The notes beneath the pieces were generated by a model that was not told the origin of the DNA, searched no databases, and was given only the letters and a program-made list of their open reading frames with translations. A stretch of 64,000 nt of DNA from contig NZ_FMZU01000011.1 of the NCBI RefSeq assembly GCF_900101545.1, forward strand, positions 62,001-126,000, in the 5' to 3' direction. Below, in pieces: positions 1 to 64,000 of the stretch. Each line of letters begins with the position of its first letter. Position 1 is the stretch's first letter. The stretch is from Variovorax sp. CF079. Its GTDB lineage: Bacteria; Pseudomonadota; Gammaproteobacteria; Burkholderiales; Burkholderiaceae_C. The position numbers and the translations under genes are program-made.

Positions 1-1
1 C

Positions 2-208
2 GGTTCGCGCTGGGGTGGACATTGGCACCAGCTGCTGGCCGAGTTCGCGGGCGAGTCGGCGCAGGGATCGTTGTTTGGTCTGGAGAACCTTGGCTTCGTA
101 ATGCTGCAGGCCTTGCTCGACGTAGTGCATGCCCTTGACCATCACGCGCCAGAACAGAGCGGCGAGCTTGCGTGCCAGCGCGATGTTCGCGACCAGGCCG
201 CCGCGATA
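2..208 (-). pseudogene. IS110-type transposase C-terminal remnant
   Basis: Read on the minus strand, bases 208 to 2 are open for 69 codons and continue past the window edge. A TAA lies immediately upstream at 209-211 and no start fits. The peptide contains LVANIALARKLAALFWRVMV followed by a basic helix (LRRLARELGQQL). This resembles the end of the Transposase_20 domain of IS110-family transposases, where an ALVAVARKLA-like helix precedes the C-terminus. The upstream part of the enzyme is not recognisable in 212-430, so the copy is truncated. The assignment is from memory of the family and is moderate. Confidence 0.5.
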
Positions 209-362
209 TTACGGAATGCGCGATCGAATCGACGGCCGATTCTTTGGATGACCACGATTCGTTGTTCTTCTTGAGTAGGATCGCGAAGCGTGCATCAGAC
301 TCGACCGTCTGCGTAGAGGGTGGCTCCGCGGCGGTGCGCCCCACCCACTACATTACCCACGC

Positions 363-384
363 GCTGCGCCCCGCGCAGCTTTTT
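363..384 (+). terminator. Rho-independent terminator without an upstream plus-strand gene
   Basis: A perfect 7-bp stem (GCTGCGC, loop CCC, GCGCAGC) is followed by five T at 380-384. It points along the plus strand and sits about 50 bp upstream of the PH-domain gene. No plus-strand gene precedes it in the window. It could end a transcript from outside or from the 212-362 gap, or act as a leader attenuator. Apart from this hairpin I see nothing in 209-434. Confidence 0.6.
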
Positions 385-434
385 AGAGACCGGCGACGGT
401 CGCGTGCATTGAACGAGTTTGGAAGGAAGCAACC

Positions 435-812
435 TTGGGACTACTTGATGGAATGCTTGGCAACGCAGCCAAGATCGACCCTGCAAAGATTCAGCAGGAG
501 TTCAGCCAGATCCTGGCGAAGGGGGAAGTGGTCGAGCACGCCTACCAGCTCATCCGCGATTACTTCGTGTTCACCGACAAGCGCTTCGTCCTGGTCGACA
601 AACAAGGCATCACGGGAAGCAAGGTCGAATACCACTCCATTCCCTACAAGAGCATCACGCACTTCAGCGTCGAGACCGCCGGTACCTTCGATCTCGATGC
701 CGAGCTCAAGATATGGATCTCGGGGACGGCCGCTCCGATCCAGAAGCAGTTCAACAAGAAGCTCAGCATCTACGAGGTACAGAGCGTGCTTGCGAGCTAC
801 GTGCTCAGGTGA
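435..812 (+). CDS. Bacterial PH-domain protein
   Basis: A 125-residue soluble protein with no signal peptide or membrane segment. Residues from about 30 to the end read as a single bacterial pleckstrin-homology-like fold: YFVFTDKRFVLVDKQG, then a beta strand ending SIPYKSITHFSVE, a glycine-rich turn, and a C-terminal helix (LSIYEVQSVLASYVL). This pattern fits the bPH_1 family, small proteins of unknown function that resemble eukaryotic PH domains without proven lipid binding. The start is TTG, chosen because a strong Shine-Dalgarno stretch (GGAAGGAAG, 421-429) precedes it and the family usually begins MGLLDG-like. A terminator hairpin lies in its leader. Confidence 0.75.
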   Translation: MGLLDGMLGNAAKIDPAKIQQEFSQILAKGEVVEHAYQLIRDYFVFTDKRFVLVDKQGITGSKVEYHSIPYKSITHFSVETAGTFDLDAELKIWISGTAAPIQKQFNKKLSIYEVQSVLASYVLR

Positions 813-847
813 GCTGAGCCTCGCGGGACGCGGCGCCACGCTCCGAC

Positions 848-1183
848 TCAGTCGGTGCGGCTGGCCGGCAGCACGATGGTCATCAGCAGCCTGGTGTCTT
901 CCAGCGCATGCAAGCCGTGCGGCACGCCGCCGGCGAGGTACATCACCTGATCGGCCTCGAGCAGCTTCACGTTGCCGTCGAACTGCACCTCGACCCTTCC
1001 GCGCATGCACTGCAAGGTCATCGACGTCGAGACGGCGTGCGACGGGACCTGCTTGCCGGCCGGCAGCACCAGCCACATGATCTCGATGTCGCCGGCCTTC
1101 AGGAGTGCACAGGTCTCCGCCGCCTGCACGTCGAGCGCGCCGAGGTTCACGACCTGACCGGATGATGCGTGGGGGAGTGCCAT
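848..1183 (-). CDS. Cupin-domain protein
   Basis: A 111-residue single-domain cupin. The small beta barrel is visible as IMWLVLPAGKQVPSHAVS, LQCMRGRVEVQF and DQVMYLAGGVPHGLHALE. The first cupin motif keeps only one clear histidine (SHAVS), and the second keeps PHGLHA. Metal binding is therefore possible but not certain. Such small cupins often act as metal-stabilised binding or sensor domains, and no substrate can be named. No convincing Shine-Dalgarno precedes the ATG. It converges on the PH-domain gene and lies just downstream of the Ap4A phosphorylase gene start side, with no clear operon partner. Confidence 0.7.
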   Translation of the reverse strand: MALPHASSGQVVNLGALDVQAAETCALLKAGDIEIMWLVLPAGKQVPSHAVSTSMTLQCMRGRVEVQFDGNVKLLEADQVMYLAGGVPHGLHALEDTRLLMTIVLPASRTD

Positions 1184-1225
1184 GCGGGGCAGTTTGGCAA
1201 GGTAGGCTTACGTTGTCCAGATGGG

Positions 1226-2068
1226 TCATGCGTCGTGAGGCACGTCCTGCGGCATCGCCACCGCGCTCAGCACCTGCATTGGTCCCACTGCGTGGACGCG
1301 GTCCAGTTCCTCTTGCGAACGCAAGAACAATGAGCCAGCGAAGCCGAGCCCGTTCACGGAGATCGATTCGAAGCATGCGCGCGAACGCGGCACGACGAGC
1401 ATCCAGCCTCGGCGAATCAGCAGGTTGTAAGGTGCCGACTGAACTTCGCCCTCTTCGGCGGCGACAGCGGAAATGCCGCACCGATGAAGCAACTCGCGAT
1501 AGAGGGCATGCAACTCGGGAGCCGTCGCTTGCGGCGCCAGACGTGCGAACGCATGCCTGAACGGCAGCGGCGAACCGCTGCCCAGCACCCGCTCCATCGG
1601 CACTTCGTCCGGGCTCTCGCGTGTAAGCGGGAGCGGCACAAGCTGCAGGTGCTTATGCCGCTGGCTGGCCCCGGCTTCGACGCCCCCGTTGTAGAAGCCG
1701 AGTCCATCGACCTCGCTCAGGCAAGCGATGAGCGCCGCGAAATCCTCAACGGTAAGGAGGCGCTCCTGGCGTTCGAAGCGGCGCGTGACGAGCAGCACAT
1801 GGCCGGCGAGCAGTTGGAACTTGTTCAGCAGAATGTAGTGCGAAGGCGCGAGGTCGCCTACGAACAGAGAACGGTCGTAGTCGCCGAGTGGATCCGTGGC
1901 CGCCGCGACATGGCGCGCCTTGTCCTTGCGCGCGAGGCTCGACACCGTGCGCACGACGAACCGGACGCCATCGCTGTCGAGGAGGATGGTCTGCGTCTCG
2001 ATCGGCTGCAGTGCACCGTCTGCCAGGGCGCGCCGCATTGCGTTTTGGACGACGGACAGGGAAAACAT
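1226..2068 (-). CDS. Ap4A phosphorylase (ATP adenylyltransferase)
   Basis: About 280 residues, the usual size for class II Ap4A phosphorylases, which split diadenosine tetraphosphate with phosphate into ATP and ADP. The HIT-like catalytic signature is visible as RHKHLQLVPLP (H-x-H-x-Q pattern), preceded by GFYNGGVEAGASQ. The N-terminal half has LNKFQLLAGHVLLVTRRFE, typical of the family, and the C-terminal ATP_transf domain contains YNLLIRRGWMLVVPR. The ATG at 2068 was chosen because homology begins near FSLSVVQNAMRRAL. An upstream in-frame ATG at 2215 would add 49 arginine-rich residues that overlap dctD and look non-coding. Confidence 0.85.
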   Translation of the reverse strand: MFSLSVVQNAMRRALADGALQPIETQTILLDSDGVRFVVRTVSSLARKDKARHVAAATDPLGDYDRSLFVGDLAPSHYILLNKFQLLAGHVLLVTRRFERQERLLTVEDFAALIACLSEVDGLGFYNGGVEAGASQRHKHLQLVPLPLTRESPDEVPMERVLGSGSPLPFRHAFARLAPQATAPELHALYRELLHRCGISAVAAEEGEVQSAPYNLLIRRGWMLVVPRSRACFESISVNGLGFAGSLFLRSQEELDRVHAVGPMQVLSAVAMPQDVPHDA

Positions 2069-2114
2069 GCCGTCATTCTCGACCCGTTCCGGGCAACCGA
2101 GGCACGCCCAGACA

Positions 2115-3479
2115 CTAAGACTTGAATTCTTCCGCCGTGATACCGAGCTTGCGCAGCTTGTCGTGCAGCGTCTGCCGCGCGATCGCCAGCGCGCTGGCGG
2201 TGGCCGGCTGGTCACCCTGGTGCTTGCGCAGCGCTTCGACGATCACCGCCCGTTCGAAGGACTCGACCTGCTGCGGCAGTCCGCGCGGCAAGGCGGGCAT
2301 GCCTTCGGCGTTGCCGCGCGCCTGCGTCAGGCGCTCGCCCAGCAGGCCAAGCACGAAGCGGTCGGCCACGTTACGCAGCTCGCGCACGTTGCCGGGCCAG
2401 GCGTAGGCCATCAGGTCGGCCACCTGCGCGCCGCTCAGGATCGGCGCGACGCGCTCATAGCGCGCGGCCGCCAGCAGCGTGAAATGCTCGAACAGCAGAG
2501 GGATGTCCTCGCGCCGTTCGCGCAGCGGCGGCAGCTCGATGAAGGCAACGCCGAGCCGGTAGTACAGGTCGGCCCTGAACTTTTGCTGGTCGCTCATATC
2601 CTTGAGGTCGTCCTTGCTCGCGGCCACCACGCGGCAGTCAAAGGGAATGGCCTTGTTGGAGCCGATGCGCTCGATCGAGCGCTCCTGCAACGCACGCAGC
2701 AGCTTGATCTGCACCGCCATCGGCATGCTCTCGATCTCGTCGAGAAAAAGCGTGCCGCCGTTGGCGTATTCGAACTTGCCCACGCGCACGCGGTTGGCGC
2801 TGGTGAAGGCGCCGGCCTCGTGGCCGAACAACTCGCTCTCGGCCAGCGCCTCGGGCAGGCCGCCGCAGTTGAGCGGCACGAAATGTTGGCGCCGACGTTC
2901 GCTGTGCTCGTGCAGGCAGCGGGCGACGAGCTCCTTGCCGGTACCGGTTTCGCCGTAGATCAGCACGTCGGCCGAGGTCTCAGCCAAGGTCATCACGGTG
3001 CGGCGCACCTGCTGCATCTGCGCCGAGCGGCCGATCAGCACTGCCTGGATGCCGTGCCAGTTCTCCAGCGCATCACGCAGCGCGCGCACCTGCAGCGTGA
3101 GCTGCCGGCGCTCGATGGCGTGGCGCACGATGGCCACCAGCCGCTCGGAGCTGAAAGGCTTCTCGATGAAGTCGTAGGCGCCCTCGCGCATGGCCTGCAC
3201 TGCCATCGCTATGTGGCCGTGGCCGGTGACCAGGATGACGGGAAGCTCGGCGTCGGCGTTGTGGAGTTCGAGCAGCCATTCGGTGCCGCTCAGGCCCGGC
3301 AGGCGCACGTCGCAGACCACGATGGCAGGCACGCCGAAACCGATCTGCGCGCGCGCGCGTTCGGCGCTCGCGAAGGATTCGACCTCGAAACCGGCCAGGG
3401 TCAGCACCTGGGTCGTGCTGATTCGGACGTCTTCGTCGTCCTCGACCAGCAGCACCCGGATGGCAGGGGCTTCACTCAC
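2115..3479 (-). CDS. dctD: C4-dicarboxylate response regulator DctD (sigma-54 activator)
   Basis: A 454-residue NtrC-class activator. The receiver domain covers about 7-120, with phospho-acceptor D57 (VVCDVRLPG) and K107. The AAA+ domain covers about 145-380, with Walker A GETGTGKE (176-183) and Walker B FLDEIES. The C-terminal Fis-type helix-turn-helix ends at 446. It should activate sigma-54 promoters when phosphorylated by DctB. The sigma-54 contact loop reads GAFTSA (223-228) instead of the usual GAFTGA. The start is GTG, 7 bases after the dctB stop, preceded by AGGAG. Being last in an array that contains dctA supports a dicarboxylate role. Confidence 0.9.
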   Translation of the reverse strand: MSEAPAIRVLLVEDDEDVRISTTQVLTLAGFEVESFASAERARAQIGFGVPAIVVCDVRLPGLSGTEWLLELHNADAELPVILVTGHGHIAMAVQAMREGAYDFIEKPFSSERLVAIVRHAIERRQLTLQVRALRDALENWHGIQAVLIGRSAQMQQVRRTVMTLAETSADVLIYGETGTGKELVARCLHEHSERRRQHFVPLNCGGLPEALAESELFGHEAGAFTSANRVRVGKFEYANGGTLFLDEIESMPMAVQIKLLRALQERSIERIGSNKAIPFDCRVVAASKDDLKDMSDQQKFRADLYYRLGVAFIELPPLRERREDIPLLFEHFTLLAAARYERVAPILSGAQVADLMAYAWPGNVRELRNVADRFVLGLLGERLTQARGNAEGMPALPRGLPQQVESFERAVIVEALRKHQGDQPATASALAIARQTLHDKLRKLGITAEEFKS

Positions 3480-3486
3480 TTTTTGA

Positions 3487-5310
3487 TCACTCCTGTGGGG
3501 TGGGGGTAAGGATGGTGCGGATGGCGGCCGGCAGGTCGACGACGAAGCAGGCGCCGCCGTCCGGCAGGTTGGCGGCACGCAGCGTGCCGTCCATGGCCCG
3601 CACCAATTGTGCCGAGATCACGAGGCCCAGGCCCAGCCCGGTGCCCGCCGGTTTGCTGGTGACGAAGGGCTCGAACAGGCGCGGCAGGATGTCGGGCGGA
3701 ATGCCCGGCCCGGTGTCGCTCACGCGCAGGATCACGCGGCCGTCCTGCGGTCGCGCTTCAAGGCGCAGCGTGCGCCGCGGCGATGCCTGCATGGCGTCGA
3801 TGGCGTTGCGCATCAGGTTGACGAGCACGCTACCCAACGCGGCCTCTTCGGCCATGACGCTCAGGGTGGCGGGCTGCACATCGACCTCGATGACGATGCC
3901 GTTCTTCTTCGAGGCTTCGGCGACGATGACCTGCGCGTCGGCCGCGATCTGCGCCATCGGCACCGGCGCGAGCGGCAGCTCGCTCTTGTGCGCGAAGGTC
4001 TTGAGCTGCGAGGTCAGGCGCGCCAGGCGATCGACCATGCCGCGGATGCGCTGCAGGTTGCCGCGCACGTCGTCGAAGCGGCTCTTGTCGAGCAGGATGG
4101 CGGCGCTTTCCGAGAGGGTGCGCATCGCCGTGAGCGGCTGATTCAGCTCGTGCACCACGCCGGCCGACATCTGGCCCAGCGCCGCCATCTTGCCGGCATG
4201 CACCAGCTCGCCCTGAGCCGCGCGCAGCTGGGCGGTGCGCGCGACCACGGTCGACTCGAGGGAGTCGTGCGCCGCCTGCAGCGCGGCCTGGTTGGCCAGC
4301 TTCTGCCGCACGGCGCGGCGGCGCTGCCACAGCGTGACGGCGATCAGCAGCAGCACCGCCATCGCCAGGCTCGCTGTGATGGCCGCGTAACGTGCACCGA
4401 CGCGCACCGGCGCCAGATCGTCGAGCACCACCAGCTGCCAAGGCGCCCCGCGCAGCGCGCGCGTCGAAGCGAGCTGATCCACGCCGTCGAGCGCGATGAC
4501 CTGCACGTTGCGCGCCAGCGCCTCTTTCTGCGTCCACTGCAGCGGCTGCAGGCCCGCCTCGCCGTAGGGGCGCGAGCGCTGCACCTCGGCGCGCTGCGAA
4601 GCGTCGAGCGGCCACAGCGGCCGGAACTTCAGGTCCTCCCGGGTGGCGAGGATCACCACGCCGCGCTGGTCGATCAGCGCCACGTTGCCTGGCAGCATGC
4701 GCCAGGCGCGCTCGGACTCCTCGAGATTGACCTTGACGGCCACCACGCCGCGCGCGGGCTGGTCGTGGCGCAAGGCGTACGAGAGGTAGTAGCCGGGCTT
4801 GCGGCTGGTGATGCCGACGCCGTAGAAGCGGCCCCTGCCCTGCCCCAGCGCATCGATCACGTAGGGCCGGAACGACAGGTCCTGGCCGATGGTGGTGCCG
4901 GGCCGGTCCCAGTCGGAGGCCGCCAGCGAGGTGCCGGCGGCGTCGAGCACATAGAGCATCTCCGCCCCCGCGGTGGCGTTGACGCCGTCGAGGTAGCGGT
5001 TGACCGCGTCGCGCAGCCTCGAGTCCGACGGCGCGCCGAGCAGCGCCGGAACGATCGGCGTCATCTCCAGCAGCGCTGGCAGATACTCGAAACGGGCCAG
5101 GTCGGCATCGAGCCCGGTCGCGAGCATGTCGAGCCGGTGGTCGGCCGCCTCGCGCAGCCGCGCCAGGCCGTTCTGCATGGCGAGGTGATGGCCGGCGACG
5201 GCGGCCAGGGCCACCAGCGCCAGCGCGCCGCACCAGCGCGGCAGGCCGCGCCAGCGTCTTTGAGTGTCGGAAGGCAAGTCGAAGCGCCGGGCCGGCTCCC
5301 GTGAATTCAT
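3487..5310 (-). CDS. dctB: C4-dicarboxylate sensor histidine kinase DctB
   Basis: A 607-residue membrane sensor kinase. The first membrane segment is at about 24-42. A large periplasmic part (45-305) follows with PDC/dCache features such as YVLDAAGTSLAASDWDRPG and FYGVGITSRKPGYYLSYA. The second membrane segment is at about 308-328, then a coiled linker. The phosphorylated histidine is H387 in VVHELNQPLTAMR, followed by HATPase N, G1 and G2 boxes (LMRNAIDAM, VSDTGPGIPP, GTGLGLGL). It is the expected partner of the adjacent DctD. The ATG at 5310 is preferred; an in-frame start at 5409 would overlap the end of cydB. Confidence 0.88.
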   Translation of the reverse strand: MNSREPARRFDLPSDTQRRWRGLPRWCGALALVALAAVAGHHLAMQNGLARLREAADHRLDMLATGLDADLARFEYLPALLEMTPIVPALLGAPSDSRLRDAVNRYLDGVNATAGAEMLYVLDAAGTSLAASDWDRPGTTIGQDLSFRPYVIDALGQGRGRFYGVGITSRKPGYYLSYALRHDQPARGVVAVKVNLEESERAWRMLPGNVALIDQRGVVILATREDLKFRPLWPLDASQRAEVQRSRPYGEAGLQPLQWTQKEALARNVQVIALDGVDQLASTRALRGAPWQLVVLDDLAPVRVGARYAAITASLAMAVLLLIAVTLWQRRRAVRQKLANQAALQAAHDSLESTVVARTAQLRAAQGELVHAGKMAALGQMSAGVVHELNQPLTAMRTLSESAAILLDKSRFDDVRGNLQRIRGMVDRLARLTSQLKTFAHKSELPLAPVPMAQIAADAQVIVAEASKKNGIVIEVDVQPATLSVMAEEAALGSVLVNLMRNAIDAMQASPRRTLRLEARPQDGRVILRVSDTGPGIPPDILPRLFEPFVTSKPAGTGLGLGLVISAQLVRAMDGTLRAANLPDGGACFVVDLPAAIRTILTPTPQE

Positions 5311-5401
5311 GAACCCGTTATTGCACAAGGCCGCGCGGGACGCATCAGTGGCTGCCCGGTGGCGCGTGTCACGGGTGGTTTCATTCAGGCCCAGTGTCTG
5401 C

Positions 5402-6397
5402 TCAGGCATAGCGCAGTTCGCCGGTCTTGCCGCGGAAGACCCGGTAGGAGAATACGGTGTAGCCCACGATGGCCGGCACCGAGATGCACACGCCCACCAG
5501 GATCACCTTGAGCGCCGGTGCGCTGCTCGCCGCCTGCCAGATCGTGAGCTGGCCGATCACCACGTAGGGATAGATGCTGTAGGCCAGCCCCAGGAAGCCG
5601 AGCACGAACACCATGACCAGCAGCACGAAAGGCAGCCAGCACACCGGCCCGCGCACCATGCGCGTGTTCAGCAGGCCGCGCACGGCGAGCAGCGCCGCGC
5701 CGGTCATGAGCGGAATGGCGGCCAGCGCCAGGATCTCGGGCAGCGCGAACCAGCGCTCGCGCACCTCGGGGCTGATCCAGGGCGTGGCCATCGAGATCAG
5801 CAGCATGCCGCCGACCATCGGCGCCCAGGCAGTGCGTGCCCATTGCACGGCGCGCTCCTGCAGCGCACCCTCGGTCTTCATGATGAGCCAGGCCGCGCCC
5901 ATCAGCACGTAGGCCATCGGCAGCGCCACGGCGATGGCGGCGGCGAACAAGGGATAGTTCCAGCCGGATCCGAAGCCGCTGATGTAGCGCCCGAGCATCC
6001 AGCCCTGCGCCACCGAGGCCAGGGTGGAACCCGCGAAGAAGAGCCGGTCCCAGGTGCGCTTGTGGCTGTCGCGCGCCTTCACTCGGAAGTCGAAGGCCAC
6101 GCCGCGCAAAGTGAGGCCGACGAGCATCAGCGCCACCGGCAGGTAGAGCTCGCCCAGCACCAGGCCGTGCGCCTTCGGGAAGGCAACCAGCAGGATGCCC
6201 ACGCCCAGCACCAGCCAGGTCTCGTTGGCATCCCAGAACGGGCCGATGGAGGCGACCATCACATCCTTCTCGGCGTCGCTCGCACGGTGCATGAGCATGC
6301 CCACGCCAAGGTCGTAGCCGTCGCTGACCACGTAGACCAGCATCGACGCGCCCATCAGCACCATGAAGATCACCGGCAACGCGGCGTCGAAGCTCAT
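5402..6397 (-). CDS. cydB: Cytochrome bd-type quinol oxidase subunit II
   Basis: A 331-residue polytopic membrane protein with the CydB signature FWDANETWLVLGVGILLVAF near residue 54 and about eight or nine hydrophobic segments. It forms the quinol oxidase dimer with CydA, reducing O2 to water without proton pumping. Its ATG overlaps the cydA stop in an ATGA arrangement, so translation is probably coupled. It ends FRGKTGELRYA. No short CydX-like frame is obvious directly after the stop; dctB begins 91 bp further on. Confidence 0.93.
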   Translation of the reverse strand: MSFDAALPVIFMVLMGASMLVYVVSDGYDLGVGMLMHRASDAEKDVMVASIGPFWDANETWLVLGVGILLVAFPKAHGLVLGELYLPVALMLVGLTLRGVAFDFRVKARDSHKRTWDRLFFAGSTLASVAQGWMLGRYISGFGSGWNYPLFAAAIAVALPMAYVLMGAAWLIMKTEGALQERAVQWARTAWAPMVGGMLLISMATPWISPEVRERWFALPEILALAAIPLMTGAALLAVRGLLNTRMVRGPVCWLPFVLLVMVFVLGFLGLAYSIYPYVVIGQLTIWQAASSAPALKVILVGVCISVPAIVGYTVFSYRVFRGKTGELRYA

Positions 6398-7812
6398 GCG
6401 CGGCCTCCTTCGGCCATCGGCGCGGTGATCGCGGTGATCGCGCCCGGCGGCGTCGCGGCCCGCTCGACGGCCTCGGTCGCCAGCACCTCGTCGGGCTTCT
6501 CGGCCATGTACTTGAGCACCGCGACGTACGCCACGATGAGCGCGAGGTACAGCGCGATGTAGAGCGCGAGCGTGAGCCCGATCATCGCGGGCGGCACCTT
6601 CGACACCACGTCGGCCGTGCGCACCAGCCCGTAGACGATGTAGGGCTGGCGGCCGATCTCGGTGACGTACCAGCCCGCCACCGTGGCTATCCAGCCCGAG
6701 AAGGTCATCCCCGCGAACAGCCACAGCAGCGCGCGCGGCAGCAGCGCCGGTTGCCAGCGTGCGCGGCGGTACAGCCACCAGCCGAGCCAGCTGGTCGCGA
6801 GCATCAGCACGCCCATGCCGACCATGATGCGGAAGGCGAAGAACATCGGCAGCGGCGGCGGATGCGCGTCGGCAAAGTCGTTCAGGCCGCGGATCTCGCC
6901 GTCGGCCTCGTGCGTGAGGATCAGGCTCGCGCCATTCGGCACCGCGATCTCGAAGCGGTTCCTGCGCGCCTCGGCGTCGGGAATCGCGAACAGCAGCAGC
7001 GGCACGCCGCGCCCGGTCTCCCACACGCCTTCCATGGCAGCAATCTTGGCGGGCTGGTGCTTGAGCGTGTTGAGGCCGTGCATGTCGCCCACGACGATCT
7101 GCACCGGAATCAGCACCGCCGCCAGCGTGAGCCCTACCCGCATCACGCGCGCCGCGCTGCGCTGTCCCACGCCGCGCAGCACCTGCCAGGCCGACAGGCC
7201 GATCAGCAGGAACGCGCAGGTCAGCGCGGAGGCCAGCAGCATGTGCACGAAGCGGTACGGAAACGACGGGTTGAACACCACCGCCGGCCAGCTGGCGACA
7301 TGGAATTCGCCGTTCACGACCTCGTGGCCCGCGGGCGTCTGCATCCACGAGTTGAGAGCAAGAATCCAGAAGGCCGACAGCGTGGTGCCGAAGGCCACCA
7401 TGAAGGTCGACAGCAGGTGCACGCGCTCGCCGACCTTGCCATGGCCGAACAGCATGACGCCGAGAAAACCCGCCTCCAGGAAGAACGCGGTGAGCACCTC
7501 GTAGCCCAGCAGCGGCCCCGCCACGTTGCCGACGCGCTCCATGAAGCCCGGCCAGTTGGTGCCGAACTGGAAGCTCATGGTGATGCCGCTGACCACGCCG
7601 AGCGCGAAGGTCAGCGCGAACACCTTGGTCCAGAAGCGGTAGGCGTTGAGCCAGCCCTGCGCCAGCGGTGCATTGCCGCCGCCGCGCGTGCGCAGCCAGC
7701 GCCAGCGCAAGAACAGCAGCAGCCAGCCCAGTGCGATGCTGATCGTGGGGAACAGGATGTGGAAGGTGATGTTGGCCGCGAACTGCATGCGGGCGAGGAT
7801 CAGGGCGTCCAT
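6394..7812 (-). CDS. cydA: Cytochrome bd-type (cyanide-insensitive) quinol oxidase subunit I
   Basis: A 472-residue integral membrane subunit carrying the three haems. H18 in ITFHILFPT is the predicted haem b595 ligand. The block LLGYEVLTAFFLEAGFLG holds the conserved acidic residues, and GWYVTEIGRQPYIVYGLVRT is the family signature. The loop between membrane helices 6 and 7 is short, as in the CioA type rather than the long Q-loop E. coli form. The Shine-Dalgarno AAGGAA precedes the ATG. It lies 46 bp after the preceding gene of the PHB group, separated by a strong hairpin, and probably re-oxidises quinol produced by Ndh. Confidence 0.93.
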   Translation of the reverse strand: MDALILARMQFAANITFHILFPTISIALGWLLLFLRWRWLRTRGGGNAPLAQGWLNAYRFWTKVFALTFALGVVSGITMSFQFGTNWPGFMERVGNVAGPLLGYEVLTAFFLEAGFLGVMLFGHGKVGERVHLLSTFMVAFGTTLSAFWILALNSWMQTPAGHEVVNGEFHVASWPAVVFNPSFPYRFVHMLLASALTCAFLLIGLSAWQVLRGVGQRSAARVMRVGLTLAAVLIPVQIVVGDMHGLNTLKHQPAKIAAMEGVWETGRGVPLLLFAIPDAEARRNRFEIAVPNGASLILTHEADGEIRGLNDFADAHPPPLPMFFAFRIMVGMGVLMLATSWLGWWLYRRARWQPALLPRALLWLFAGMTFSGWIATVAGWYVTEIGRQPYIVYGLVRTADVVSKVPPAMIGLTLALYIALYLALIVAYVAVLKYMAEKPDEVLATEAVERAATPPGAITAITAPMAEGGRA

Positions 7813-7825
7813 CAGGTTCCTTTCG

Positions 7826-7854
7826 GGCCGGCGGCGGCGCGGCCGCCGCCGGCC
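7826..7854. other. Strong GC-rich hairpin between the PHB group and cydAB
   Basis: A perfect 13-bp inverted repeat (GGCCGGCGGCGGC and its complement) with a 3-base loop fills the gap between the stop of the phaB-distal gene (7859) and the cydA start (7812). There is no U tract in either direction. It could be a transcript-stabilising or processing hairpin, or a weak terminator that sets the cydAB level. Confidence 0.7.
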
Positions 7855-7858
7855 TGGG

Positions 7859-8512
7859 TCATCGCTTCGCCGCCGCGCCCTGCTTCAAGGCTTCCGACAT
7901 GCCGATGAGCACGCCGCTCACCAGCGCCGAGTAGCTGTCGATCAGCGCCTGCGAGGCGCGCAGGCCCATCGCGCGGCCATCGCGCAGGCTCTTCTGCGTG
8001 TCTTCCATGAGCTGCTCGAGCGCCGCCGTGGCGCGCGCGCCGGTGCCGGTGCCCTTGCCCTGCATCGCCCGGAAGACGCCGCTCCACGGACCGTCGGCCG
8101 GCGCCGCCTTGCGCACGCTGGCGAACAGCGTCTCCTCCATCTTCTCGATGTCGGCGAGCGCCTTCTTGAGCTGCGTCTCGCGCAGGCTCACGCCCTGGTC
8201 GACCAGCTGTTGCAGCGCGCGTTGATTGGCCAGCACGGCCTGCTCCAGCGCGCCGTCCATGCCGGCAAAGACCTTGCCGAGCAGGCCTTCCACATCGGGC
8301 GCGGGCAGCTTGCTGCCGGCCGCGCCGGCCGAGGCCGTCCTGGTGACCGTGCCCAGCACCTGCCGGATGTTCGCCAACGTGAGCTCGCGGCCCTGCAGCG
8401 CCTTGAGCGTGGCCTCGTGCACCGCCTTGCGAACGGTCTCGCCCTGCTTGGCGGAGGCCTCGGAGAACTTCTTGATCAGTGCGACCTGATCGATGCCGTG
8501 TTTGAGGATCAT
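7859..8512 (-). CDS. PHB-operon-associated helical protein of unknown function
   Basis: A 217-residue hydrophilic, almost wholly alpha-helical protein with no signal or membrane segment. It contains alternating runs such as AVLANQRALQQLVDQGVSLRE and KALADIEKMEETLFASVRKA (about 95-145), and ends SYSALVSGVLIGMSEALKQG. I do not recognise a characterised family. Composition, length and position directly after phaB (10 bp) suggest a granule-associated or phasin-like role, but this is inference. The ATG at 8512 (MILKHGIDQVALIKKF) is chosen because the upstream extension overlaps phaB and carries no recognisable sequence. Confidence 0.7.
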   Translation of the reverse strand: MILKHGIDQVALIKKFSEASAKQGETVRKAVHEATLKALQGRELTLANIRQVLGTVTRTASAGAAGSKLPAPDVEGLLGKVFAGMDGALEQAVLANQRALQQLVDQGVSLRETQLKKALADIEKMEETLFASVRKAAPADGPWSGVFRAMQGKGTGTGARATAALEQLMEDTQKSLRDGRAMGLRASQALIDSYSALVSGVLIGMSEALKQGAAAKR

Positions 8513-8522
8513 GGTCGTCTGT

Positions 8523-9275
8523 TCATTGCATGTGCTGACCGCCATTGATGGCGATGTTGGCACCGGTGACGAATGCCGCTTCTTCCGAGGCGAGGTAGAT
8601 GATCAGGCCCGCCACTTCTTCGGGCTTGCCGAGGCGTCCCACGGGGATGTGCGGCAGGATCTTGCTGTCGAGCACTTCCTTCGGAATGGCCGTGACCATC
8701 TTGGTGCCGATGTAGCCCGGCGAGATGGTGTTCACGGTGACGCCCTTCTTCGCCACCTCGAGCGCCAGCGCCTTGGTGAATCCATGCACGCCGGCCTTGG
8801 CGGCCGAGTAGTTGGTCTGTCCGAACGCGCCCTTCGAGCCATTCACCGAGGACACGTTGATGATGCGGCCCCAGCCGCGGTCCACCATGCCGTCGGCCAC
8901 CTGCTTGCTCATGTTGAACAGGCTGTCGAGGTTGGTGCGCAGTACCGCGTCCCAGTTGATGCGGTCCATCTTCTTGAAGGTCATGTCGCGCGTGATGCCG
9001 GCGTTGTTGACCAGCACGTCGACCGGGCCCAGCCGCGCCTGCACCTCCGACACGGCGCGCGCGCACGAGTCGAAGTCCGCCACGTCGCAGGGCACGGCCA
9101 GAATCTCATAGCCGCGCTGCGCCATCTGCGCCACCCACTCGGCGTGCGACTTGTTGCCCGGCGAATAGGTCACCGCGAGCTTGTAGCCTGCATCGACCAT
9201 CTTGGTGGAGATCGTCTCGCCCAGGCCGCCCATGCCGCCGGTGACCAGGACCACTTGTTGCTGCTTCTCGCTCAT
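8523..9275 (-). CDS. phaB: Acetoacetyl-CoA reductase
   Basis: A 250-residue short-chain dehydrogenase that reduces acetoacetyl-CoA to (R)-3-hydroxybutyryl-CoA with NADPH, the second step of PHB synthesis. It shows VTGGMGGLGETI (cofactor loop), LVNNAGITRD, the catalytic NVSSVNGSKGAFGQTNYSAAKAG block (Ser, Tyr, Lys) split over two strands, and the PhaB-type ending TGANIAINGGQHMQ. A clear AAGGAG precedes the ATG. It follows phaA by 40 bp and precedes an unknown helical protein by 10 bp. Confidence 0.94.
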   Translation of the reverse strand: MSEKQQQVVLVTGGMGGLGETISTKMVDAGYKLAVTYSPGNKSHAEWVAQMAQRGYEILAVPCDVADFDSCARAVSEVQARLGPVDVLVNNAGITRDMTFKKMDRINWDAVLRTNLDSLFNMSKQVADGMVDRGWGRIINVSSVNGSKGAFGQTNYSAAKAGVHGFTKALALEVAKKGVTVNTISPGYIGTKMVTAIPKEVLDSKILPHIPVGRLGKPEEVAGLIIYLASEEAAFVTGANIAINGGQHMQ

Positions 9276-9315
9276 CTGCTTTCTCCTTGGTACGTTGTGT
9301 GACTAAGAAAATCGG

Positions 9316-10500
9316 TCAGGCGCGCTCGACGGCCAGCGCCACGCCCATGCCGCCGCCGATGCACAGCGAGGCCAGGCCCTTGTTGGCGCCGCGGCGGCGC
9401 ATCTCGTGCAGCAGCGTCACCAGCACGCGGCAGCCCGAGGCGCCGATGGGGTGGCCGATGGCGATGGCGCCGCCGTTGACGTTGATGCGGCTGGTGTCCC
9501 AGTCCATCTCGCGGTTGACCGCGCAGGCCTGCGCCGCGAAGGCTTCGTTGATCTCCATCAGGTCGAGGTCCTGCGCCTTCCAGCCGGCCTTCTTCAGCGC
9601 CAGCTGCGAAGCGGGCACCGGGCCCATGCCCATGAGCGACGGGTCCAGCCCTGCGCTCGCGTAGGCGCGGATCACCGCGAGCGGCTGCAGGCCGAGTGCG
9701 GCGGCGCGCGAGGCCGACATCACCAGCACCGCGGCCGCGCCGTCGTTCAGGCCCGAGGCATTGCCGGCCGTCACCGAGCCGGTCTTGTCGAAGGCCGGGC
9801 GCAGGCCGGCGAGCGCATCGGCGTTGGTCTTGCGGTTCACGAACTCGTCGGCCGCAAAGACGACGGGGTCGCCCTTCTTCTGCGCAATGCTGAAGGGCAG
9901 GATCTCGTCGTCGAAGCGCCCCGCGTCCTGCGCGGCCGCGGCCTTCTGCTGCGAGGCCAGCGCCAGCGCGTCCTGCATCTCGCGCGTGATGCCGTACTTC
10001 TTCGCCACGTTCTCGGCCGTGGTGCCCATGTGGTACTGGTTGTAGACGTCCCACAGGCCGTCCACGATCATGGTGTCGACCAGCTTCCAGTCGCCCATGC
10101 GCTGGCCGTTGCGCGAATTGGGCAGCACGTGCGGCGCAGCGCTCATGTTCTCCTGGCCGCCGGCCACCACGATCTCGGCGTCGCCGCACCTCACCGCCTG
10201 CGCCGCCAGCATCACGGCCTTCAGGCCCGAGCCGCAGACCTTGTTGATGGTGAGGCCCGGCACGCCGATCGGCAGCCCCGCCTTGATGACCGTCTGCCGC
10301 GCCGGGTTCTGGCCCGCACCGGCCGCGAGCACCTGGCCCATGATCACCTCGGACACAGCATCGCCCGGCACGCCGGTCTTGGCGAGCAGGCCCTTCACCA
10401 CGTGCGCGCCAAGCTCGGGCGCGGCCGTACCGGCGAGCGAGCCGCCGAACTTGCCGACCGCCGTGCGTTGCGCGGCCACGATCACGATATCGTCTGACAT
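9316..10500 (-). CDS. phaA: Acetyl-CoA acetyltransferase (beta-ketothiolase)
   Basis: A 394-residue biosynthetic thiolase condensing two acetyl-CoA to acetoacetyl-CoA, the first step of PHB synthesis. The acyl-accepting cysteine lies in [18 protein letters not shown] near residue 90. The [25 protein letters not shown] and [16 protein letters not shown] blocks carry the remaining catalytic His and Cys. AAGGAG precedes the ATG. It sits between phaC and phaB in the order phaC-phaA-phaB, the classic Ralstonia-type PHB operon order. Confidence 0.94.
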
Positions 10501-10548
10501 GAGAGTCTCCTTGGGGGTTGATGCGAAGGGAATGACGACGGCCCGGCT

Positions 10549-12018
10549 TCAGGCCGCCTTGGCTTTGACATAGCGCCCGGGAGCGGGCTCGATCACGGGA
10601 AAATCCGCGCTGCCCAGCGCGCGGCGGGCGGCGACCTTCGCGCCGGCATGCACGGCGAGCCAGTCGCTCCACCCGGGCCACCAGCTGCCGTCAATGCTTT
10701 GCGCGCCGTCGAGCCAGGCGCCGGCGTCGGACGCGAGATCGCCGACCCAGTGGTTGCGCTTCTTCTTCGCGGGCGGGTTGATCACGCCCGCGATGTGGCC
10801 GCTGGCGCCGAGCACGAAGCGCGTGTCGCCGCCGAGCAGTTGCGTGCCGGCATAGGCGGTCTTCCACGGCACGATGTGGTCGTCGCGCGAGGCGTAGACG
10901 AAGGCCGGCGCATCGACGCGCGACAGGTCCACCGGCACGCCGCACTGCACCGTGCCGCCGGGGACGCGCAGCCTGTTCTCCAGGTAGGTGTTGCGCAGGT
11001 ACCAGCAGTACATCGGCCCCGGCAGGTTGGTGTCGTCGCCGTTCCAGTACAGCAAGTCGAAAGCCGGCGGCGCCTTGCCTTTGAGGTAGCCGTTGACCAC
11101 GTAGGGCCAGATCAGGTCGTTGGCGCGCAGCGCGGCGAACACGGTCGCAAGCTCACGGCCCTTGAGCAGGCCGCCGCGGCCGATGGTGGCTTCGCGCGCG
11201 GCCACCATGGCTTCATCCACCATCAGGCCCAGTTCTCCGGTGTCCGAGAAATCGAGCATCGCGGTCAGCAGCGTGACGCTGGCGGCCGGCGTTTCACCGC
11301 GCGCGGCGGCTACGGCGAGCGCGCTGCCCAGCAGCGTGCCGCCGATGCAGAAGCCCAGCGTGTTGACCTTGTCGGCACGGGCGATGCTCCGCGCGACATC
11401 GAGCGCCCGCAGCACGCCTTGCTCGACGTAGTCGTCCCAGCCCAGATGGCCCTGCTCGGCCGAGACATTGCGCCACGACACCAGGAAGACGGTGTGGCCC
11501 TGTTCGACCGCATAGGCAACCAGCGAGTTACCCGGCTGCAGGTCGAGGATGTAGAACTTGTTGATGCAAGGCGGCACGATGACCAGCGGGCGCTTGTGGA
11601 CCTTCGCCGTGGACGGCGTGTACTGCACGAGCTGCATCAACTCGTTCTCGAACACCACGCTGCCGGGGCTGGTCGCGACGTTGCGGCCAACCTCGAAGGC
11701 CTGGTCGTCCGACATCGAGATGCGGCCCTTCGCCACGTCCGCCAGGAAGAGGCGCGCACCTTCGAGCAGGCTCGCGCCGCCGGAGTCGAGAGCGGCTTGC
11801 ATCGCCTCGGGGTTGGTGGCGAGGCTGTTGGCCGGGTTCATGGCATCGACGACCTGCCGCAGCGCGAAGTCCATCTGTGCCTTGCCGCGCGCATCGAACG
11901 GCGCCGCCTCCAGCGCTTTGCGCATCAGCGCGCCGAACTGCGTGTGCCCCTGCGAAAGGCCCTGCTGCCAGGCTTGCAACCACGAGGTCGCATCGAGATC
12001 GGGTGAGGGTTGGGTCAT
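10549..12018 (-). CDS. phaC: Class I polyhydroxyalkanoate synthase, short N-terminus
   Basis: A 489-residue PHA synthase polymerising (R)-3-hydroxybutyryl-CoA. The catalytic triad is visible: C224 in the lipase-like box GFCIGG, D380 in SRDDHIVPW and H408 in GASGHIAGV. The signatures VPPCINKFYILDLQPGNSLV and PGRYVKAKA are class I. The family is usually about 560-590 residues; compared with the well-studied Ralstonia enzyme (C319, D480, H508) the N-terminal domain is about 95-100 residues shorter. The start cannot move upstream because the ndh stop is only 12 bp away. No good Shine-Dalgarno is seen, so coupling to ndh is likely. Confidence 0.9.
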   Translation of the reverse strand: MTQPSPDLDATSWLQAWQQGLSQGHTQFGALMRKALEAAPFDARGKAQMDFALRQVVDAMNPANSLATNPEAMQAALDSGGASLLEGARLFLADVAKGRISMSDDQAFEVGRNVATSPGSVVFENELMQLVQYTPSTAKVHKRPLVIVPPCINKFYILDLQPGNSLVAYAVEQGHTVFLVSWRNVSAEQGHLGWDDYVEQGVLRALDVARSIARADKVNTLGFCIGGTLLGSALAVAAARGETPAASVTLLTAMLDFSDTGELGLMVDEAMVAAREATIGRGGLLKGRELATVFAALRANDLIWPYVVNGYLKGKAPPAFDLLYWNGDDTNLPGPMYCWYLRNTYLENRLRVPGGTVQCGVPVDLSRVDAPAFVYASRDDHIVPWKTAYAGTQLLGGDTRFVLGASGHIAGVINPPAKKKRNHWVGDLASDAGAWLDGAQSIDGSWWPGWSDWLAVHAGAKVAARRALGSADFPVIEPAPGRYVKAKAA

Positions 12019-12030
12019 GGCCGTGGCTGC

Positions 12031-13365
12031 TCAGTGGAGCTTGACGTGGGGTTCGGTGCGCCGCGTGATGAGGCGGGCGAGCGTGTCGAGCGAGACCTTG
12101 ACGACGCCGTGCAGCGCCAGCTCGTGCATCTTGTAGAGCGACATGTACATGAGCCGCGCGAACAGCCCTTCGATCATCAGACTGCCGCCGATCAGGCCGC
12201 CCATCATGTTGCCCACGGTGCTGAACTCGCCGAGCGACACCAGCGAGCCGAAGTCGCGGTAGCGGTAGGGCTTGAGCGCCTTGCCGCCCAAGCGCCGGCG
12301 GATCTGCGCCGCGACGTGCGAGGCCTGCTGGTGCGCCGCCTGCGCGCGCGGCGGCACCAGGCCGCCCTTGCCGCCGTTGGCCTCGGGCCAGTCGCAGGCC
12401 GCGCAGTCGCCGATGGCGAAGATGTCGGCATCGCGCGTGGTCTGCAGGGTCGGCAGCACCGCAAGCTGGTTGCTGCGGTTGGTCTCCAGCCCCGCGATGT
12501 CCTTCATGAAATCGGCCGCCTTCACGCCCGCGGCCCACACCACCAGCTCGGCCGGCAGCGTGCGCCCGTCGGCCAGGCGCACGCTCTCTGGCAGCACCTC
12601 GGCCACCTTGGCGGAGGTGTGCACGTCCACGCCCAGCTCGCGCAGGAGCGCCTCGGTGGCGGCCGACATGCGCGGCGGCAGCGCGGGCAGCACGCGGTCG
12701 GCGGCCTCGATCACGCTGACCTGGATGTCCTTCTCGGCGTCCACGCGGTCCAGCCCGTAGGCGATGACCTCGCGCGTGGTGCGATGCAGCTCGGCCGCCA
12801 GCTCCACGCCGGTCGCGCCCGCGCCGATGATCGCCACGTGCAGCTGCTCGGGCCGCAGCGGCGTTGTCTGCGCATGCGCGCGGATGCAGGCGTTGACCAT
12901 GCGCTGGTGAAAGCGCTGCGCATCCGCCTTCGATTCGAGCCGCAGCGCATGCTCGCGCACGCCGGGCGTGCCGAAGTCGTTGCTGAGGCTGCCGATGGCG
13001 ACCACCAGTGTGTCGTAGCCGAAGGCGCGCGCCGGCGTGACCAGCCGGCCCTCGTCGTCCAGGTAGGGTGCGACATGCACCTCGCGCCGCTCGCGGTCGA
13101 TGCCGGTGAGCTCGCCGAGCCGGAAGCGGAAGCGGTGCCAGTGCGCCTGCGCGAGGTAGTCCACTTCGTGTGCGCTCAGGTCCATGCTGCCCGCGGCGAT
13201 CTCGTGAAGCTTGGGCTTCCACACGTGGGTGCGGTGCTTGTCGACCAGCGTGATGTCGGCCATGCCGCGCTTGCCCAGCGTATCGCCGAGACGCGTGGCC
13301 AGCTCCAGCCCACCGGCGCCGCCGCCCACGATGACGACTCGGTGCCTCTGCACGGGGTTGTTCAT
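12031..13365 (-). CDS. ndh: Type II NADH:quinone dehydrogenase
   Basis: A 444-residue flavoprotein that oxidises NADH and reduces quinone without proton pumping. The N-terminal FAD site is RVVIVGGGAGGLELATRLG, with a second Rossmann motif IIGAGATGVELAAELH for NADH. FAIGDCAACDWPE holds the FAD-contacting Asp. The C-terminal part has an amphipathic region (SLYKMHELALHGVV) that may bind the membrane. Its location between dctA and phaC, upstream of cydAB, points to a non-coupled NADH-to-oxygen route serving this cluster. Confidence 0.9.
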   Translation of the reverse strand: MNNPVQRHRVVIVGGGAGGLELATRLGDTLGKRGMADITLVDKHRTHVWKPKLHEIAAGSMDLSAHEVDYLAQAHWHRFRFRLGELTGIDRERREVHVAPYLDDEGRLVTPARAFGYDTLVVAIGSLSNDFGTPGVREHALRLESKADAQRFHQRMVNACIRAHAQTTPLRPEQLHVAIIGAGATGVELAAELHRTTREVIAYGLDRVDAEKDIQVSVIEAADRVLPALPPRMSAATEALLRELGVDVHTSAKVAEVLPESVRLADGRTLPAELVVWAAGVKAADFMKDIAGLETNRSNQLAVLPTLQTTRDADIFAIGDCAACDWPEANGGKGGLVPPRAQAAHQQASHVAAQIRRRLGGKALKPYRYRDFGSLVSLGEFSTVGNMMGGLIGGSLMIEGLFARLMYMSLYKMHELALHGVVKVSLDTLARLITRRTEPHVKLH

Positions 13366-13396
13366 GGTTGGCTGCTCGTACAGGCGCGGGGGCGCT

Positions 13397-14740
13397 TCAG
13401 CGCGGCTGCGCGACGGGCATGTGGGTCTCGACCTGATCCAGCACGGCCTCGGGCGCGTCGGCCTCGGCCGGCGTCTCGTTGTCCAGGATGCGCTTCATGC
13501 GGGCGGCGTCCAGGTCGTTGGTCCACTTGGCGACCACCACCGTGGCGACGCCGTTGCCGATCAGGTTGGTCAGCGCGCGGGCTTCCGACATGAAACGGTC
13601 GATGCCCAGGATCAGCGCCAGGCCCGCCACCGGCACGTGCCCCACTGCCGACAGCGTGGCGGCCAGCACGATGAAGCCGCTGCCGGTCACGCCGGCCGCG
13701 CCCTTGGACGTCAGCAGCAGCACCAGCAGCAGCGTGATCTGCTGCGTCACGGTCATGTCGGTGTTGGTGGCCTGCGCGATGAACACGGCCGCCATCGTCA
13801 GGTAGATCGAGGTGCCGTCGAGGTTGAACGAGTAGCCGGTCGGGATGACCAGGCCGACCACCGACTTCTTGGCGCCCAGGTTCTCGAGCTTGGCCATCAT
13901 GCGCGGCAGCACCGATTCGCTGGAGGAGGTGCCCAGCACGATCAGCAGCTCTTCCTTGATGTACTTGATGAACTTCCAGATGCTGAAGCCGTGCGCCCGC
14001 GCGATGCCGCCGAGAACGACGAAGATGAACAGCAGGCAAGTGGCGTAGAAGGTCGCCATCAGCTGGCCGAGCTGCAGCAGCGAGCCGACGCCGTACTTGC
14101 CGATCGTGAATGCCATCGCCCCGAAAGCGCCGATTGGCGCCACCTTCATGATGTAGCCGACGATGACGAACAGGACGTGGGAGAACTTCTCGATGAAGTC
14201 GAACACCAGCGTACCGCGACCGCCGAACTTGTGCAGCGCGAAGCCGAACATCACGGCGAACAGCAGCACCTGGAGGATCTCGCCCTTGGCGAACGCGTCG
14301 ACCACCGTGCTCGGAATCACATGCAGCAGGAAGTCGACCGTGCCCTGCATCTGTCCAGGCGCTGTGTAGGCGGCGATCGCCTTGGTGTCGAGTTGGCTCA
14401 CGTCGATGTTCATGCCGGCGCCGGGCCGCACGATGTTGATGATGACCAGCCCCACCACCAGCGCAATGGTGCTCACGATCTCGAAGTACAGCAGCGCCAG
14501 GCCGCCGGTCTTGCCGACCTTCTTCATGTCCTCCATGCCGGCGATGCCGACCACCACCGTGCAGAAGATGATCGGCGCGATGATCATCTTGATGAGCTTG
14601 ATGAAACCGTCGCCCAGCGGCTTCATTGCCGCGCCGGTCTGCGGATAGAAATGGCCCAGCAGCACGCCGATGACGATCGCAGTGATGACCTGGAAGTACA
14701 GGGACTTGTAGAAGGGCTTGGATACGGGTTGGTGGTCCAC
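13397..14740 (-). CDS. dctA: C4-dicarboxylate:proton/sodium symporter DctA
   Basis: A 447-residue inner-membrane symporter of the DAACS (glutamate transporter-like) family that imports succinate, fumarate and malate. It shows multiple membrane helices, the HP1 serine-rich tip ([14 protein letters not shown]), the [20 protein letters not shown] cation site and the HP2 block [19 protein letters not shown]. The start is GTG, with TAGGAGAC upstream, only 18 bp after the lipA stop, so it has no separate intergenic promoter. The matching sensor and regulator genes dctB and dctD are about 8 kb further downstream on the same strand. Confidence 0.93.
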
Positions 14741-14758
14741 GAATGTCTCCTAGAAAAT

Positions 14759-15703
14759 TCAGACGCCGGCGGCATGCGCCTGCCGGTCGGCGTGGTAGCT
14801 CGACCGCACGAGCGGTCCGCAGGCGGCATGGGCAAAGCCCATGGCGTGCGCCTGCTGCGCAAGGGTTTCGAATTGCGCCGGAGCGACGTAGCGCGCAACC
14901 GGCAGGTTGCCGGGGCGCGGCTGCAGGTACTGGCCGACGGTGAGCATGTCGACGCCATGGCGGCGCAGGTCGCGCATCACCTCCAGCACTTCGTCGTCGG
15001 TCTCGCCCAGGCCCAGCATCAGGCCCGACTTGGTGGGCACGCCGGGGCAGCGCGCGCGGAACGACTGGAGCAGCTGAAGCGAGTGCATGTAGTCGGCGCC
15101 GGGTCGCGCCTGGCGGTACAGGCGCGGCACGGTCTCGAGGTTGTGGTTCATCACGTCCGGCGGGTCGGCGGCGAGGATGTCGAGCGCAACCTCGGCGCGG
15201 CCGCGGAAGTCGGGCGTGAGCACCTCGATCTGCGTGCCGGGCGACTGCCTGCGCACCGCGCGGATGCAGGCGGCGAAATGCGCCGCACCGCCGTCGCGCA
15301 GGTCGTCGCGGTCGACGCTGGTGATCACCACGTACTTCAGGCGCAGCCGAGCGACCGTGTCGGCCAGGTGCTGCGCCTCCTGCGGATCGGGCGGCTGCGG
15401 ACGGCCGTGGGCCACGTCGCAGAAAGGGCAGCGACGCGTGCAGAGGTCGCCCAGCACCATGAAGGTGGCGGTGCCCTTGCCGAAGCATTCGCCGATGTTC
15501 GGGCACGAGGCCTCTTCGCACACGGTGTGCAGGCTGGCCTCGCGCAGCGTGCGCTTCACCTCGCGGAAGCTCTCGCTCTGCGAGACGCGCACGCGGATCC
15601 AGTCGGGCTTGGGCAGGGCCGGGCCTGCCTCGGCCACGCGGATCGGTATCCGGCGCGTCTTGGCGGCGCCGCGCTGCGGGCCATGGAGCACGATGTCGTT
15701 CAT
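14759..15703 (-). CDS. lipA: Lipoyl synthase
   Basis: A 314-residue radical-SAM enzyme that inserts two sulfurs into octanoyl groups on lipoyl domains. The auxiliary cluster cysteines are in [12 protein letters not shown], the radical-SAM cluster is CTRRCPFCD, and the C-terminal RSSYHAD holds the conserved Ser. The ATG at 15703 follows the maeB stop by 10 bp; the longer frame from 15742 overlaps maeB. lipB is not adjacent. The position in a cluster with three lipoyl-domain genes (aceE partners aceF and lpdA) suggests it serves the PDH complex, and it may be a second genomic copy. Confidence 0.92.
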
Positions 15704-15713
15704 GGCCGAGCCG

Positions 15714-17996
15714 TTAGGCCGCGCCGCGGTGCGAGTTGGCATCGACCACCGCCAGCGCCGTCATGTTGACGATGCGGCGCACGGTGGACGACGGCGTGAG
15801 GATGTGCACCGAGCGCGCGGCGCCCAGCAGGATGCCTCCCACCGTGATGCCGCTGCCGGCCGCCATGCGCAGCAGGTTGTAGGAGATGTTGGCCGCGTCG
15901 ACGTTGGGCATGATGAGCACGTTGGCTTCGGTGTCCAGCGCCGAGTCCGGGAACTCGTGGTCGAGGATCGACTTGGACAACGCCGCGTCGCCGCGCATCT
16001 CGCCTTCCACCGCGAGCTGCGGATCGCTCGCCTTGATGAGCGCGAGCGCCTCACGCATCTTCACGGCCGAGGCCGCATCCGAGCCGCCGAAGTTCGAGTG
16101 CGACAGCAGCGCCACGCTCGGCGTCACGCCGAAGCGGCGCACCTCTTCGGCCGCGAGCAGCGTGATCTCGGCGATCTGCGCCGCATCGGGGTCGCGGTTG
16201 ACGTGCGTGTCGCAGATGAAGAGCTGGCGTCCCGGCAGCATCAGCATCTGCATGGCGGCCATGGTCTTGGTGCCTGGGCGCAGGCCGATCACGTCGCGCA
16301 CATGGCGCAGGTGATCGCCGTAGCCGCCCAGCGTGCCGCACAGCATGGCGTCGGCCCGGCCCTGGCGCACCAGCATCGCCGCGAGCAGCGTGCCGCGGCT
16401 GCGCATCTCGGTCTGCGCCACCAGGCGCGAGACGCCGTCGCGACGCTTGAGCTGGTAGTAGGCCTCGGCGGCGTCGCCGTGCACGGCGGGGTCGAGCAGG
16501 TCGACGGCCTCGCAGTCGGTGCCCAGCGCAAGGCGCAGGCCGTACTGCGCGATGCGCTCCGCGATCACCTCGGGGCGGCCCAGCAGCAGCGGCCGCGCCA
16601 GGCCTTCGTCCACCACCACTTGCGCGGCGCGCAGCACGCGCTCGTCCTCGCCCTCGGCGTAGACCACGCGCTTGGGCGACTGCTTGGCGGCTGCGAACAG
16701 CGGCTGCATGCTGCTGCCCGACTGGTAGACGAACTGCGACAGGCGCTGGCGGTAGGCCTTCATGTCGGCGATGGGCCGCGTCGCCACGCCGCTGTCGACC
16801 GCGGCCTGCGCCACCGCGGGCGCGACCGCCTCGATCAGGCGCGGGTCGAAGGGCTTGGGGATCAGGTAGTCGCGGCCGAAGCGCAGGCCGAGCGCGCCGT
16901 AGGCCTGCGCCACCACCTCGGGAATCTCGGCATGCGCGAGCTCCGCGATGGCGCGCACGGCGGCAAGCTTCATCTCTTCGTTGATGGTGGTCGCGCCCAC
17001 GTCGAGCGCGCCGCGGAAGATGAACGGGAAACACAGCACGTTGTTGACCTGGTTCGGATAGTCCGACCGGCCGGTACCGAGGATGGCGTCGGGGCGCACG
17101 GCCAGCGCGTCTTCCGGCAGGATCTCCGGCGTCGGGTTGGCCATCGCGAGGATGATCGGATCGCGCGCCATCTCCTTCACCATCTCCGGCTTGAGCACGC
17201 CGCCGGCCGACAGGCCGAGGAAGATGTCGGCGCCGCCGATCACGTCGGCCAGCTTGCGCGCCGCGGTGTCCTGCGCGTAGCGGGCCTTGTTGGGGTCCAT
17301 CTGCTCCTTGCGGCCGGTGTAGACCACGCCCGCGCTGTCCGACACGTAGATGTTGTGCAGCGGCAGGCCGAGGCTCACGATCAGGTCGAGGCAGGCCAGT
17401 GCCGCCGCGCCGGCGCCCGAGGCCACCAGCTTCACCTCGCGGATGTCCTTGTTCACATGGCGCAGCGCATTGAGGATGGCGGCGGCCGCGACGATGGCGG
17501 TGCCGTGCTGGTCGTCGTGGAAAACCGGGATCTTCATGCGCTCGCGCAGCTTCTTCTCGATGTAGAAGCACTCGGGCGCCTTGATGTCTTCGAGGTTGAT
17601 GCCGCCGAAGGTAGGCTCCATGCGCGCGATGGTGTCGATGAGCGCGTCGGGGTCGGTCTCGTCGAGCTCGATGTCGAAGACGTCGATGCCGGCGAACTTC
17701 TTGAAGAGGCAGGCCTTGCCTTCCATCACCGGCTTGCCGGCCAGCGCGCCGATGTTGCCGAGTCCCAGCACCGCCGTGCCGTTGGTGATGACCGCCACCA
17801 GGTTCGCGCGCGAGGTGAGATTCATGGCCTCGGCCGGATCGCGCGCGATTTCCATGCAGGCGTCGGCCACGCCGGGCGAATAGGCGAGCGCGAGATCGCG
17901 CTGCGTGGCCATCGGCTTGGTCGGGTTCACCGAGATCTTGCCGGGCGTCGGAAAGCGGTGGTAGTCGAGGGCAGCTTCGCGCAGGTTGTCGGACAT
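15714..17996 (-). CDS. maeB: NADP-dependent malic enzyme with phosphotransacetylase-like domain
   Basis: A 760-residue fusion. Residues 1 to about 425 are malic enzyme: [43 protein letters not shown] and [12 protein letters not shown], with the nucleotide site [12 protein letters not shown]. About 430-760 is a phosphotransacetylase-like domain ([19 protein letters not shown] at its start) that in MaeB proteins is regulatory, binding acetyl-CoA, rather than catalytic. It converts malate to pyruvate and CO2 with NADPH, feeding the PDH genes upstream and NADPH to PhaB. GGAGAC precedes the ATG. Confidence 0.93.
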
Positions 17997-18038
17997 GGTT
18001 TTGTCTCCGTGTGTCTGTCTGTACTGAGGGTGTCGGGA

Positions 18039-18833
18039 TCAGCGCGGGGCGAGCGCGCAGGCGTCGCCCAGCCAGCCGTGCAAGCCGCACAACAGCGCTT
18101 CCGGTTGATCCGCGTGCACCCAGTGGCCGGCCTCGGTGATGTGCTCCAGCTGCGCGCAGGGGAACATCGCCTGGATGCGTGGAAGCGAATCGGGTCGCAC
18201 GTAGTCGGACTCCGCCGCCGCGAAGAACAGGGCCGGCCCGTCGTAGCGTTCGCGCAGCAACTGTTCCGGGAACCCGCAAAGGTCCGGCATGCACAAGGCC
18301 GTCGCCATCAGATTGAGCCGCCAGTCGAAACGCTCGGTCTGGCGCCGCAGGTTCTGCATCATGAAGTCCACAGGTGCGGTGCCGCCCAGACCGTCCAGCA
18401 GCGCCTGGCTGATGCGCCGGCGGCTTGCCGCGGCAGCGGTGTCCAGGCCTCGCATGGCGGACACATGCGAGGCGAACTGGTCGGCATAGCACTCGGGCGC
18501 GATATCGATCACCGCGACCCCGCCAATGGTCTTTGGGTGGCCGAGCGCCAGGGCCATGGCGGTCTTGCCGCCCATGCTGTGGCCGACGACGAACGGCCGC
18601 TCCAGCTGCTCTCTTTCGATGAGAGCCAGCACGTCGAGCGCCATGTCGGTGTACGACATGGTCTCGGCCCACGGCGAAGCACCGTGGTTGCGGGCATCCG
18701 GCAGGTAGACGCGGTAGCCGGCGGCCAGCGACTGGGCGATCTGCGTCCAGTTGCGGCCGGCGCCGAACAGGCCGTGCAGGATCACCATGGGAGGCCCCGA
18801 TCCGAGTGCCTCGAAGGCAAGTTGAACTGGCAT
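18039..18833 (-). CDS. Alpha/beta hydrolase, YbfF-like esterase
   Basis: A 264-residue soluble hydrolase. The oxyanion region is ILHGLFGAGRNW, the nucleophile elbow VGHSMGGKTAMALA, and the catalytic histidine AGHWVHADQPE near the C-terminus. This set matches the YbfF group, which cleaves short acyl esters including acyl-CoA or malonyl-CoA in vitro. Its natural substrate is unknown. It begins 11 bp after lpdA and is followed by maeB, so it travels with the central-carbon array. Confidence 0.85.
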   Translation of the reverse strand: MPVQLAFEALGSGPPMVILHGLFGAGRNWTQIAQSLAAGYRVYLPDARNHGASPWAETMSYTDMALDVLALIEREQLERPFVVGHSMGGKTAMALALGHPKTIGGVAVIDIAPECYADQFASHVSAMRGLDTAAAASRRRISQALLDGLGGTAPVDFMMQNLRRQTERFDWRLNLMATALCMPDLCGFPEQLLRERYDGPALFFAAAESDYVRPDSLPRIQAMFPCAQLEHITEAGHWVHADQPEALLCGLHGWLGDACALAPR

Positions 18834-18844
18834 GGCAGCGCGTC

Positions 18845-20611
18845 CTACTTCTTCTTCACCGGCGGCAGATCGGTGCAGACGCCCTCGAACAGCTCAGCCG
18901 CCATGCCGATGGATTCGCCCAGTGTCGGATGCGGATGGATGGTCTTGCCGATGTCGCCGGGCTCGCAGCCCATCTCGATGGCCAGGCACAGCTCGCTGAT
19001 CAGGTCGCCCGCATGCGTGCCGACGATGCCGCCGCCGACGATGCGGTGCGTGGCCTCGTCGAAGATCAGCTTGGTGAAGCCTTCGTCGCGCCCGTTGGCG
19101 ATGGCGCGGCCCGACGCCGCCCAGGGGAACACGGCCTTGGCGACCTTCAGGCCCTCGGCCTTGCACTGCTCCTCGGTCTTGCCGGCCCAGGCCACCTCGG
19201 GGTCGGTGAAGGCCACCGAGGGGATCTGCCGCGCATCGAAGAACGCCGCTTCGCCGTGCGCCGCCTCGGCCGCCACGTGGGCCTCGTGCACGGCCTTGTG
19301 CGCGAGCATGGGCTGGCCGACGATGTCGCCGATGGCGAAGATGTGCGGCACGTTGGTGCGCATCTGTTTGTCGACGTCGATGAAGCCGCGCTCGGTGACG
19401 GCCACGCCGGCCTTGTCGGCGCCGATCTTCTTGCCGTTGGGACTGCGGCCCACGGCCACGAGCACGAGGTCGTAGACCTGGGCCTCCTTCGGCGCCTTCT
19501 CGCCTTCGAAGCTCACCTCGATGCCAGCCTTGGTGGCCTTGGCGCCGACGGTCTTCGTCTTGAGCATGACGTGGTCGAAGCGCGGCGCGTTGAACTTTTC
19601 CCACACCTTGACGAGGTCGCGGTCGGCGCCCTGCATCAGGCCGTCGAGCATTTCGACCACGTCGACGCGCGTGCCCAGCGTCGAGTACACCGTGGCCATC
19701 TCGAGCCCGATGATGCCGCCGCCGACCACCAGCATGCGCTTCGGAATGCTCTTGAGCAGCAGCGCGCCGGTGGAGTCGACGACGCGTTCGTCCTCGGGCA
19801 TGAAAGGCAGCTCCACGGCCTGCGAGCCCGCGGCGATGATGGCCTTGGCGAACTTCACCACCTTCTTCGCGCCGCCCTCGCCCAACACTTCGACATGGTA
19901 CGGATCGAGGAAGCTGCCGACACCGGTGACGACCTCGACCTTGCGTGCCTTCGCCATGCCGGCCAGGCCGCCAGTGAGCTTCTTGACGACGCCGTCCTTG
20001 AAGCCGCGCAGCGCGTCGATGTCGACCTCGGGCGCGGTGTACTTGATGCCGTGGTGGCCCAGCAGCTTGACCTCGTCCATCACGCTTGCGGTATGCAGCA
20101 GCGCCTTCGACGGGATGCAGCCGACATTGAGGCACACGCCGCCGAGCGTGGCGTAGCGCTCCACGAGCACCGTCTTCATGCCGAGGTCGGCGCTGCGGAA
20201 GGCGGCCGAGTAGCCGCCGGGGCCGGCGCCGAGCACGAGCACCTCGCACTCGATGTCGGCCTTGCCGGCGTAGCTGCCGGCCGTGGGCGCCGGCACGGAC
20301 GCGGGTGCGGCTGCGGGTTCGCTCCCTCTCCCGCTTGCGGGAGAGGGTTGAGGTGAGGGTGAGGCCGCCGCCGCCGTCTCGATCACCAGGATCACCGAGC
20401 CTTCGCTCACCTTGTCGCCGAGCGCGACCTTCAGCTCCCTGACGGTGCCCGCATGGCTCGACGGAATCTCCATCGAGGCCTTGTCGGACTCCACCATGAT
20501 CAGGCCGGTATCGACCGCGATGACCTCACCGGGCTTGACCAGCAGCTCGATGACCGCGACATCCTTGAATTCGCCGATGTCGGGGACCTTGACTTCCACC
20601 ATGTGTGCCAT
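18845..20611 (-). CDS. lpdA: Dihydrolipoyl dehydrogenase with N-terminal lipoyl domain
   Basis: A 588-residue E3 subunit of the PDH complex. Residues 1-80 form a lipoyl domain with lipoyl-lysine K44 (ESDKASMEIP). An Ala/Pro/Ser linker (81-117) follows, then the flavoprotein: FAD motif VLGAGPGGYSAAF, redox disulfide C160/C165 in GGVCLNVGCIPSKA, and the C-terminal HPHPTLGES with the active-site histidine. It re-oxidises dihydrolipoamide with NAD. The linker includes residues SPQPSPASGRGSEP, encoded by an inserted palindromic repeat. AAGGAAGC precedes the ATG, 13 bp after aceF. Confidence 0.94.
   Translation of the reverse strand: MAHMVEVKVPDIGEFKDVAVIELLVKPGEVIAVDTGLIMVESDKASMEIPSSHAGTVRELKVALGDKVSEGSVILVIETAAAASPSPQPSPASGRGSEPAAAPASVPAPTAGSYAGKADIECEVLVLGAGPGGYSAAFRSADLGMKTVLVERYATLGGVCLNVGCIPSKALLHTASVMDEVKLLGHHGIKYTAPEVDIDALRGFKDGVVKKLTGGLAGMAKARKVEVVTGVGSFLDPYHVEVLGEGGAKKVVKFAKAIIAAGSQAVELPFMPEDERVVDSTGALLLKSIPKRMLVVGGGIIGLEMATVYSTLGTRVDVVEMLDGLMQGADRDLVKVWEKFNAPRFDHVMLKTKTVGAKATKAGIEVSFEGEKAPKEAQVYDLVLVAVGRSPNGKKIGADKAGVAVTERGFIDVDKQMRTNVPHIFAIGDIVGQPMLAHKAVHEAHVAAEAAHGEAAFFDARQIPSVAFTDPEVAWAGKTEEQCKAEGLKVAKAVFPWAASGRAIANGRDEGFTKLIFDEATHRIVGGGIVGTHAGDLISELCLAIEMGCEPGDIGKTIHPHPTLGESIGMAAELFEGVCTDLPPVKKK
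20324..20347. repeat. Palindromic repeat element inside the lpdA linker
   Basis: A perfect 11-bp inverted repeat (CCCTCTCCCGC, loop TT, GCGGGAGAGGG) followed by a TTGAGGTGAGGGTGAG tail. The same kind of sequence is common between genes in many proteobacteria. Here it is in frame inside the flexible linker between the lipoyl and flavin domains and encodes a PSPASGRGS-like stretch. Confidence 0.75.
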
Positions 20612-20624
20612 TTGGGAGCTTCCT

Positions 20625-22220
20625 TCAGAACAGCACGCGCCGCAGGTCGGCGAGCACGTTGGCGAAATAGACGTTGAAGCGCGCGGCGGCGGCGCCGTCG
20701 ATCACGCGGTGGTCCCACGACAGCGAAAGCGGCAGCGTGAGGCGCGAGGTGTAGGTCTTGCCGTCGGAAGAGTGCTGCTTCCAGTAGCTCTTGCACACGC
20801 CCATGATGGCGACCTCGGGCGCGTTGATGATCGGCGTGAAGTAGATGCCGCCGATGCCGCCGAGCGAGCTGATGGTGAAGGTGCCGCCCGACATCTGATC
20901 GGGCTTGAGCTTGCCGTCGCGCGCGAGCTTGGCGAGCTCGCCCATCTCTTTCGCGATCTCGGGCACGGTCTTCCTGTCGGCATCGCGGATCACCGGCACC
21001 ATGAGGCCGTTGGGCGTGTCGGCCGCGAAGCCGATGTGCCAGTAGTTCTTGAGCACCAGCGCATCGCCGTCGAGGCTGGCGTTGAACTCCGGGAACTTCT
21101 TCAGCGCCGCCACGGCCGCTTTCATCATGAAGGGCAGCATGCTGATCTTCACGCCCGACTTTTCCAGCTCCTTGTTCATCTGCACGCGGAAGGGTTCGAG
21201 CTCGGTGATGTCGGCCTCGTCGTGCGTCGTCACGTGAGGAATGACGACCCAGTTGCGGTGCAGGTTCGCTGCGCTGATCTTCTTGATGCGTGACAGTTCC
21301 TTGCGCTCGGTCGGTCCGAACTTGGCGAAGTCGACCTTGGGCCAGGGCAGCAGGTCGATGCCGCCGACGCCACCGCCCGCAGGGGCTGCAGCGGCCTTGC
21401 CAGCGGCCGGCGCGGCAGTTGCACCGCCACCCTTCGCGAAGGCCTCCACGTCGGCGCGCACGATGCGGCCGTGCTCGCCGGTGCCCTTGAGCTTTCCGAG
21501 ATCGACACCGAGTTCGCGCGCGAGCTTGCGCACGGCGGGGCCGGCGTAGGCGAGTGCGAAGGCAGCTTCGTCGATGGCGCCGCCGGCGGCTGCAGCGGCC
21601 TGCGCCGGTGCGGGCGCGGCAGATGCTGCCGGCGCCGGTGCAGCGGCGCTCGCCGCAGGCGCATCGCCGGTCGCGAGCGACAGGATCACCGAGCCCTCGC
21701 TGACCTTGTCGCCGATCTTGATGCCGATGGCCGTCACCACGCCCGAGAGCGGCGCGGGCACGTCCATCGTGGCCTTGTCGGATTCGAGCGAGACGAGCGG
21801 GTCCTCGGCCTTCACCGTGTCGCCGACCTTCACGAAGATCTCGATGACGGGCACGTCCTTGAAGTCGCCGATGTCCGGCACGCGCACCTCGGCCACGCCG
21901 GCCGGCGCGCTGGTGGCCGACGGCGCCGCACTGACGCTGGGCTTGGCGGCTTCGGCGGGAGCGGGCGCAGCCGCGCCACCCTCGGCCTTGAACGTCATGA
22001 TGACGCTGCCCTCGCTGACCTTATCGCCCAGCTTCACGGCAATGGACTCGACCACGCCGCCGCGCGGGGCGGGCACATCCATCGTGGCCTTGTCGGATTC
22101 GAGCGAAACCAGCGGGTCCTCGGCCTTCACCGTGTCGCCGGGCTTCACGAAGATCTCGATGACGGGCACGTCGCTGAAGTCACCGATGTCGGGAACCTTG
22201 ATGTCGATTGCGTTGCTCAT
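20625..22220 (-). CDS. aceF: Pyruvate dehydrogenase E2, dihydrolipoyllysine acetyltransferase
   Basis: A 531-residue E2 core protein. Two lipoyl domains lie at 1-78 and about 111-190, with lipoyl-lysines K44 and K149, both in ESDKATMDVP. Ala/Pro-rich linkers separate them. The peripheral-subunit-binding domain follows at about 225-262 (AGPAVRKLARELGVDL, TGEHGRIVRADV). The catalytic domain ends with SWDHRVIDGAAAARF, carrying the active-site His and Asp. It transfers acetyl groups to CoA. AAGGCAG precedes the ATG; it starts 13 bp after aceE. Confidence 0.95.
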   Translation of the reverse strand: MSNAIDIKVPDIGDFSDVPVIEIFVKPGDTVKAEDPLVSLESDKATMDVPAPRGGVVESIAVKLGDKVSEGSVIMTFKAEGGAAAPAPAEAAKPSVSAAPSATSAPAGVAEVRVPDIGDFKDVPVIEIFVKVGDTVKAEDPLVSLESDKATMDVPAPLSGVVTAIGIKIGDKVSEGSVILSLATGDAPAASAAAPAPAASAAPAPAQAAAAAGGAIDEAAFALAYAGPAVRKLARELGVDLGKLKGTGEHGRIVRADVEAFAKGGGATAAPAAGKAAAAPAGGGVGGIDLLPWPKVDFAKFGPTERKELSRIKKISAANLHRNWVVIPHVTTHDEADITELEPFRVQMNKELEKSGVKISMLPFMMKAAVAALKKFPEFNASLDGDALVLKNYWHIGFAADTPNGLMVPVIRDADRKTVPEIAKEMGELAKLARDGKLKPDQMSGGTFTISSLGGIGGIYFTPIINAPEVAIMGVCKSYWKQHSSDGKTYTSRLTLPLSLSWDHRVIDGAAAARFNVYFANVLADLRRVLF

Positions 22221-22233
22221 GTTCTGCCTTGCC

Positions 22234-24906
22234 TCAGACGGTCCAGGGGGCGGCGCGCTCGGCTTGGAGCCCGTATTTCTCGATGGCCTCGGCCACCACG
22301 GCGTGCTTGATCACGCCGTCGTCGGCCAGTGCCTTGAGCGCGGCCACCACCACGTGCCAGCGGTCGACCTCGAAGAAGCGGCGCAGCTTGCGGCGGTAGT
22401 CGCTGCGGCCGAAGCCGTCGGTGCCCAGCACGGTGTAGCGCCGGCCCGCGGCCTGCACGTACTCGCGCACCTGGTCGGCGTAGTTGCGCATGTAGTCGGT
22501 GGCCGCGATGACGGGGCCGTCGTGGCCGTCGAGGCATTGCTCGACATGGCTCCGGCGCGCGGGCTGCGTGGGGTGCAGCCGGCTCCAGCGTTCGGCGGCC
22601 ATGCCGTCGCGGCGCAGCTCGTTGTAGCTGGTGGCGCTCCACACGTCGGCCGCGATGCCGAAGTCGCTCTTGAGCAGCTCGGCCGCGAACATCACCTCGC
22701 GCAGGATGGTGCCGCTGCCCATCAGCTGCACGCGGTGGCCTTTCTTCGGCGTCTTGCCGCCCTCGCTCAACTGGTAGAGGCCCTTGAGAATGCCCGCCTC
22801 GCTGCCCTCGGGCATGCCGGGGTGCGGGTAGTTCTCGTTCATGAGGGTGATGTAGTAGTACACGTCCTCCTGCTCGGCGTACATCCGCCGCATGCCGTCG
22901 CGCACGATGGCCACCACCTCGTAGGCAAAGGTCGGGTCGTAGGAGACGCAGTTCGGGATCGTGCCGGCCAGGATGTGGCTGTGGCCGTCCTCGTGCTGCA
23001 GGCCTTCTCCGTTGAGCGTGGTGCGCCCCGCGGTGCCGCCGAGCAGGAAGCCGCGCGCACGCATGTCGCCGGCCAGCCAGGCCAGGTCGCCCACGCGCTG
23101 CAGGCCGAACATCGAGTAGTAGATGTAGAACGGAATCATCGGCACGTTGTTCGTGCTGTACGAGGTGGCCGCGACGATCCAGCTGGACATCGCGCCGCCC
23201 TCGTTGATGCCTTCCTGCAGCACCTGCCCGTCCTTCGACTCGCGGTAGTACATGAGCTGGTCGGCGTCCTGCGGCTTGTAGAGCTGGCCGAGCGAGGACC
23301 AGATGCCGAGCTGGCGGAACATGCCCTCCATGCCGAAGGTGCGCGACTCGTCGGGCACGATGGGCACCACGTGCTTGCCGATCGCCTTGTCGCGCACCAG
23401 TGTGCCGAGCATCTGCACGAAGGCCATGGTGGTGGAGATCTCGCGCTCGCCGGTGTCCTTGAGCAGGCGCTCGAAGGTGGCCAGCGGCGGAATCTCGAGC
23501 GCGGTCGACTTGCGGCGGCGCTGCGGCAGGTAGCCGCCGAGCGCGGCGCGGCGCTCCCGCAGGTACTTCATCTCGGGGCTGTCCTCGGCGAGCCGGATGA
23601 AGGGCACGTTGGGCAGCTCTTCATCGGACACCGGGATCTGGAAGCGGTCGCGGAAGCCGCGCAGTGCGTCCTGCGTCATCTTCTTGGCCTGGTGCGCGAT
23701 CATCTGGCCCTCGCCCGATTCGCCCATGCCGTAGCCCTTCACCGTCTTGGGCAGGATCAGCGTGGGCTGGCCCTTGTGCTTGACGGCGGCGGCATAGGCG
23801 GCGAACACCTTCTCCGGGTCGTGGCCGCCGCGGGTCAGCGCCCAGATCTGCTCGTCGCTCATGTCGGCGACCAGGGCCTTCGTCTCGTCGTACTTGCCGA
23901 AGAAATGCTCGCGCACATAGGCGCCGCTCTTGCTCTTGAAGTCCTGGTACTCGCCGTCGACGCACTCTTCCATGCGCTGCAGCAGCTTGCCGCTCTTGTC
24001 CTTGGCGAGCAGCGCGTCCCAGCCGCTGCCCCAGAGCACCTTGATGACGTTCCAGCCGGCGCCGCGGAACACGCTCTCGAGCTCCTGCACGATCTTGCCG
24101 TTGCCGCGCACCGGCCCGTCGAGGCGCTGCAGGTTGCAGTTGATGACGAACACGAGGTTGTCCAGGCTCTCGCGGCCCGCGAGCGAGATGGCGCCGAGCG
24201 ATTCGGGCTCGTCCATCTCGCCGTCGCCCATGAAGGCCCAGACCTTGCGCGGCGCGGTGTCGGCGAGGCCGCGGCCGTGCAGGTACTTGAGGAAGCGCGC
24301 CTGGTAGATCGCCATCAGCGGGCCGAGGCCCATCGAGACGGTGGGGAACTGCCAGAAGTCGGGCATGAGCCAGGGGTGCGGGTACGACGGGATGCCGCCA
24401 CCATCGGCCTCCTGGCGGTAGTTGAGCAGCTGCTGCTCGCTCAGGCGGCCTTCGAGGAAAGCGCGCGCGTAGATGCCGGGCGAGCTGTGGCCCTGGATGA
24501 AGAGCAGGTCGCCGCCATGCGTGTCGGTGGCGGCATGCCAGAAATGGCCGAAGCCAATGTCGTAGAGCGTGGCCGCCGACTGGAAGCTCGCGATGTGGCC
24601 GCCGAGTTCGGACGAGTCCTTGTTGGCGCGCAGGATGATCGCCATCGCGTTCCAGCGGATGATGGAGCGCAGGCGGTGTTCGATCTCGCGGTTGCCGGGA
24701 GACTTTTCCTCCTTCTCGGGCGGGATCGTGTTCTTGTAGGCCGTGTTCAGCGAACGGGGCACGTACACGCCGTCGCGGCGGCCCTCGTCGACGAGGCGAT
24801 TCAACAGAAAATTCGCGCGCTCGCTGCCGCGGTGTTGTTGAACCGCGCCAAGCGCGTCGATCCACTCGCCAGTTTCCGTGGGGTCAAGGTCACCCATGGT
24901 GCTCAT
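22234..24906 (-). CDS. aceE: Pyruvate dehydrogenase E1 component (homodimeric)
   Basis: An 890-residue thiamine-diphosphate enzyme, normal for the homodimeric E1 (about 885-900). The ThDP motif is GDGEMDEPESLGAISLAGRE at about 230, and other conserved blocks include GHIASFQSAATLYDIGFGHF and GQPTLILPKTVKGYGMG. It decarboxylates pyruvate and acetylates E2. The ATG at 24906 is preceded by AGGAGA; the open frame continues to 25008, but that extension contains the sigma-54 promoter and is not protein-like. It is the first gene of a sixteen-gene minus-strand array. Confidence 0.95.
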   Translation of the reverse strand: MSTMGDLDPTETGEWIDALGAVQQHRGSERANFLLNRLVDEGRRDGVYVPRSLNTAYKNTIPPEKEEKSPGNREIEHRLRSIIRWNAMAIILRANKDSSELGGHIASFQSAATLYDIGFGHFWHAATDTHGGDLLFIQGHSSPGIYARAFLEGRLSEQQLLNYRQEADGGGIPSYPHPWLMPDFWQFPTVSMGLGPLMAIYQARFLKYLHGRGLADTAPRKVWAFMGDGEMDEPESLGAISLAGRESLDNLVFVINCNLQRLDGPVRGNGKIVQELESVFRGAGWNVIKVLWGSGWDALLAKDKSGKLLQRMEECVDGEYQDFKSKSGAYVREHFFGKYDETKALVADMSDEQIWALTRGGHDPEKVFAAYAAAVKHKGQPTLILPKTVKGYGMGESGEGQMIAHQAKKMTQDALRGFRDRFQIPVSDEELPNVPFIRLAEDSPEMKYLRERRAALGGYLPQRRRKSTALEIPPLATFERLLKDTGEREISTTMAFVQMLGTLVRDKAIGKHVVPIVPDESRTFGMEGMFRQLGIWSSLGQLYKPQDADQLMYYRESKDGQVLQEGINEGGAMSSWIVAATSYSTNNVPMIPFYIYYSMFGLQRVGDLAWLAGDMRARGFLLGGTAGRTTLNGEGLQHEDGHSHILAGTIPNCVSYDPTFAYEVVAIVRDGMRRMYAEQEDVYYYITLMNENYPHPGMPEGSEAGILKGLYQLSEGGKTPKKGHRVQLMGSGTILREVMFAAELLKSDFGIAADVWSATSYNELRRDGMAAERWSRLHPTQPARRSHVEQCLDGHDGPVIAATDYMRNYADQVREYVQAAGRRYTVLGTDGFGRSDYRRKLRRFFEVDRWHVVVAALKALADDGVIKHAVVAEAIEKYGLQAERAAPWTV

Positions 24907-24969
24907 CGGTTTGTCTCCTGTGTCATGGCCAGGATCCGCATCGGGCGACGCGGTCGGCCTTGGTACAGA

Positions 24970-24984
24970 GCAATCGATGTGCCA
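24970..24984 (-). promoter_or_regulatory. Sigma-54 promoter upstream of aceE
   Basis: Reading the minus strand from 24984, the bases are TGGCAC, then five bases (ATCGA), then TTGC followed by T. This matches the sigma-54 consensus TGGCAC-N5-TTGC at every core position with correct spacing. The transcription start would fall near 24958, giving a leader of about 50 bases before the aceE ATG. The rest of the 24907-25207 gap holds the palindrome at 25093-25117 and nothing else I recognise. Strength and use are predicted, not known. Confidence 0.75.
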
Positions 24985-25092
24985 CGCGGCGCGCGGCGCG
25001 CAAAGCACGCTAAGTCGTTGATTTCATGAGGGATGAGCTGAGGATGGGGCGAGTGCTCCGCCGATGATCCGGATGCGGAGCGAAGAGGCCGT

Positions 25093-25117
25093 CCGAATCA
25101 CCGGACCGGTGATCCGG
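25093..25117. promoter_or_regulatory. 25-bp palindrome, candidate activator site for the aceE promoter
   Basis: Two 12-base arms around a single central base at 25105 match at 11 of 12 positions; the inner 17 bp (ATCACCGGACCGGTGAT) are perfect. The centre is about 120 bp upstream of the -24 element of the sigma-54 promoter. That is the usual distance for an enhancer bound by an NtrC-class activator. DctD is the obvious candidate, but a repressor such as a PdhR-type GntR protein cannot be excluded. Confidence 0.65.
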
Positions 25118-25207
25118 GCAAACCCTGGGGTCACTCAGGCGTGCGAGACGGAGACCGCCGTGCTCCATCACGCCGCGGTCAGCATGCGGATCAGGGCGAC
25201 TTGGCGG

Positions 25208-25432
25208 CTAGCGCCGCGGAAAGCGCTTGATCATGCTGTGTCCCAGCGAGGTGATGGCGATGACAGTGGCCGGCGGCTGGTTGTAGCCGTCCAAGGTCCG
25301 CACGGGTTTGGGGATGGACGCCTTGACGTGACCCGCGAGGCTCAGCACGCGCACGGCATCGACGTCCGAACCGTGGTTGACGGCGACCGGCAGATCGTGT
25401 TCTGCCAAACGATGAAGCAGGATGATAGGCAC
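25208..25432 (-). CDS. Small hypothetical protein
   Basis: A 74-residue reading frame starting with GTG (VPIILLHRLAEHDLPVAV) and ending ITSLGHSMIKRFPRR. No signal peptide, membrane helix or known motif is visible. The codons use G or C in third position at a rate like the neighbours. It is the only plausible coding frame in this gap. It lies upstream of aceE on the same strand, beyond the sigma-54 promoter region. The upstream Shine-Dalgarno is weak, and the open frame extends to 25606 with low-complexity sequence that looks non-coding. Confidence 0.45.
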   Translation of the reverse strand: MPIILLHRLAEHDLPVAVNHGSDVDAVRVLSLAGHVKASIPKPVRTLDGYNQPPATVIAITSLGHSMIKRFPRR

Positions 25433-25604
25433 CCAGCGAGTATGCCGGCTCGCGGCGTCAGGTCTGCGCCAGACTTGTAGGCGAACAGCAGGCAACGCGC
25501 GTCGATGCCTGACTGCCGGCCCGCCGCGAAGGCCGGTAGGCGCCGGCAAGCGCTGACGACGCGGAGCGTATAGGCTTGGCCCATTTTTTCTGCGGGCCGA
25601 TCCC

Positions 25605-26273
25605 ATGCACGTTCAAGAAGCTGTTGCGAGCCGCCATTCCATCCGGGCTTTTCTGTCGACGCCGGTCGACGGCGAGACGATCCGCCGCGTGCTGACGGCC
25701 GCCGCTCGCGCGCCTTCCGGCGGCAACTTGCAGCCTTGGCACATCGACGTGCTCGCGGGGGACGCGCTGGCCGAACTCAGGCAGCGCATGCAGGCGCGGC
25801 TCGCTGCCGGCGAAACGGAGCCCGCCGCTTACGACATCTATCCCAGAGAGCTGCGCTCGCCCTGGCGCGAGCGGCGCTTCCAGGTCGGCGAGGCGATGTA
25901 CGCGCGCCTCGGCATTCCGCGCGAGGACAAGGCGGCGCGGCGACGCTGGTTCGCCAACAACTACGGATTCTTCGGCGCGCCGCTCGCGCTGTTCTGCTCG
26001 GTCGATCGCTCGATGGGGCCGCCGCAATGGTCGGACCTCGGCATGTACCTGCAAACCGTCATGCTGCTGCTGCGCGGCGAAGGCCTCGACAGCTGTCCCC
26101 AGGAGTGCTGGGCGGTCTATCCGGACACGGTGGGCAGCGTGCTGCGACTGCCGCCCGAACGCATGCTGTTCTGCGGCATGTCCATCGGCCACCGCGATCC
26201 CGGGCATCCGGTGAACGCGCTTGTCAGCGACCGGGCGCCCGCCGACGAGTGGCTGCGCTTCCACGGCTTCTGA
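25605..26273 (+). CDS. Nitroreductase-family oxidoreductase
   Basis: A 222-residue FMN-dependent nitroreductase fold protein. The N-terminal FMN-phosphate motif is ASRHSIRAFLSTPVD, followed by ARAPSGGNLQPWHIDVL, the typical second flavin loop. SDLGMYLQTVMLLLRGEGLDSCPQECW forms the dimer-interface helix, given here only as a region at about 143-170. Members reduce nitroaromatics, quinones or enoates with NAD(P)H; the substrate is unknown. The gene diverges from the small protein gene at 25208-25432 and converges with the crotonase gene 9 bp away. Confidence 0.88.
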   Translation: MHVQEAVASRHSIRAFLSTPVDGETIRRVLTAAARAPSGGNLQPWHIDVLAGDALAELRQRMQARLAAGETEPAAYDIYPRELRSPWRERRFQVGEAMYARLGIPREDKAARRRWFANNYGFFGAPLALFCSVDRSMGPPQWSDLGMYLQTVMLLLRGEGLDSCPQECWAVYPDTVGSVLRLPPERMLFCGMSIGHRDPGHPVNALVSDRAPADEWLRFHGF

Positions 26274-26282
26274 CGAAAGCGT

Positions 26283-27107
26283 TCAGGGTTCCGGCACAAA
26301 ACGCGGCGCGCGCCGCTCGATGTTGGCACGCACGGCCTCGATCTGGTTGGCGCTGCCGACCAGCGCCTTCTGCTCGACCGATTCGGCCAGCAGCAGGTCG
26401 GCGGCGCTGTGCGCCATTGCCGCGTTCAGGAGCCGCTTGCCGGCGCGGATCGCATCGGGACTCTTCTGCGCGATCTCGTGCGCCATCTGCAAGGCATCGG
26501 CCAGCGGATCGGCCGACACCCTCGTCGCGAAGCCGAGCGCCACCGCCTCCTCGCCCGAGAAGATGCGGCCGGTGAAGGTGAGCTCGCGCACCACGTCGGC
26601 CCGCGCCAGCTCGCGCATCAGCACCATGCCGCCCATGTCGGGCACCAGGCCCCACTTGATCTCCATCACGGACAGCTTGGTGTCGGGCGCGACGAGCCGC
26701 ACATCGGCACCCAGCGCGACCTGAAGGCCGCCGCCGAAGGCCACGCCGTGCACCGCGGCGATCACCGGCACCGGCACTTCGCGCCAGACCATCGCCACCT
26801 GCTGCGCGGCGTTGGCGATGCCGTGCGTGCGCGCGAGCAGGTCCGCAGCGGCGCCTGACCCGATGACACCGCTCGCGCCGCCCTGCCCCATGCGCTCGAA
26901 GGACTGCATGTCGAGCCCGGCGCAGAAGGCCTTGCCGCGGCCTGCAAGGACCACCGCGCGCACGCGCGTGTCATCGCTAAGCCGCGTGCCGGCATCGATC
27001 AGCGCATCGAACATCGCGGGGTCCAGTGCGTTCATCTTGTCGGCGCGCGAGAGCTGGAGTTCGACCACGCCATCGGCGTGGCGGATCGATTCGATGCGGT
27101 CGTTCAT
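26283..27107 (-). CDS. Crotonase / enoyl-CoA hydratase family protein
   Basis: A 274-residue crotonase-fold enzyme. The oxyanion-hole segments are GRGKAFCAGLDMQSF and HGVAFGGGLQVALGADVRLV, and IKWGLVPDMGGMVLMRE covers the region where catalytic glutamates usually lie. The second glutamate position appears to be Asp or Met rather than Glu, so hydratase activity is not assured. Isomerase, hydrolase or other crotonase activities are possible. The ATG at 27107 has GGAGAC upstream; a longer frame to 27368 overlaps a divergent gene. Confidence 0.85.
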   Translation of the reverse strand: MNDRIESIRHADGVVELQLSRADKMNALDPAMFDALIDAGTRLSDDTRVRAVVLAGRGKAFCAGLDMQSFERMGQGGASGVIGSGAAADLLARTHGIANAAQQVAMVWREVPVPVIAAVHGVAFGGGLQVALGADVRLVAPDTKLSVMEIKWGLVPDMGGMVLMRELARADVVRELTFTGRIFSGEEAVALGFATRVSADPLADALQMAHEIAQKSPDAIRAGKRLLNAAMAHSAADLLLAESVEQKALVGSANQIEAVRANIERRAPRFVPEP

Positions 27108-27204
27108 TGGATGTCTCCGGGTTGGATCGATGCAAGTATCGGCGCCCGGCGATGATGGCGCCTGTCGCGCAGCCAACAGTACAGTCCATCCAGGAGGAAT
27201 GCCC

Positions 27205-27597
27205 ATGGCCATCCGCATTGTTCGCCTCGGCTCCGAACGCGCACCCGGCGAGGGCCTGCGCATCGGCACCGTGCGCCGCCCGCCGCGCGGCGTGCCGAAG
27301 ACCGAGTTCGCCTCGCAGAACTGGTACGACGTCTGGTACCCGAATCTCGCGCCCTCGGTCGAGACCATGAAGATGGCTCAGGCCGCCGAAACCCCGGCGC
27401 AATGGACTGCCTTCGGCCGCAAGTTCAAGAGCGAGATGGCCGAGGCCGACGCCAGCCGCAGCCTCGACCTGCTGGCGGCACTGTCGCACCAGAGCGCGTT
27501 CTCGATCGGCTGCTATTGCGAAGACGAAGCGCATTGCCACCGCTCATTCTTGCGCGAGTTGCTGGCCGAACGCGGGGCCGACATCGCCAAGGACTGA
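27205..27597 (+). CDS. DUF488-family protein
   Basis: A 130-residue soluble protein beginning MAIRIVRLGSERAPGEGLRI, the characteristic start of DUF488 proteins of beta- and gammaproteobacteria. GTVRRPPRGVPK and a C-terminal IGCYCEDEAHCHRSFLRELL with three cysteines/histidines in a CxCxxxxxCH arrangement are also visible. That cluster could bind a metal. The function is unknown. An excellent AGGAGG lies 5 bases before the ATG. It diverges from the crotonase gene over 97 bp and is followed by a GC-rich repeat. Confidence 0.85.
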   Translation: MAIRIVRLGSERAPGEGLRIGTVRRPPRGVPKTEFASQNWYDVWYPNLAPSVETMKMAQAAETPAQWTAFGRKFKSEMAEADASRSLDLLAALSHQSAFSIGCYCEDEAHCHRSFLRELLAERGADIAKD

Positions 27598-27600
27598 TCC

Positions 27601-27692
27601 GGCCGCCGCCGGGCCGCCCCAAGGCGGCCGGGCCTCCCCCTCGGGGGGTGGAGTTACACGCGGCGAAGCGGAGTGAAAAGCCGGGGGGGGCC
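27601..27692. repeat. GC-rich double-hairpin intergenic repeat, copy A
   Basis: The gap between two convergent genes is filled by a repeat with two hairpins: GGCCGCC-CCAA-GGCGGCC at 27612-27629, and a C-run/G-run stem around 27635-27648. It ends in an AAGCCGGGGGG motif. It is closely similar to copy B at 55552-55632, partly to copy C at 43790-43864, and loosely to copy D at 52745-52800. It may serve as a bidirectional transcript end. Confidence 0.8.
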
Positions 27693-28595
27693 TTATCTTT
27701 GCGCCTTGTCCTTCTGGTTCTGTGCCTCGATGCGCTCGCGCGCCTCCTGCCAGTCGGCATCGCTCCACTGCCGCAGCTCGTAGAAGTTGCCGCCGGTCGC
27801 CAGCGCGTTGCCGCCGTCCATCATGATGCTCTGGCCGGTGAGCCAGTCGCACTGGCCCGGCGCCATCAGGAAGGCCGCGAGGTTCTGCAGCTCGCTCATC
27901 TTCCCGGTGCGCGCCATCGGGTTGTTGGCCTTGCTGCGCGCGCCGGGCTCCTCGCCCGGGTTCAGGCGCTTGCTCATGCCCTCGGTGGGGATCTCGCCCG
28001 GTCCGACGGCATTGAGCCGGATGCCGTGGCGCGCCCATTCGATCGCGAGCGACTTGGTCATCACCTCCACGCCGGCCTTGCTCATCGCCGAAGGCACGAC
28101 ATAGGGGCTGCCGTTGTCGACCCAGGTCACGATGATGCTCATGACGCTGCGGTACGGGTCGCCCGCCTTCCACTGCCCCGCCTTGGCCTCGGCGATCCAG
28201 CGCTTGCCCACCGCCTGCGTGACGTAGAAGCTGCCATGGAAGACGATGTTGGCCACCGCGTCGAAGGCGCGCGGCGACAGGCTCTCGGTCGGCGCGACAA
28301 AGTTGCCGGCCGCGTTGTTGATGAGCCCGGTCAGCCCGCCAGATTGCCAGAGGGCTTCGACCATCTCTTCCACGCTCTGCGCGTTGCGAATGTCGACGCC
28401 GAAGGCATCGATGCGCCGCCCCGGAAACTGGGTGCGCCATTCGGCCGCCGTCTCCTCGACCACCGCCTGACGCCGGCCGCAGATCGCAACGTCGGCGCCC
28501 AGGCCCAGGAAGCGCTCGGCCATCGCCCGGCCGAGGCCGGTGCCGCCGCCGGTCACGAGAATGCGCCGGCCGGCCATGAGATCGGATTGGTACAT
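27693..28595 (-). CDS. 2,4-dienoyl-CoA reductase-like SDR
   Basis: A 300-residue short-chain dehydrogenase. The cofactor loop is VTGGGTGLGRAMAERF with ICGRRQ, which suggests NADPH. The active-site block YVVPSAMSKAGVEVMTKSLA lacks the usual YxxxK tyrosine: Ser stands four before Lys, as in mitochondrial DECR-type reductases. In those enzymes the catalytic Tyr lies about 11 residues earlier; the aligned residue here appears to be Trp. VGPGEIPTEGMSKRLNPG also matches DECR. It probably reduces unsaturated acyl-CoAs. AAGGAG precedes the ATG at 28595. Confidence 0.82.
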   Translation of the reverse strand: MYQSDLMAGRRILVTGGGTGLGRAMAERFLGLGADVAICGRRQAVVEETAAEWRTQFPGRRIDAFGVDIRNAQSVEEMVEALWQSGGLTGLINNAAGNFVAPTESLSPRAFDAVANIVFHGSFYVTQAVGKRWIAEAKAGQWKAGDPYRSVMSIIVTWVDNGSPYVVPSAMSKAGVEVMTKSLAIEWARHGIRLNAVGPGEIPTEGMSKRLNPGEEPGARSKANNPMARTGKMSELQNLAAFLMAPGQCDWLTGQSIMMDGGNALATGGNFYELRQWSDADWQEARERIEAQNQKDKAQR

Positions 28596-28698
28596 GTGGG
28601 TCTCCTTGTCTTGGGTTTGAGGGCTGTGCAAGCCGCATCGTAGAGCGGCCGGCCCGAGCCGGTAAGCTCCCAAGGTGACACCGCCGAGGACACCCAGC

Positions 28699-29574
28699 AT
28701 GCCGACTTCCCCTGCCCCCGCCTTCGCACCGCTCGCCGGCGTGCGCGTGCTGAGCCTCGCGCTCAACCTCCCGGGCCCCGCCGCGCTGCTGCGCTGCCGT
28801 GCCATGGGCGCGAGCTGCGTGAAGTTCGAGCCGCCGACGGGCGACCCGATGGGCCACTACAACAAGGCCGCCTACGCCGCGCTGCACGAGGGCGTCGACG
28901 TCCGGACTGCCGACCTCAAGACGGAGGCCGGCCAGGAAGAACTGCATCGCACGCTCGAAGAAACCGATGTGCTGCTGACTTCGTTTCGACCTTCGGCCCT
29001 CGACAAGCTGGGCCTGGGCTGGGCGGCGCTGCATGCGCGCCATCCGGCGCTCTCGCAGGTGGCGATCGTCGGCGCACCCGGCGCGCGCGCCGAGGAGCCG
29101 GGCCACGACCTCACCTACCTGGCCGAAAGCGGCCTCGTCACCGGCACCGAGCTGCCGCCCACGCTCTATGCTGACATGGGCGGTGCCGTGCTCGCGAGCG
29201 AGGCGGTGCTGAAGGCCCTCCTCCATGCCCGTGCCGCGCCGGGGACGGGCGCGTACCTCGAAGTCGCGCTCAATGCCGCGGCCGACTGGCTCGCACTGCC
29301 GCGCACCTGGGGCCTGACCCGGCCCACCGGCGCGGTCGGCGGCGCGCATGCGGGCTACCGCGTCTACCCCTGCGCCGATGGGCGCGTGGCGGTGGCTGCG
29401 CTGGAGCCGCATTTCGCCGCGCGCCTGTGCGAAGCCGCCGGCGTGGCCTCGCGCGACATGCTGGCGCCAGGCACCCGCGAAGCGCTCGCGGCCTGGCTGC
29501 GCACGCGAACGCGCGCCGAGCTGGAGGCGATGGCGGACGAGCGCGACGTGCCACTGCTCACGCTGGCCGACTGA
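28699..29574 (+). CDS. Short family III CoA-transferase / acyl-CoA racemase-like protein
   Basis: About 291 residues with the N-terminal Rossmann-like half of the CaiB/BaiF family (LAGVRVLSLALNLPGPA, CVKFEPPTGDPM, DVLLTSFRPSALDKLGLG). GHDLTYLAESG and YADMGGAVLASEA correspond to the His-Asp and Asp of alpha-methylacyl-CoA racemases. Family members are usually 360-410 residues, so the C-terminal part is reduced. A GTG at 28675 would add eight residues; ATG 28699 is preferred. It probably acts on branched or unusual acyl-CoAs alongside the neighbouring reductase and crotonase. Confidence 0.82.
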   Translation: MPTSPAPAFAPLAGVRVLSLALNLPGPAALLRCRAMGASCVKFEPPTGDPMGHYNKAAYAALHEGVDVRTADLKTEAGQEELHRTLEETDVLLTSFRPSALDKLGLGWAALHARHPALSQVAIVGAPGARAEEPGHDLTYLAESGLVTGTELPPTLYADMGGAVLASEAVLKALLHARAAPGTGAYLEVALNAAADWLALPRTWGLTRPTGAVGGAHAGYRVYPCADGRVAVAALEPHFAARLCEAAGVASRDMLAPGTREALAAWLRTRTRAELEAMADERDVPLLTLAD

Positions 29575-29580
29575 ACCAAC

Positions 29581-30561
29581 TCAAAGCTTGATGCCCGCGC
29601 CTTTCACCGTCGGGCCGAGCACGCCCACCTGCTCCCTCACGAAGCTCTCGAAGCGCGCCGTGCTCTCGGGCTTGCCGACGATGCCCAGCTCGACGAGCTT
29701 CTTCTGCACCTCGGGCATCACCAGCACCTCGTTGCAGGCGGTGTTGAGCCTGGCAACCATGTCCACGGGCAGCTTCGCCGGCCCGCTGAGCCCGAAGAAG
29801 TTCTCGAGCACCAGCTTGGGCTGGCCGAGTTCCACCACCGTCGGCACCTCGGGCATGAGCGGCGAGCGCGCACTGCCGGTCACTGCCAGCGGCACCAGCT
29901 GGCCGCTCTTGAAGAAGGGCACGTAGGCGGTGATGACGTCGATGCCGACCGGGATCACGTTGGCGATCAGGTCGGTGGTCATCGGCGCGCCGCCGCGGTA
30001 GGGCACGTGCACCAGGTTGGCGCCAGTCGTCTTGCGGATCAGCTCGCCGTGGATATGGCCGATCGATCCGGGACCGCCCGAGCCGAAATCCAGCCGCCCT
30101 TCCTTGCGCGCTCGCGCGTCGAGCTCGGCATAGCTCGCGATGCCCGAGGGCTTGCTCGCCATGATCGCCAGCGGCGCCGAGCCCAGGTAGGCGACGTGCG
30201 TGAAGGCCTGCAGCGGATCGTAGGGCTGCTTCTCCAGCGTGAAGGGTCCGAGCGCGATCGGCGTCGTGTTCGAGAGCATGAAGGTGTAGCCGTCGGCCGG
30301 CGCCGCGGCCACCAGCGCGCCGCCGATGGTGCCGCCGGCGCCGGGCTTGTTGTCCACCACGACGGGCTGGCCCAGCTTCTTGCCGAGCTGCTCGGCCATG
30401 ACGCGCGCCAGGATGTCGCTCGACCCGCCGGGCGGGAAGGTCACGATGATCTTGATCGGCTTGTCGGGCCACTGGGCAAGGGCCGGCAGCGCCAGTGAGG
30501 CGGCGCCGGCGGCCAGCAGTTGAAGCGCGCCGCGGCGCGTGGAGCGGGTGGTGAGGGTCAT
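29581..30561 (-). CDS. Tripartite tricarboxylate transporter substrate-binding protein (Bug family)
   Basis: A 326-residue periplasmic binding protein. Residues 1-29 form a signal peptide with a twin-arginine-like TRRGALQLL stretch and an ALA cleavage site before QWPDKPIKIIVTFPPGG. That last segment, with GGSSDILAR, is the Bug/TctC hallmark, as is VVDNKPGAGGTIG. The ligand is unknown; Bug proteins bind carboxylates and related compounds. No TctA or TctB membrane genes lie nearby, which is common for this greatly expanded family in Burkholderiales. GGAAG precedes the ATG. Confidence 0.9.
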   Translation of the reverse strand: MTLTTRSTRRGALQLLAAGAASLALPALAQWPDKPIKIIVTFPPGGSSDILARVMAEQLGKKLGQPVVVDNKPGAGGTIGGALVAAAPADGYTFMLSNTTPIALGPFTLEKQPYDPLQAFTHVAYLGSAPLAIMASKPSGIASYAELDARARKEGRLDFGSGGPGSIGHIHGELIRKTTGANLVHVPYRGGAPMTTDLIANVIPVGIDVITAYVPFFKSGQLVPLAVTGSARSPLMPEVPTVVELGQPKLVLENFFGLSGPAKLPVDMVARLNTACNEVLVMPEVQKKLVELGIVGKPESTARFESFVREQVGVLGPTVKGAGIKL

Positions 30562-30655
30562 GGCGCTTCCAAGCAAAAGCGATGCCCGCGCGCAAATCAT
30601 GCGGCGAAGCGCCACTTTGAACCACAATGCCCCTCTTCCCGCTCCAGCTCCTTTC

Positions 30656-31165
30656 ATGACCGCCGCCCCTCCACCGCTGCTGCTGAGCCCCGATCGCATC
30701 GCGATGATCGGCAAGGGCGTGTCCGCCATCGTGGCTTCGCGCGACGCTGCGCTTCGCCCGAGCCTGATGCGCGCCGTCGGCACCGGCATCTCGGCCGAGG
30801 GCTCGGAGATCACCGTGTACCTCGCGCGCACCCAATCGCGCCAGCTGCTGCAGGACCTGGCTGCCACCGGCCATGTGGCCGTGGTGTTCAGCGAGCCGCT
30901 GAGTCACCGCACCGTGCAAGTCAAGGCCAAGGCGGTGCGGCTTCGCGCTGCCGACGACAGCGACCTGCCGGCGCTGCGCCGCTACCTGGCCTCGATGGAA
31001 CACGAAGTGGGCTGCGTGGGCTACGGCGCCGTCTTCGTGCGCGCGATGCTCGCCTGCGAACTCGGCGACGTGGTCGCCGTGAGTTTCTGCCCCACCGAGG
31101 CCTTCGACCAGACGCCCGGCCCGCGCGCAGGCAGCGCCCTGCCCGCTTCGTCCGCCGCGCCATGA
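30656..31165 (+). CDS. Pyridoxamine 5-phosphate oxidase-fold protein
   Basis: A 169-residue split-barrel flavin-binding type protein: GVSAIVASRDAALRPSLMRA, EITVYLARTQSRQLLQDLAA and HVAVVFSEPLSHRTVQVKAK are the successive barrel strands. Family members bind FMN, F420 or haem and act as oxidoreductases or sensors; catalysis cannot be inferred. The stop overlaps the ATG of the next gene by four bases (ATGA), so the two are translationally coupled. It diverges from the Bug-type gene over 94 bp. No clear Shine-Dalgarno is seen before the chosen ATG. Confidence 0.8.
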   Translation: MTAAPPPLLLSPDRIAMIGKGVSAIVASRDAALRPSLMRAVGTGISAEGSEITVYLARTQSRQLLQDLAATGHVAVVFSEPLSHRTVQVKAKAVRLRAADDSDLPALRRYLASMEHEVGCVGYGAVFVRAMLACELGDVVAVSFCPTEAFDQTPGPRAGSALPASSAAP

Positions 31166-32514
31166 CCGCAGGCATCGCGCCCTCGCTGCCCGCAATCCGC
31201 GCCTGCTTCGAGGGCGCGATCCCGGCCATGATGGCGACCTGCGCCGAGGACGGCACCCCCAACGTGGCCTATATCTCGCAGGTCTACTACGTGGACGAGC
31301 GCCATGTCGCGCTGTCCTTCCAGTTCTTCAACAAGACGCGCCGGAACATCCTGGCCAATCCGCACGGCAGCGTGCTGGTGATGGATCCGGTCACGGCCGG
31401 CTTCTACCGACTGCAGATGCGCTACCTGCGCACCGAAACCGGGGGTCCGCTGTTCGAGGGCATGAAGGCGCAGCTCGCGGGCATCGCCTCGCACTCGGGC
31501 ATGGCCGGTGTGTTCCGGCTGCTCGGTTCCGACATCTACGAGGTCGAGGCCGTCGAGCGCCTGGAAGGCGAATGCCTGCCGGCAGCGCCGCGCCCGGGCC
31601 TGCTCGCCGGCGTGCGGCGCGCGGCCGAAGGCCTGGCCGCCTGCAGCGCGACCGACGAGCTGCTGCAGGCCGCGCTGGCCGCGCTCAACGACCACCTGGA
31701 CATCCGGCACGCGATGGTGCTGATGCACGACGCGGCGACGCAGCGCCTCTATGCCGTGGCGAGCTGCGGCTACGCGACCTCCGGCGTCGGCTCCGAGATC
31801 GAGATGGGCCATGGCGTCATCGGCGTGGCCGCGCGCGAACGCACGCCGGTGCGCATCGGCCATATGACGAACGCGGCCGCCTACAGCCACGCCGTGCGCA
31901 GCAGCATGCGCGAGAGCGAACCCGGCCTCGCGCTCGACACCGAGATCCCCTTCCCGGGCCTGGCCGAGCCGCACAGCCAGCTGGCCGTGCCAATCCTCTC
32001 GACCGGCCGGCTGCTCGGCGTGCTGTTCGTCGAGAGCCCGCTCGACATGCGCTTCGGCTTCGAGGACGAGGATGCGCTGGTCGCCATCGCGGGCCACCTC
32101 GGCGCGGCGCTCGATCTGCTACACACCGTGGCCGAGCCCGCGGCGCCCGAGGAGCCCGTGGCGGCGGCTGCGCCCTCGGCCAGCGGCCCGCCCTTCCCGG
32201 TGCGGCACTACCTCGCCAACAACAGCGTCTTCGTCGGCGAGCGCTACCTAATCAAAGGCGTGGCCGGAGCCATCCTCGGCAAGCTGCTGCGCGAGCACGC
32301 GCAGCAGGGCCGCTCGGAGTTCACCAACCGCGAGTTGCGGCTCGACCCGGCCATCCGGCTGCCCGACCTTTCGGACAACCTCGAGGCGCGCCTGGTACTG
32401 CTGCAGCGCCGCCTGGTCGAGAACTGCCCGCACATCCGCATCGAGAAGACCGGGCGCGGCCGCTTTCGCCTGCGCGTGGACCGGCCGGTCGCGCTCGAAG
32501 AGATCCCTGCTTAG
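31162..32514 (+). CDS. PNPOx-fold / GAF fusion protein with C-terminal winged-helix-like domain
   Basis: A 450-residue three-part protein. About 10-125 is a PNPOx-like split barrel (EDGTPNVAYISQVYYVDERH). About 150-325 is a GAF domain (LAVPILSTGRLLGVLFVE, DEDALVAIAGHLGAAL). After an Ala/Pro linker, about 350-445 is a compact basic domain ending FTNRELRLDP, LLQRRLVENCP and IRIEKTGRGRFRLRV, which reads like a winged helix with a recognition helix and beta wing. It suggests a redox or ligand sensor with an output domain. The start overlaps the preceding gene by ATGA. It converges on the hemerythrin gene with a 4-bp overlap of stops. Confidence 0.8.
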   Translation: MTAGIAPSLPAIRACFEGAIPAMMATCAEDGTPNVAYISQVYYVDERHVALSFQFFNKTRRNILANPHGSVLVMDPVTAGFYRLQMRYLRTETGGPLFEGMKAQLAGIASHSGMAGVFRLLGSDIYEVEAVERLEGECLPAAPRPGLLAGVRRAAEGLAACSATDELLQAALAALNDHLDIRHAMVLMHDAATQRLYAVASCGYATSGVGSEIEMGHGVIGVAARERTPVRIGHMTNAAAYSHAVRSSMRESEPGLALDTEIPFPGLAEPHSQLAVPILSTGRLLGVLFVESPLDMRFGFEDEDALVAIAGHLGAALDLLHTVAEPAAPEEPVAAAAPSASGPPFPVRHYLANNSVFVGERYLIKGVAGAILGKLLREHAQQGRSEFTNRELRLDPAIRLPDLSDNLEARLVLLQRRLVENCPHIRIEKTGRGRFRLRVDRPVALEEIPA

Positions 32515-33227
32515 GCGGCAGGCAGGCCCAGGCTCGCGCCGAGCTTGGCCCATTCGCGTTCGCTCAGGTGCGGGCGCACCACGTCGAGTGCAGCCGCGAA
32601 GGCCGGCGCCGGCGCATGCGCGCGCATGTCGGCCAGCATGGCGGCACGCTCGGCGGGGTTCATGAAAGGCACCAGCCAGCGCAGCACGAACATCATCTCT
32701 TCGGGCGGGATCGATGCGACCAGCGCGTTGTGGATCTCGATCAGCTCGGCATCGGTGTAGCGCGCCCACAGCACCGCGTTGTGCGCCGTTTCCTCCACGT
32801 GCATGTGCTCGAAGTTGTGGGCGACGAAGAGCGAGAGCGCCCGGTACAGCGCGAGCGCGCCGGCCGCCCGGTTCGCCGCGCTGTCTTGCAGCAGCGCGGC
32901 GGTCTGGTTCGCGAGCACCGCGATCTCTTCCTCGTGCTGGGCATGCTCGTGGGCGATCTGGCCGCTGGCGCCGGGTGCGCGAGCCTCCATGGCAGCATGC
33001 ACGAACTCGTTCTCGTGCCGCAGGTGCGAGCGGCAGAAGTCGAGCAGCTGCATCACGCGCTGCGCAACCTGCGCCAGTTCGAGTGCATCGTCGCTGTCCA
33101 TCCGCCCGACGGCCAGCAGGGTGTCGGCCATCAGCGCGCGCAGCGCCTTGTGGATGCCGGCGTAGAGGTCGACGCGGGGCATGGCCGCCTGGGCGACGTT
33201 GCGCATCTCGCGCTGATCGATGTTCAT
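32511..33227 (-). CDS. Hemerythrin-like domain protein
   Basis: A 238-residue helical protein. The di-iron ligand pattern is visible as IHKALRALM, FCRSHLRHENEFVHAAME, IAHEHAQHEEE and FVAHNFEHMHVEE, spread over four helices at about 25-160. A helical C-terminal extension of about 70 residues is of unknown role. Such proteins bind O2 or NO, or store or repair iron. AAGGAC precedes the ATG at 33227. Its stop overlaps that of the PNPOx-GAF gene, and two palindromes lie upstream. Confidence 0.85.
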   Translation of the reverse strand: MNIDQREMRNVAQAAMPRVDLYAGIHKALRALMADTLLAVGRMDSDDALELAQVAQRVMQLLDFCRSHLRHENEFVHAAMEARAPGASGQIAHEHAQHEEEIAVLANQTAALLQDSAANRAAGALALYRALSLFVAHNFEHMHVEETAHNAVLWARYTDAELIEIHNALVASIPPEEMMFVLRWLVPFMNPAERAAMLADMRAHAPAPAFAAALDVVRPHLSEREWAKLGASLGLPAA

Positions 33228-33251
33228 GGGGTGTCCTTCTTTTCGGTGAGC

Positions 33252-33335
33252 GGCCGGTGCACCATGCACCGGCCTGCTGGAAAAGAAGTCTAGGAATCCG
33301 AGGCCCGCGGCGCCGCTAAGAATTGCTTAAGCAAT
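33252..33335. promoter_or_regulatory. Two palindromes upstream of the hemerythrin gene
   Basis: A perfect 10-bp inverted repeat with a 3-base loop (GGCCGGTGCA CCA TGCACCGGCC) lies at 33252-33274. A perfect 14-bp palindrome (ATTGCTTAAGCAAT) lies at 33322-33335, about 25 and 95 bp upstream of the hemerythrin ATG. The AT-rich one looks like a regulator-binding site. The GC-rich one may fold in the leader RNA. No regulator can be named. Confidence 0.55.
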
Positions 33336-33371
33336 CCCTCACGAAACCTTAAATTTCGCGAGGCTCGGGCT

Positions 33372-33900
33372 TCAGGGCGCCGGAAGCCGCAGCTCGCCGA
33401 GCTTGCGCTCGAAGCGCAGCAGCCAGATGCGCGTCGGCCGCTCCAGCTCGCTGCCGCGCATGATGCGCGCACCGACCGCGCCCGCCGGGCAGCCGCTGAC
33501 GATCGCGCGCGAACAGGCGATTGACCACCTTGTCGGCCTTCACGCCGGCCGCGGTGGCTTGCAGATTGGCCAGCGTGAGCGGGGTGATCGCGGCACCGCA
33601 GGTCGCGCTGCCGAGCACGAGCGCACCCAGGCTGAAGCGCACCGTCTCGCCTTCCTTGCAGACGAATTCGCCCTTGGCGGAGGTGACTGCCTTGGCGGAC
33701 GAGCCCGCCATGTAGTCCAGGCCTTCGACGGCGGAATCGAGGAACACGCCGGTGACGCTCTTGGCTGCAGGCGGTGCATCTCCACCGCCCGACGACGGCG
33801 CGAAACCGCCCCCGCCCCCGCCTCCCCCGCCGCCGCATGCCGTCGCCACCACGCCGGCAGTCATCGCTGCCAGCCACCCCATCCTCGATCGCTTGTTCAT
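33372..33900 (-). pseudogene. Broken lipoprotein gene joined to an unrelated C-terminus
   Basis: The frame opens with MNKRSRMGWLAAMTAG and a lipobox-like VVATAC, then a run of ten glycines and a conserved-looking domain (SVTGVFLDSAVEGLDYMAG to KADKVVNRLF, residues 48-130). After F130 the frame becomes arginine-rich and non-protein-like until 33349. Shifting one base at about 33510 gives 45 more residues with normal codon use (MRGSELERPTRIWLLRFERK) ending at a TGA at 33372. This looks like a frameshift or a deletion that joined two genes. The function is unknown; the N-terminal part is typical of secreted repeat-type lipoproteins. Confidence 0.6.
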
Positions 33901-34083
33901 TCTTGTTCCTGCTGGTTCGACCCGCGCACCGTGCGCGAGCCCCGGGGATTAAGGCGAAGCTTTGTGACGCTGCGGTGAAACGCTAGGCTGGCCCGCCTAG
34001 AACGCGCCGGACGCCTTGCTCGGCACCGGTCCGCGCATTAACCTGCAAGCAGGGGCGGGGCCCCTCCCGCCCGGGAGACCGCC

Positions 34084-34530
34084 ATGTATGAACGCATACT
34101 CGTCGCCACCGACGGTTCCGAGCTCTCGGAACAAGCCGTGACCAGCGCGATCGACCTGGCCATCCTGATGAAAGCCGAACTGGTTGCCGTCAAGGTGGTG
34201 CACCACTACCCCACCGGCTATTTCGAGGGCTCGCTGCTCTTGAACCAGATGGAAGTCACGCGCCTGCAGGAACAAGCCGATGCCGAAGCGCAGCGCGTGG
34301 TCGATAAGGTGAAGGAAAAGGCGCTGGCCAAGGGCGTCGAGAGCACCAAGGCGGTCGTCATGAAGTCCGAGCTCGTCTCGGAAGCCATCATCGAAGCCGC
34401 CCGCAACTTCCGCTGCGATCTGATCGTCATGGCATCGCACGGCCGACGCGGCATCAAGCGCCTGCTGATGGGCAGCGAAACGCTGCACGTCCTGACGCAC
34501 TCGCACACGCCGGTGCTGGTGCTGCGTTAA
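34084..34530 (+). CDS. Universal stress protein UspA family
   Basis: A 148-residue single Usp domain. It begins YERILVATDGSELSEQAV and carries the nucleotide-binding signature GRRGIKRLLMGSETLHVLTH, with the G-x2-G-x9-G-S/T spacing of ATP-binding Usp proteins. The middle helix (QMEVTRLQEQADAEAQRVV) is long and charged. It probably helps survival under stress or growth arrest. GGGAGACC lies upstream of the ATG; the 183-bp leader gap contains GC-rich inverted repeats but no promoter I can name. Confidence 0.9.
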   Translation: MYERILVATDGSELSEQAVTSAIDLAILMKAELVAVKVVHHYPTGYFEGSLLLNQMEVTRLQEQADAEAQRVVDKVKEKALAKGVESTKAVVMKSELVSEAIIEAARNFRCDLIVMASHGRRGIKRLLMGSETLHVLTHSHTPVLVLR

Positions 34531-34548
34531 GCGGATAACAGGGTCTGG

Positions 34549-35463
34549 TCAGCGCGCCGCGCCGGCTTCGCGCTGCCGGTCCTCGTGCTTGTGCGCGAGG
34601 TAGGTTGCGAGGTCGATCTCGTGCAGCTGCTCCGGATATTGCTCGACGGCTTCGAACCAGCGATGCAAGCGCTTCTCCGAGCGCTTCGCTGCCGGCACCT
34701 TGAGGCCGGCCAGGTAGGCATCGAGGGTGAAGAAGTAGCGCATCGCGTTGCGCTCCATCAGGCCGCGCAGTCCGCGGATGTATTCGGGCTGGCCGTTCGG
34801 CGCCTTTCCGACCACGGTGAAACCCACCTTGTGGCTGCCGAAGGTCGCGAGGTAGGCCATGGTGGCGTAGCGCGCCATCATGTTGTGGTCGTACGCGTAG
34901 CCGAAGTGCAGGAAGGTCTGGCGCTCGCCGAGCGGCGTGGCTTCGAGCATCACGCGGTAGCGGCTGGTGCCGAGCGGCCCTGCTTCCGCGGACAAATCGA
35001 TCGCCAGGTAGTCGCGCGTGGCGCTGGCGGTGCGATGGGTGAAGGGGAGCTCGAAGGCCTGCTCCACCGGCGTGTCGTAGCGCCGCACCACGCTGAGCGT
35101 GAGCACGTCGCCGTCCGGCTGCCGGGCCACGCGGCAACGCCGGTTGTTGATGTGCAGGAGCAGCATCTCGCACCACTGAGACGCATTGCCGAGCGCGGCG
35201 CGCACCTCGCCCAACGGGCGATCGACGACGGCATAGATATCGCCTTGGAGCCCGTTCTCCGTTTCCACCGATTCCAGATGCATCGGCCGCTTCAGCGGGC
35301 TGCGTGCGAGCTGGCCGGCCAGCTTCTGGTGCAGCTCGCGCAGGGCCTGCGCCGAGCCGGCCTCTTGCGCAATTGCCTGCGCGCCGAGCGCCCAGGCACC
35401 CAGCGCGAGCCACAGGACCATGCGAGATACGCAGCGACACGAAGCGGCCAAAAAGCTGTTCAT
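34549..35463 (-). CDS. Exported SRPBCC/START-like protein of unknown function
   Basis: A 304-residue protein with a signal peptide (about 1-33, ending GAQAIAQE). The mature part shows VDRPLGEVRAALGNASQWCEMLLLHINNRRC, VVRRYDTPVEQAFELPFTH and TRDYLAIDLSAEAGPLGTSRYRVMLEATP, each seen as a region. This pattern resembles START/SRPBCC hydrophobic-ligand folds. The two cysteines in the mature N-terminal part could form a disulfide. A role in periplasmic lipid binding is possible but not shown. It converges with uspA. Confidence 0.7.
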   Translation of the reverse strand: MNSFLAASCRCVSRMVLWLALGAWALGAQAIAQEAGSAQALRELHQKLAGQLARSPLKRPMHLESVETENGLQGDIYAVVDRPLGEVRAALGNASQWCEMLLLHINNRRCRVARQPDGDVLTLSVVRRYDTPVEQAFELPFTHRTASATRDYLAIDLSAEAGPLGTSRYRVMLEATPLGERQTFLHFGYAYDHNMMARYATMAYLATFGSHKVGFTVVGKAPNGQPEYIRGLRGLMERNAMRYFFTLDAYLAGLKVPAAKRSEKRLHRWFEAVEQYPEQLHEIDLATYLAHKHEDRQREAGAAR

Positions 35464-35551
35464 GTCCGACACCATACAACGGCTCGGCTTTCAGCCGCTG
35501 CCGGCGCGCCTGCGCCGCATGCGCGAGAGACAGGCTTAGAGGCCGCAGCGC

Positions 35552-37894
<2,343 letters not shown>

Positions 37895-38021
37895 CGGGGG
37901 AAGGGGTGGCGGCTGGACATGCCGCGGTGGCCCGTTTTCAGGCAACCGGCGATTTTACGGGTTCGGGGTGGGTCTGTCGCCCTAAAGGCCTTGGCGGGGC
38001 GCGAAGGCGAGCCCCGCAAAT

Positions 38022-38059
38022 GCTTGCTAAAGTCAACTATTCAATTGACAATAGCAAGC
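38022..38059 (+). promoter_or_regulatory. Operator palindrome and promoter abutting the marR-type start codon
   Basis: The arms GCTTGCTA..GTCAA and TTGAC..TAGCAAGC form a 15-base inverted repeat with 13 of 15 pairs, centred at 38040.5. The right arm ends exactly one base before the ATG at 38060. Within it lie TTGCTA (38024-38029) and GACAAT (38047-38052), 17 bp apart, a plausible sigma-70 promoter. Its transcription start would be at or next to the ATG. This predicts an autorepressed, leaderless transcript. Confidence 0.65.
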
Positions 38060-39013
38060 ATGTCCGTCGAAACACCTTTTCTTTCCGACGTCGCCGCCGT
38101 CAAGGCGGTGCGCCAGTTCAACCGCTTCTATACGCGCCGCATCGGTGCCCTCGACCCCTACCTGGGCAGCGAGATGTCGCTGACCGACGTGCGCGTGCTC
38201 TACGAGCTTGCCCACCGCGAGAGCGCGGTGGCGAGCGAGATCGGCAAGGACCTCGGGCTCGACGGCGGCTACCTGAGCCGCATCCTGCGCCGCTTCGAAA
38301 GCGCCGGCTGGCTCACGCGCGAGACGCATCCGAAGGATGCCCGCCAGAGCCTGCTGCGCCTCACGGAGGCCGGCCATGCGGCCTTCGCGCCACTCCAGCA
38401 GAAATCGCGCGACGAGGCACGCGCCCTGCTCTCGGCGCTGTCGGCGCCGCAGCAACGCCAGTTGATCGATGCGATGCACACGGTGCAGGCGCTGATCGAA
38501 CCCGCGGCCAACGCGCCGGCCAAGCCCCGCACCGCCGTGCTGCGCGATCCGGGCCCCGGCGACATCGGCTGGGTAGTGCAGCAGCATGGCGAGATCTATG
38601 CGCGCGAGTACGGCTGGAACGGCGAATTCGAAGCGCTGGTGGCCGAGATCGCAGGCCAGTTCCTGCGCAAGTTCCAGCCCGAATGGGAGCGCTGCTGGAT
38701 CGCCGAGCTCGACGGCGAGCGCGTCGGCGCCGTGTTCCTGATGCGCAAATCGGCCACCGTCGCCCAGCTGCGGCTCCTGATCCTCACGCCGCAGGCGCGC
38801 GGCCTGGGCCTGGGCGCCCGGCTCACCGACGAATGCATCGCCTTCGCCCGCCACAAGGGCTACAAGAAGATGCTGCTGTGGACCAACAGCTGCCTGAGCG
38901 CCGCACGCGGCATCTACGCTGCGCGCGGCTTCAAGCTGGTCAAGTCCGAGCCCTACGAAGGCTTCGGCCAGCAGCTGGTCGGCGAGACCTGGGAGCTCAA
39001 GCTCACTGCATGA
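38060..39013 (+). CDS. MarR-type regulator fused to a GNAT acetyltransferase
   Basis: A 317-residue fusion. Residues 1-145 are a MarR winged helix-turn-helix ([53 protein letters not shown]). About 155-315 is a GNAT domain ([38 protein letters not shown] with the acetyl-CoA loop). Such fusions are known in proteobacteria; targets are unknown. No Shine-Dalgarno exists because the operator abuts the ATG. Its stop overlaps the convergent bdhA gene by 11 bp. Confidence 0.88.
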
Positions 39014-39785
39014 ACCAGCCGTGGCTCACGACCAGCGACTGCCCGGTAAGCGCATTGGTCGGAAAGGCCGCGAACATCAGCGCCACGCGCGCCACGTCGT
39101 CGGTGGTGGTGAACTCGCCATCCACCGTCTCCTTGAGCATCACGTTCTTGATCACCTGCTCCTCGGTGATGCCCAGCGTCTTGGCCTGCTCGGGAATCTG
39201 CTTCTCGACCAGCGGCGTGCGCACGAAGCCCGGGCAGATCACGTTGGCGCGCACGCCGTGCCTGGCACCCTCCTTCGCGACCGTCTTGGCCAGCCCGATC
39301 AGGCCGTGCTTGGCCGTGACGTAGGGCGCCTTGAGCAGCGAGGCTTCCTTGGAATGCACCGAGCCCATGTAGATCACGCTGCCGCCGCGGCCCTGCGCGT
39401 ACATGTGCTTGAGGCAGGCCTTGGTGGTGAGGAAGGCGCCATGGAGGTGGATGGCCAGCATCTTCTTCCAGTCGGCGAAGCTGAACTCCTCGACCGGATG
39501 CACGATCTGGATGCCGGCATTGCTGATCAGGATGTCGATGCCGCCGAAGGCCTTGGCGGCTTCCTCGACGGCGGCATCGACCTGTTCTTCGCTCGTGACG
39601 TCGACGCCGACGCCGATCGCCTGCGCGCCGGCCTCCTTGAGCTCGGCGGCGGTGGCGTCGGCCGCCTGCTTGTTGAGGTCGGCGATCACGATCTTCGCGC
39701 CTTCCTGCGCGAACAGGATGGCGATCTCCTTGCCGATGCCGCTGGCCGAACCGGTGATGAAAGCGACCTTGTCCTTGAGTTGCAT
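39003..39785 (-). CDS. bdhA: 3-hydroxybutyrate dehydrogenase
   Basis: A 260-residue SDR that oxidises (R)-3-hydroxybutyrate to acetoacetate with NAD, used when PHB is broken down. Cofactor loop [29 protein letters not shown], catalytic [21 protein letters not shown] (Ser, Tyr, Lys) as a region, and the family ending [19 protein letters not shown] and QIVHP are substrate-binding features of bacterial BDH. AAGGAG precedes the ATG at 39785. The patatin-like gene lies 103 bp upstream on the same strand. Confidence 0.93.
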
Positions 39786-39888
39786 GGGATCTCCTTGGAA
39801 TGAAAGGTGAAGAGAGGATGGCGCGTGCAAGCTGCGTGCCTGTGACGCAGCCTGCGCCCGAAGTCTTGAATGAAGCTGACCAGTGCCC

Positions 39889-41088
39889 TCAGCGACCCGC
39901 CGGAATGGCCGGCACCCGCATCGGATGGCGAACGCGCGGCGCGCTGGGCTGGGCCAGGTCGAAGGTGGTCACGCCGTTGACCTGCGAAGCGCTCTGCAGC
40001 AATTCCGGATGCTCCAGCGTGTTGCAGATGTCGCGCAGGCCGGACTCCCAGTGCTCGTCGACCGAGGCGCGCGAGAACTCGTAGTCCTTGGAGTCGAGCT
40101 CGTAGGGCTTGTCGCGGTAGATCAGGTGCACGATCTCGATCGGCTGGTGCGTCAGCTGGGCGCACACGGCGGCGACGCTGGCGTCCTTGCGCAGCGCGGC
40201 GGGCAGCCTGGCGATCAGGTCGGCCACCGCCTGCTGCAGGTTCATGTTCGAGGCCATGGCGTCGGTGTTCATGCGCGTGCGGCTCGAGTAGGTGATGTCC
40301 TTCTGCCGCTCCAGGGTCTCGGCCAGCGTGCGCGGCATGATGCCGCGGGCGCTGAACAGGTCGACCTGCAGCACCATCAACGGCTCGCTGCGCGGATGCG
40401 TGTCGAGCACGTACTGCAGGGGCGTGTTGGAAACGATGCCGCCGTCCCAGTAGTCCTCGCCCTCGATGTGCACCGGCGCGAAGCCGGGCGGCAAGGCGCC
40501 GCTGGCCATGATGTGCTCGGGGCCGATGCGCTGCTTCTTGTTGTCGAAATAGACCGAGTTGCCGCTGCGCACGTTGACCGCGCCCACGCTGAAGCGGATC
40601 TCGTCGTCGTTGAGGCGGTCGAAATCCACCAGCCGCTCGAGCGTGGACTTCAAGGGCGCGGTGTCGTAGTAGCTCAGCACCGGCGCCGCGCCGCCGAGCA
40701 GCAGCGCCGGGCTGCGGCGCGGCGTGAAGAAGCCCGGCACGCCGAATACCGCGGCGGAGGTGGCGCTCCACTGGTTGAAGAGCGCGCGGTCGCCCCAGCC
40801 CGGCGGCAGGCGCTGGGCCGGGCCCGATGAGACGAGATCCCAGAACTCGCGCAGGCGGGCGACGCGCAGCTCGGGCGCGTTGCCGGCGATCAGCGCGGCA
40901 TTGACCGCGCCGATCGACACGCCGGCCACCCAGTCGAGCTCTTTGTGCTTCTCGAACACGCCTGCGTACACGCCGGCCTGGTAGGCGCCCAGCGCGCCGC
41001 CGCCCTGGAGCACCAGGGCTTTCTTGGCGGTCGTGATGTCGACGCGAGGGGTGGAGGGATGCGAGTTCGGTTTTTTGGCGGCGGGCAT
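39889..41088 (-). CDS. Patatin-like phospholipase with DUF3734
   Basis: A 399-residue patatin-type hydrolase. The oxyanion loop is [17 protein letters not shown], the nucleophile serine is in [15 protein letters not shown], and the catalytic Asp in [13 protein letters not shown]. The C-terminal third ([20 protein letters not shown]) is the DUF3734 region. Patatins hydrolyse acyl esters; those next to 3-hydroxybutyrate dehydrogenase in Burkholderiales may act on PHB granules or membrane lipids, which is inference here. No clear ribosome site precedes the ATG. Confidence 0.88.
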
Positions 41089-41132
41089 GGATCAATTTGA
41101 CACCATGCGCACCGCCGCCGCGGCTCGCAGGG

Positions 41133-41582
41133 CTACATCTTCGGCAGCATCTGCCCGCGGATTTCGCCCCCAGGATTGGCCGCCGTGTGGATGTTGGCGT
41201 ACCACTTGCCGGCCATGAGGTCGGCGGCCTGGGCCGGCGTCAGCGTGGCCTGGCCCTCGATCGGGCTGGCCGGACTCGCGAAGGGCAGCACGATGCCCGC
41301 ATTGTCGCCGGCGGCGGCCGGACCGTGGAAGTGCGCCGCGGTGGCCGGACCGCTCAAGCCGGTATAGACGATCTTGTACTTGAGGACATTGGTGTCCTTG
41401 TTCAGCCAGGCCTCGGCCAGGCCGCTGCCGCGCGTCATGTTGGGGGGCACCTGGCTGGCCGCATTCATGCTGCCGCTGAAGCTCGCCGTGTTGGACTTCG
41501 ACATCATTCCGCAGCCCGCGAGTATCGCGGTCGCGGCGCCAGCCACGAGGGCCATGCGCAAGAGGGTGCCATATTTGTTCAT
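41133..41582 (-). CDS. CHRD-domain lipoprotein
   Basis: A 149-residue exported protein. The signal peptide ends in a lipobox ILAGC (cysteine at 24), so it should be lipid-anchored. The mature part is a CHRD domain: FSGSMNAASQVPP, ATAAHFHGPAAAGDNAG and WYANIHTAANPGGEIRGQM, the typical NPxGEIRGQ ending. CHRD domains share a fold with chordin repeats; their bacterial role is unknown, possibly metal or surface binding. GGAGAT precedes the ATG. Confidence 0.9.
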   Translation of the reverse strand: MNKYGTLLRMALVAGAATAILAGCGMMSKSNTASFSGSMNAASQVPPNMTRGSGLAEAWLNKDTNVLKYKIVYTGLSGPATAAHFHGPAAAGDNAGIVLPFASPASPIEGQATLTPAQAADLMAGKWYANIHTAANPGGEIRGQMLPKM

Positions 41583-41688
41583 TGCGAATCTCCGTCAGTT
41601 TCAAGAGCACCCAGCATAGACAGCGCCCGGCGCGCAGCGTGTCGGCCACGAGCCCGACTTCGGGGCACCCGATGGCATCATCGAGCCC

Positions 41689-42234
41689 ATGAAATCCCTG
41701 CCTACAGCCCACGATGTCGCGACCTTCTGGACCGAGGCAGGACCGAAGCGCTGGTTCGCCAAGGACGAGGCCTTCGATGCCGAATTCAAGTCGCGCTTCG
41801 AAGCCGCCCACCATGCCGCCGCCACCGGAGCGCTCGACGCCTGGGCAGCCGATGCCGAAGGCGCGCTCGCCCTCATGGTGCTGCTCGACCAGTTCCCGCG
41901 CAACGCGTGGCGCAACAGCGCCCACATGTTCGCCACCGACGGCAAGGCGCGCGCGATCGCGGGTACGGCGATCGAGGCCGGCCTGGACCAGCAGGTCGAA
42001 GCCGCGCTGCGGCCCTTCTTCTACCTGCCCTTCATGCATTCGGAATCGCTCCAGGACCAGGAGCGCTCCGTCGAACTGAATGCCGCGCTCGACGCCAACA
42101 CGCAGCGCTACGCGGTGCTGCACCGGGACATCATTGCGCGCTTCGGCCGCTTTCCCCATCGCAACAAGGCGCTGGGCCGCGAGACCACGCCGGAGGAGCA
42201 GTCGTTCCTCGATGAGGGCGGCTTTGCGGGCTAG
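41689..42234 (+). CDS. DUF924-family protein
   Basis: A 181-residue soluble helical protein with the DUF924 hallmarks: VATFWTEAGPKRWFAKDEAFD, LMVLLDQFPRNAWRNSAHMF, LRPFFYLPFMHSESLQDQE and RFGRFPHRNKALGRETTPEE. The fold is TPR-like; the function is unknown. The ATG has no obvious Shine-Dalgarno. The stop overlaps the stop of the convergent YihY-type gene by four bases. Confidence 0.9.
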   Translation: MKSLPTAHDVATFWTEAGPKRWFAKDEAFDAEFKSRFEAAHHAAATGALDAWAADAEGALALMVLLDQFPRNAWRNSAHMFATDGKARAIAGTAIEAGLDQQVEAALRPFFYLPFMHSESLQDQERSVELNAALDANTQRYAVLHRDIIARFGRFPHRNKALGRETTPEEQSFLDEGGFAG

Positions 42235-43121
42235 GCTCGCGTCGGCGACGAAGGCGCATCGGGGCGCGCGACGCCGCGCAGCGATCCGTACTTGTGCGCG
42301 TAGACCCAGGTGAACTCGGCGCCGAGCAGGAAGATCTGCGCCGAGTAGTAGACCCACACCAGCACCACCACCAGCGAACCCGCGGCGCCGTAGCCCGAGG
42401 CCACGCTGCTCTTGCCGATGTACAGGCCGATCAGGTGCTTGCCCACGGCGAACAGCAGCGCCGTGACCGCGGCCCCCACCCACACGTCGCGCCATTGCAC
42501 GCGCACGCGCGGCATGATCTTGTAGATCATCGCGAAGCCGACCGTCACCATCGCGAAGCTGAAGACGAAGTTGACCGCTTGCGCGAGCGTCGCCCAGCCG
42601 CCGAAGACCGGTGCCCACCACTTGCTGAGCGCAGCCAGCGCCGCGCTGGCCACCAGCGACACCATCAGCAGGAAGCCAATCCCCATGATCATGCCGAAGG
42701 ACAGCAGGCGCACCCGCAGCAGGCTCAAGAGACCGCTGCTCTCGTCGCGCGCGGGGGCGCGCCAGATGCGGTCGAGCGCATCCTGCAGTTCGCCGAACAC
42801 CGTGGTCGCGCCGATCACCAGCAAGGCGATGCCGATCACGGTGGCGATGATGCCTTCCTTCGGCTTGTTGACGGCCTCCAGCATGCCCTGCACCGCCCGC
42901 GCGCCCTGCTCGCCCATGAGGCCCGAGAGCTGCGTCATGATCTCGCCGCGCGCCGCTTCCTGGCCGAACACCAGGCCGGCCACCGAGATCACGATCAGCA
43001 GCAGGGGCGCCACCGAGAACACCGTGTAGTAGGCCAGTGCCGCGCCCATGCTCGGCGCGTAGTCGGCCTTCCAGGACATGAGGGCCTGCTTGCAGAGATC
43101 GAAGAGTTCGCGCGGCTGCAT
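42231..43121 (-). CDS. YihY/virulence-factor BrkB family membrane protein
   Basis: A 296-residue inner-membrane protein with about six hydrophobic helices. It opens with AYYTVFSVAPLLLIVISVAG, the conserved first helix of the family formerly misnamed RNase BN. GATTVFGELQDALDRIW, FAMVTVGFAMIYKIMPR and the WVYYSAQIFLLGAEFTWVYA ending also match. The exact role is unknown. ATG 43121 is chosen over 43163 because MQPRELFDLCKQALMSW begins the conserved part. Confidence 0.88.
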   Translation of the reverse strand: MQPRELFDLCKQALMSWKADYAPSMGAALAYYTVFSVAPLLLIVISVAGLVFGQEAARGEIMTQLSGLMGEQGARAVQGMLEAVNKPKEGIIATVIGIALLVIGATTVFGELQDALDRIWRAPARDESSGLLSLLRVRLLSFGMIMGIGFLLMVSLVASAALAALSKWWAPVFGGWATLAQAVNFVFSFAMVTVGFAMIYKIMPRVRVQWRDVWVGAAVTALLFAVGKHLIGLYIGKSSVASGYGAAGSLVVVLVWVYYSAQIFLLGAEFTWVYAHKYGSLRGVARPDAPSSPTRA

Positions 43122-43198
43122 GGCGCGAGTGTCGCAGCATGCGCAGCGCCGGCGTGTCGGCAAACGGCCCGCCCGACCTGCCCCGATAATCGAGCGCG

Positions 43199-43786
43199 AT
43201 GCACCCGGCCCCTACCGATGCGGCGGCACCCGACCGCCCGCAACCCCGATCCGCCCGCGACCTCTTCGTTTCGTTCACCTGGCTCGCATTGCAGGGCTTC
43301 GGCGGCGTGCTCGCGATCGTGCAGCGCGAGATGGTCGAGAAGAAGCGCTGGCTCACGGCCGACGAATTCCTCGAGGACTGGGCAGTCGCCCAGGTGCTGC
43401 CGGGGCCGAACGTGATCAACCTGGCGCTGATGATCGGCGACCGCTACTTCGGCCTGCGCGGCGCCGTGGCCGCGGTGGCCGGCATGCTGACCGTGCCGCT
43501 GGTCGTGATCCTCGCGCTGGCCGTGCTCTACGCCCACTACGCCGGCAACCCGCAGGTCGCCGGCGCCTTGCGCGGCATGGGCGCGGTGGCCGGCGGGCTG
43601 ATCGCCGCCACCGGTATCAAGCTGATCCCGGCGCTGCGCCGGCATCCGCTCGGCTTCGGCGCCTGCCTGGGCTTCGTGGCCCTGGTCTTCGCTGCCATCG
43701 CGTTCGCGCGCATTCCGCTCGGATGGGTGCTGCTGGCGGTGGGCGGCGTGGCCTGCGTGTGGACCTGGCGAAAGATCGGACCATGA
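43199..43786 (+). CDS. Chromate transporter, N-terminal-type half (ChrA family)
   Basis: A 195-residue membrane protein containing one CHR domain: LFVSFTWLALQGFGGVLAIV, the WAVAQVLPGPNVINLALMIG motif with the conserved PGP, and four to five further helices. Short CHR proteins work as pairs that together resemble full-length ChrA and export chromate or related anions. Its partner is the next gene, 79 bp downstream, after a repeat element. The N-terminal 20 residues are Ala/Pro-rich and cytoplasmic. Confidence 0.88.
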   Translation: MHPAPTDAAAPDRPQPRSARDLFVSFTWLALQGFGGVLAIVQREMVEKKRWLTADEFLEDWAVAQVLPGPNVINLALMIGDRYFGLRGAVAAVAGMLTVPLVVILALAVLYAHYAGNPQVAGALRGMGAVAGGLIAATGIKLIPALRRHPLGFGACLGFVALVFAAIAFARIPLGWVLLAVGGVACVWTWRKIGP

Positions 43787-43789
43787 GCA

Positions 43790-43864
43790 TCGCCGGGCCG
43801 CCCCAAGATGCGAGAGCCCCCTCGGGGGGCAGCGAGCACACGCCAGTGCCGAGCGTGGGGGCCA
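43790..43864. repeat. GC-rich double-hairpin intergenic repeat, copy C
   Basis: Begins CGCCGGGCCGCCCCAAG as in copies A and B, has a GCCCCC-TC-GGGGGGC hairpin at about 43816-43830, and ends GCCGAGCGTGGGGGCC just before the next ATG. It lacks the GGCGGCC half of the first stem. It occupies almost all the space between the two chromate-transporter halves and may supply the ribosome-binding G-run of the second. Confidence 0.75.
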
Positions 43865-43865
43865 C

Positions 43866-44465
43866 ATGACCATTGCCATGCACTGGCACGACTGGCTGGC
43901 CCTTTTCGGCCAGTACCTGCTGCTCTCGCTGCTCTCGATCAGCGGCGCCATCACCACCGTGCCCGACATGCACCGCTACCTGGTCGCGCAGCACGGCTGG
44001 CTCAGCGACGCGCAGTTCAGCTCCTCGGTCGCGATCGCGCAGGCCGCGCCGGGGCCCAACGTGCTCTTCGTGGCGCTGATGGGGTGGAACGTGGGCCTCA
44101 ATGCCGGCGGCGGCATCGGCGCCGGCCCGCAGGCCTGGGGGCTCGGCCTGCTCGGACTCGCGATCACGATGGTCGGCATCATGCTGCCGAGCACCACGCT
44201 GACCTACGTCGCGACGCGCTGGGGCCATCGCAACCGCACGCGGCGCGAGGTGCGCGCCTTCAAGCAGGGCATGGCGCCGGTGGTGGTGGGCCTGCTGATC
44301 GCGACCGGCTGGGTGCTCGCCGCCGGTAACCATGGCGGCGGTGCGCCCGCCTGGCACCTCTGGCTGCTGACCGGCGTGGCAGCATTTATCGTCTGGCGCA
44401 CCCGCATCCATCTGCTCTGGCTGCTCGGTGCCGGGGCGCTGCTGGGCGCGCTGGGCTTCATCTGA
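43866..44465 (+). CDS. Chromate transporter, second half (ChrA family)
   Basis: A 199-residue membrane protein with one CHR domain: LFGQYLLLSLLSISGAITTV, then QAAPGPNVLFVALMGWNVG with the conserved PGPN motif, and about five helices. It pairs with the preceding gene to form a two-gene chromate transporter. The G-rich sequence from the preceding repeat lies directly before the ATG. It ends 20 bp before the aldo/keto reductase gene. Confidence 0.88.
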   Translation: MTIAMHWHDWLALFGQYLLLSLLSISGAITTVPDMHRYLVAQHGWLSDAQFSSSVAIAQAAPGPNVLFVALMGWNVGLNAGGGIGAGPQAWGLGLLGLAITMVGIMLPSTTLTYVATRWGHRNRTRREVRAFKQGMAPVVVGLLIATGWVLAAGNHGGGAPAWHLWLLTGVAAFIVWRTRIHLLWLLGAGALLGALGFI

Positions 44466-44485
44466 GTCTTCAAGGAAAGCATCCC

Positions 44486-45451
44486 ATGCAACTTCGCCCC
44501 CTCGGCCGCTCCGGCCTCCAGGTCTCGCCGCTCGCCTTCGGCGGCAACGTCTTCGGCTGGACCGTCGACGAGGCGCTCTCTTTCCGGCTGCTCGATGCCT
44601 GGCTCGACGCCGGCTTCAACTTCGTCGACACCGCCGACGTCTACTCGAGCTGGGTGCCGGGCCACAGCGGCGGCGAATCGGAAACCATCATCGGCAAGTG
44701 GCTGCGCCAGACCGGCAAGCGCAACCGCGTGGTGCTCGCGACCAAGGTCGGCAAGCCGATGGGCGAAGGCAAGAAAGGGCTTTCGCCGGCCTACATCCGC
44801 GAGGCGGTCGATGCGTCGCTCACGCGCCTCAAGACCGACCACATCGACCTCTACCAGTCGCACGACGACGATGCCGAGACGCCGCTGGCCGACACGCTCG
44901 GCGCCTTCGCCGACCTGATCAAGGCCGGCAAGGTGCGCGCCATCGGCGCCTCGAACTACAGCGCGCCGCGGCTTGCGGACGCGCTCGACGTCGCCGAGCG
45001 CGAAGGCCTACCGCGCTACGAGAGCCTGCAGCCGCTCTACAACCTCTACGACCGCGCCGTGTTCGAGGACGCGCTGGAACCACTGTGCCTCGAACGCGGC
45101 GTCGGCGTGATCAACTTCTACGCGCTCGCGGCCGGCTTCCTCACGGGCAAGTACCGCAGCGAGGCCGACGCCGCCAAGAGCGCGCGCGGCGCGAACACCA
45201 CGAAGAAGTACCTCAACCCGCGCGGCCTGCGCATTCTGGCCGCGCTCGATGCGGCGGCCAATGCATATGGCGCGACGCCGGGCCAGGTCGCGATCGCCTG
45301 GCAGATCGCGCGCCCCTCCATCACGGCACCCATCGCGAGCGCCACTTCGCAGAAGCAGCTCGACGAGTTGGTGGCCGCGGCCAGCCTTGCGCTCGATGCC
45401 GAAACCATCGCCGCGCTCGACGCCGCGAGCGCCGAGACCGCGGCGCGGTAG
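44486..45451 (+). CDS. Aldo/keto reductase
   Basis: A 321-residue (alpha/beta)8 NADPH-dependent oxidoreductase. It begins MQLRPLGRSGLQVSPLAFGG; catalytic residues are seen in FNFVDTADVYSSW (Asp, Tyr), VLATKVGKP (Lys) and DLYQSHDDD (His). The C-terminal APIASATSQKQLDELVAA binds the cofactor adenosine phosphate. It belongs to the YajO/Gcy-like group; the substrate is unknown. AAGGAAAG lies before the ATG. Confidence 0.9.
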   Translation: MQLRPLGRSGLQVSPLAFGGNVFGWTVDEALSFRLLDAWLDAGFNFVDTADVYSSWVPGHSGGESETIIGKWLRQTGKRNRVVLATKVGKPMGEGKKGLSPAYIREAVDASLTRLKTDHIDLYQSHDDDAETPLADTLGAFADLIKAGKVRAIGASNYSAPRLADALDVAEREGLPRYESLQPLYNLYDRAVFEDALEPLCLERGVGVINFYALAAGFLTGKYRSEADAAKSARGANTTKKYLNPRGLRILAALDAAANAYGATPGQVAIAWQIARPSITAPIASATSQKQLDELVAAASLALDAETIAALDAASAETAAR

Positions 45452-45542
45452 GCACCCTCCCACACGCATTGGCGGCACCAGCCGCCGTGCCTGGCCGATT
45501 CCCCGGACACACTGGCTCGATCCAAACATCGGAGAGAGAACC

Positions 45543-45713
45543 ATGTCCTTTGCGCTCTACCTGATCGGTTTTCTGATCTTCCTGGCCGGCGTGGCCTGGG
45601 GCGCCTCGGTGGCCGGCGTGCCGACGCTCTACATCGGCATCGGCGCGCTCATCCTGCTCGGCATCGGCATCTTCACCGCCGTGGGGCGCACGCGCAGCAA
45701 GGATCCTTCCTGA
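45543..45713 (+). CDS. Small two-helix membrane protein
   Basis: A 56-residue protein with two hydrophobic helices (about 4-22 and 27-46) joined by a short turn, and a short basic tail RTRSKDPS. The glycine-rich helices suggest close packing. I do not recognise a named family. GGAGAG sits before the ATG, so the gene is likely real. It lies between the aldo/keto reductase and the hsp20 pair. Confidence 0.7.
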   Translation: MSFALYLIGFLIFLAGVAWGASVAGVPTLYIGIGALILLGIGIFTAVGRTRSKDPS

Positions 45714-45736
45714 GCTTTTTTTAGCGCTGCCCCGCT

Positions 45737-45800
45737 CTTGAAATCCGCGCGGGCCGCTCCTACCTCCTTGACCGGAAGCGCCGGAGGCGTCTCCGGCGCT
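45737..45800 (+). promoter_or_regulatory. Candidate heat-shock leader of the hsp20 pair: -35-like box and hairpin
   Basis: CTTGAAA at 45737-45743 equals the sigma-32 -35 consensus, but the -10 match 13-15 bp downstream is poor. A perfect 10-bp hairpin (AGCGCCGGAG GCGT CTCCGGCGCT) follows at 45777-45800. ACCTCC near 45762 could pair with the GGAGGT ribosome site at 45823-45828 across this hairpin, if transcription begins upstream of it. The two ideas (sigma-32 start versus RNA thermometer) partly conflict. Confidence 0.4.
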
Positions 45801-45834
45801 CCGTTTGTCTCTTCAGCCAAATGGAGGTTTCGCC

Positions 45835-46272
45835 ATGTATCGATCCCTGTTCCCTCGCGATCTGTTCGCCGAGATGGATCGCCTGCAACGCGAAATGCAG
45901 CAGGCCTTCGATCTGTCTCCGAGCATCCGAGGTTTGGGCCGCGGCGGTTTCCCGGCCCTGAACGTCGGCGGCACGCCGCAAACGGTAGAAATCTACGCCT
46001 TCGCCCCCGGCATTGATCCGGCCACGCTCGAGGTCCAGCTCGACCGTGGCTTGCTGACCATTGCCGGCGAGCGCAAGTCGTTGCTGCCGGAAGACGATTC
46101 GCCTTCCACCGTGCACATCCACGAGCGTTTTGCGGGCAGCTTCCGCCGCGTTCTCACGCTGCCGGAAGACGCAGACCCCGACGCCGTTGACGCCAAGTAC
46201 CGCGACGGCATCTTGCACATCACGATCCAGCGGCGCGCTTCCGCGCAGCCCCGTCGCATCGCCATCCAATGA
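45835..46272 (+). CDS. Hsp20 small heat-shock protein (first of pair)
   Basis: A 145-residue alpha-crystallin domain chaperone. The N-terminal arm is YRSLFPRDLFAEMDRLQREM; the domain runs about 45-140 with VEIYAFAPGIDPATLEVQLD and GILHITIQRRA. It holds unfolding proteins under heat stress. GGAGG lies 8 bases before the ATG at 45835; a frame start at 45805 is ignored because it precedes the ribosome site. It ends 14 bp before the second Hsp20 gene. Confidence 0.92.
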   Translation: MYRSLFPRDLFAEMDRLQREMQQAFDLSPSIRGLGRGGFPALNVGGTPQTVEIYAFAPGIDPATLEVQLDRGLLTIAGERKSLLPEDDSPSTVHIHERFAGSFRRVLTLPEDADPDAVDAKYRDGILHITIQRRASAQPRRIAIQ

Positions 46273-46286
46273 AAGGAGCACTTGCC

Positions 46287-46667
46287 ATGAACGAGCTTGA
46301 CACCCTCGCCCGCAAGGACAAGGCGGGCTACGGCGAGGCGGCGCTCACGCCGCCGGTGGACGTGGTGGAGGACAGCACCGGCATCACGCTCTATGCCGAT
46401 CTGCCCGGCGTCTCCAAGGACAAGCTGCGGCTCCAGGTGGAGTCCGACACGCTCACCATCGACGCCGAGTCGGACCTGGCCGTCCCCGAAGGCCTGCAAT
46501 CGAGCCACGCCGAGGTCGGCCTCGCGCGCTTCCACCGCGTCTTCACGCTGAGCAGGGAGCTCGACACCGAGAAGGTCTCGGCCGAGCTGGCCAACGGCGT
46601 GCTGACGCTGCGCATCCCCAAGGTGGAACAGGCGCAGCCGCGGCGCATCGACGTCAAGGTAGCCTGA
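46287..46667 (+). CDS. Hsp20 small heat-shock protein (second of pair)
   Basis: A 126-residue alpha-crystallin domain protein: PPVDVVEDSTGITLYADLPGV, ARFHRVFTLSRELDTEKVSAE and NGVLTLRIPK, the hallmark GVLxLxIPK. AAAGGAGC precedes the ATG at 46287. The gene is in an operon with the preceding hsp20, a common class A/class B pair whose products form mixed oligomers in some bacteria. Confidence 0.92.
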   Translation: MNELDTLARKDKAGYGEAALTPPVDVVEDSTGITLYADLPGVSKDKLRLQVESDTLTIDAESDLAVPEGLQSSHAEVGLARFHRVFTLSRELDTEKVSAELANGVLTLRIPKVEQAQPRRIDVKVA

Positions 46668-46708
46668 GCGCTCGGACCGCCCCCGGCGGTCAAAGTGCAA
46701 AGTAGGCC

Positions 46709-46735
46709 CATGCGGAAGGTTTAAGCTTCCGCATG
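46709..46735. other. 10-bp inverted repeat after the hsp20 pair
   Basis: Perfect arms CATGCGGAAG and CTTCCGCATG around a 7-base loop. There is no T tract. It may act as the 3-prime end of the hsp20 transcript or as a binding site upstream of the next gene. Its right arm contains an ATG at 46733 that is in frame with that gene. Confidence 0.55.
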
Positions 46736-46780
46736 GATCAATTCGGCCATCGGAACAAAAAGACCTTGAGCGAGGAAATC

Positions 46781-47044
46781 ATGAATGAAGACGGCGAAGT
46801 CAAACGCTTCGTCTATGCGGACTGGGAGATTCGCGTCTGCCTGAATGCCCTGGGGGTCGATGGTCAGACGGCCGGACATGCCGATCTGTGGCGAGAAGGA
46901 GCCCACCTGTGCCGCGTTGCGCTGTCGGGCCGCTTTGAGGACGACGCGCAGGCCTGTGACGCCTTGGAACGCAAGGCCAGGGATTGGGTCGACGACTGGA
47001 GTTCCCGCGACCACACCGGCAACACCGGCTTCGTCAGCCTTTAG
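46781..47044 (+). CDS. Hypothetical protein
   Basis: An 87-residue acidic soluble protein: RFVYADWEIRVCLNALGVDG, then ADLWREGAHLCRVALSGRFE and ALERKARDWVDDW. No signal peptide or known domain is seen; proteins of this pattern occur in Burkholderiales near stress genes, but I cannot name a family. The ATG at 46781 is chosen because GAGGAAAT precedes it. The ATG at 46733 is also in frame but lies in a hairpin and has no ribosome site. It converges on rlmB. Confidence 0.7.
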   Translation: MNEDGEVKRFVYADWEIRVCLNALGVDGQTAGHADLWREGAHLCRVALSGRFEDDAQACDALERKARDWVDDWSSRDHTGNTGFVSL

Positions 47045-47059
47045 GGCCTGAACGGGCCC

Positions 47060-47812
47060 CTAAGCCGCGAGGCTGCGCTGCCGCATCGCTTCGTAGAGGC
47101 ACACCCCGCTCGCGACCGAGACATTGAGGCTCTCTACCGCACCGGCCATCGGAATGCTCACCAGCTCGTCGCAGGTCTTGCGCGTGAGCTGCCGCATGCC
47201 CTCGCCCTCGGCGCCCAGCACCAGCGCGAGCGGGCGCTTCAGGTCACTCTGGTAGAGCGTGCCCGGCGCGTCGTCGCTGGTGCCGACACACCAGATGTTG
47301 CGTTCCTTGAGTTCGCCCAGCGTGCGCGCGAGGTTGGTCACCATGAAGTACGGCACCGTCTCGGCCGCGCCGCTCGCCACCTTGGCCACGGTGGCGTTGA
47401 TGCCGGCCGCATGGTCCTTGGGGGCGATCACCGCATGCGCGCCCGCGCCGTCGGCCACCCGCAGGCAGGCGCCCAGGTTGTGCGGGTCGGTGACGCCGTC
47501 GAGCACCAGCAGCAAGGGCACCGTGCCGGCCGCCTCGAGGCCTTCGAGCAGCTCGTCGAGCGAGTGGGTCTGCGGGATCGGCTCCACGCGCGCAGCGACG
47601 CCCTGGTGGCCATGGCTGCCGCTGAGCTTGGCCAGGCGCAGGCCGTCGGCCTCGACCAGCCGCACGCCGGCCTCCTGGGCCCGGGCGACGAACTGCCGCA
47701 TGCGCGCATCGCGCCGGCTGGCATCGAACAGCACCTCGATCACCGATTTGGGCGCGGTCTTGATGCGCACGCCCACGGCATGGAAGCCGAAGATCACTTT
47801 GGGGGAAGACAT
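47060..47812 (-). CDS. rlmB: 23S rRNA (guanosine-2-O-)-methyltransferase RlmB
   Basis: A 250-residue SpoU (SPOUT) methyltransferase acting on 23S rRNA G2251. Residues 1-85 are the L30e-like RNA-binding domain ([16 protein letters not shown]). The knot domain has the three SpoU motifs: [33 protein letters not shown] and [18 protein letters not shown]. It ends RQRSLAA. It lies alone between a convergent small gene and an ABC ATPase gene 21 bp upstream on the same strand. Confidence 0.93.
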
Positions 47813-47833
47813 GTGGGGATTATCGAGCCGGGC

Positions 47834-48535
47834 TCACACCCCGTTCTCGTCCCCGGGGACCACGCGCCCGGCCTCGATCGTGATGCGGCGCTCGCACTGC
47901 GCGGCGATGCCGCGGTCGTGCGTCACGAGCACGAGCGTGGTGCCGAGCTCGCGGTTGAGGTCGAACATCAGCCGCATCACCTGCTCGCCGGTCGCGAAGT
48001 CGAGGCTGCCGGTGGGCTCGTCGGCCAGGAGCAGCGCCGGCTGCACGACGAAGGCGCGGGCCAGCGCCACGCGCTGCTGCTCGCCGCCCGAAAGCACCTT
48101 GGGATAGTGGCCCAGGCGCTGGCCGAGGCCGACGCGGCCGAGCATCTCGGTGGCGGCCTTGCGTGCGTCGCGGCGGTCGGCCAGTTCGAGCGGCAGCATC
48201 ACGTTCTCGAGCGCGCTCAGGTTGCCGAGCAGCTGGAAGCTCTGGAACACGAAGCCGACCTTGCGGGCGCGCAGCGCGGCGCGCTCGTCCTCGTCGATCG
48301 CGAACAGGTCTTCGCCCGCGAGCCTCACCGTGCCGCGGGTGGGTGTGTCGAGGCCAGCGACGATCGACAGCAGCGTGCTCTTGCCCGAGCCCGAAGCGCC
48401 GACGATGGCGGCCGTCTCCCGGGCGCCCAGCGTGAAGTCGATGTCCTGCAGAATGTCCAGCGTGCCGGCGGAGTCGGTGACAGACTTGAAAACATGTTCG
48501 ACGGCAACAATTGCTTCGGATCGGGTACTGGACAT
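47834..48535 (-). CDS. LolD/YbbA-type ABC transporter ATP-binding protein
   Basis: A 233-residue ATPase of the MacB/LolD/YbbA class. Walker [10 protein letters not shown] near 45, signature [15 protein letters not shown], Walker [13 protein letters not shown] and H-loop [11 protein letters not shown] are intact. In E. coli the ybbA ATPase gene pairs with a large permease (YbbP) and lies opposite the tesA esterase. Here the opposite gene is a GDSL esterase, but no permease gene is adjacent, as rlmB follows. Function: probably lipoprotein or membrane-component extraction; partner unknown. Confidence 0.88.
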
Positions 48536-48551
48536 TGAAAGGTTTCGCGTG

Positions 48552-49205
48552 GTGAATCGACGTCACTTTATCTTGACCGGTGCGCTCGCCGGCAGTGCGG
48601 GGTCATGGCTCCATGCCCAGGCCCAGCCCGCGGCCGGCAGGAAGCCCGTGATTCTCGTCGTCGGCGACTCGCTTTCCGCCGAATACGGCCTCAAGCGCGG
48701 CGAGGGCTGGGTCCCGCTGCTGGAGAAGCGGCTGGCCGAACAGAAGATCGCCGCTACCGTGATCAATGCCAGCATCAGCGGCGACACCACGGCCGGCGGC
48801 CGCGCCCGGCTGGCGGGCCTGCTCGCGCAGCACAAGCCGACGCACATGGTGCTGGAGCTGGGCGCCAACGACGCGCTGCGCGGCCTGCCGCTCGCCAGCA
48901 CCGAAGACAACCTGACGCAGATGACCAAGGCGGCGCAGGCCGCCGGCGTGCAGGTGCTGATCGTCGGCATCCAGGTGCCTCCCAACTACGGCCGTGACTA
49001 CACGCGGCGCTTCGAAGCGGTCTTCACCAAGGTGGCGGGCAGCACCAAGGCTGCGCTCGTGCCTTTTCTGCTGAAGGGCGTGGCGGACGGCCCCGACGCG
49101 GCGGGCCTGTTCCAGGCCGACCGCATCCATCCGACGGCCGCGGCCCAGCCGCGCATGCTGGACAACGTGTGGCCGGCGTTGCGCAAGCTGCTCGCCGGCA
49201 TGTGA
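48552..49205 (+). CDS. GDSL-type arylesterase/lysophospholipase (TesA-like)
   Basis: A 217-residue SGNH hydrolase. The N-terminus VNRRHFILTGALAGSAGSW has a twin-arginine signal-like motif and ends near AQA. The catalytic serine is in ILVVGDSLSAEYGL (block I), Gly in ISGDTTAGG (II), Asn in LELGANDALRGLP (III) and Asp/His in DRIHPTAAAQPRM (V). It hydrolyses short acyl esters in the periplasm. Start: two adjacent GTG codons at 48549 and 48552 with AAAGG upstream; either is possible. It diverges from the ABC ATPase gene. Confidence 0.88.
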   Translation: MNRRHFILTGALAGSAGSWLHAQAQPAAGRKPVILVVGDSLSAEYGLKRGEGWVPLLEKRLAEQKIAATVINASISGDTTAGGRARLAGLLAQHKPTHMVLELGANDALRGLPLASTEDNLTQMTKAAQAAGVQVLIVGIQVPPNYGRDYTRRFEAVFTKVAGSTKAALVPFLLKGVADGPDAAGLFQADRIHPTAAAQPRMLDNVWPALRKLLAGM

Positions 49206-49220
49206 CCTGAAAAGGAAAAA

Positions 49221-49252
49221 GCCGCCGCAGGCCCTGCCCGCGGCGGCTTTTT
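49221..49252 (+). terminator. Rho-independent terminator
   Basis: Stem GCCGCCGC / GCGGCGGC with an 11-base loop, followed by TTTTT at 49248-49252 and preceded by AAAAA at 49216-49220, so it may work in both directions. It ends the GDSL esterase gene and perhaps the opposite small gene. Confidence 0.85.
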
Positions 49253-49282
49253 CGTGGGTACCGTGAATCCGGCTCGAACGGA

Positions 49283-49486
49283 TCAGCCGTTCTTGGTCGG
49301 CAGATTCGGGATGGTGGGCGGATCGTGCTCCAGCGAGGCCACATCGGTTTCCGGATCGCCCTGGGCCAGGCCTTCGCTGCTCGGGCTGAGCTTGCGGGCG
49401 GCCTTTTCCCGCAGCTTGTCTTCCTTCTTCTTTTTCTTGGCCAACTCCTTCTGGCGCTTCTCGTAGCCGTAATTGGGTGTTGCCAC
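49283..49486 (-). CDS. Small lysine-rich hypothetical protein
   Basis: A 67-residue highly charged protein: YGYEKRQKELAKKKKKEDKL, REKAARK, then an acidic, Pro-rich tail. The basic segment at 8-35 is predicted helical and could bind nucleic acid. The GTG start at 49486 is chosen because AAGGAG lies six bases upstream; an ATG at 49513 would include the ribosome site in the coding region. Small KKKK-rich proteins of this kind are common in Comamonadaceae and uncharacterised. Confidence 0.75.
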   Translation of the reverse strand: MATPNYGYEKRQKELAKKKKKEDKLREKAARKLSPSSEGLAQGDPETDVASLEHDPPTIPNLPTKNG

Positions 49487-49555
49487 TGCTTCTCCTTGAG
49501 GCGAGGCAGTCACGATGACTGCACGTGTCCGACTGTACGCGATAACCGGCGCGCT

Positions 49556-50749
49556 TCAGAGGGCCGCGAGGGCCTGTTCGAGGTCGGCGCGCAGGTCGTC
49601 CACGTCCTCCAGCCCGACTGAAAAGCGCACCAGCGTGCCCTTGTGCGGCCAGCGCGCAACGCTGGCATCGCGCATGAGGCCGATGTCGTAGGGCACGACC
49701 AGGCTGATCGGCCCGCCCCAGGAATAACCAAGCCGAAAAAGTTTCAGGCTGTCACAGAAACGATCGACCTGCTCGGCGCTGTAGCGGGCATCGAACACCA
49801 CCGAGAACAGGCCGGCCGCGAGGTCGCTCGCGCCGCACAGCCGCAGCCAGTGCGCATGGCCCGGCGAGCCCTCGAGCGCCGGATGCAGCACCTGCGCGAT
49901 CTCTGCACGGCCGTCGAGCCACATGGCGAGTTCGCGCGCGCTGCGGTCGTGCGCCTGGTAGCGCAGCGCGATGCTCGGCAGCGAACGCAGCAGCGTCTCG
50001 ACATCGCCGACGCCGATGCCCAAGCCCATGCGCATGTGGCTCAACTTGAGCGCGCGGTGCAGCCGCTCGTCGCGGGTGATGACGCTGCCCATCAGCACGT
50101 CGCCGCCGCCGCTGGGGTACTTGGTGAGCGCCTGGACCGAGATGTCGACGCCCTGCCCGCTGCCGTTGAAATCGAAGGGCGCAAAGGCGAGACCGGCGCC
50201 CCAGGTGTTGTCGAGCGCCGTGATCACGCCGCGCGCGCGGCAGGCGCCCACGAGCGCCGGCAGGTCCGGGAATTCCATCGTGACCGAACCCGCGGCCTCG
50301 ACCCAGACCAGCCTGGTGCGATCCGACAGCTTGGCCGCGAGGTCAGCCGGATTCATCGCGTCATACAGCCTGTGGGTGATGCCGAAGTTGGCCAGCTCGC
50401 CGTTACACAGCGCCTTGTTCGGGCCGTAGGCGTTGTCGGGGATCAGCACCTCGTCGCCGGTCTTCAGGAAGGCAAAGGCCACCAGCGCGATGGCTGCCAG
50501 CCCGCTGGGCGCGAGCAGGCATTCGGTGCCGCCTTCCAGCGTGGCGAGCCGCTCCTCGAGCGTGAAGGTGGTCGGCGTGCCGTGCAGGCCGTAGGTGTAG
50601 CCGGCCTTGGTCTTCCAGTCGCGCGCGCGCATCGCCGCGACGTCGGCGAAGAACACGGTGGAAGCCTTGAACACGCCGGGCAGGGGCGCGGCGAATTTCG
50701 CGGGCGGGGTGTAGGGATGGTGGATCAGGTCGGTGATGGGCTTTCGCAT
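49556..50749 (-). CDS. metC: Cystathionine beta-lyase
   Basis: A 397-residue PLP enzyme of the Cys/Met metabolism family. The PLP lysine is in VQALTKYPSGGGDVLMG, with YGLHGTPTTFTLEERLATLE and VEAAGSVTMEFPDL typical of the MetC/beta-lyase group. GYSWGGPISLVVPYD replaces the more common substrate loop. It cleaves cystathionine to homocysteine in methionine synthesis. It diverges from an AraC-type gene over 48 bp. Confidence 0.88.
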   Translation of the reverse strand: MRKPITDLIHHPYTPPAKFAAPLPGVFKASTVFFADVAAMRARDWKTKAGYTYGLHGTPTTFTLEERLATLEGGTECLLAPSGLAAIALVAFAFLKTGDEVLIPDNAYGPNKALCNGELANFGITHRLYDAMNPADLAAKLSDRTRLVWVEAAGSVTMEFPDLPALVGACRARGVITALDNTWGAGLAFAPFDFNGSGQGVDISVQALTKYPSGGGDVLMGSVITRDERLHRALKLSHMRMGLGIGVGDVETLLRSLPSIALRYQAHDRSARELAMWLDGRAEIAQVLHPALEGSPGHAHWLRLCGASDLAAGLFSVVFDARYSAEQVDRFCDSLKLFRLGYSWGGPISLVVPYDIGLMRDASVARWPHKGTLVRFSVGLEDVDDLRADLEQALAAL

Positions 50750-50797
50750 GCCGCCATGCTAGTCGACGCGAAAAGCCGGGTGCCGGACAATGGCCCG

Positions 50798-51613
50798 ATG
50801 CTGCTGACGCGCGCTCCCGCCTCCTGGCTGCGGCCTTACGTCCGATCGATGTGGGCGATGGTGCCTGCCGCCACGGTGTCGAACACGCCGCTGCGCGAAC
50901 ACGTGCTGCCGACCGGCGACATGCACCTGGTCTTCCGGCTCTCCGGCCCGCCGCTGCGGCTGTTCGCCGATGCCGAGGACCGCACTGGTTACACGGTGGG
51001 CTATGCGATCGTGGGCGGCGCGCGTTCGGCCTTCTACGCGCGCGACGTGTCGGGCGCGACGCATTCTGTGGGTGCGCAGCTGCGGCCCGGCGCGGCCCGC
51101 GCGCTGTTCGGCCTGCCCGCTCATGAACTGGCCGAACGCCACACGCCGCTCGATGCGCTCTGGGGCACAGCGGCCGCGCATGCCCTCGAACGCATTCATG
51201 CGGCCGACGCCCTCGAAGCGCAACTGGAAGTCTTCGAGGCCCTGCTGACCGAGCGCCTGCGGTCCCGCCCGCAAGCCATGCACCCCGCCATCGCGCAGGC
51301 CCTGGCCCGGCTCGGCGGCGGCGCGCCCATCGGCGAACTGGTAGCAGCCAGCGGCTACAGCCACCGGCGTTTCATCTCGCTGTTCCGGGACGCTGCCGGG
51401 CTCCCGCCCAAGCGCCTGGAACGGGTGCTGCGCTTCCAGCGCGTGATGGCCGCATGGACCGGCGCGCACACCCTGCCCTGGGTCGACCTCGCCCTGCAGG
51501 CCGGCTACAGTGACCAGCCCCATTTCAACCGCGACTTCCTTGAGATCACCGGCATGACGCCGCAGGCCTATGCCCGAGCCGCGCCCGCTTCGCCGAATCA
51601 CGTGCGCGCCTGA
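50798..51613 (+). CDS. AraC-family transcriptional regulator
   Basis: A 271-residue regulator. Residues 1-150 form an N-terminal ligand domain of the DUF6597 kind (WLRPYVRSMWAMVPA, HVLPTGDMHLVFRLSG). The C-terminal 110 residues are the double helix-turn-helix (GELVAASGYSHRRFISLFRD, VDLALQAGYSDQPHFNRDF) with the AraC ending FLEITGMTPQAYAR. Targets are unknown; the VOC gene 71 bp downstream and metC opposite are candidates. Confidence 0.88.
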   Translation: MLLTRAPASWLRPYVRSMWAMVPAATVSNTPLREHVLPTGDMHLVFRLSGPPLRLFADAEDRTGYTVGYAIVGGARSAFYARDVSGATHSVGAQLRPGAARALFGLPAHELAERHTPLDALWGTAAAHALERIHAADALEAQLEVFEALLTERLRSRPQAMHPAIAQALARLGGGAPIGELVAASGYSHRRFISLFRDAAGLPPKRLERVLRFQRVMAAWTGAHTLPWVDLALQAGYSDQPHFNRDFLEITGMTPQAYARAAPASPNHVRA

Positions 51614-51684
51614 AGTCAATTTCCTTCAAGACGGATAGCGTGCGGCATGCGCAAAATCGCGACCAGACCCCACAGGAGACTCCG

Positions 51685-52128
51685 ATGGCCACCCACGAAC
51701 TGTTTGCCTACCTCTGCGTGAACGACACCGCGGCGGCGATCGCCTACTACGGCGAGGTGTTCGGCGCGCGCGAGAAGTTCAGGCTGACCGAGCCCGGCGG
51801 CCGCATCGGCCATGCCGAGCTCGACTTCGACGGCGCGACGCTGATGCTCAGCGACGAGTTTCCGGAGTACGGCATCCTTGGCGCCAAGGCGATCGGCGCC
51901 ACCGCCGTCACCATCCACCTGCACGTGGACGATGCAGACGCCGTGATCGAGCGCGCGCTGAAGGCCGGCGCCACGCTCGAGATCCCGATACAGGACCAGT
52001 TCTACGGCGAGCGCTCCGGCTCGTTCCGCGATCCCTTCGGACATCGCTGGAACGTCGGCCACAGCATCGAGGAGGTGTCGACCGACGAGATGCAGCGGCG
52101 CTACACCGCGATGCTGAAAGCGGACTGA
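51685..52128 (+). CDS. VOC-superfamily (PhnB-like) protein
   Basis: A 147-residue glyoxalase/bleomycin-resistance fold protein: FAYLCVNDTAAAIAYYGEVF, HAELDFDGATLMLSDEFPEY, VTIHLHVDDADAVIERALKA and SFRDPFGHRWNVGH. Metal ligands His and Glu appear in the usual strands. Family function is diverse; the substrate is unknown. AGGAGAC precedes the ATG at 51685. It converges on the phosphoribosyltransferase gene 4 bp away. Confidence 0.88.
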   Translation: MATHELFAYLCVNDTAAAIAYYGEVFGAREKFRLTEPGGRIGHAELDFDGATLMLSDEFPEYGILGAKAIGATAVTIHLHVDDADAVIERALKAGATLEIPIQDQFYGERSGSFRDPFGHRWNVGHSIEEVSTDEMQRRYTAMLKAD

Positions 52129-52132
52129 GCCC

Positions 52133-52657
52133 TTAGACGGACCACTTCTCCAGCAGCTTCCCGGCGCCCATGGAGTCATAGCCTTCGAAAGGCTGATGGA
52201 TCCATGGGTTGGTCTGCAGGAACTCGACCGAATAGTCCGGCGTGAAGGTCGACAAGGCCTTGGTCCAGATCACGGCGCTGCGCAGCTCGGTGATCGGCGG
52301 GTACTTGGTCCTGAGCATGTCCACCACGGCATGCAGCGTGTAGCCCGAGTCGGCGAGGTCGTCGACCAAGAGCACCTTGCCGGCGATCTCGCCCTTGGGC
52401 GTGGTGATGTAGCGCGCGATGTCCAGGTGGCCCTGGATCGTGCCGGCATCGGCGCGGTAGGAGCTGGTGGACATGATCGCCAGCGGCTTGTCGAAGATGC
52501 GCGACAGCACATCGCCCGGCCGCATGCCGCCGCGCGCCAGGCACAGGATGGTGTCGAACTCCCAGCCGGACTGGTGCACCTTGATCGCGAGCTTCTCGAT
52601 CAGGTTGTGGTACTCGTCGTAGCTCACGTAAAGGTGTTTGCCGTCTTCGGTCAACAT
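52133..52657 (-). CDS. Purine-type phosphoribosyltransferase
   Basis: A 174-residue type I phosphoribosyltransferase. The PRPP site is VLLVDDLADSGYTLHAVVDM, with CLARGGMRPGDVLSRIFDKP upstream forming the PP loop. It resembles xanthine-guanine or hypoxanthine phosphoribosyltransferases of betaproteobacteria, which salvage purine bases. It follows purA by 149 bp with a repeat element between them. GGAGAAG precedes the ATG. Confidence 0.88.
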   Translation of the reverse strand: MLTEDGKHLYVSYDEYHNLIEKLAIKVHQSGWEFDTILCLARGGMRPGDVLSRIFDKPLAIMSTSSYRADAGTIQGHLDIARYITTPKGEIAGKVLLVDDLADSGYTLHAVVDMLRTKYPPITELRSAVIWTKALSTFTPDYSVEFLQTNPWIHQPFEGYDSMGAGKLLEKWSV

Positions 52658-52744
52658 GCGCTCTTCTCCATCATTGCTTCGGTAGGGGTCTCGATGTCTT
52701 CGCGGGAAACACCGCGGAACCGGCTTTGCCGGCCCGCTGGTGTT

Positions 52745-52800
52745 GCCCCCTGCAAGGGGGTTGGCGGAGCGACACGAGGTGCGCGCAGCCTGGGGGTGTG
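52745..52800. repeat. GC-rich intergenic repeat, copy D
   Basis: CCCCCT-GCA-AGGGGG hairpin at 52746-52760 followed by GTTGGCGGAGCGACACGA and an AGCCTGGGGGTG motif. It is loosely similar to copies A-C, sharing the C-run/G-run stem and the G-run tail. It fills the purA to phosphoribosyltransferase gap. Confidence 0.65.
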
Positions 52801-52806
52801 CGTCAT

Positions 52807-55543
<2,737 letters not shown>

Positions 55544-55551
55544 GCCTGGGT

Positions 55552-55632
55552 CGCCGCCGGGCCGCCCCAAGGCGGCCGAGCCTCCCCCTCGGGGGGTGGC
55601 GAAGCACACGAAGTGGCAAGCCGGGGGGCAGT
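55552..55632. repeat. GC-rich double-hairpin intergenic repeat, copy B
   Basis: Same two-hairpin structure as copy A: GGCCGCC-CCAA-GGCGGCC at about 55559-55576 and a C-run/G-run stem at 55583-55596, then an AAGCCGGGGGG end. It separates hflC from the DUF2065 gene, a pair usually much closer together, and lies just downstream of the hflC stop. Confidence 0.8.
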
Positions 55633-55637
55633 CACGG

Positions 55638-56537
55638 TTATCGACGAGGGGCAGCCGCGGCCGCGCCCGACCCCTGCATCGCGCGGAAGAAGTCCGACGA
55701 AGGGTCCAGCACCATCACGTCGCTCTTCTTGTTGAAGCTCTGCTTGTAGGCGTCGAGGCTGCGATAGAACTGTGCGAACTGCGGATCGCGGCCGAAGGCG
55801 CCGGCGTAGGCAGATGCCGCGCTGGCATCGCCCTCGCCCTTGATCTTCTGCGCGTCGCGGTACGCATTGGCCACGATCACCTCGCGCTGGCGGTCGGCAT
55901 CGGCACGGATCTTTTCGCCTTCAGCGAAGCCGGTCGAGCGCAGCTCGTTGGCCACGCGCTTGCGCTCGGCCTCCATGCGGCGGTAGACCGATTCGGTGAT
56001 CGCCTCGACGTAGTCGACCCGCGTGATCCGCACGTCGATGATGTCCACGCCCCAGGGCTTGGCGCCCTTCACCACGGCCAGCACTTCGCGCTGGACGTCG
56101 GCCATCAGGGCCTCGCGGCGCACCGAGATCAGGTCGCGCACGGTGCGCTTGTTGACGTTTTCCTGGAAGGCGTTGCGCACCACGCGGTTGAGCTGCATGG
56201 CGCCAGCGTTCTCGTCCAGGCCGACATTGCGGATGTACTCCGACGGGTTGGTGATGCGCCAGCGCACGTACCAGTCGACCACCACGCGCTGCTTCTCCGC
56301 CGTGAGCATGGGCTCGGGGTCGAGGCTGGACAGCGTGAGCAGGCGCTTGTCGATGTACGACACGTTCTGGAACGGCGGCGGCAGCTTGAAGTTCAGGCCC
56401 GGCTCGGTGATCACTTCCTTGATCTGACCAAGGGCGTAGACGATGCCGAACTGGCGCTGGTCGACCACGAAGAGCGTGGAGCTCAGGAGCGCGAGCACCA
56501 CGAGGATCGACGATGCGATGAATCCGATTCTGTTCAT
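55638..56537 (-). CDS. hflC: Protease modulator HflC
   Basis: A 299-residue SPFH-domain inner-membrane protein. One N-terminal membrane segment (about 5-22), then the SPFH domain (VDQRQFGIVYALGQIKEVI, PPFQNVSYIDKRLLTL) and a coiled-coil (ESVYRRMEAERKRVANELRS). With HflK it forms a large periplasmic complex around the FtsH protease. GAGGAAA precedes the ATG at 56537, 10 bp after hflK. Confidence 0.93.
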   Translation of the reverse strand: MNRIGFIASSILVVLALLSSTLFVVDQRQFGIVYALGQIKEVITEPGLNFKLPPPFQNVSYIDKRLLTLSSLDPEPMLTAEKQRVVVDWYVRWRITNPSEYIRNVGLDENAGAMQLNRVVRNAFQENVNKRTVRDLISVRREALMADVQREVLAVVKGAKPWGVDIIDVRITRVDYVEAITESVYRRMEAERKRVANELRSTGFAEGEKIRADADRQREVIVANAYRDAQKIKGEGDASAASAYAGAFGRDPQFAQFYRSLDAYKQSFNKKSDVMVLDPSSDFFRAMQGSGAAAAAPRR

Positions 56538-56547
56538 GAGTGTTTCC

Positions 56548-57921
56548 TCAGCGCACGTCGCGGTCACGCGAGCGGCCGTCGCGCGCACGCGCGTCGCCGG
56601 ATGAAGGCGGTACGACCGGAATCACGGACGACTGCGGCGGCGCGGTGCCGGCGACGTTGGGACTGGCGCCGTCGACCGGAGTGCCGGCGGCGTTCTGGCC
56701 GCTCATCTGCACCAGCTTGTCGAGCGGCAGGTACAGCAGGTTCGAACCCTGCTTGGAGTCGACCAGCACCTTGGTGGTGCTGGCGTAGATCTGCTGCATG
56801 GCGTCGGTGTACATGCGGTCGCGGGTGACCTGCGGCGCCTTCTGGTATTCGGTCAGCACCGAAGCGAAGCGCTGCGCATCGCCCTGTGCCTGCGCGATGA
56901 TCCGCGCCTTGTAGGCCTCGGATTCCTCCTTCAGGCGCGAAGCGGTACCGGTGGCACGCGGCACCACGTCGTTGGCATAGGCCTGCGCTTCGTTCTTGGT
57001 GCGTTCGCGTTCCTGCCCGGCTTTGAGCACGTCGTCGAAGGAGGCCTGCACCTGCTCCGGCGGGCGCACGCCGCCCTGCTGCAGGTTGATGCCGACGACC
57101 TCGACGCCGACCTTGTAGCGGTCCAGGATGGTCTGCATCAGGGCGCGCACGCGCGGCGCGATCTGGTCGCGTTCCTCGGCGAGGGCCGCGTCCATCTTCA
57201 TCTTGCCGACCACTTCGCGCACCGCCGTTTCGGCGACCTGCACCACGGTGTCGGCCGGTGTCTTGCTCTCGTAGAGATAGGCGCGCGCATCGCTCAGGCG
57301 GTACTGCACGGCGAACTTGATCTCGACGATGTTCTCGTCTTCGGTCAGCATGGCCGATTCGCGCAGGCCGGTGGAACGCACGATGGTGTCGCGCCCCACG
57401 TCGGTGGAGCGGATCTGGGTCACGACCACGAGCTCGTGGCGCTGGATCGGATAAGGCAGCCGCCAGTTGAAGCCGGCGCCCACGGTTGCCTTGTAGCGGC
57501 CGAACTGCGTGATCACGGCCTGCTGGCCTTCGTTGACGATGAAGAAGCCGGTGCCCAGCCAGATCAGAACCGCGACCGCGGCGACCAGGCCCAGGCCGAC
57601 GCCCGCGTTCTTCATGTCGGGCTTGAGGCCACCGCCGTTGCCGCCGTTCGGGCGCCCGCCGTTGCCATTGCCGCGGCCGCCGAACAGGCCGCCGAGCTTG
57701 CGGTTGAAGTCGCGCCAGAGTTCGTCGAGGTCCGGCGGCCCCTGGTTCGGGCCCTGGCCGCGCGGGCGATTGTTGTTGCCGGGCGGAGGCGTCGGCTCGT
57801 CGTCGGGGCGGTTCGCATTCGGACGCTCGCCGTTCGAGGAGGGCTCATCGCCCCGGCCCCATCGTCCGTCGTTCAGGTTGAACATGCCCTGAAATCGTCT
57901 CCACACTGGCTTTGCATTCAT
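56548..57921 (-). CDS. hflK: Protease modulator HflK
   Basis: A 457-residue SPFH protein. A long cytoplasmic arm (1-125) rich in Gly, Pro, Asn and Arg precedes the membrane segment at about 130-152 (VGLGLVAAVAVLIWLGTGFF region). The SPFH domain then follows (NEGQQAVITQFGRYKATVG), and a coiled-coil near 330-370. The C-terminus is a low-complexity arm. It partners HflC in modulating FtsH. The ATG at 57921 is followed by NAKPVWRRFQGMFNLNDG, which matches the family. Confidence 0.93.
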   Translation of the reverse strand: MNAKPVWRRFQGMFNLNDGRWGRGDEPSSNGERPNANRPDDEPTPPPGNNNRPRGQGPNQGPPDLDELWRDFNRKLGGLFGGRGNGNGGRPNGGNGGGLKPDMKNAGVGLGLVAAVAVLIWLGTGFFIVNEGQQAVITQFGRYKATVGAGFNWRLPYPIQRHELVVVTQIRSTDVGRDTIVRSTGLRESAMLTEDENIVEIKFAVQYRLSDARAYLYESKTPADTVVQVAETAVREVVGKMKMDAALAEERDQIAPRVRALMQTILDRYKVGVEVVGINLQQGGVRPPEQVQASFDDVLKAGQERERTKNEAQAYANDVVPRATGTASRLKEESEAYKARIIAQAQGDAQRFASVLTEYQKAPQVTRDRMYTDAMQQIYASTTKVLVDSKQGSNLLYLPLDKLVQMSGQNAAGTPVDGASPNVAGTAPPQSSVIPVVPPSSGDARARDGRSRDRDVR

Positions 57922-57961
57922 TCGGTTCTGTTCTCTCGTCAGTGAGGGGGGATTGTGCCAA

Positions 57962-59131
57962 TCAGTTGGCGGCATCGTGCAATTCGGTGTCGTACTCTGG
58001 GGTCATGGCCTCGTTCATCGACTGCGACCGTTGCGCGAGTTCGGCGCGGAGCGCCGGAACCCCCTCGCCGGTGTGGGCGCTCAGGAAGACGCGAAGCATC
58101 TGCACGCCATCGACGTCGATCTCGTCGCGCAGATGCAGGGGGTGTTGCGTACTTTCAAGTGCATCGAGCTTGTTGAACACCAGGAGCTGCGGCACCGTGT
58201 CGGCGCCGATTTCCTTCAGCACTGCCTGCACCTCGGCCATCTGCTCGGGATGGTGGGGGTTGGAAGCATCCACCACATGCAGCAGCAAGTCAGCATCGAC
58301 CGCCTCCTGCAAGGTGGCCTTGAAGGCATCGATCAGGCCGTGAGGCAGCTCGCGAATGAAACCCACGGTGTCGGAGATCGACACCTTGCGGCGAGCATCG
58401 CCCAGGTACAGGTGCCGCGTGGTGGTATCCAGCGTCGCGAACAGCTGGTCGGCCGCATAGGCGCGCGCCTTCACCAGCGCATTGAACAGCGAGGACTTGC
58501 CGGCGTTGGTGTAGCCGACCAGCGAGATGTTGAAGGTGTCGCGCCGCTCGCGCTGGCGGCGCTGGGTGCCACGCTGGCGATGCACCTTGGCGAGCCGTTC
58601 GCGCGTGCGCTTGATGGACTCGCCGATCATCCGGCGGTCGAGTTCGATCTGCGTTTCGCCTGGGCCGCCGCGCGTGCCGATGCCGCCGCGCTGGCGCTCC
58701 AGGTGAGACCAGCGCCGCACCAGCCGCGTGCTGAGATACTGCAGCCGCGCCAGTTCGACCTGCAACTTGCCCTCGTGCGAACGTGCGCGCTGGGCGAAGA
58801 TTTCGAGGATCAGGAAAGTGCGGTCGTACACCGCCACCCCGAGCTGGCGCTCGAGGTTGCGTTGCTGCGCCGGGCTCAGCGCCTGGTCGAAGACCACTTC
58901 GCTCGCGCGATGCAGATCGGCCAGCTCGCGGATTTCATCGGCCTTGCCGCTACCGACGAACAGCGCCGCATCGGGCGCCTTGCGTTTGCACACCAGGCGC
59001 GCGACCGGCTCGAGGCCTGCGGTCTGCGCGAGCAGGCCAAGTTCCTCGAGTTCGCCGTCGAAATGGGGCAACCCGAAATCGACACCGACGAGTACGACGG
59101 CGCCCTCTTTCCGGGAAATCAGTTCAGACAA
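57962..59131 (-). CDS. hflX: GTPase HflX
   Basis: A 389-residue ribosome-associated GTPase that helps rescue or split stalled ribosomes, especially under heat. The N-terminal HflX domain ends near 190 with a glycine-rich helical linker (GIGTRGGPGETQIELDRRMI). The G domain has G1 GYTNAGKSSLFNAL, G3 DTVGFIRELPHGL and G4 NKLD. It lies between hfq and hflK, the usual order in beta- and gammaproteobacteria. Confidence 0.94.
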   Translation of the reverse strand: MSELISRKEGAVVLVGVDFGLPHFDGELEELGLLAQTAGLEPVARLVCKRKAPDAALFVGSGKADEIRELADLHRASEVVFDQALSPAQQRNLERQLGVAVYDRTFLILEIFAQRARSHEGKLQVELARLQYLSTRLVRRWSHLERQRGGIGTRGGPGETQIELDRRMIGESIKRTRERLAKVHRQRGTQRRQRERRDTFNISLVGYTNAGKSSLFNALVKARAYAADQLFATLDTTTRHLYLGDARRKVSISDTVGFIRELPHGLIDAFKATLQEAVDADLLLHVVDASNPHHPEQMAEVQAVLKEIGADTVPQLLVFNKLDALESTQHPLHLRDEIDVDGVQMLRVFLSAHTGEGVPALRAELAQRSQSMNEAMTPEYDTELHDAAN

Positions 59132-59185
59132 GCGGAATCAAATTGGAAGAAAGCGCGGCGGGCGAGCCGCCGCGCTCCGTGCCGA

Positions 59186-59431
59186 TCAGGCGGCTGCTTC
59201 GTCGTTCTCGGCAGCCGAGAAGTTGACGGCCCGACCCGGCACGATGGTGGAGATGGCGTGCTTGTAGACCATCTGGGTCACCGTATTGCGAAGCAACACG
59301 ACGTACTGGTCAAACGACTCGATCTGACCTTGCAGCTTGATGCCGTTGACCAGATAAATCGAAACCGGCACGTGCTCGCGACGCAAGGTGTTCAGGAAGG
59401 GGTCTTGTAGGAGTTGCCCTTTATTGCTCAC
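59186..59431 (-). CDS. hfq: RNA chaperone Hfq
   Basis: An 81-residue Sm-like protein: [20 protein letters not shown], then [20 protein letters not shown] (Sm1) and [14 protein letters not shown] (Sm2, with the KH pair). It is a hexamer that pairs small RNAs with mRNAs. The GTG start at 59431 is chosen because GGAG lies about 6 bases upstream; an in-frame TTG at 59449 would add six residues. It starts 185 bp downstream of the der stop, and that gap (59432-59615) probably holds its own promoter. Confidence 0.95.
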
Positions 59432-59615
59432 GATATTCTCCGTGTTCAAGAGTAGTTGTTGGAACCGGTCACCTTAACACAGCACTTCCGCACTGCAGCA
59501 CGAAACCCGAATAGCCTTCCAAAAATAACGGCACCTAAAAGCGGGAACTTCGGGCGCCGGCATCGCTCAACGGTGGTCAATGGACGCCAAGCGCCCCATC
59601 CGGGGGCACGGGCCT

Positions 59616-60962
59616 TCAGCCCTCCTTGTCTGCGTACGGATTGTGCGAGGTCTTGAGCTCGATGCGCAAGGGCGTACCGACAAGGTCGAATTCCTTGCGG
59701 AAGCGCCCCTCGAGAAAGCGCTTGTAGGCGTCGGTGACGTGTTCCAGCGAGTTGCCGTGGATGACGATCACCGGCGGGTTCATGCCGCCCTGGTGGGCGT
59801 AGCGCAGCTTGGGCCGGAACATGCCGGACTTCTTGGGCGCCTGGAACTGCACCGCCTCCATCAGCAGCCGCGTGAGCACCGGCGTGGACATCTTGCGGGT
59901 GGCCGACTTGTGAGCCTGGGCGATGGCCTGCCAGACCGGCCCCAGCCCCTGGCGCTTGATGGCGGAAATGAAGTGCAGCGCGGCGAACTTGAGGAAGGGC
60001 AGCCGGGTCTCGATCTGGCGCTGGATCTGCTCGCGCTGGTAGCTATCGATCGCGTCCCACTTGTTGATCGCGATCACCACCGCGCGCCCGCTTTCGAGGA
60101 TGTAGCCCGCGATATGGGCGTCCTGATCGGTCACGCCCTGCGTGGCGTCGAGCAGCAGCAGGACCACGTTGGCCGATTCGATCGCCTGCAGGGTCTTGAC
60201 CACCGAGAACTTCTCGATCGCCTCGAACACCCTGCCCTTGCGGCGCAGCCCCGCGGTGTCGATCAGCTCGAAACGCTGGCCGTTGCGCTCGAAGGGCACG
60301 GCGATCGCGTCGCGCGTGGTGCCGGGCAGGTCGAAGGCGACCAGGCGCTCCTCGCCGAGCCAGGTGTTGATCAGGGTCGACTTGCCGACGTTGGGGCGGC
60401 CCGCGACCGCCAGCTTGATCGGCTTGTTGTTGGCCTCTTCCTCTTCGGCCTCCTCGTCGGGATCGGGCAGCCCGAGCGGCTCGAGCGCGAGTTCGACCAG
60501 GCTGCGGATGCCTTGCCCGTGCGCCGCCGAGATGCCGTGCACCTCGCCGAAGCCGAGTTCGTAGAAGTCGACCAGCTTCGCGCCATCCTGCATGCCTTCG
60601 GCCTTGTTGGCCACCAGCACGCAGGGCTTGCCCAGCCGGCGCAGTTCATTGGCGATGTCGTGGTCCTGCGCCGAGATTCCCTCGCGCGCATCGACCACGA
60701 AGATCACCACGTCGGCCTCGGCCACGGCCTGGCGCGTCTGCTTGGCCATCTCCTTGAAGATGCCGCTGCCCGCGTCGGGCTCGAAGCCGCCGGTGTCGAT
60801 CACGATGAACTCGTGCTTGCCCTGGCGGCCGTTGCCGTAGTGGCGATCGCGCGTGAGGCCTGCGAAGTCGGCGACGATGGCGTCGCGCGTCTGGGTGAGG
60901 CGATTGAACAGCGTCGACTTGCCGACGTTGGGACGCCCGACCAGCGCAATGACCGGTTTCAT
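59616..60962 (-). CDS. der: Ribosome biogenesis GTPase Der
   Basis: A 448-residue protein with two tandem G domains: G1 motifs [17 protein letters not shown] near 6 and [16 protein letters not shown] near 185, linked by an acidic [13 protein letters not shown] stretch. The C-terminal KH-like domain contacts RNA. It is essential for 50S subunit assembly. It lies 18 bp after bamB and upstream of hfq in the conserved block. Confidence 0.95.
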
Positions 60963-60980
60963 GGTCGGGCTCTCGATCGA

Positions 60981-62123
60981 TTATTCAGGCCGATAGCCGA
61001 ACACGCCGCCATTGCGGGTGACGACCACGACCGTGTTGCCGGAAAGCACCGGCGTCGCGGCGATGGCCGAGCCATCGGGGGTGAGGCGGTTCAGCGGCGC
61101 GCCGTCCTCGCGCGAGATCAGATGCACGAGGCCGGTGCTGTCGCCGATGATCAGCGAGCGGCCGACCGCGAGCGGCGCGGTCAGGGTGCGGTACTTGAAA
61201 CTCTCGATCTGCCAGGCGCGCTCGCCGTCGGCGCGGCGCCAGGCCACCACATTGCCGTTTTCCTCGGTGCCGTAGACGAAGCGGTCGTCGCCGCTCACGC
61301 CGTCCGCGCCCGTGGCGGGCTTGCTCCAGAGCAGCGCGCCGCGCGAGGTGTCCACACAGCCGACGCTCGCATAGTAGGCGCGCGCGCAGACGACATCGCC
61401 GACGCGGCTCACGCTGCCGGTCAGGTCGACCAGGCGCTCGACGTCGTTCGTGCCGCGCGGTGCGGCGATCGGCGATTCCCAGCGCGAAATGCCGTTGGCC
61501 GGATTGATGCCGGCGAGCCGGCCGCCGATACCGCTCACCAGGGTGTCGCCCACGGCGATCAGCACCCCGGGCCTCTTCAGCACCAGGTTTTCGGCGGTAC
61601 GCTGCTGTGCCCAAAGGCGACGACCGCTCTGGCCGTCCCAGGCGCTGGTGCTGCGGTCGGCAGCCTGCACGAAGACGCGACGGCCGGCCACCAGCGGCGC
61701 GGTGTACGCCTGGGCCGTGAGCCGCTGCTTCCACAGCACCTTGCCGCTTTGCATGGCGACCAAGTCATTGTTGGCGGTGACGACGGCAACCAGCGATCCA
61801 TCGCTGCCCACGCCGGCCACCAGCGGCGCACCGGCACTGGCACGCCACGATTCCTGCCCCGAACGCGCATCGATCATGACCACTGTGCCGTCGGTGGCGG
61901 CCACCGCCACCATGTCGCCGCTCACGTTGGTCGCCAGCGGGAAGCTCACCGCCGGAATGCGCACGCTCCAGGCCTGCCGAACGCCCAGGAGTGCCGGGTT
62001 GGCCGACAGTTCCGCGGGCTTGGGTTTGGGCGTGCCCGAGCAGGCCGCGAGCGCGGCGACCACGACCGCGGCCGCACCAGCGCGCAGGATGAATGCAGGA
62101 GTCACGAAACGCTTGAAATTCAT
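60981..62123 (-). CDS. bamB: Outer membrane assembly lipoprotein BamB
   Basis: A 380-residue beta-propeller lipoprotein of the BAM complex that inserts outer-membrane proteins. Signal peptide and lipobox VVAALAAC near residue 28, then PQQ/propeller repeats such as VVMIDARSGQESWRASAGAP and TSAWDGQSGRRLWAQQRT. Its ATG overlaps the yfgM stop by four bases (ATGA), so translation is likely coupled. Confidence 0.93.
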   Translation of the reverse strand: MNFKRFVTPAFILRAGAAAVVVAALAACSGTPKPKPAELSANPALLGVRQAWSVRIPAVSFPLATNVSGDMVAVAATDGTVVMIDARSGQESWRASAGAPLVAGVGSDGSLVAVVTANNDLVAMQSGKVLWKQRLTAQAYTAPLVAGRRVFVQAADRSTSAWDGQSGRRLWAQQRTAENLVLKRPGVLIAVGDTLVSGIGGRLAGINPANGISRWESPIAAPRGTNDVERLVDLTGSVSRVGDVVCARAYYASVGCVDTSRGALLWSKPATGADGVSGDDRFVYGTEENGNVVAWRRADGERAWQIESFKYRTLTAPLAVGRSLIIGDSTGLVHLISREDGAPLNRLTPDGSAIAATPVLSGNTVVVVTRNGGVFGYRPE

Positions 62124-62815
62124 GGTGTGGTCTTGGCAGGGGTGGCGGTGCCGGCAGCGGCCGGTGCCAGGCTCTTCGGGTCGACGCCGACGGCGTTGAG
62201 CTTGATCTCGACCAGGCGGCGGTAGTCGGTGCCGGGCGCGAAGGCGGTCCAGGCCTTCTGGTACTCAGCCTTGGCCTCGTCGCGCTTGCCCTGCGCCAGG
62301 TGGATGTCGCCCTTGCGGTCGGCCACCAGCGCTTCGAACTCCTTGGGCACGTTGCCCGAAAGTTGTTTGAGCGCCTCGTCGTAGGACTTGGCTTCGAGCA
62401 GTTCGGCGGCCAGGCGCAGCTTGGCGACGGCCTGGTAGCCCGGATCGACGGCATGCTCGGCCACCCACGCGAGCGCTGTGCGCGAGGCGTTGGCATTGCC
62501 CTTCTCGTTCAAGGTCTTGGCCGCCAGCAGGCCGGCCTGCTGGGCGTAGGCGGTGCCGGCGAACTTCTCCTTCATGTCGGCCAGCGCGCGCTCGATGCGA
62601 GCCACGTCGCCCGCCTGCGCACTGCGTTCGATCTCGTCATAGAGCACCGAAGCGCGCGCCGCCTTGTCGCGCTGGAAAAACTGCCAGCCGTTCCACGCCA
62701 TGAAGGCGCCGGCCGACAGCAGCACGAACCAGGTGATCAGCGTGCCGTAGGTGTTCCAGAAATGCCGGAGCTGGTCGAGCTGTTCCTGTTCTTCGAGGTC
62801 GAGATGGGTTGCCAT
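62120..62815 (-). CDS. yfgM: YfgM-type tetratricopeptide membrane protein
   Basis: A 231-residue protein with a cytoplasmic N-terminus (HLDLEEQEQLDQLRHFWNTYG), one membrane segment at about 24-42, and a periplasmic TPR region (DVARIERALADMKEKFAGTA, LNEKGNANASRTALAWVAEH). YfgM is an ancillary subunit of the SecYEG translocon that hands proteins to periplasmic chaperones. It lies 6 bp after hisS and overlaps bamB by four bases. Confidence 0.9.
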   Translation of the reverse strand: MATHLDLEEQEQLDQLRHFWNTYGTLITWFVLLSAGAFMAWNGWQFFQRDKAARASVLYDEIERSAQAGDVARIERALADMKEKFAGTAYAQQAGLLAAKTLNEKGNANASRTALAWVAEHAVDPGYQAVAKLRLAAELLEAKSYDEALKQLSGNVPKEFEALVADRKGDIHLAQGKRDEAKAEYQKAWTAFAPGTDYRRLVEIKLNAVGVDPKSLAPAAAGTATPAKTTP

Positions 62816-62821
62816 GCGCTG

Positions 62822-64000
62822 TCAGTTGTTGGGAGCCGGGGATTGTAGGGTGGCGGCCCAGGCGGGCAGCTCGGCCAGCGGGCGGGCAGTCTGCGCCCCG
62901 CTGCCGTCGCGCAGCGCCTTGACCGTGACCTCGCCGCGCGCGAGTTCGTCGGCGCCGAAGACCAGTGCGTGCGCGGCGCCGCTGGCGTCGGCCTTCTTGA
63001 ACTGCGACTTGAAGCTGCCGAGGCCGTCGGCGGTGGCCGCGTGCATCTGCACGCGCACGCCGGCATCGCGCAGCTGCTGCAGCGTGCGCAGCGCGACCGG
63101 CATCGCCGCCGCATCCGGCACCACCGCGTAGGCATCGGGGGTCGAAACGGGAACCGCCGTCCCCTGCTCCTTCAGCAACTCGAGCACACGCTCCACGCCG
63201 ATCGCCCAGCCCACCGCCGGCGCGGGCTTGCCGCCGAGCTGCTCGAACAGGCCGTCATAGCGCCCGCCAGCGCACACCGTACCCTGCGAGCCGAGCCGGT
63301 CGGTCACGAATTCGAAGACGCTGAGGTTGTAATAGTCGAGGCCGCGCACCAGGCGCGGGTTGATGGTGTAGGCGATGTCGTTGGCGTCGAGAATGGCCTT
63401 CAGCCCCTCGAAGTGCGCCAGCGACTCGGCGCCGAGAAAGTCGATCAGCTTCGGCGCCGACTCCACCACCGCCTTCATCGCCGGATTCTTGGTGTCTAGG
63501 ATGCGCAGCGGATTGCTGTGCAGGCGGCGCCTGGCATCCTCGTCGAGCTGGTCGGCGTGCGCGTCGAAGTGCGCGATGAGCTGGGCACGGTGCTGGGCGC
63601 GCTCGGCCGGCTGGCCCAGGCTGTTGATTTCCAGGCGCACGTCGGTCAGGCCGATGGCCTTCCACAGCCCACTGGCCAACAGGATCAGTTCGGCATCGAC
63701 GTCCGGCCCGGCGAAACCCAGCGCCTCGACGTCGATCTGGTGGAACTGGCGGAAGCGCCCGCGCTGCGGCTTCTCGCGCCGGAACATCGGGCCGATGGCC
63801 CACAGGCGCTTGCCGCCGTCGTAGAGCATGTTGTGCTCGATCGCGGCGCGTACGATGCCGGCGGTGTTCTCGGGGCGCAGCGTCAGGTGGTCGTTGTCGC
63901 CGTACTTGTCCGAGCGGTCGTGGAAGGAGTACATCTCCTTCTCGACGATGTCCGTGACCTCGCCGATGCCGCGCACGAAGAGCGCCGTGTGCTCCAGGAT
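62822..64000 (-). CDS. hisS: Histidyl-tRNA synthetase (N-terminal end outside the window)
   Basis: At least 392 residues of a class II synthetase that charges tRNA-His; the frame runs to the last base of the window, so the first 35 or so residues are missing. Motif 2 is seen in [15 protein letters not shown], the histidine motifs in [15 protein letters not shown] and [14 protein letters not shown], and motif 3 in [15 protein letters not shown]. The C-terminal anticodon domain ends near [11 protein letters not shown]. It heads the conserved hisS-yfgM-bamB-der block. Confidence 0.95.

Follow-up and report, generated by a model that had tools for sequence, protein, structure and literature searches.

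The aceE2 to dctD gene array

The window, that is, the whole 64,000-nucleotide (64-kb) stretch of Variovorax sp. CF079 DNA that was analysed, harbours an array of 16 genes running from 24906 to 2115, all on the minus strand and with a largest gap of 48 bp. It starts with aceE2 (22234..24906), a second copy of the homodimeric pyruvate dehydrogenase (PDH) E1 (TIGR00759, 1483 bits; paralogue census), followed by aceF (dihydrolipoyl acetyltransferase; 20625..22220) and lpdA (dihydrolipoyl dehydrogenase with a lipoyl domain; 18845..20611), both assigned by profile match. Downstream are genes for an alpha/beta hydrolase (18039..18833; every match was under its cut-off), an NADP malic enzyme with a phosphotransacetylase-like domain (15714..17996; NF009501, above cut-off), lipoyl synthase (lipA; 14759..15742; profile match), the C4-dicarboxylate transporter (dctA; 13397..14740; NF002461, above cut-off) and a putative NDH-2-like FAD/NAD oxidoreductase (12031..13365). 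Three PHB genes come next, each with a match above cut-off: phaC (class I PHA synthase; 10549..12018; TIGR01838), a phaA-like acetyl-CoA acetyltransferase gene (9316..10500; TIGR01930) and phaB (acetoacetyl-CoA reductase; 8523..9275; TIGR01829). The array is completed by a gene for a DUF6781 protein (7859..8563; true start probably below 8563), subunits I (6394..7812) and II (5402..6397) of a cytochrome bd-type oxidase (profile matches), the sensor kinase gene dctB (3487..5409), whose product has a periplasmic domain like that of S. meliloti DctB, and dctD (2115..3578; true start probably below 3578), which encodes an NtrC-class activator. A DUF6781 relative recurs between dctA and dctB in dct arrays with or without PHB genes (window, L251-L254 and L220).

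Another aceE, 64% identical to that of the array, is found elsewhere in the genome (G000:C16:163986-166664) and is presumably the housekeeping copy; by this comparison the window aceE is a second, accessory E1. An aceE match at E ≤ 1e-300 was present in 98 of 101 congeners, and most among the matches listed were of the 62-65% type. Window-type aceE2 (at least 90% identity) was found in 19 of the 101 (the G042 copy being split over two frames), and aceE2 at 86-94% identity in 12 further genomes from a 399-genome family sample. The alphaproteobacterial record of Bradyrhizobium sp. Ec3.3 (L001) contains a homodimeric aceE that is 80% identical, which suggests horizontal transfer of the PDH cassette.

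A sigma-54 element conserved upstream of aceE2

The original prediction, made from the letters of the window, had placed a sigma-54 promoter motif, TGGCAC-N5-TTGC, 64-78 bp upstream of the aceE ATG (at 24906), and its position was confirmed. This -24/-12 element (TGGCACATCGATTGC; 24970..24984, minus strand) is an exact match to TGGCAY-N5-TTGC with the invariant GG and GC, and predicts a transcription start at ~24958. It is the sole exact match in the 64-kb window and, on the array strand between 2000 and 25200, the only TGGCAY-N5-TTGC site with at most one mismatch. Genome-wide, there were 45 exact matches, whereas the reversed sequence gave 9. One-mismatch matches in the window were not enriched (3 observed versus 6.3 expected from shuffles), thus the bare motif is little proof; one-mismatch counts in both the window and the whole genome were close to background and were kept out of the evidence. 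It is conservation across aceE2 upstream regions, rather than motif counts, that decides, and on this comparative basis the motif is judged real.

For the comparison, 32 aceE2 upstream regions, selected by protein similarity only, were aligned. After removal of L145, which duplicates L002 (Pelomonas sp. Root1237, whose upstream region is also identical to that of G130), 31 distinct regions remained. TGGCAY-N5-TTGC was exact in 27 of the 31, 65-84 bp ahead of the alignment column of the window start codon. With this retention at near-fixed geometry among diverged upstream regions, and with no reversed match of the composite pattern described below, a chance match, to which the unremarkable one-mismatch counts would point, is hardly credible. 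Of 40 regions upstream of aceE genes of the other type (62-67% identity; 23 from the genus and 17 from the family), none had the consensus. Among distant aceE relatives, L001 and L003 had no sigma-54 site with three or fewer mismatches in 400 bp, L057 had three-mismatch sites only, and L004 had a one-mismatch site without an IHF box.

Upstream dyads and an IHF-like box at near-fixed spacing

Between the UAS and the promoter lies an IHF-like box (AATCAACGACTTA; 25011..25023, minus strand), so named for its resemblance to WATCAANNNNTTR, which we take to be the IHF consensus. By this sequence criterion the region belongs with IHF-dependent promoters, and IHF would be expected to bind at 25011-25023. 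Further upstream, a 25-bp palindrome with one mismatch had been proposed as the enhancer, ~120 bp from the sigma-54 element. That palindrome (25093..25117) is present, with 11 of 12 pairs and its centre 121 bp upstream of the -24 T, yet its register was wrong: what relatives keep is an overlapping, shorter dyad, GTCCGG-TGAT-TCGGAC (dyad 1; 25091..25106), centred ~114 bp upstream of the -24 T. Among 13 divergent representatives, 54% of the pairs of dyad 1 were kept, a moderate level that is the best among the centres scanned, whereas the palindrome as drawn decays to 40%. Dyad 1 is the proposed strong DctD site, and dyad 2 (TCCGGATCATCGG; 25061..25073), located ~31 bp downstream of it in conserved columns, is the proposed weaker tandem site; neither dyad, nor the palindrome, is assigned to a strand. 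The IHF-like box, dyad 2 and a GGGTTT box (CAGGGTTTG; 25119..25127, minus strand) are extra elements that the original prediction had missed. The GGGTTT box lies upstream of the dyads and is kept in many aceE2 promoters, and several dctA promoters have a GGGTTAACCC-like form of it.

Among the 27 sigma-54-type aceE2 promoters, the WATCAANNNNTTR box was exact in 24 and carried one mismatch in three; the distance from its start to the -24 T is 38-40 bp in 26 of them and 29 bp in L153. A dyad with at least 5/6 pairs was centred 112-114 bp upstream of the -24 T in 22 of the 27, with the other five (L136, L137, L138, L143 and L153) below this threshold. Column conservation was determined pairwise on the 13 representatives (≤70% identity), and mean pairwise identity was 1.0 for the -24/-12 element (for which the loci were chosen), 0.70 for the IHF box, 0.56 for the GGGTTT box, 0.48 for each dyad and 0.33 for the spacers. 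The GTCCG-N6-CGGAC dyad by itself was not enriched genome-wide (15 places versus 26 for the reversed pattern); dyads were therefore counted only within the composite. In a profile of 57 promoters, 30 are dctA promoters that the composite pattern had itself retrieved, which makes the profile circular in its dyad, IHF and -24/-12 columns; less bias attaches to the geometry of the 31 upstream regions, the conservation among the 13 representatives and the dctA-promoter survey below.

Promoter type and array content

In 22 of the 27 loci having the sigma-54 element, dctB and dctD lie within the fetched array. The aceE contigs of G351 and G079 end early, and dctD and the missing array genes are on another contig. 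In G325 the promoter is present and the array stops after the NDH-2 gene though the contig continues, with phaCAB, oxidase and dctBD genes opening another contig; in the fragmented assemblies G028 and G190, whose aceE contigs also end early, the promoter is present and no dctD orthologue was found. The array break of G325 before dctBD and the two genomes with no dctD found count against DctD as the activator, as does the moderate conservation of the dyad and its falling below threshold in five of 27 promoters.

The element was absent in four of the 31 loci (G105, G198, G282 and G492), all with arrays that lack the malic enzyme gene and dctA. No dctBD was seen in these four arrays (the G492 contig ends before that position), and in G105, G198 and G492 there was no DctD match at E ≤ 1e-90 anywhere in the genome. 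TGGT-N3-ACCA palindromes precede aceE in G105, G198 and G282, and only shorter GGTC-N2-ACC forms (GGTCTGACC/GGTCTTACC) in G492. The regulator genes of the G198 and G282 arrays (L187 and L189, the two tested) encode FCD-GntR proteins whose best match, below cut-off, was PdhR. In G198, TRAP transporter genes precede aceE.

Such palindromes and regulators in array relatives are what would be expected if a PdhR-like repressor controlled an unseen sigma-70 promoter that accounts for most aceE2 expression, with the sigma-54 element being secondary. For the window this is very unlikely, however, as a simple scan of 24850-25700 gave no sigma-70-like site, no TGGT-N3-ACCA-like palindrome was found within 320 bp of aceE in the window or in three other sigma-54 loci tested, and conservation is lower in the spacers than in the sigma-54, IHF and dyad blocks.

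The same promoter heads dctA arrays, some with aceE scars

The composite of dyad, IHF box and sigma-54 element was found in 46 of the 101 congeners, with one match in each and none for the reversed control. Sixteen matches are at aceE2 and 30 head dctA arrays, in which the first gene is dctA (27 arrays) or a hydrolase gene with or without a malic enzyme gene (G040, G095 and G018). dctBD follows in 29 of the 30; the G076 contig ends inside dctA. DctD orthologues (E ≤ 1e-175) were present in 50 of the 101 congeners, 45 of which have the composite; of the remaining five, G068 and G070 combine a degenerate dyad with exact sigma-54 and IHF elements before dctA, and G079, G080 and G100 are aceE2 carriers having the sigma-54 element. 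G028 has the composite, with no dctD found. A Fisher test of promoter against dctD (45/5/1/50) gave p 8e-22, a value inflated by linkage and shared descent, which partly account for the co-occurrence, and not relied on. When a laxer dyad was combined with the same IHF and sigma-54 parts, 13 of the 399 family genomes were matched, once each (reversed, 0): six at aceE2, six at dctA and one (G468) before an asparaginase-like gene, named from its translation. Known cases, G472 and G351 among them, escape this laxer pattern.

Twelve of the 30 dctA-array congeners still have a stretch of aceE coding sequence, 29 nt or longer, between the promoter and dctA, followed in several of the 12 by pieces of lpdA, maeB or lipA. 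Arrays of intermediate length were also found (hydrolase-malic enzyme-dctA-dctBD, dctA-phaA-phaB-dctBD and dctA-dctBD). Judging from the aceE fragments kept, the PDH cassette has been deleted repeatedly in the scar-bearing lineages, with the promoter, dctA and dctBD retained. The shortest dctA arrays could be either deletion products or older than the cassette.

dctA promoters beside DctD homologues

From match lists, 22 loci around DctD homologues were picked, at 17 of which the DNA upstream of a dctA-like gene could be read, and the best candidate per 450-bp region was scored. In 13 of the 17 the transporter is 80-90% identical to the window dctA, and DctD is 62-68% identical. TGGCAY-N5-TTGC was exact in 10 of these 13 promoters, carried two mismatches in two and was absent in one, and 10 of the 13 have a dyad with at least 6/7 pairs at 102-104 or 111-112 bp; the form CGTCCGGAATCCCGGACG occurs in two (L255 and L257). 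The two spacing classes are ~10 bp, or one helical turn, apart (dctA promoters of L251-L258; L153). In dctA promoters of the short class the IHF box, located by eye, is also ~10 bp closer, so that dyad and IHF box shift together. No dctA promoter was obtained for L256 (G411), where the dctA match starts late; the array at this locus is dctA-phaA-phaB-dctBD, with PHB genes inside a dct operon and no PDH genes seen in the stretch.

In G282, one of the four genomes without the element before aceE, an unlinked cluster, dctB-dctD-dctA, encodes a DctD with 68-69% identity to the window protein. Between dctD and dctA of this cluster, TGGTCC-N5-TTGC (two mismatches relative to the consensus) is preceded by an IHF-like box at 38 bp, one dyad at 87 bp and another, AGCCCGGACGGCCGGGCT, with its centre at 111 bp.

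At L259, L261, L264 and L265 the transporter is only 38-39% identical to dctA and the adjoining DctD-like regulator 55-57%; a one-mismatch sigma-54 site is present in all four, and a dyad in two. These loci may be AauR-like acidic amino acid systems.

DctB and DctD as the candidate sensor and activator

The window DctD consists of a receiver, a sigma-54 AAA+ domain and a Fis HTH (Pfam), its receiver matching S. meliloti DctD (1qkk; E 2.8e-34). The periplasmic sensor domain of DctB matches 3by9, 3e4o and 2zbb (E 6e-24 to 1.4e-23), with S. meliloti DctB structures at E 7e-24 and 1.4e-23. The sigma-54 contact loop of DctD reads GAFTSA, not GAFTGA. The latter is usual for the NtrC class and not defining for DctD. 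Among 68 homologues with at least 60% identity, 35 have GAFTSA, 31 have GAFTGA and two were unread, thus GAFTSA is a natural variant.

The DctD site of Rhizobium meliloti is TGTGCGgaaatCCGCACA, and two such sites precede dctA there (PMC11077940, in the part used here). Both the window dyad and CGTCCGGAATCCCGGACG fit this pattern except for one base per core arm (GTCCGG here, GTGCGG in Rhizobium). In the window, then, tandem dyads like known DctD sites (though of moderate conservation in divergent aceE2 loci) are accompanied by linked dctBD genes and by dctA behind the same type of promoter. The dyad is not exclusive to DctD, as similar sites are found at the 38-39% transporters, before the asparaginase-like gene and at targets of AauR, a member of the DctD family whose site is given as TTCGG-N4-CCGAA in the available portion of PMC7962211.

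These similar sites leave some room for a real sigma-54 promoter that answers to another NtrC-class activator, such as NtrC, NorR or an AauR-like acidic amino acid regulator. The family membership and site of AauR, the asparaginase-like gene and the four transporters beside 55-57% DctD-like proteins would all favour this, as would an NtrC-class gene directly upstream of aceE2 in six genomes (G029, G030, G033, G072, G073 and G080). We nevertheless regard another activator as unlikely. The promoter heads dctA arrays in 30 congeners, 29 of them with dctBD; the dyad is the published DctD site but for one base per arm; and a search of the window genome at E ≤ 1e-90 gave no DctD match besides DctD itself, although more distant NtrC-class proteins must exist. 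The upstream NtrC-class gene, seen in only six of the loci compared, was rejected as the cognate activator: that of G080, the one tested, is NorR, and it was not seen at the other loci compared.

The original prediction further held that sigma-54 and DctD drive aceEF-lpdA and perhaps the whole array down to dctBD. Comparison supports this through the fixed geometry of UAS, IHF box and -24/-12 element and the Rhizobium-like dyad, and additionally through the same promoter before dctA arrays with aceE scars and before dctA beside DctD homologues in the family, and through four arrays that lack both dctA and the site. DctD as activator, under the control of DctB, of a sigma-54 promoter that drives a 16-gene C4-dicarboxylate-to-PHB operon is thus very likely on comparative grounds.

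A proposed route from dicarboxylate signal to PHB

From the elements, geometry, conservation, linkage, scars and domain make-up observed above, we infer a scheme that covers DctD binding and activation, inducer, one-operon transcription, flux and metabolic purpose. DctB, going by its homology, would sense periplasmic C4-dicarboxylate and phosphorylate DctD, which would bind the two tandem dyads, lying ~114 and ~83 bp ahead of the -24 element. IHF would bend the DNA between dyads and promoter, allowing for DctD to remodel RNA polymerase-sigma-54 at TGGCAC-N5-TTGC, with a start near 24958. A single 16-gene transcript from aceE2 to dctD would result, making DctBD autoregulated. The operon would take in succinate or malate and convert malate via pyruvate to acetyl-CoA; surplus acetyl-CoA would be stored as PHB and NADH reoxidised. 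In evolutionary terms, the promoter would be that of dctA-dctBD, with a PDH cassette lying between promoter and dctA.

A wider joint reading is favoured with moderate confidence. It would have DctBD command a whole metabolic module and not uptake alone, by one dicarboxylate-triggered transcript that encodes the transporter and malic enzyme, a dedicated PDH together with a lipoyl synthase of its own, the enzymes of PHB synthesis, a bd-type oxidase and an NDH-2-like enzyme; regulation would be modular, dctA arrays having the DctD/sigma-54 promoter and the four without dctA having PdhR-type operator-like palindromes; and the genus would have deleted the PDH cassette many times behind a preserved promoter. 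PDH is usually regarded as a core enzyme under pyruvate control. If the reading is true, a spare PDH that shares a dicarboxylate two-component switch with malic enzyme, lipoyl synthase and PHB genes would constitute a ready-made feed-forward circuit for soil and root bacteria fed malate and succinate, with one signal probably switching on the whole pathway from succinate or malate to storage plastic, and the deletion series among congeners would be a natural record of a catabolic super-operon being dismantled with its promoter kept.

Relation to known systems

In the literature searched, which covers few subscription journals, no title or abstract opening among the papers listed described a DctD-controlled PDH or a dicarboxylate-PDH-PHB operon. 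RpoN-dependent PDH is known from rhizobia, so a sigma-54-dependent PDH here would not be unprecedented: in the part of PMC5979394 used here, Paraburkholderia phymatum Bphy_3757-61 is an RpoN-dependent PDH in nodules with a predicted RpoN box, and the same part cites other work for an RpoN-dependent PDH in nodules of Bradyrhizobium diazoefficiens. The P. phymatum PDH differs in having separate 'transketolase central region' and 'pyruvate dehydrogenase' genes (same part of PMC5979394) in place of the homodimeric aceE found here, and the terms 'dct', 'PHB' and 'polyhydroxy' are absent from the main text of that paper.

The Rhizobium dctA promoter likewise has an NtrC-class DctD, tandem upstream sites and a 7-4-7 inverted-repeat layout (as given in part of PMC11077940), but its target is the transporter gene, whereas here it would be first aceEF-lpdA, along with malic enzyme, lipA, PHB and respiratory genes. 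AauR/AauS of Pseudomonas shares a DctD-family activator and, in the TTCGG-N4-CCGAA of the PMC7962211 excerpt, the spacing of the dyads here; its targets are instead amino acid transport genes. The pdhR-aceEF-lpd system shares the enzyme genes, and array relatives without dctA have operator-like palindromes and, in two, a PdhR-like gene; at the window locus, in contrast, such a palindrome was absent within the 320 bp scanned, and activation is proposed rather than repression.

A predicted hairpin in the aceE2 leader

An Rfam scan of 24850-25700 gave no match. Just after the predicted aceE2 start, a 5′-leader hairpin, CCGCGTC-GCCC-GATGCGG (24936..24953, minus strand), is predicted. The consensus fold of the leader alignment is weak (-0.63 kcal/mol), and it is the per-sequence stems alone that exceed shuffles: the mean best stem over 27 leaders was 6.07 bp, against a mean of 4.72 and a maximum of 5.19 in 100 mononucleotide shuffles. 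The hairpin often takes the form GCRTC-N4-GAYGC, and many leaders keep it with paired changes.
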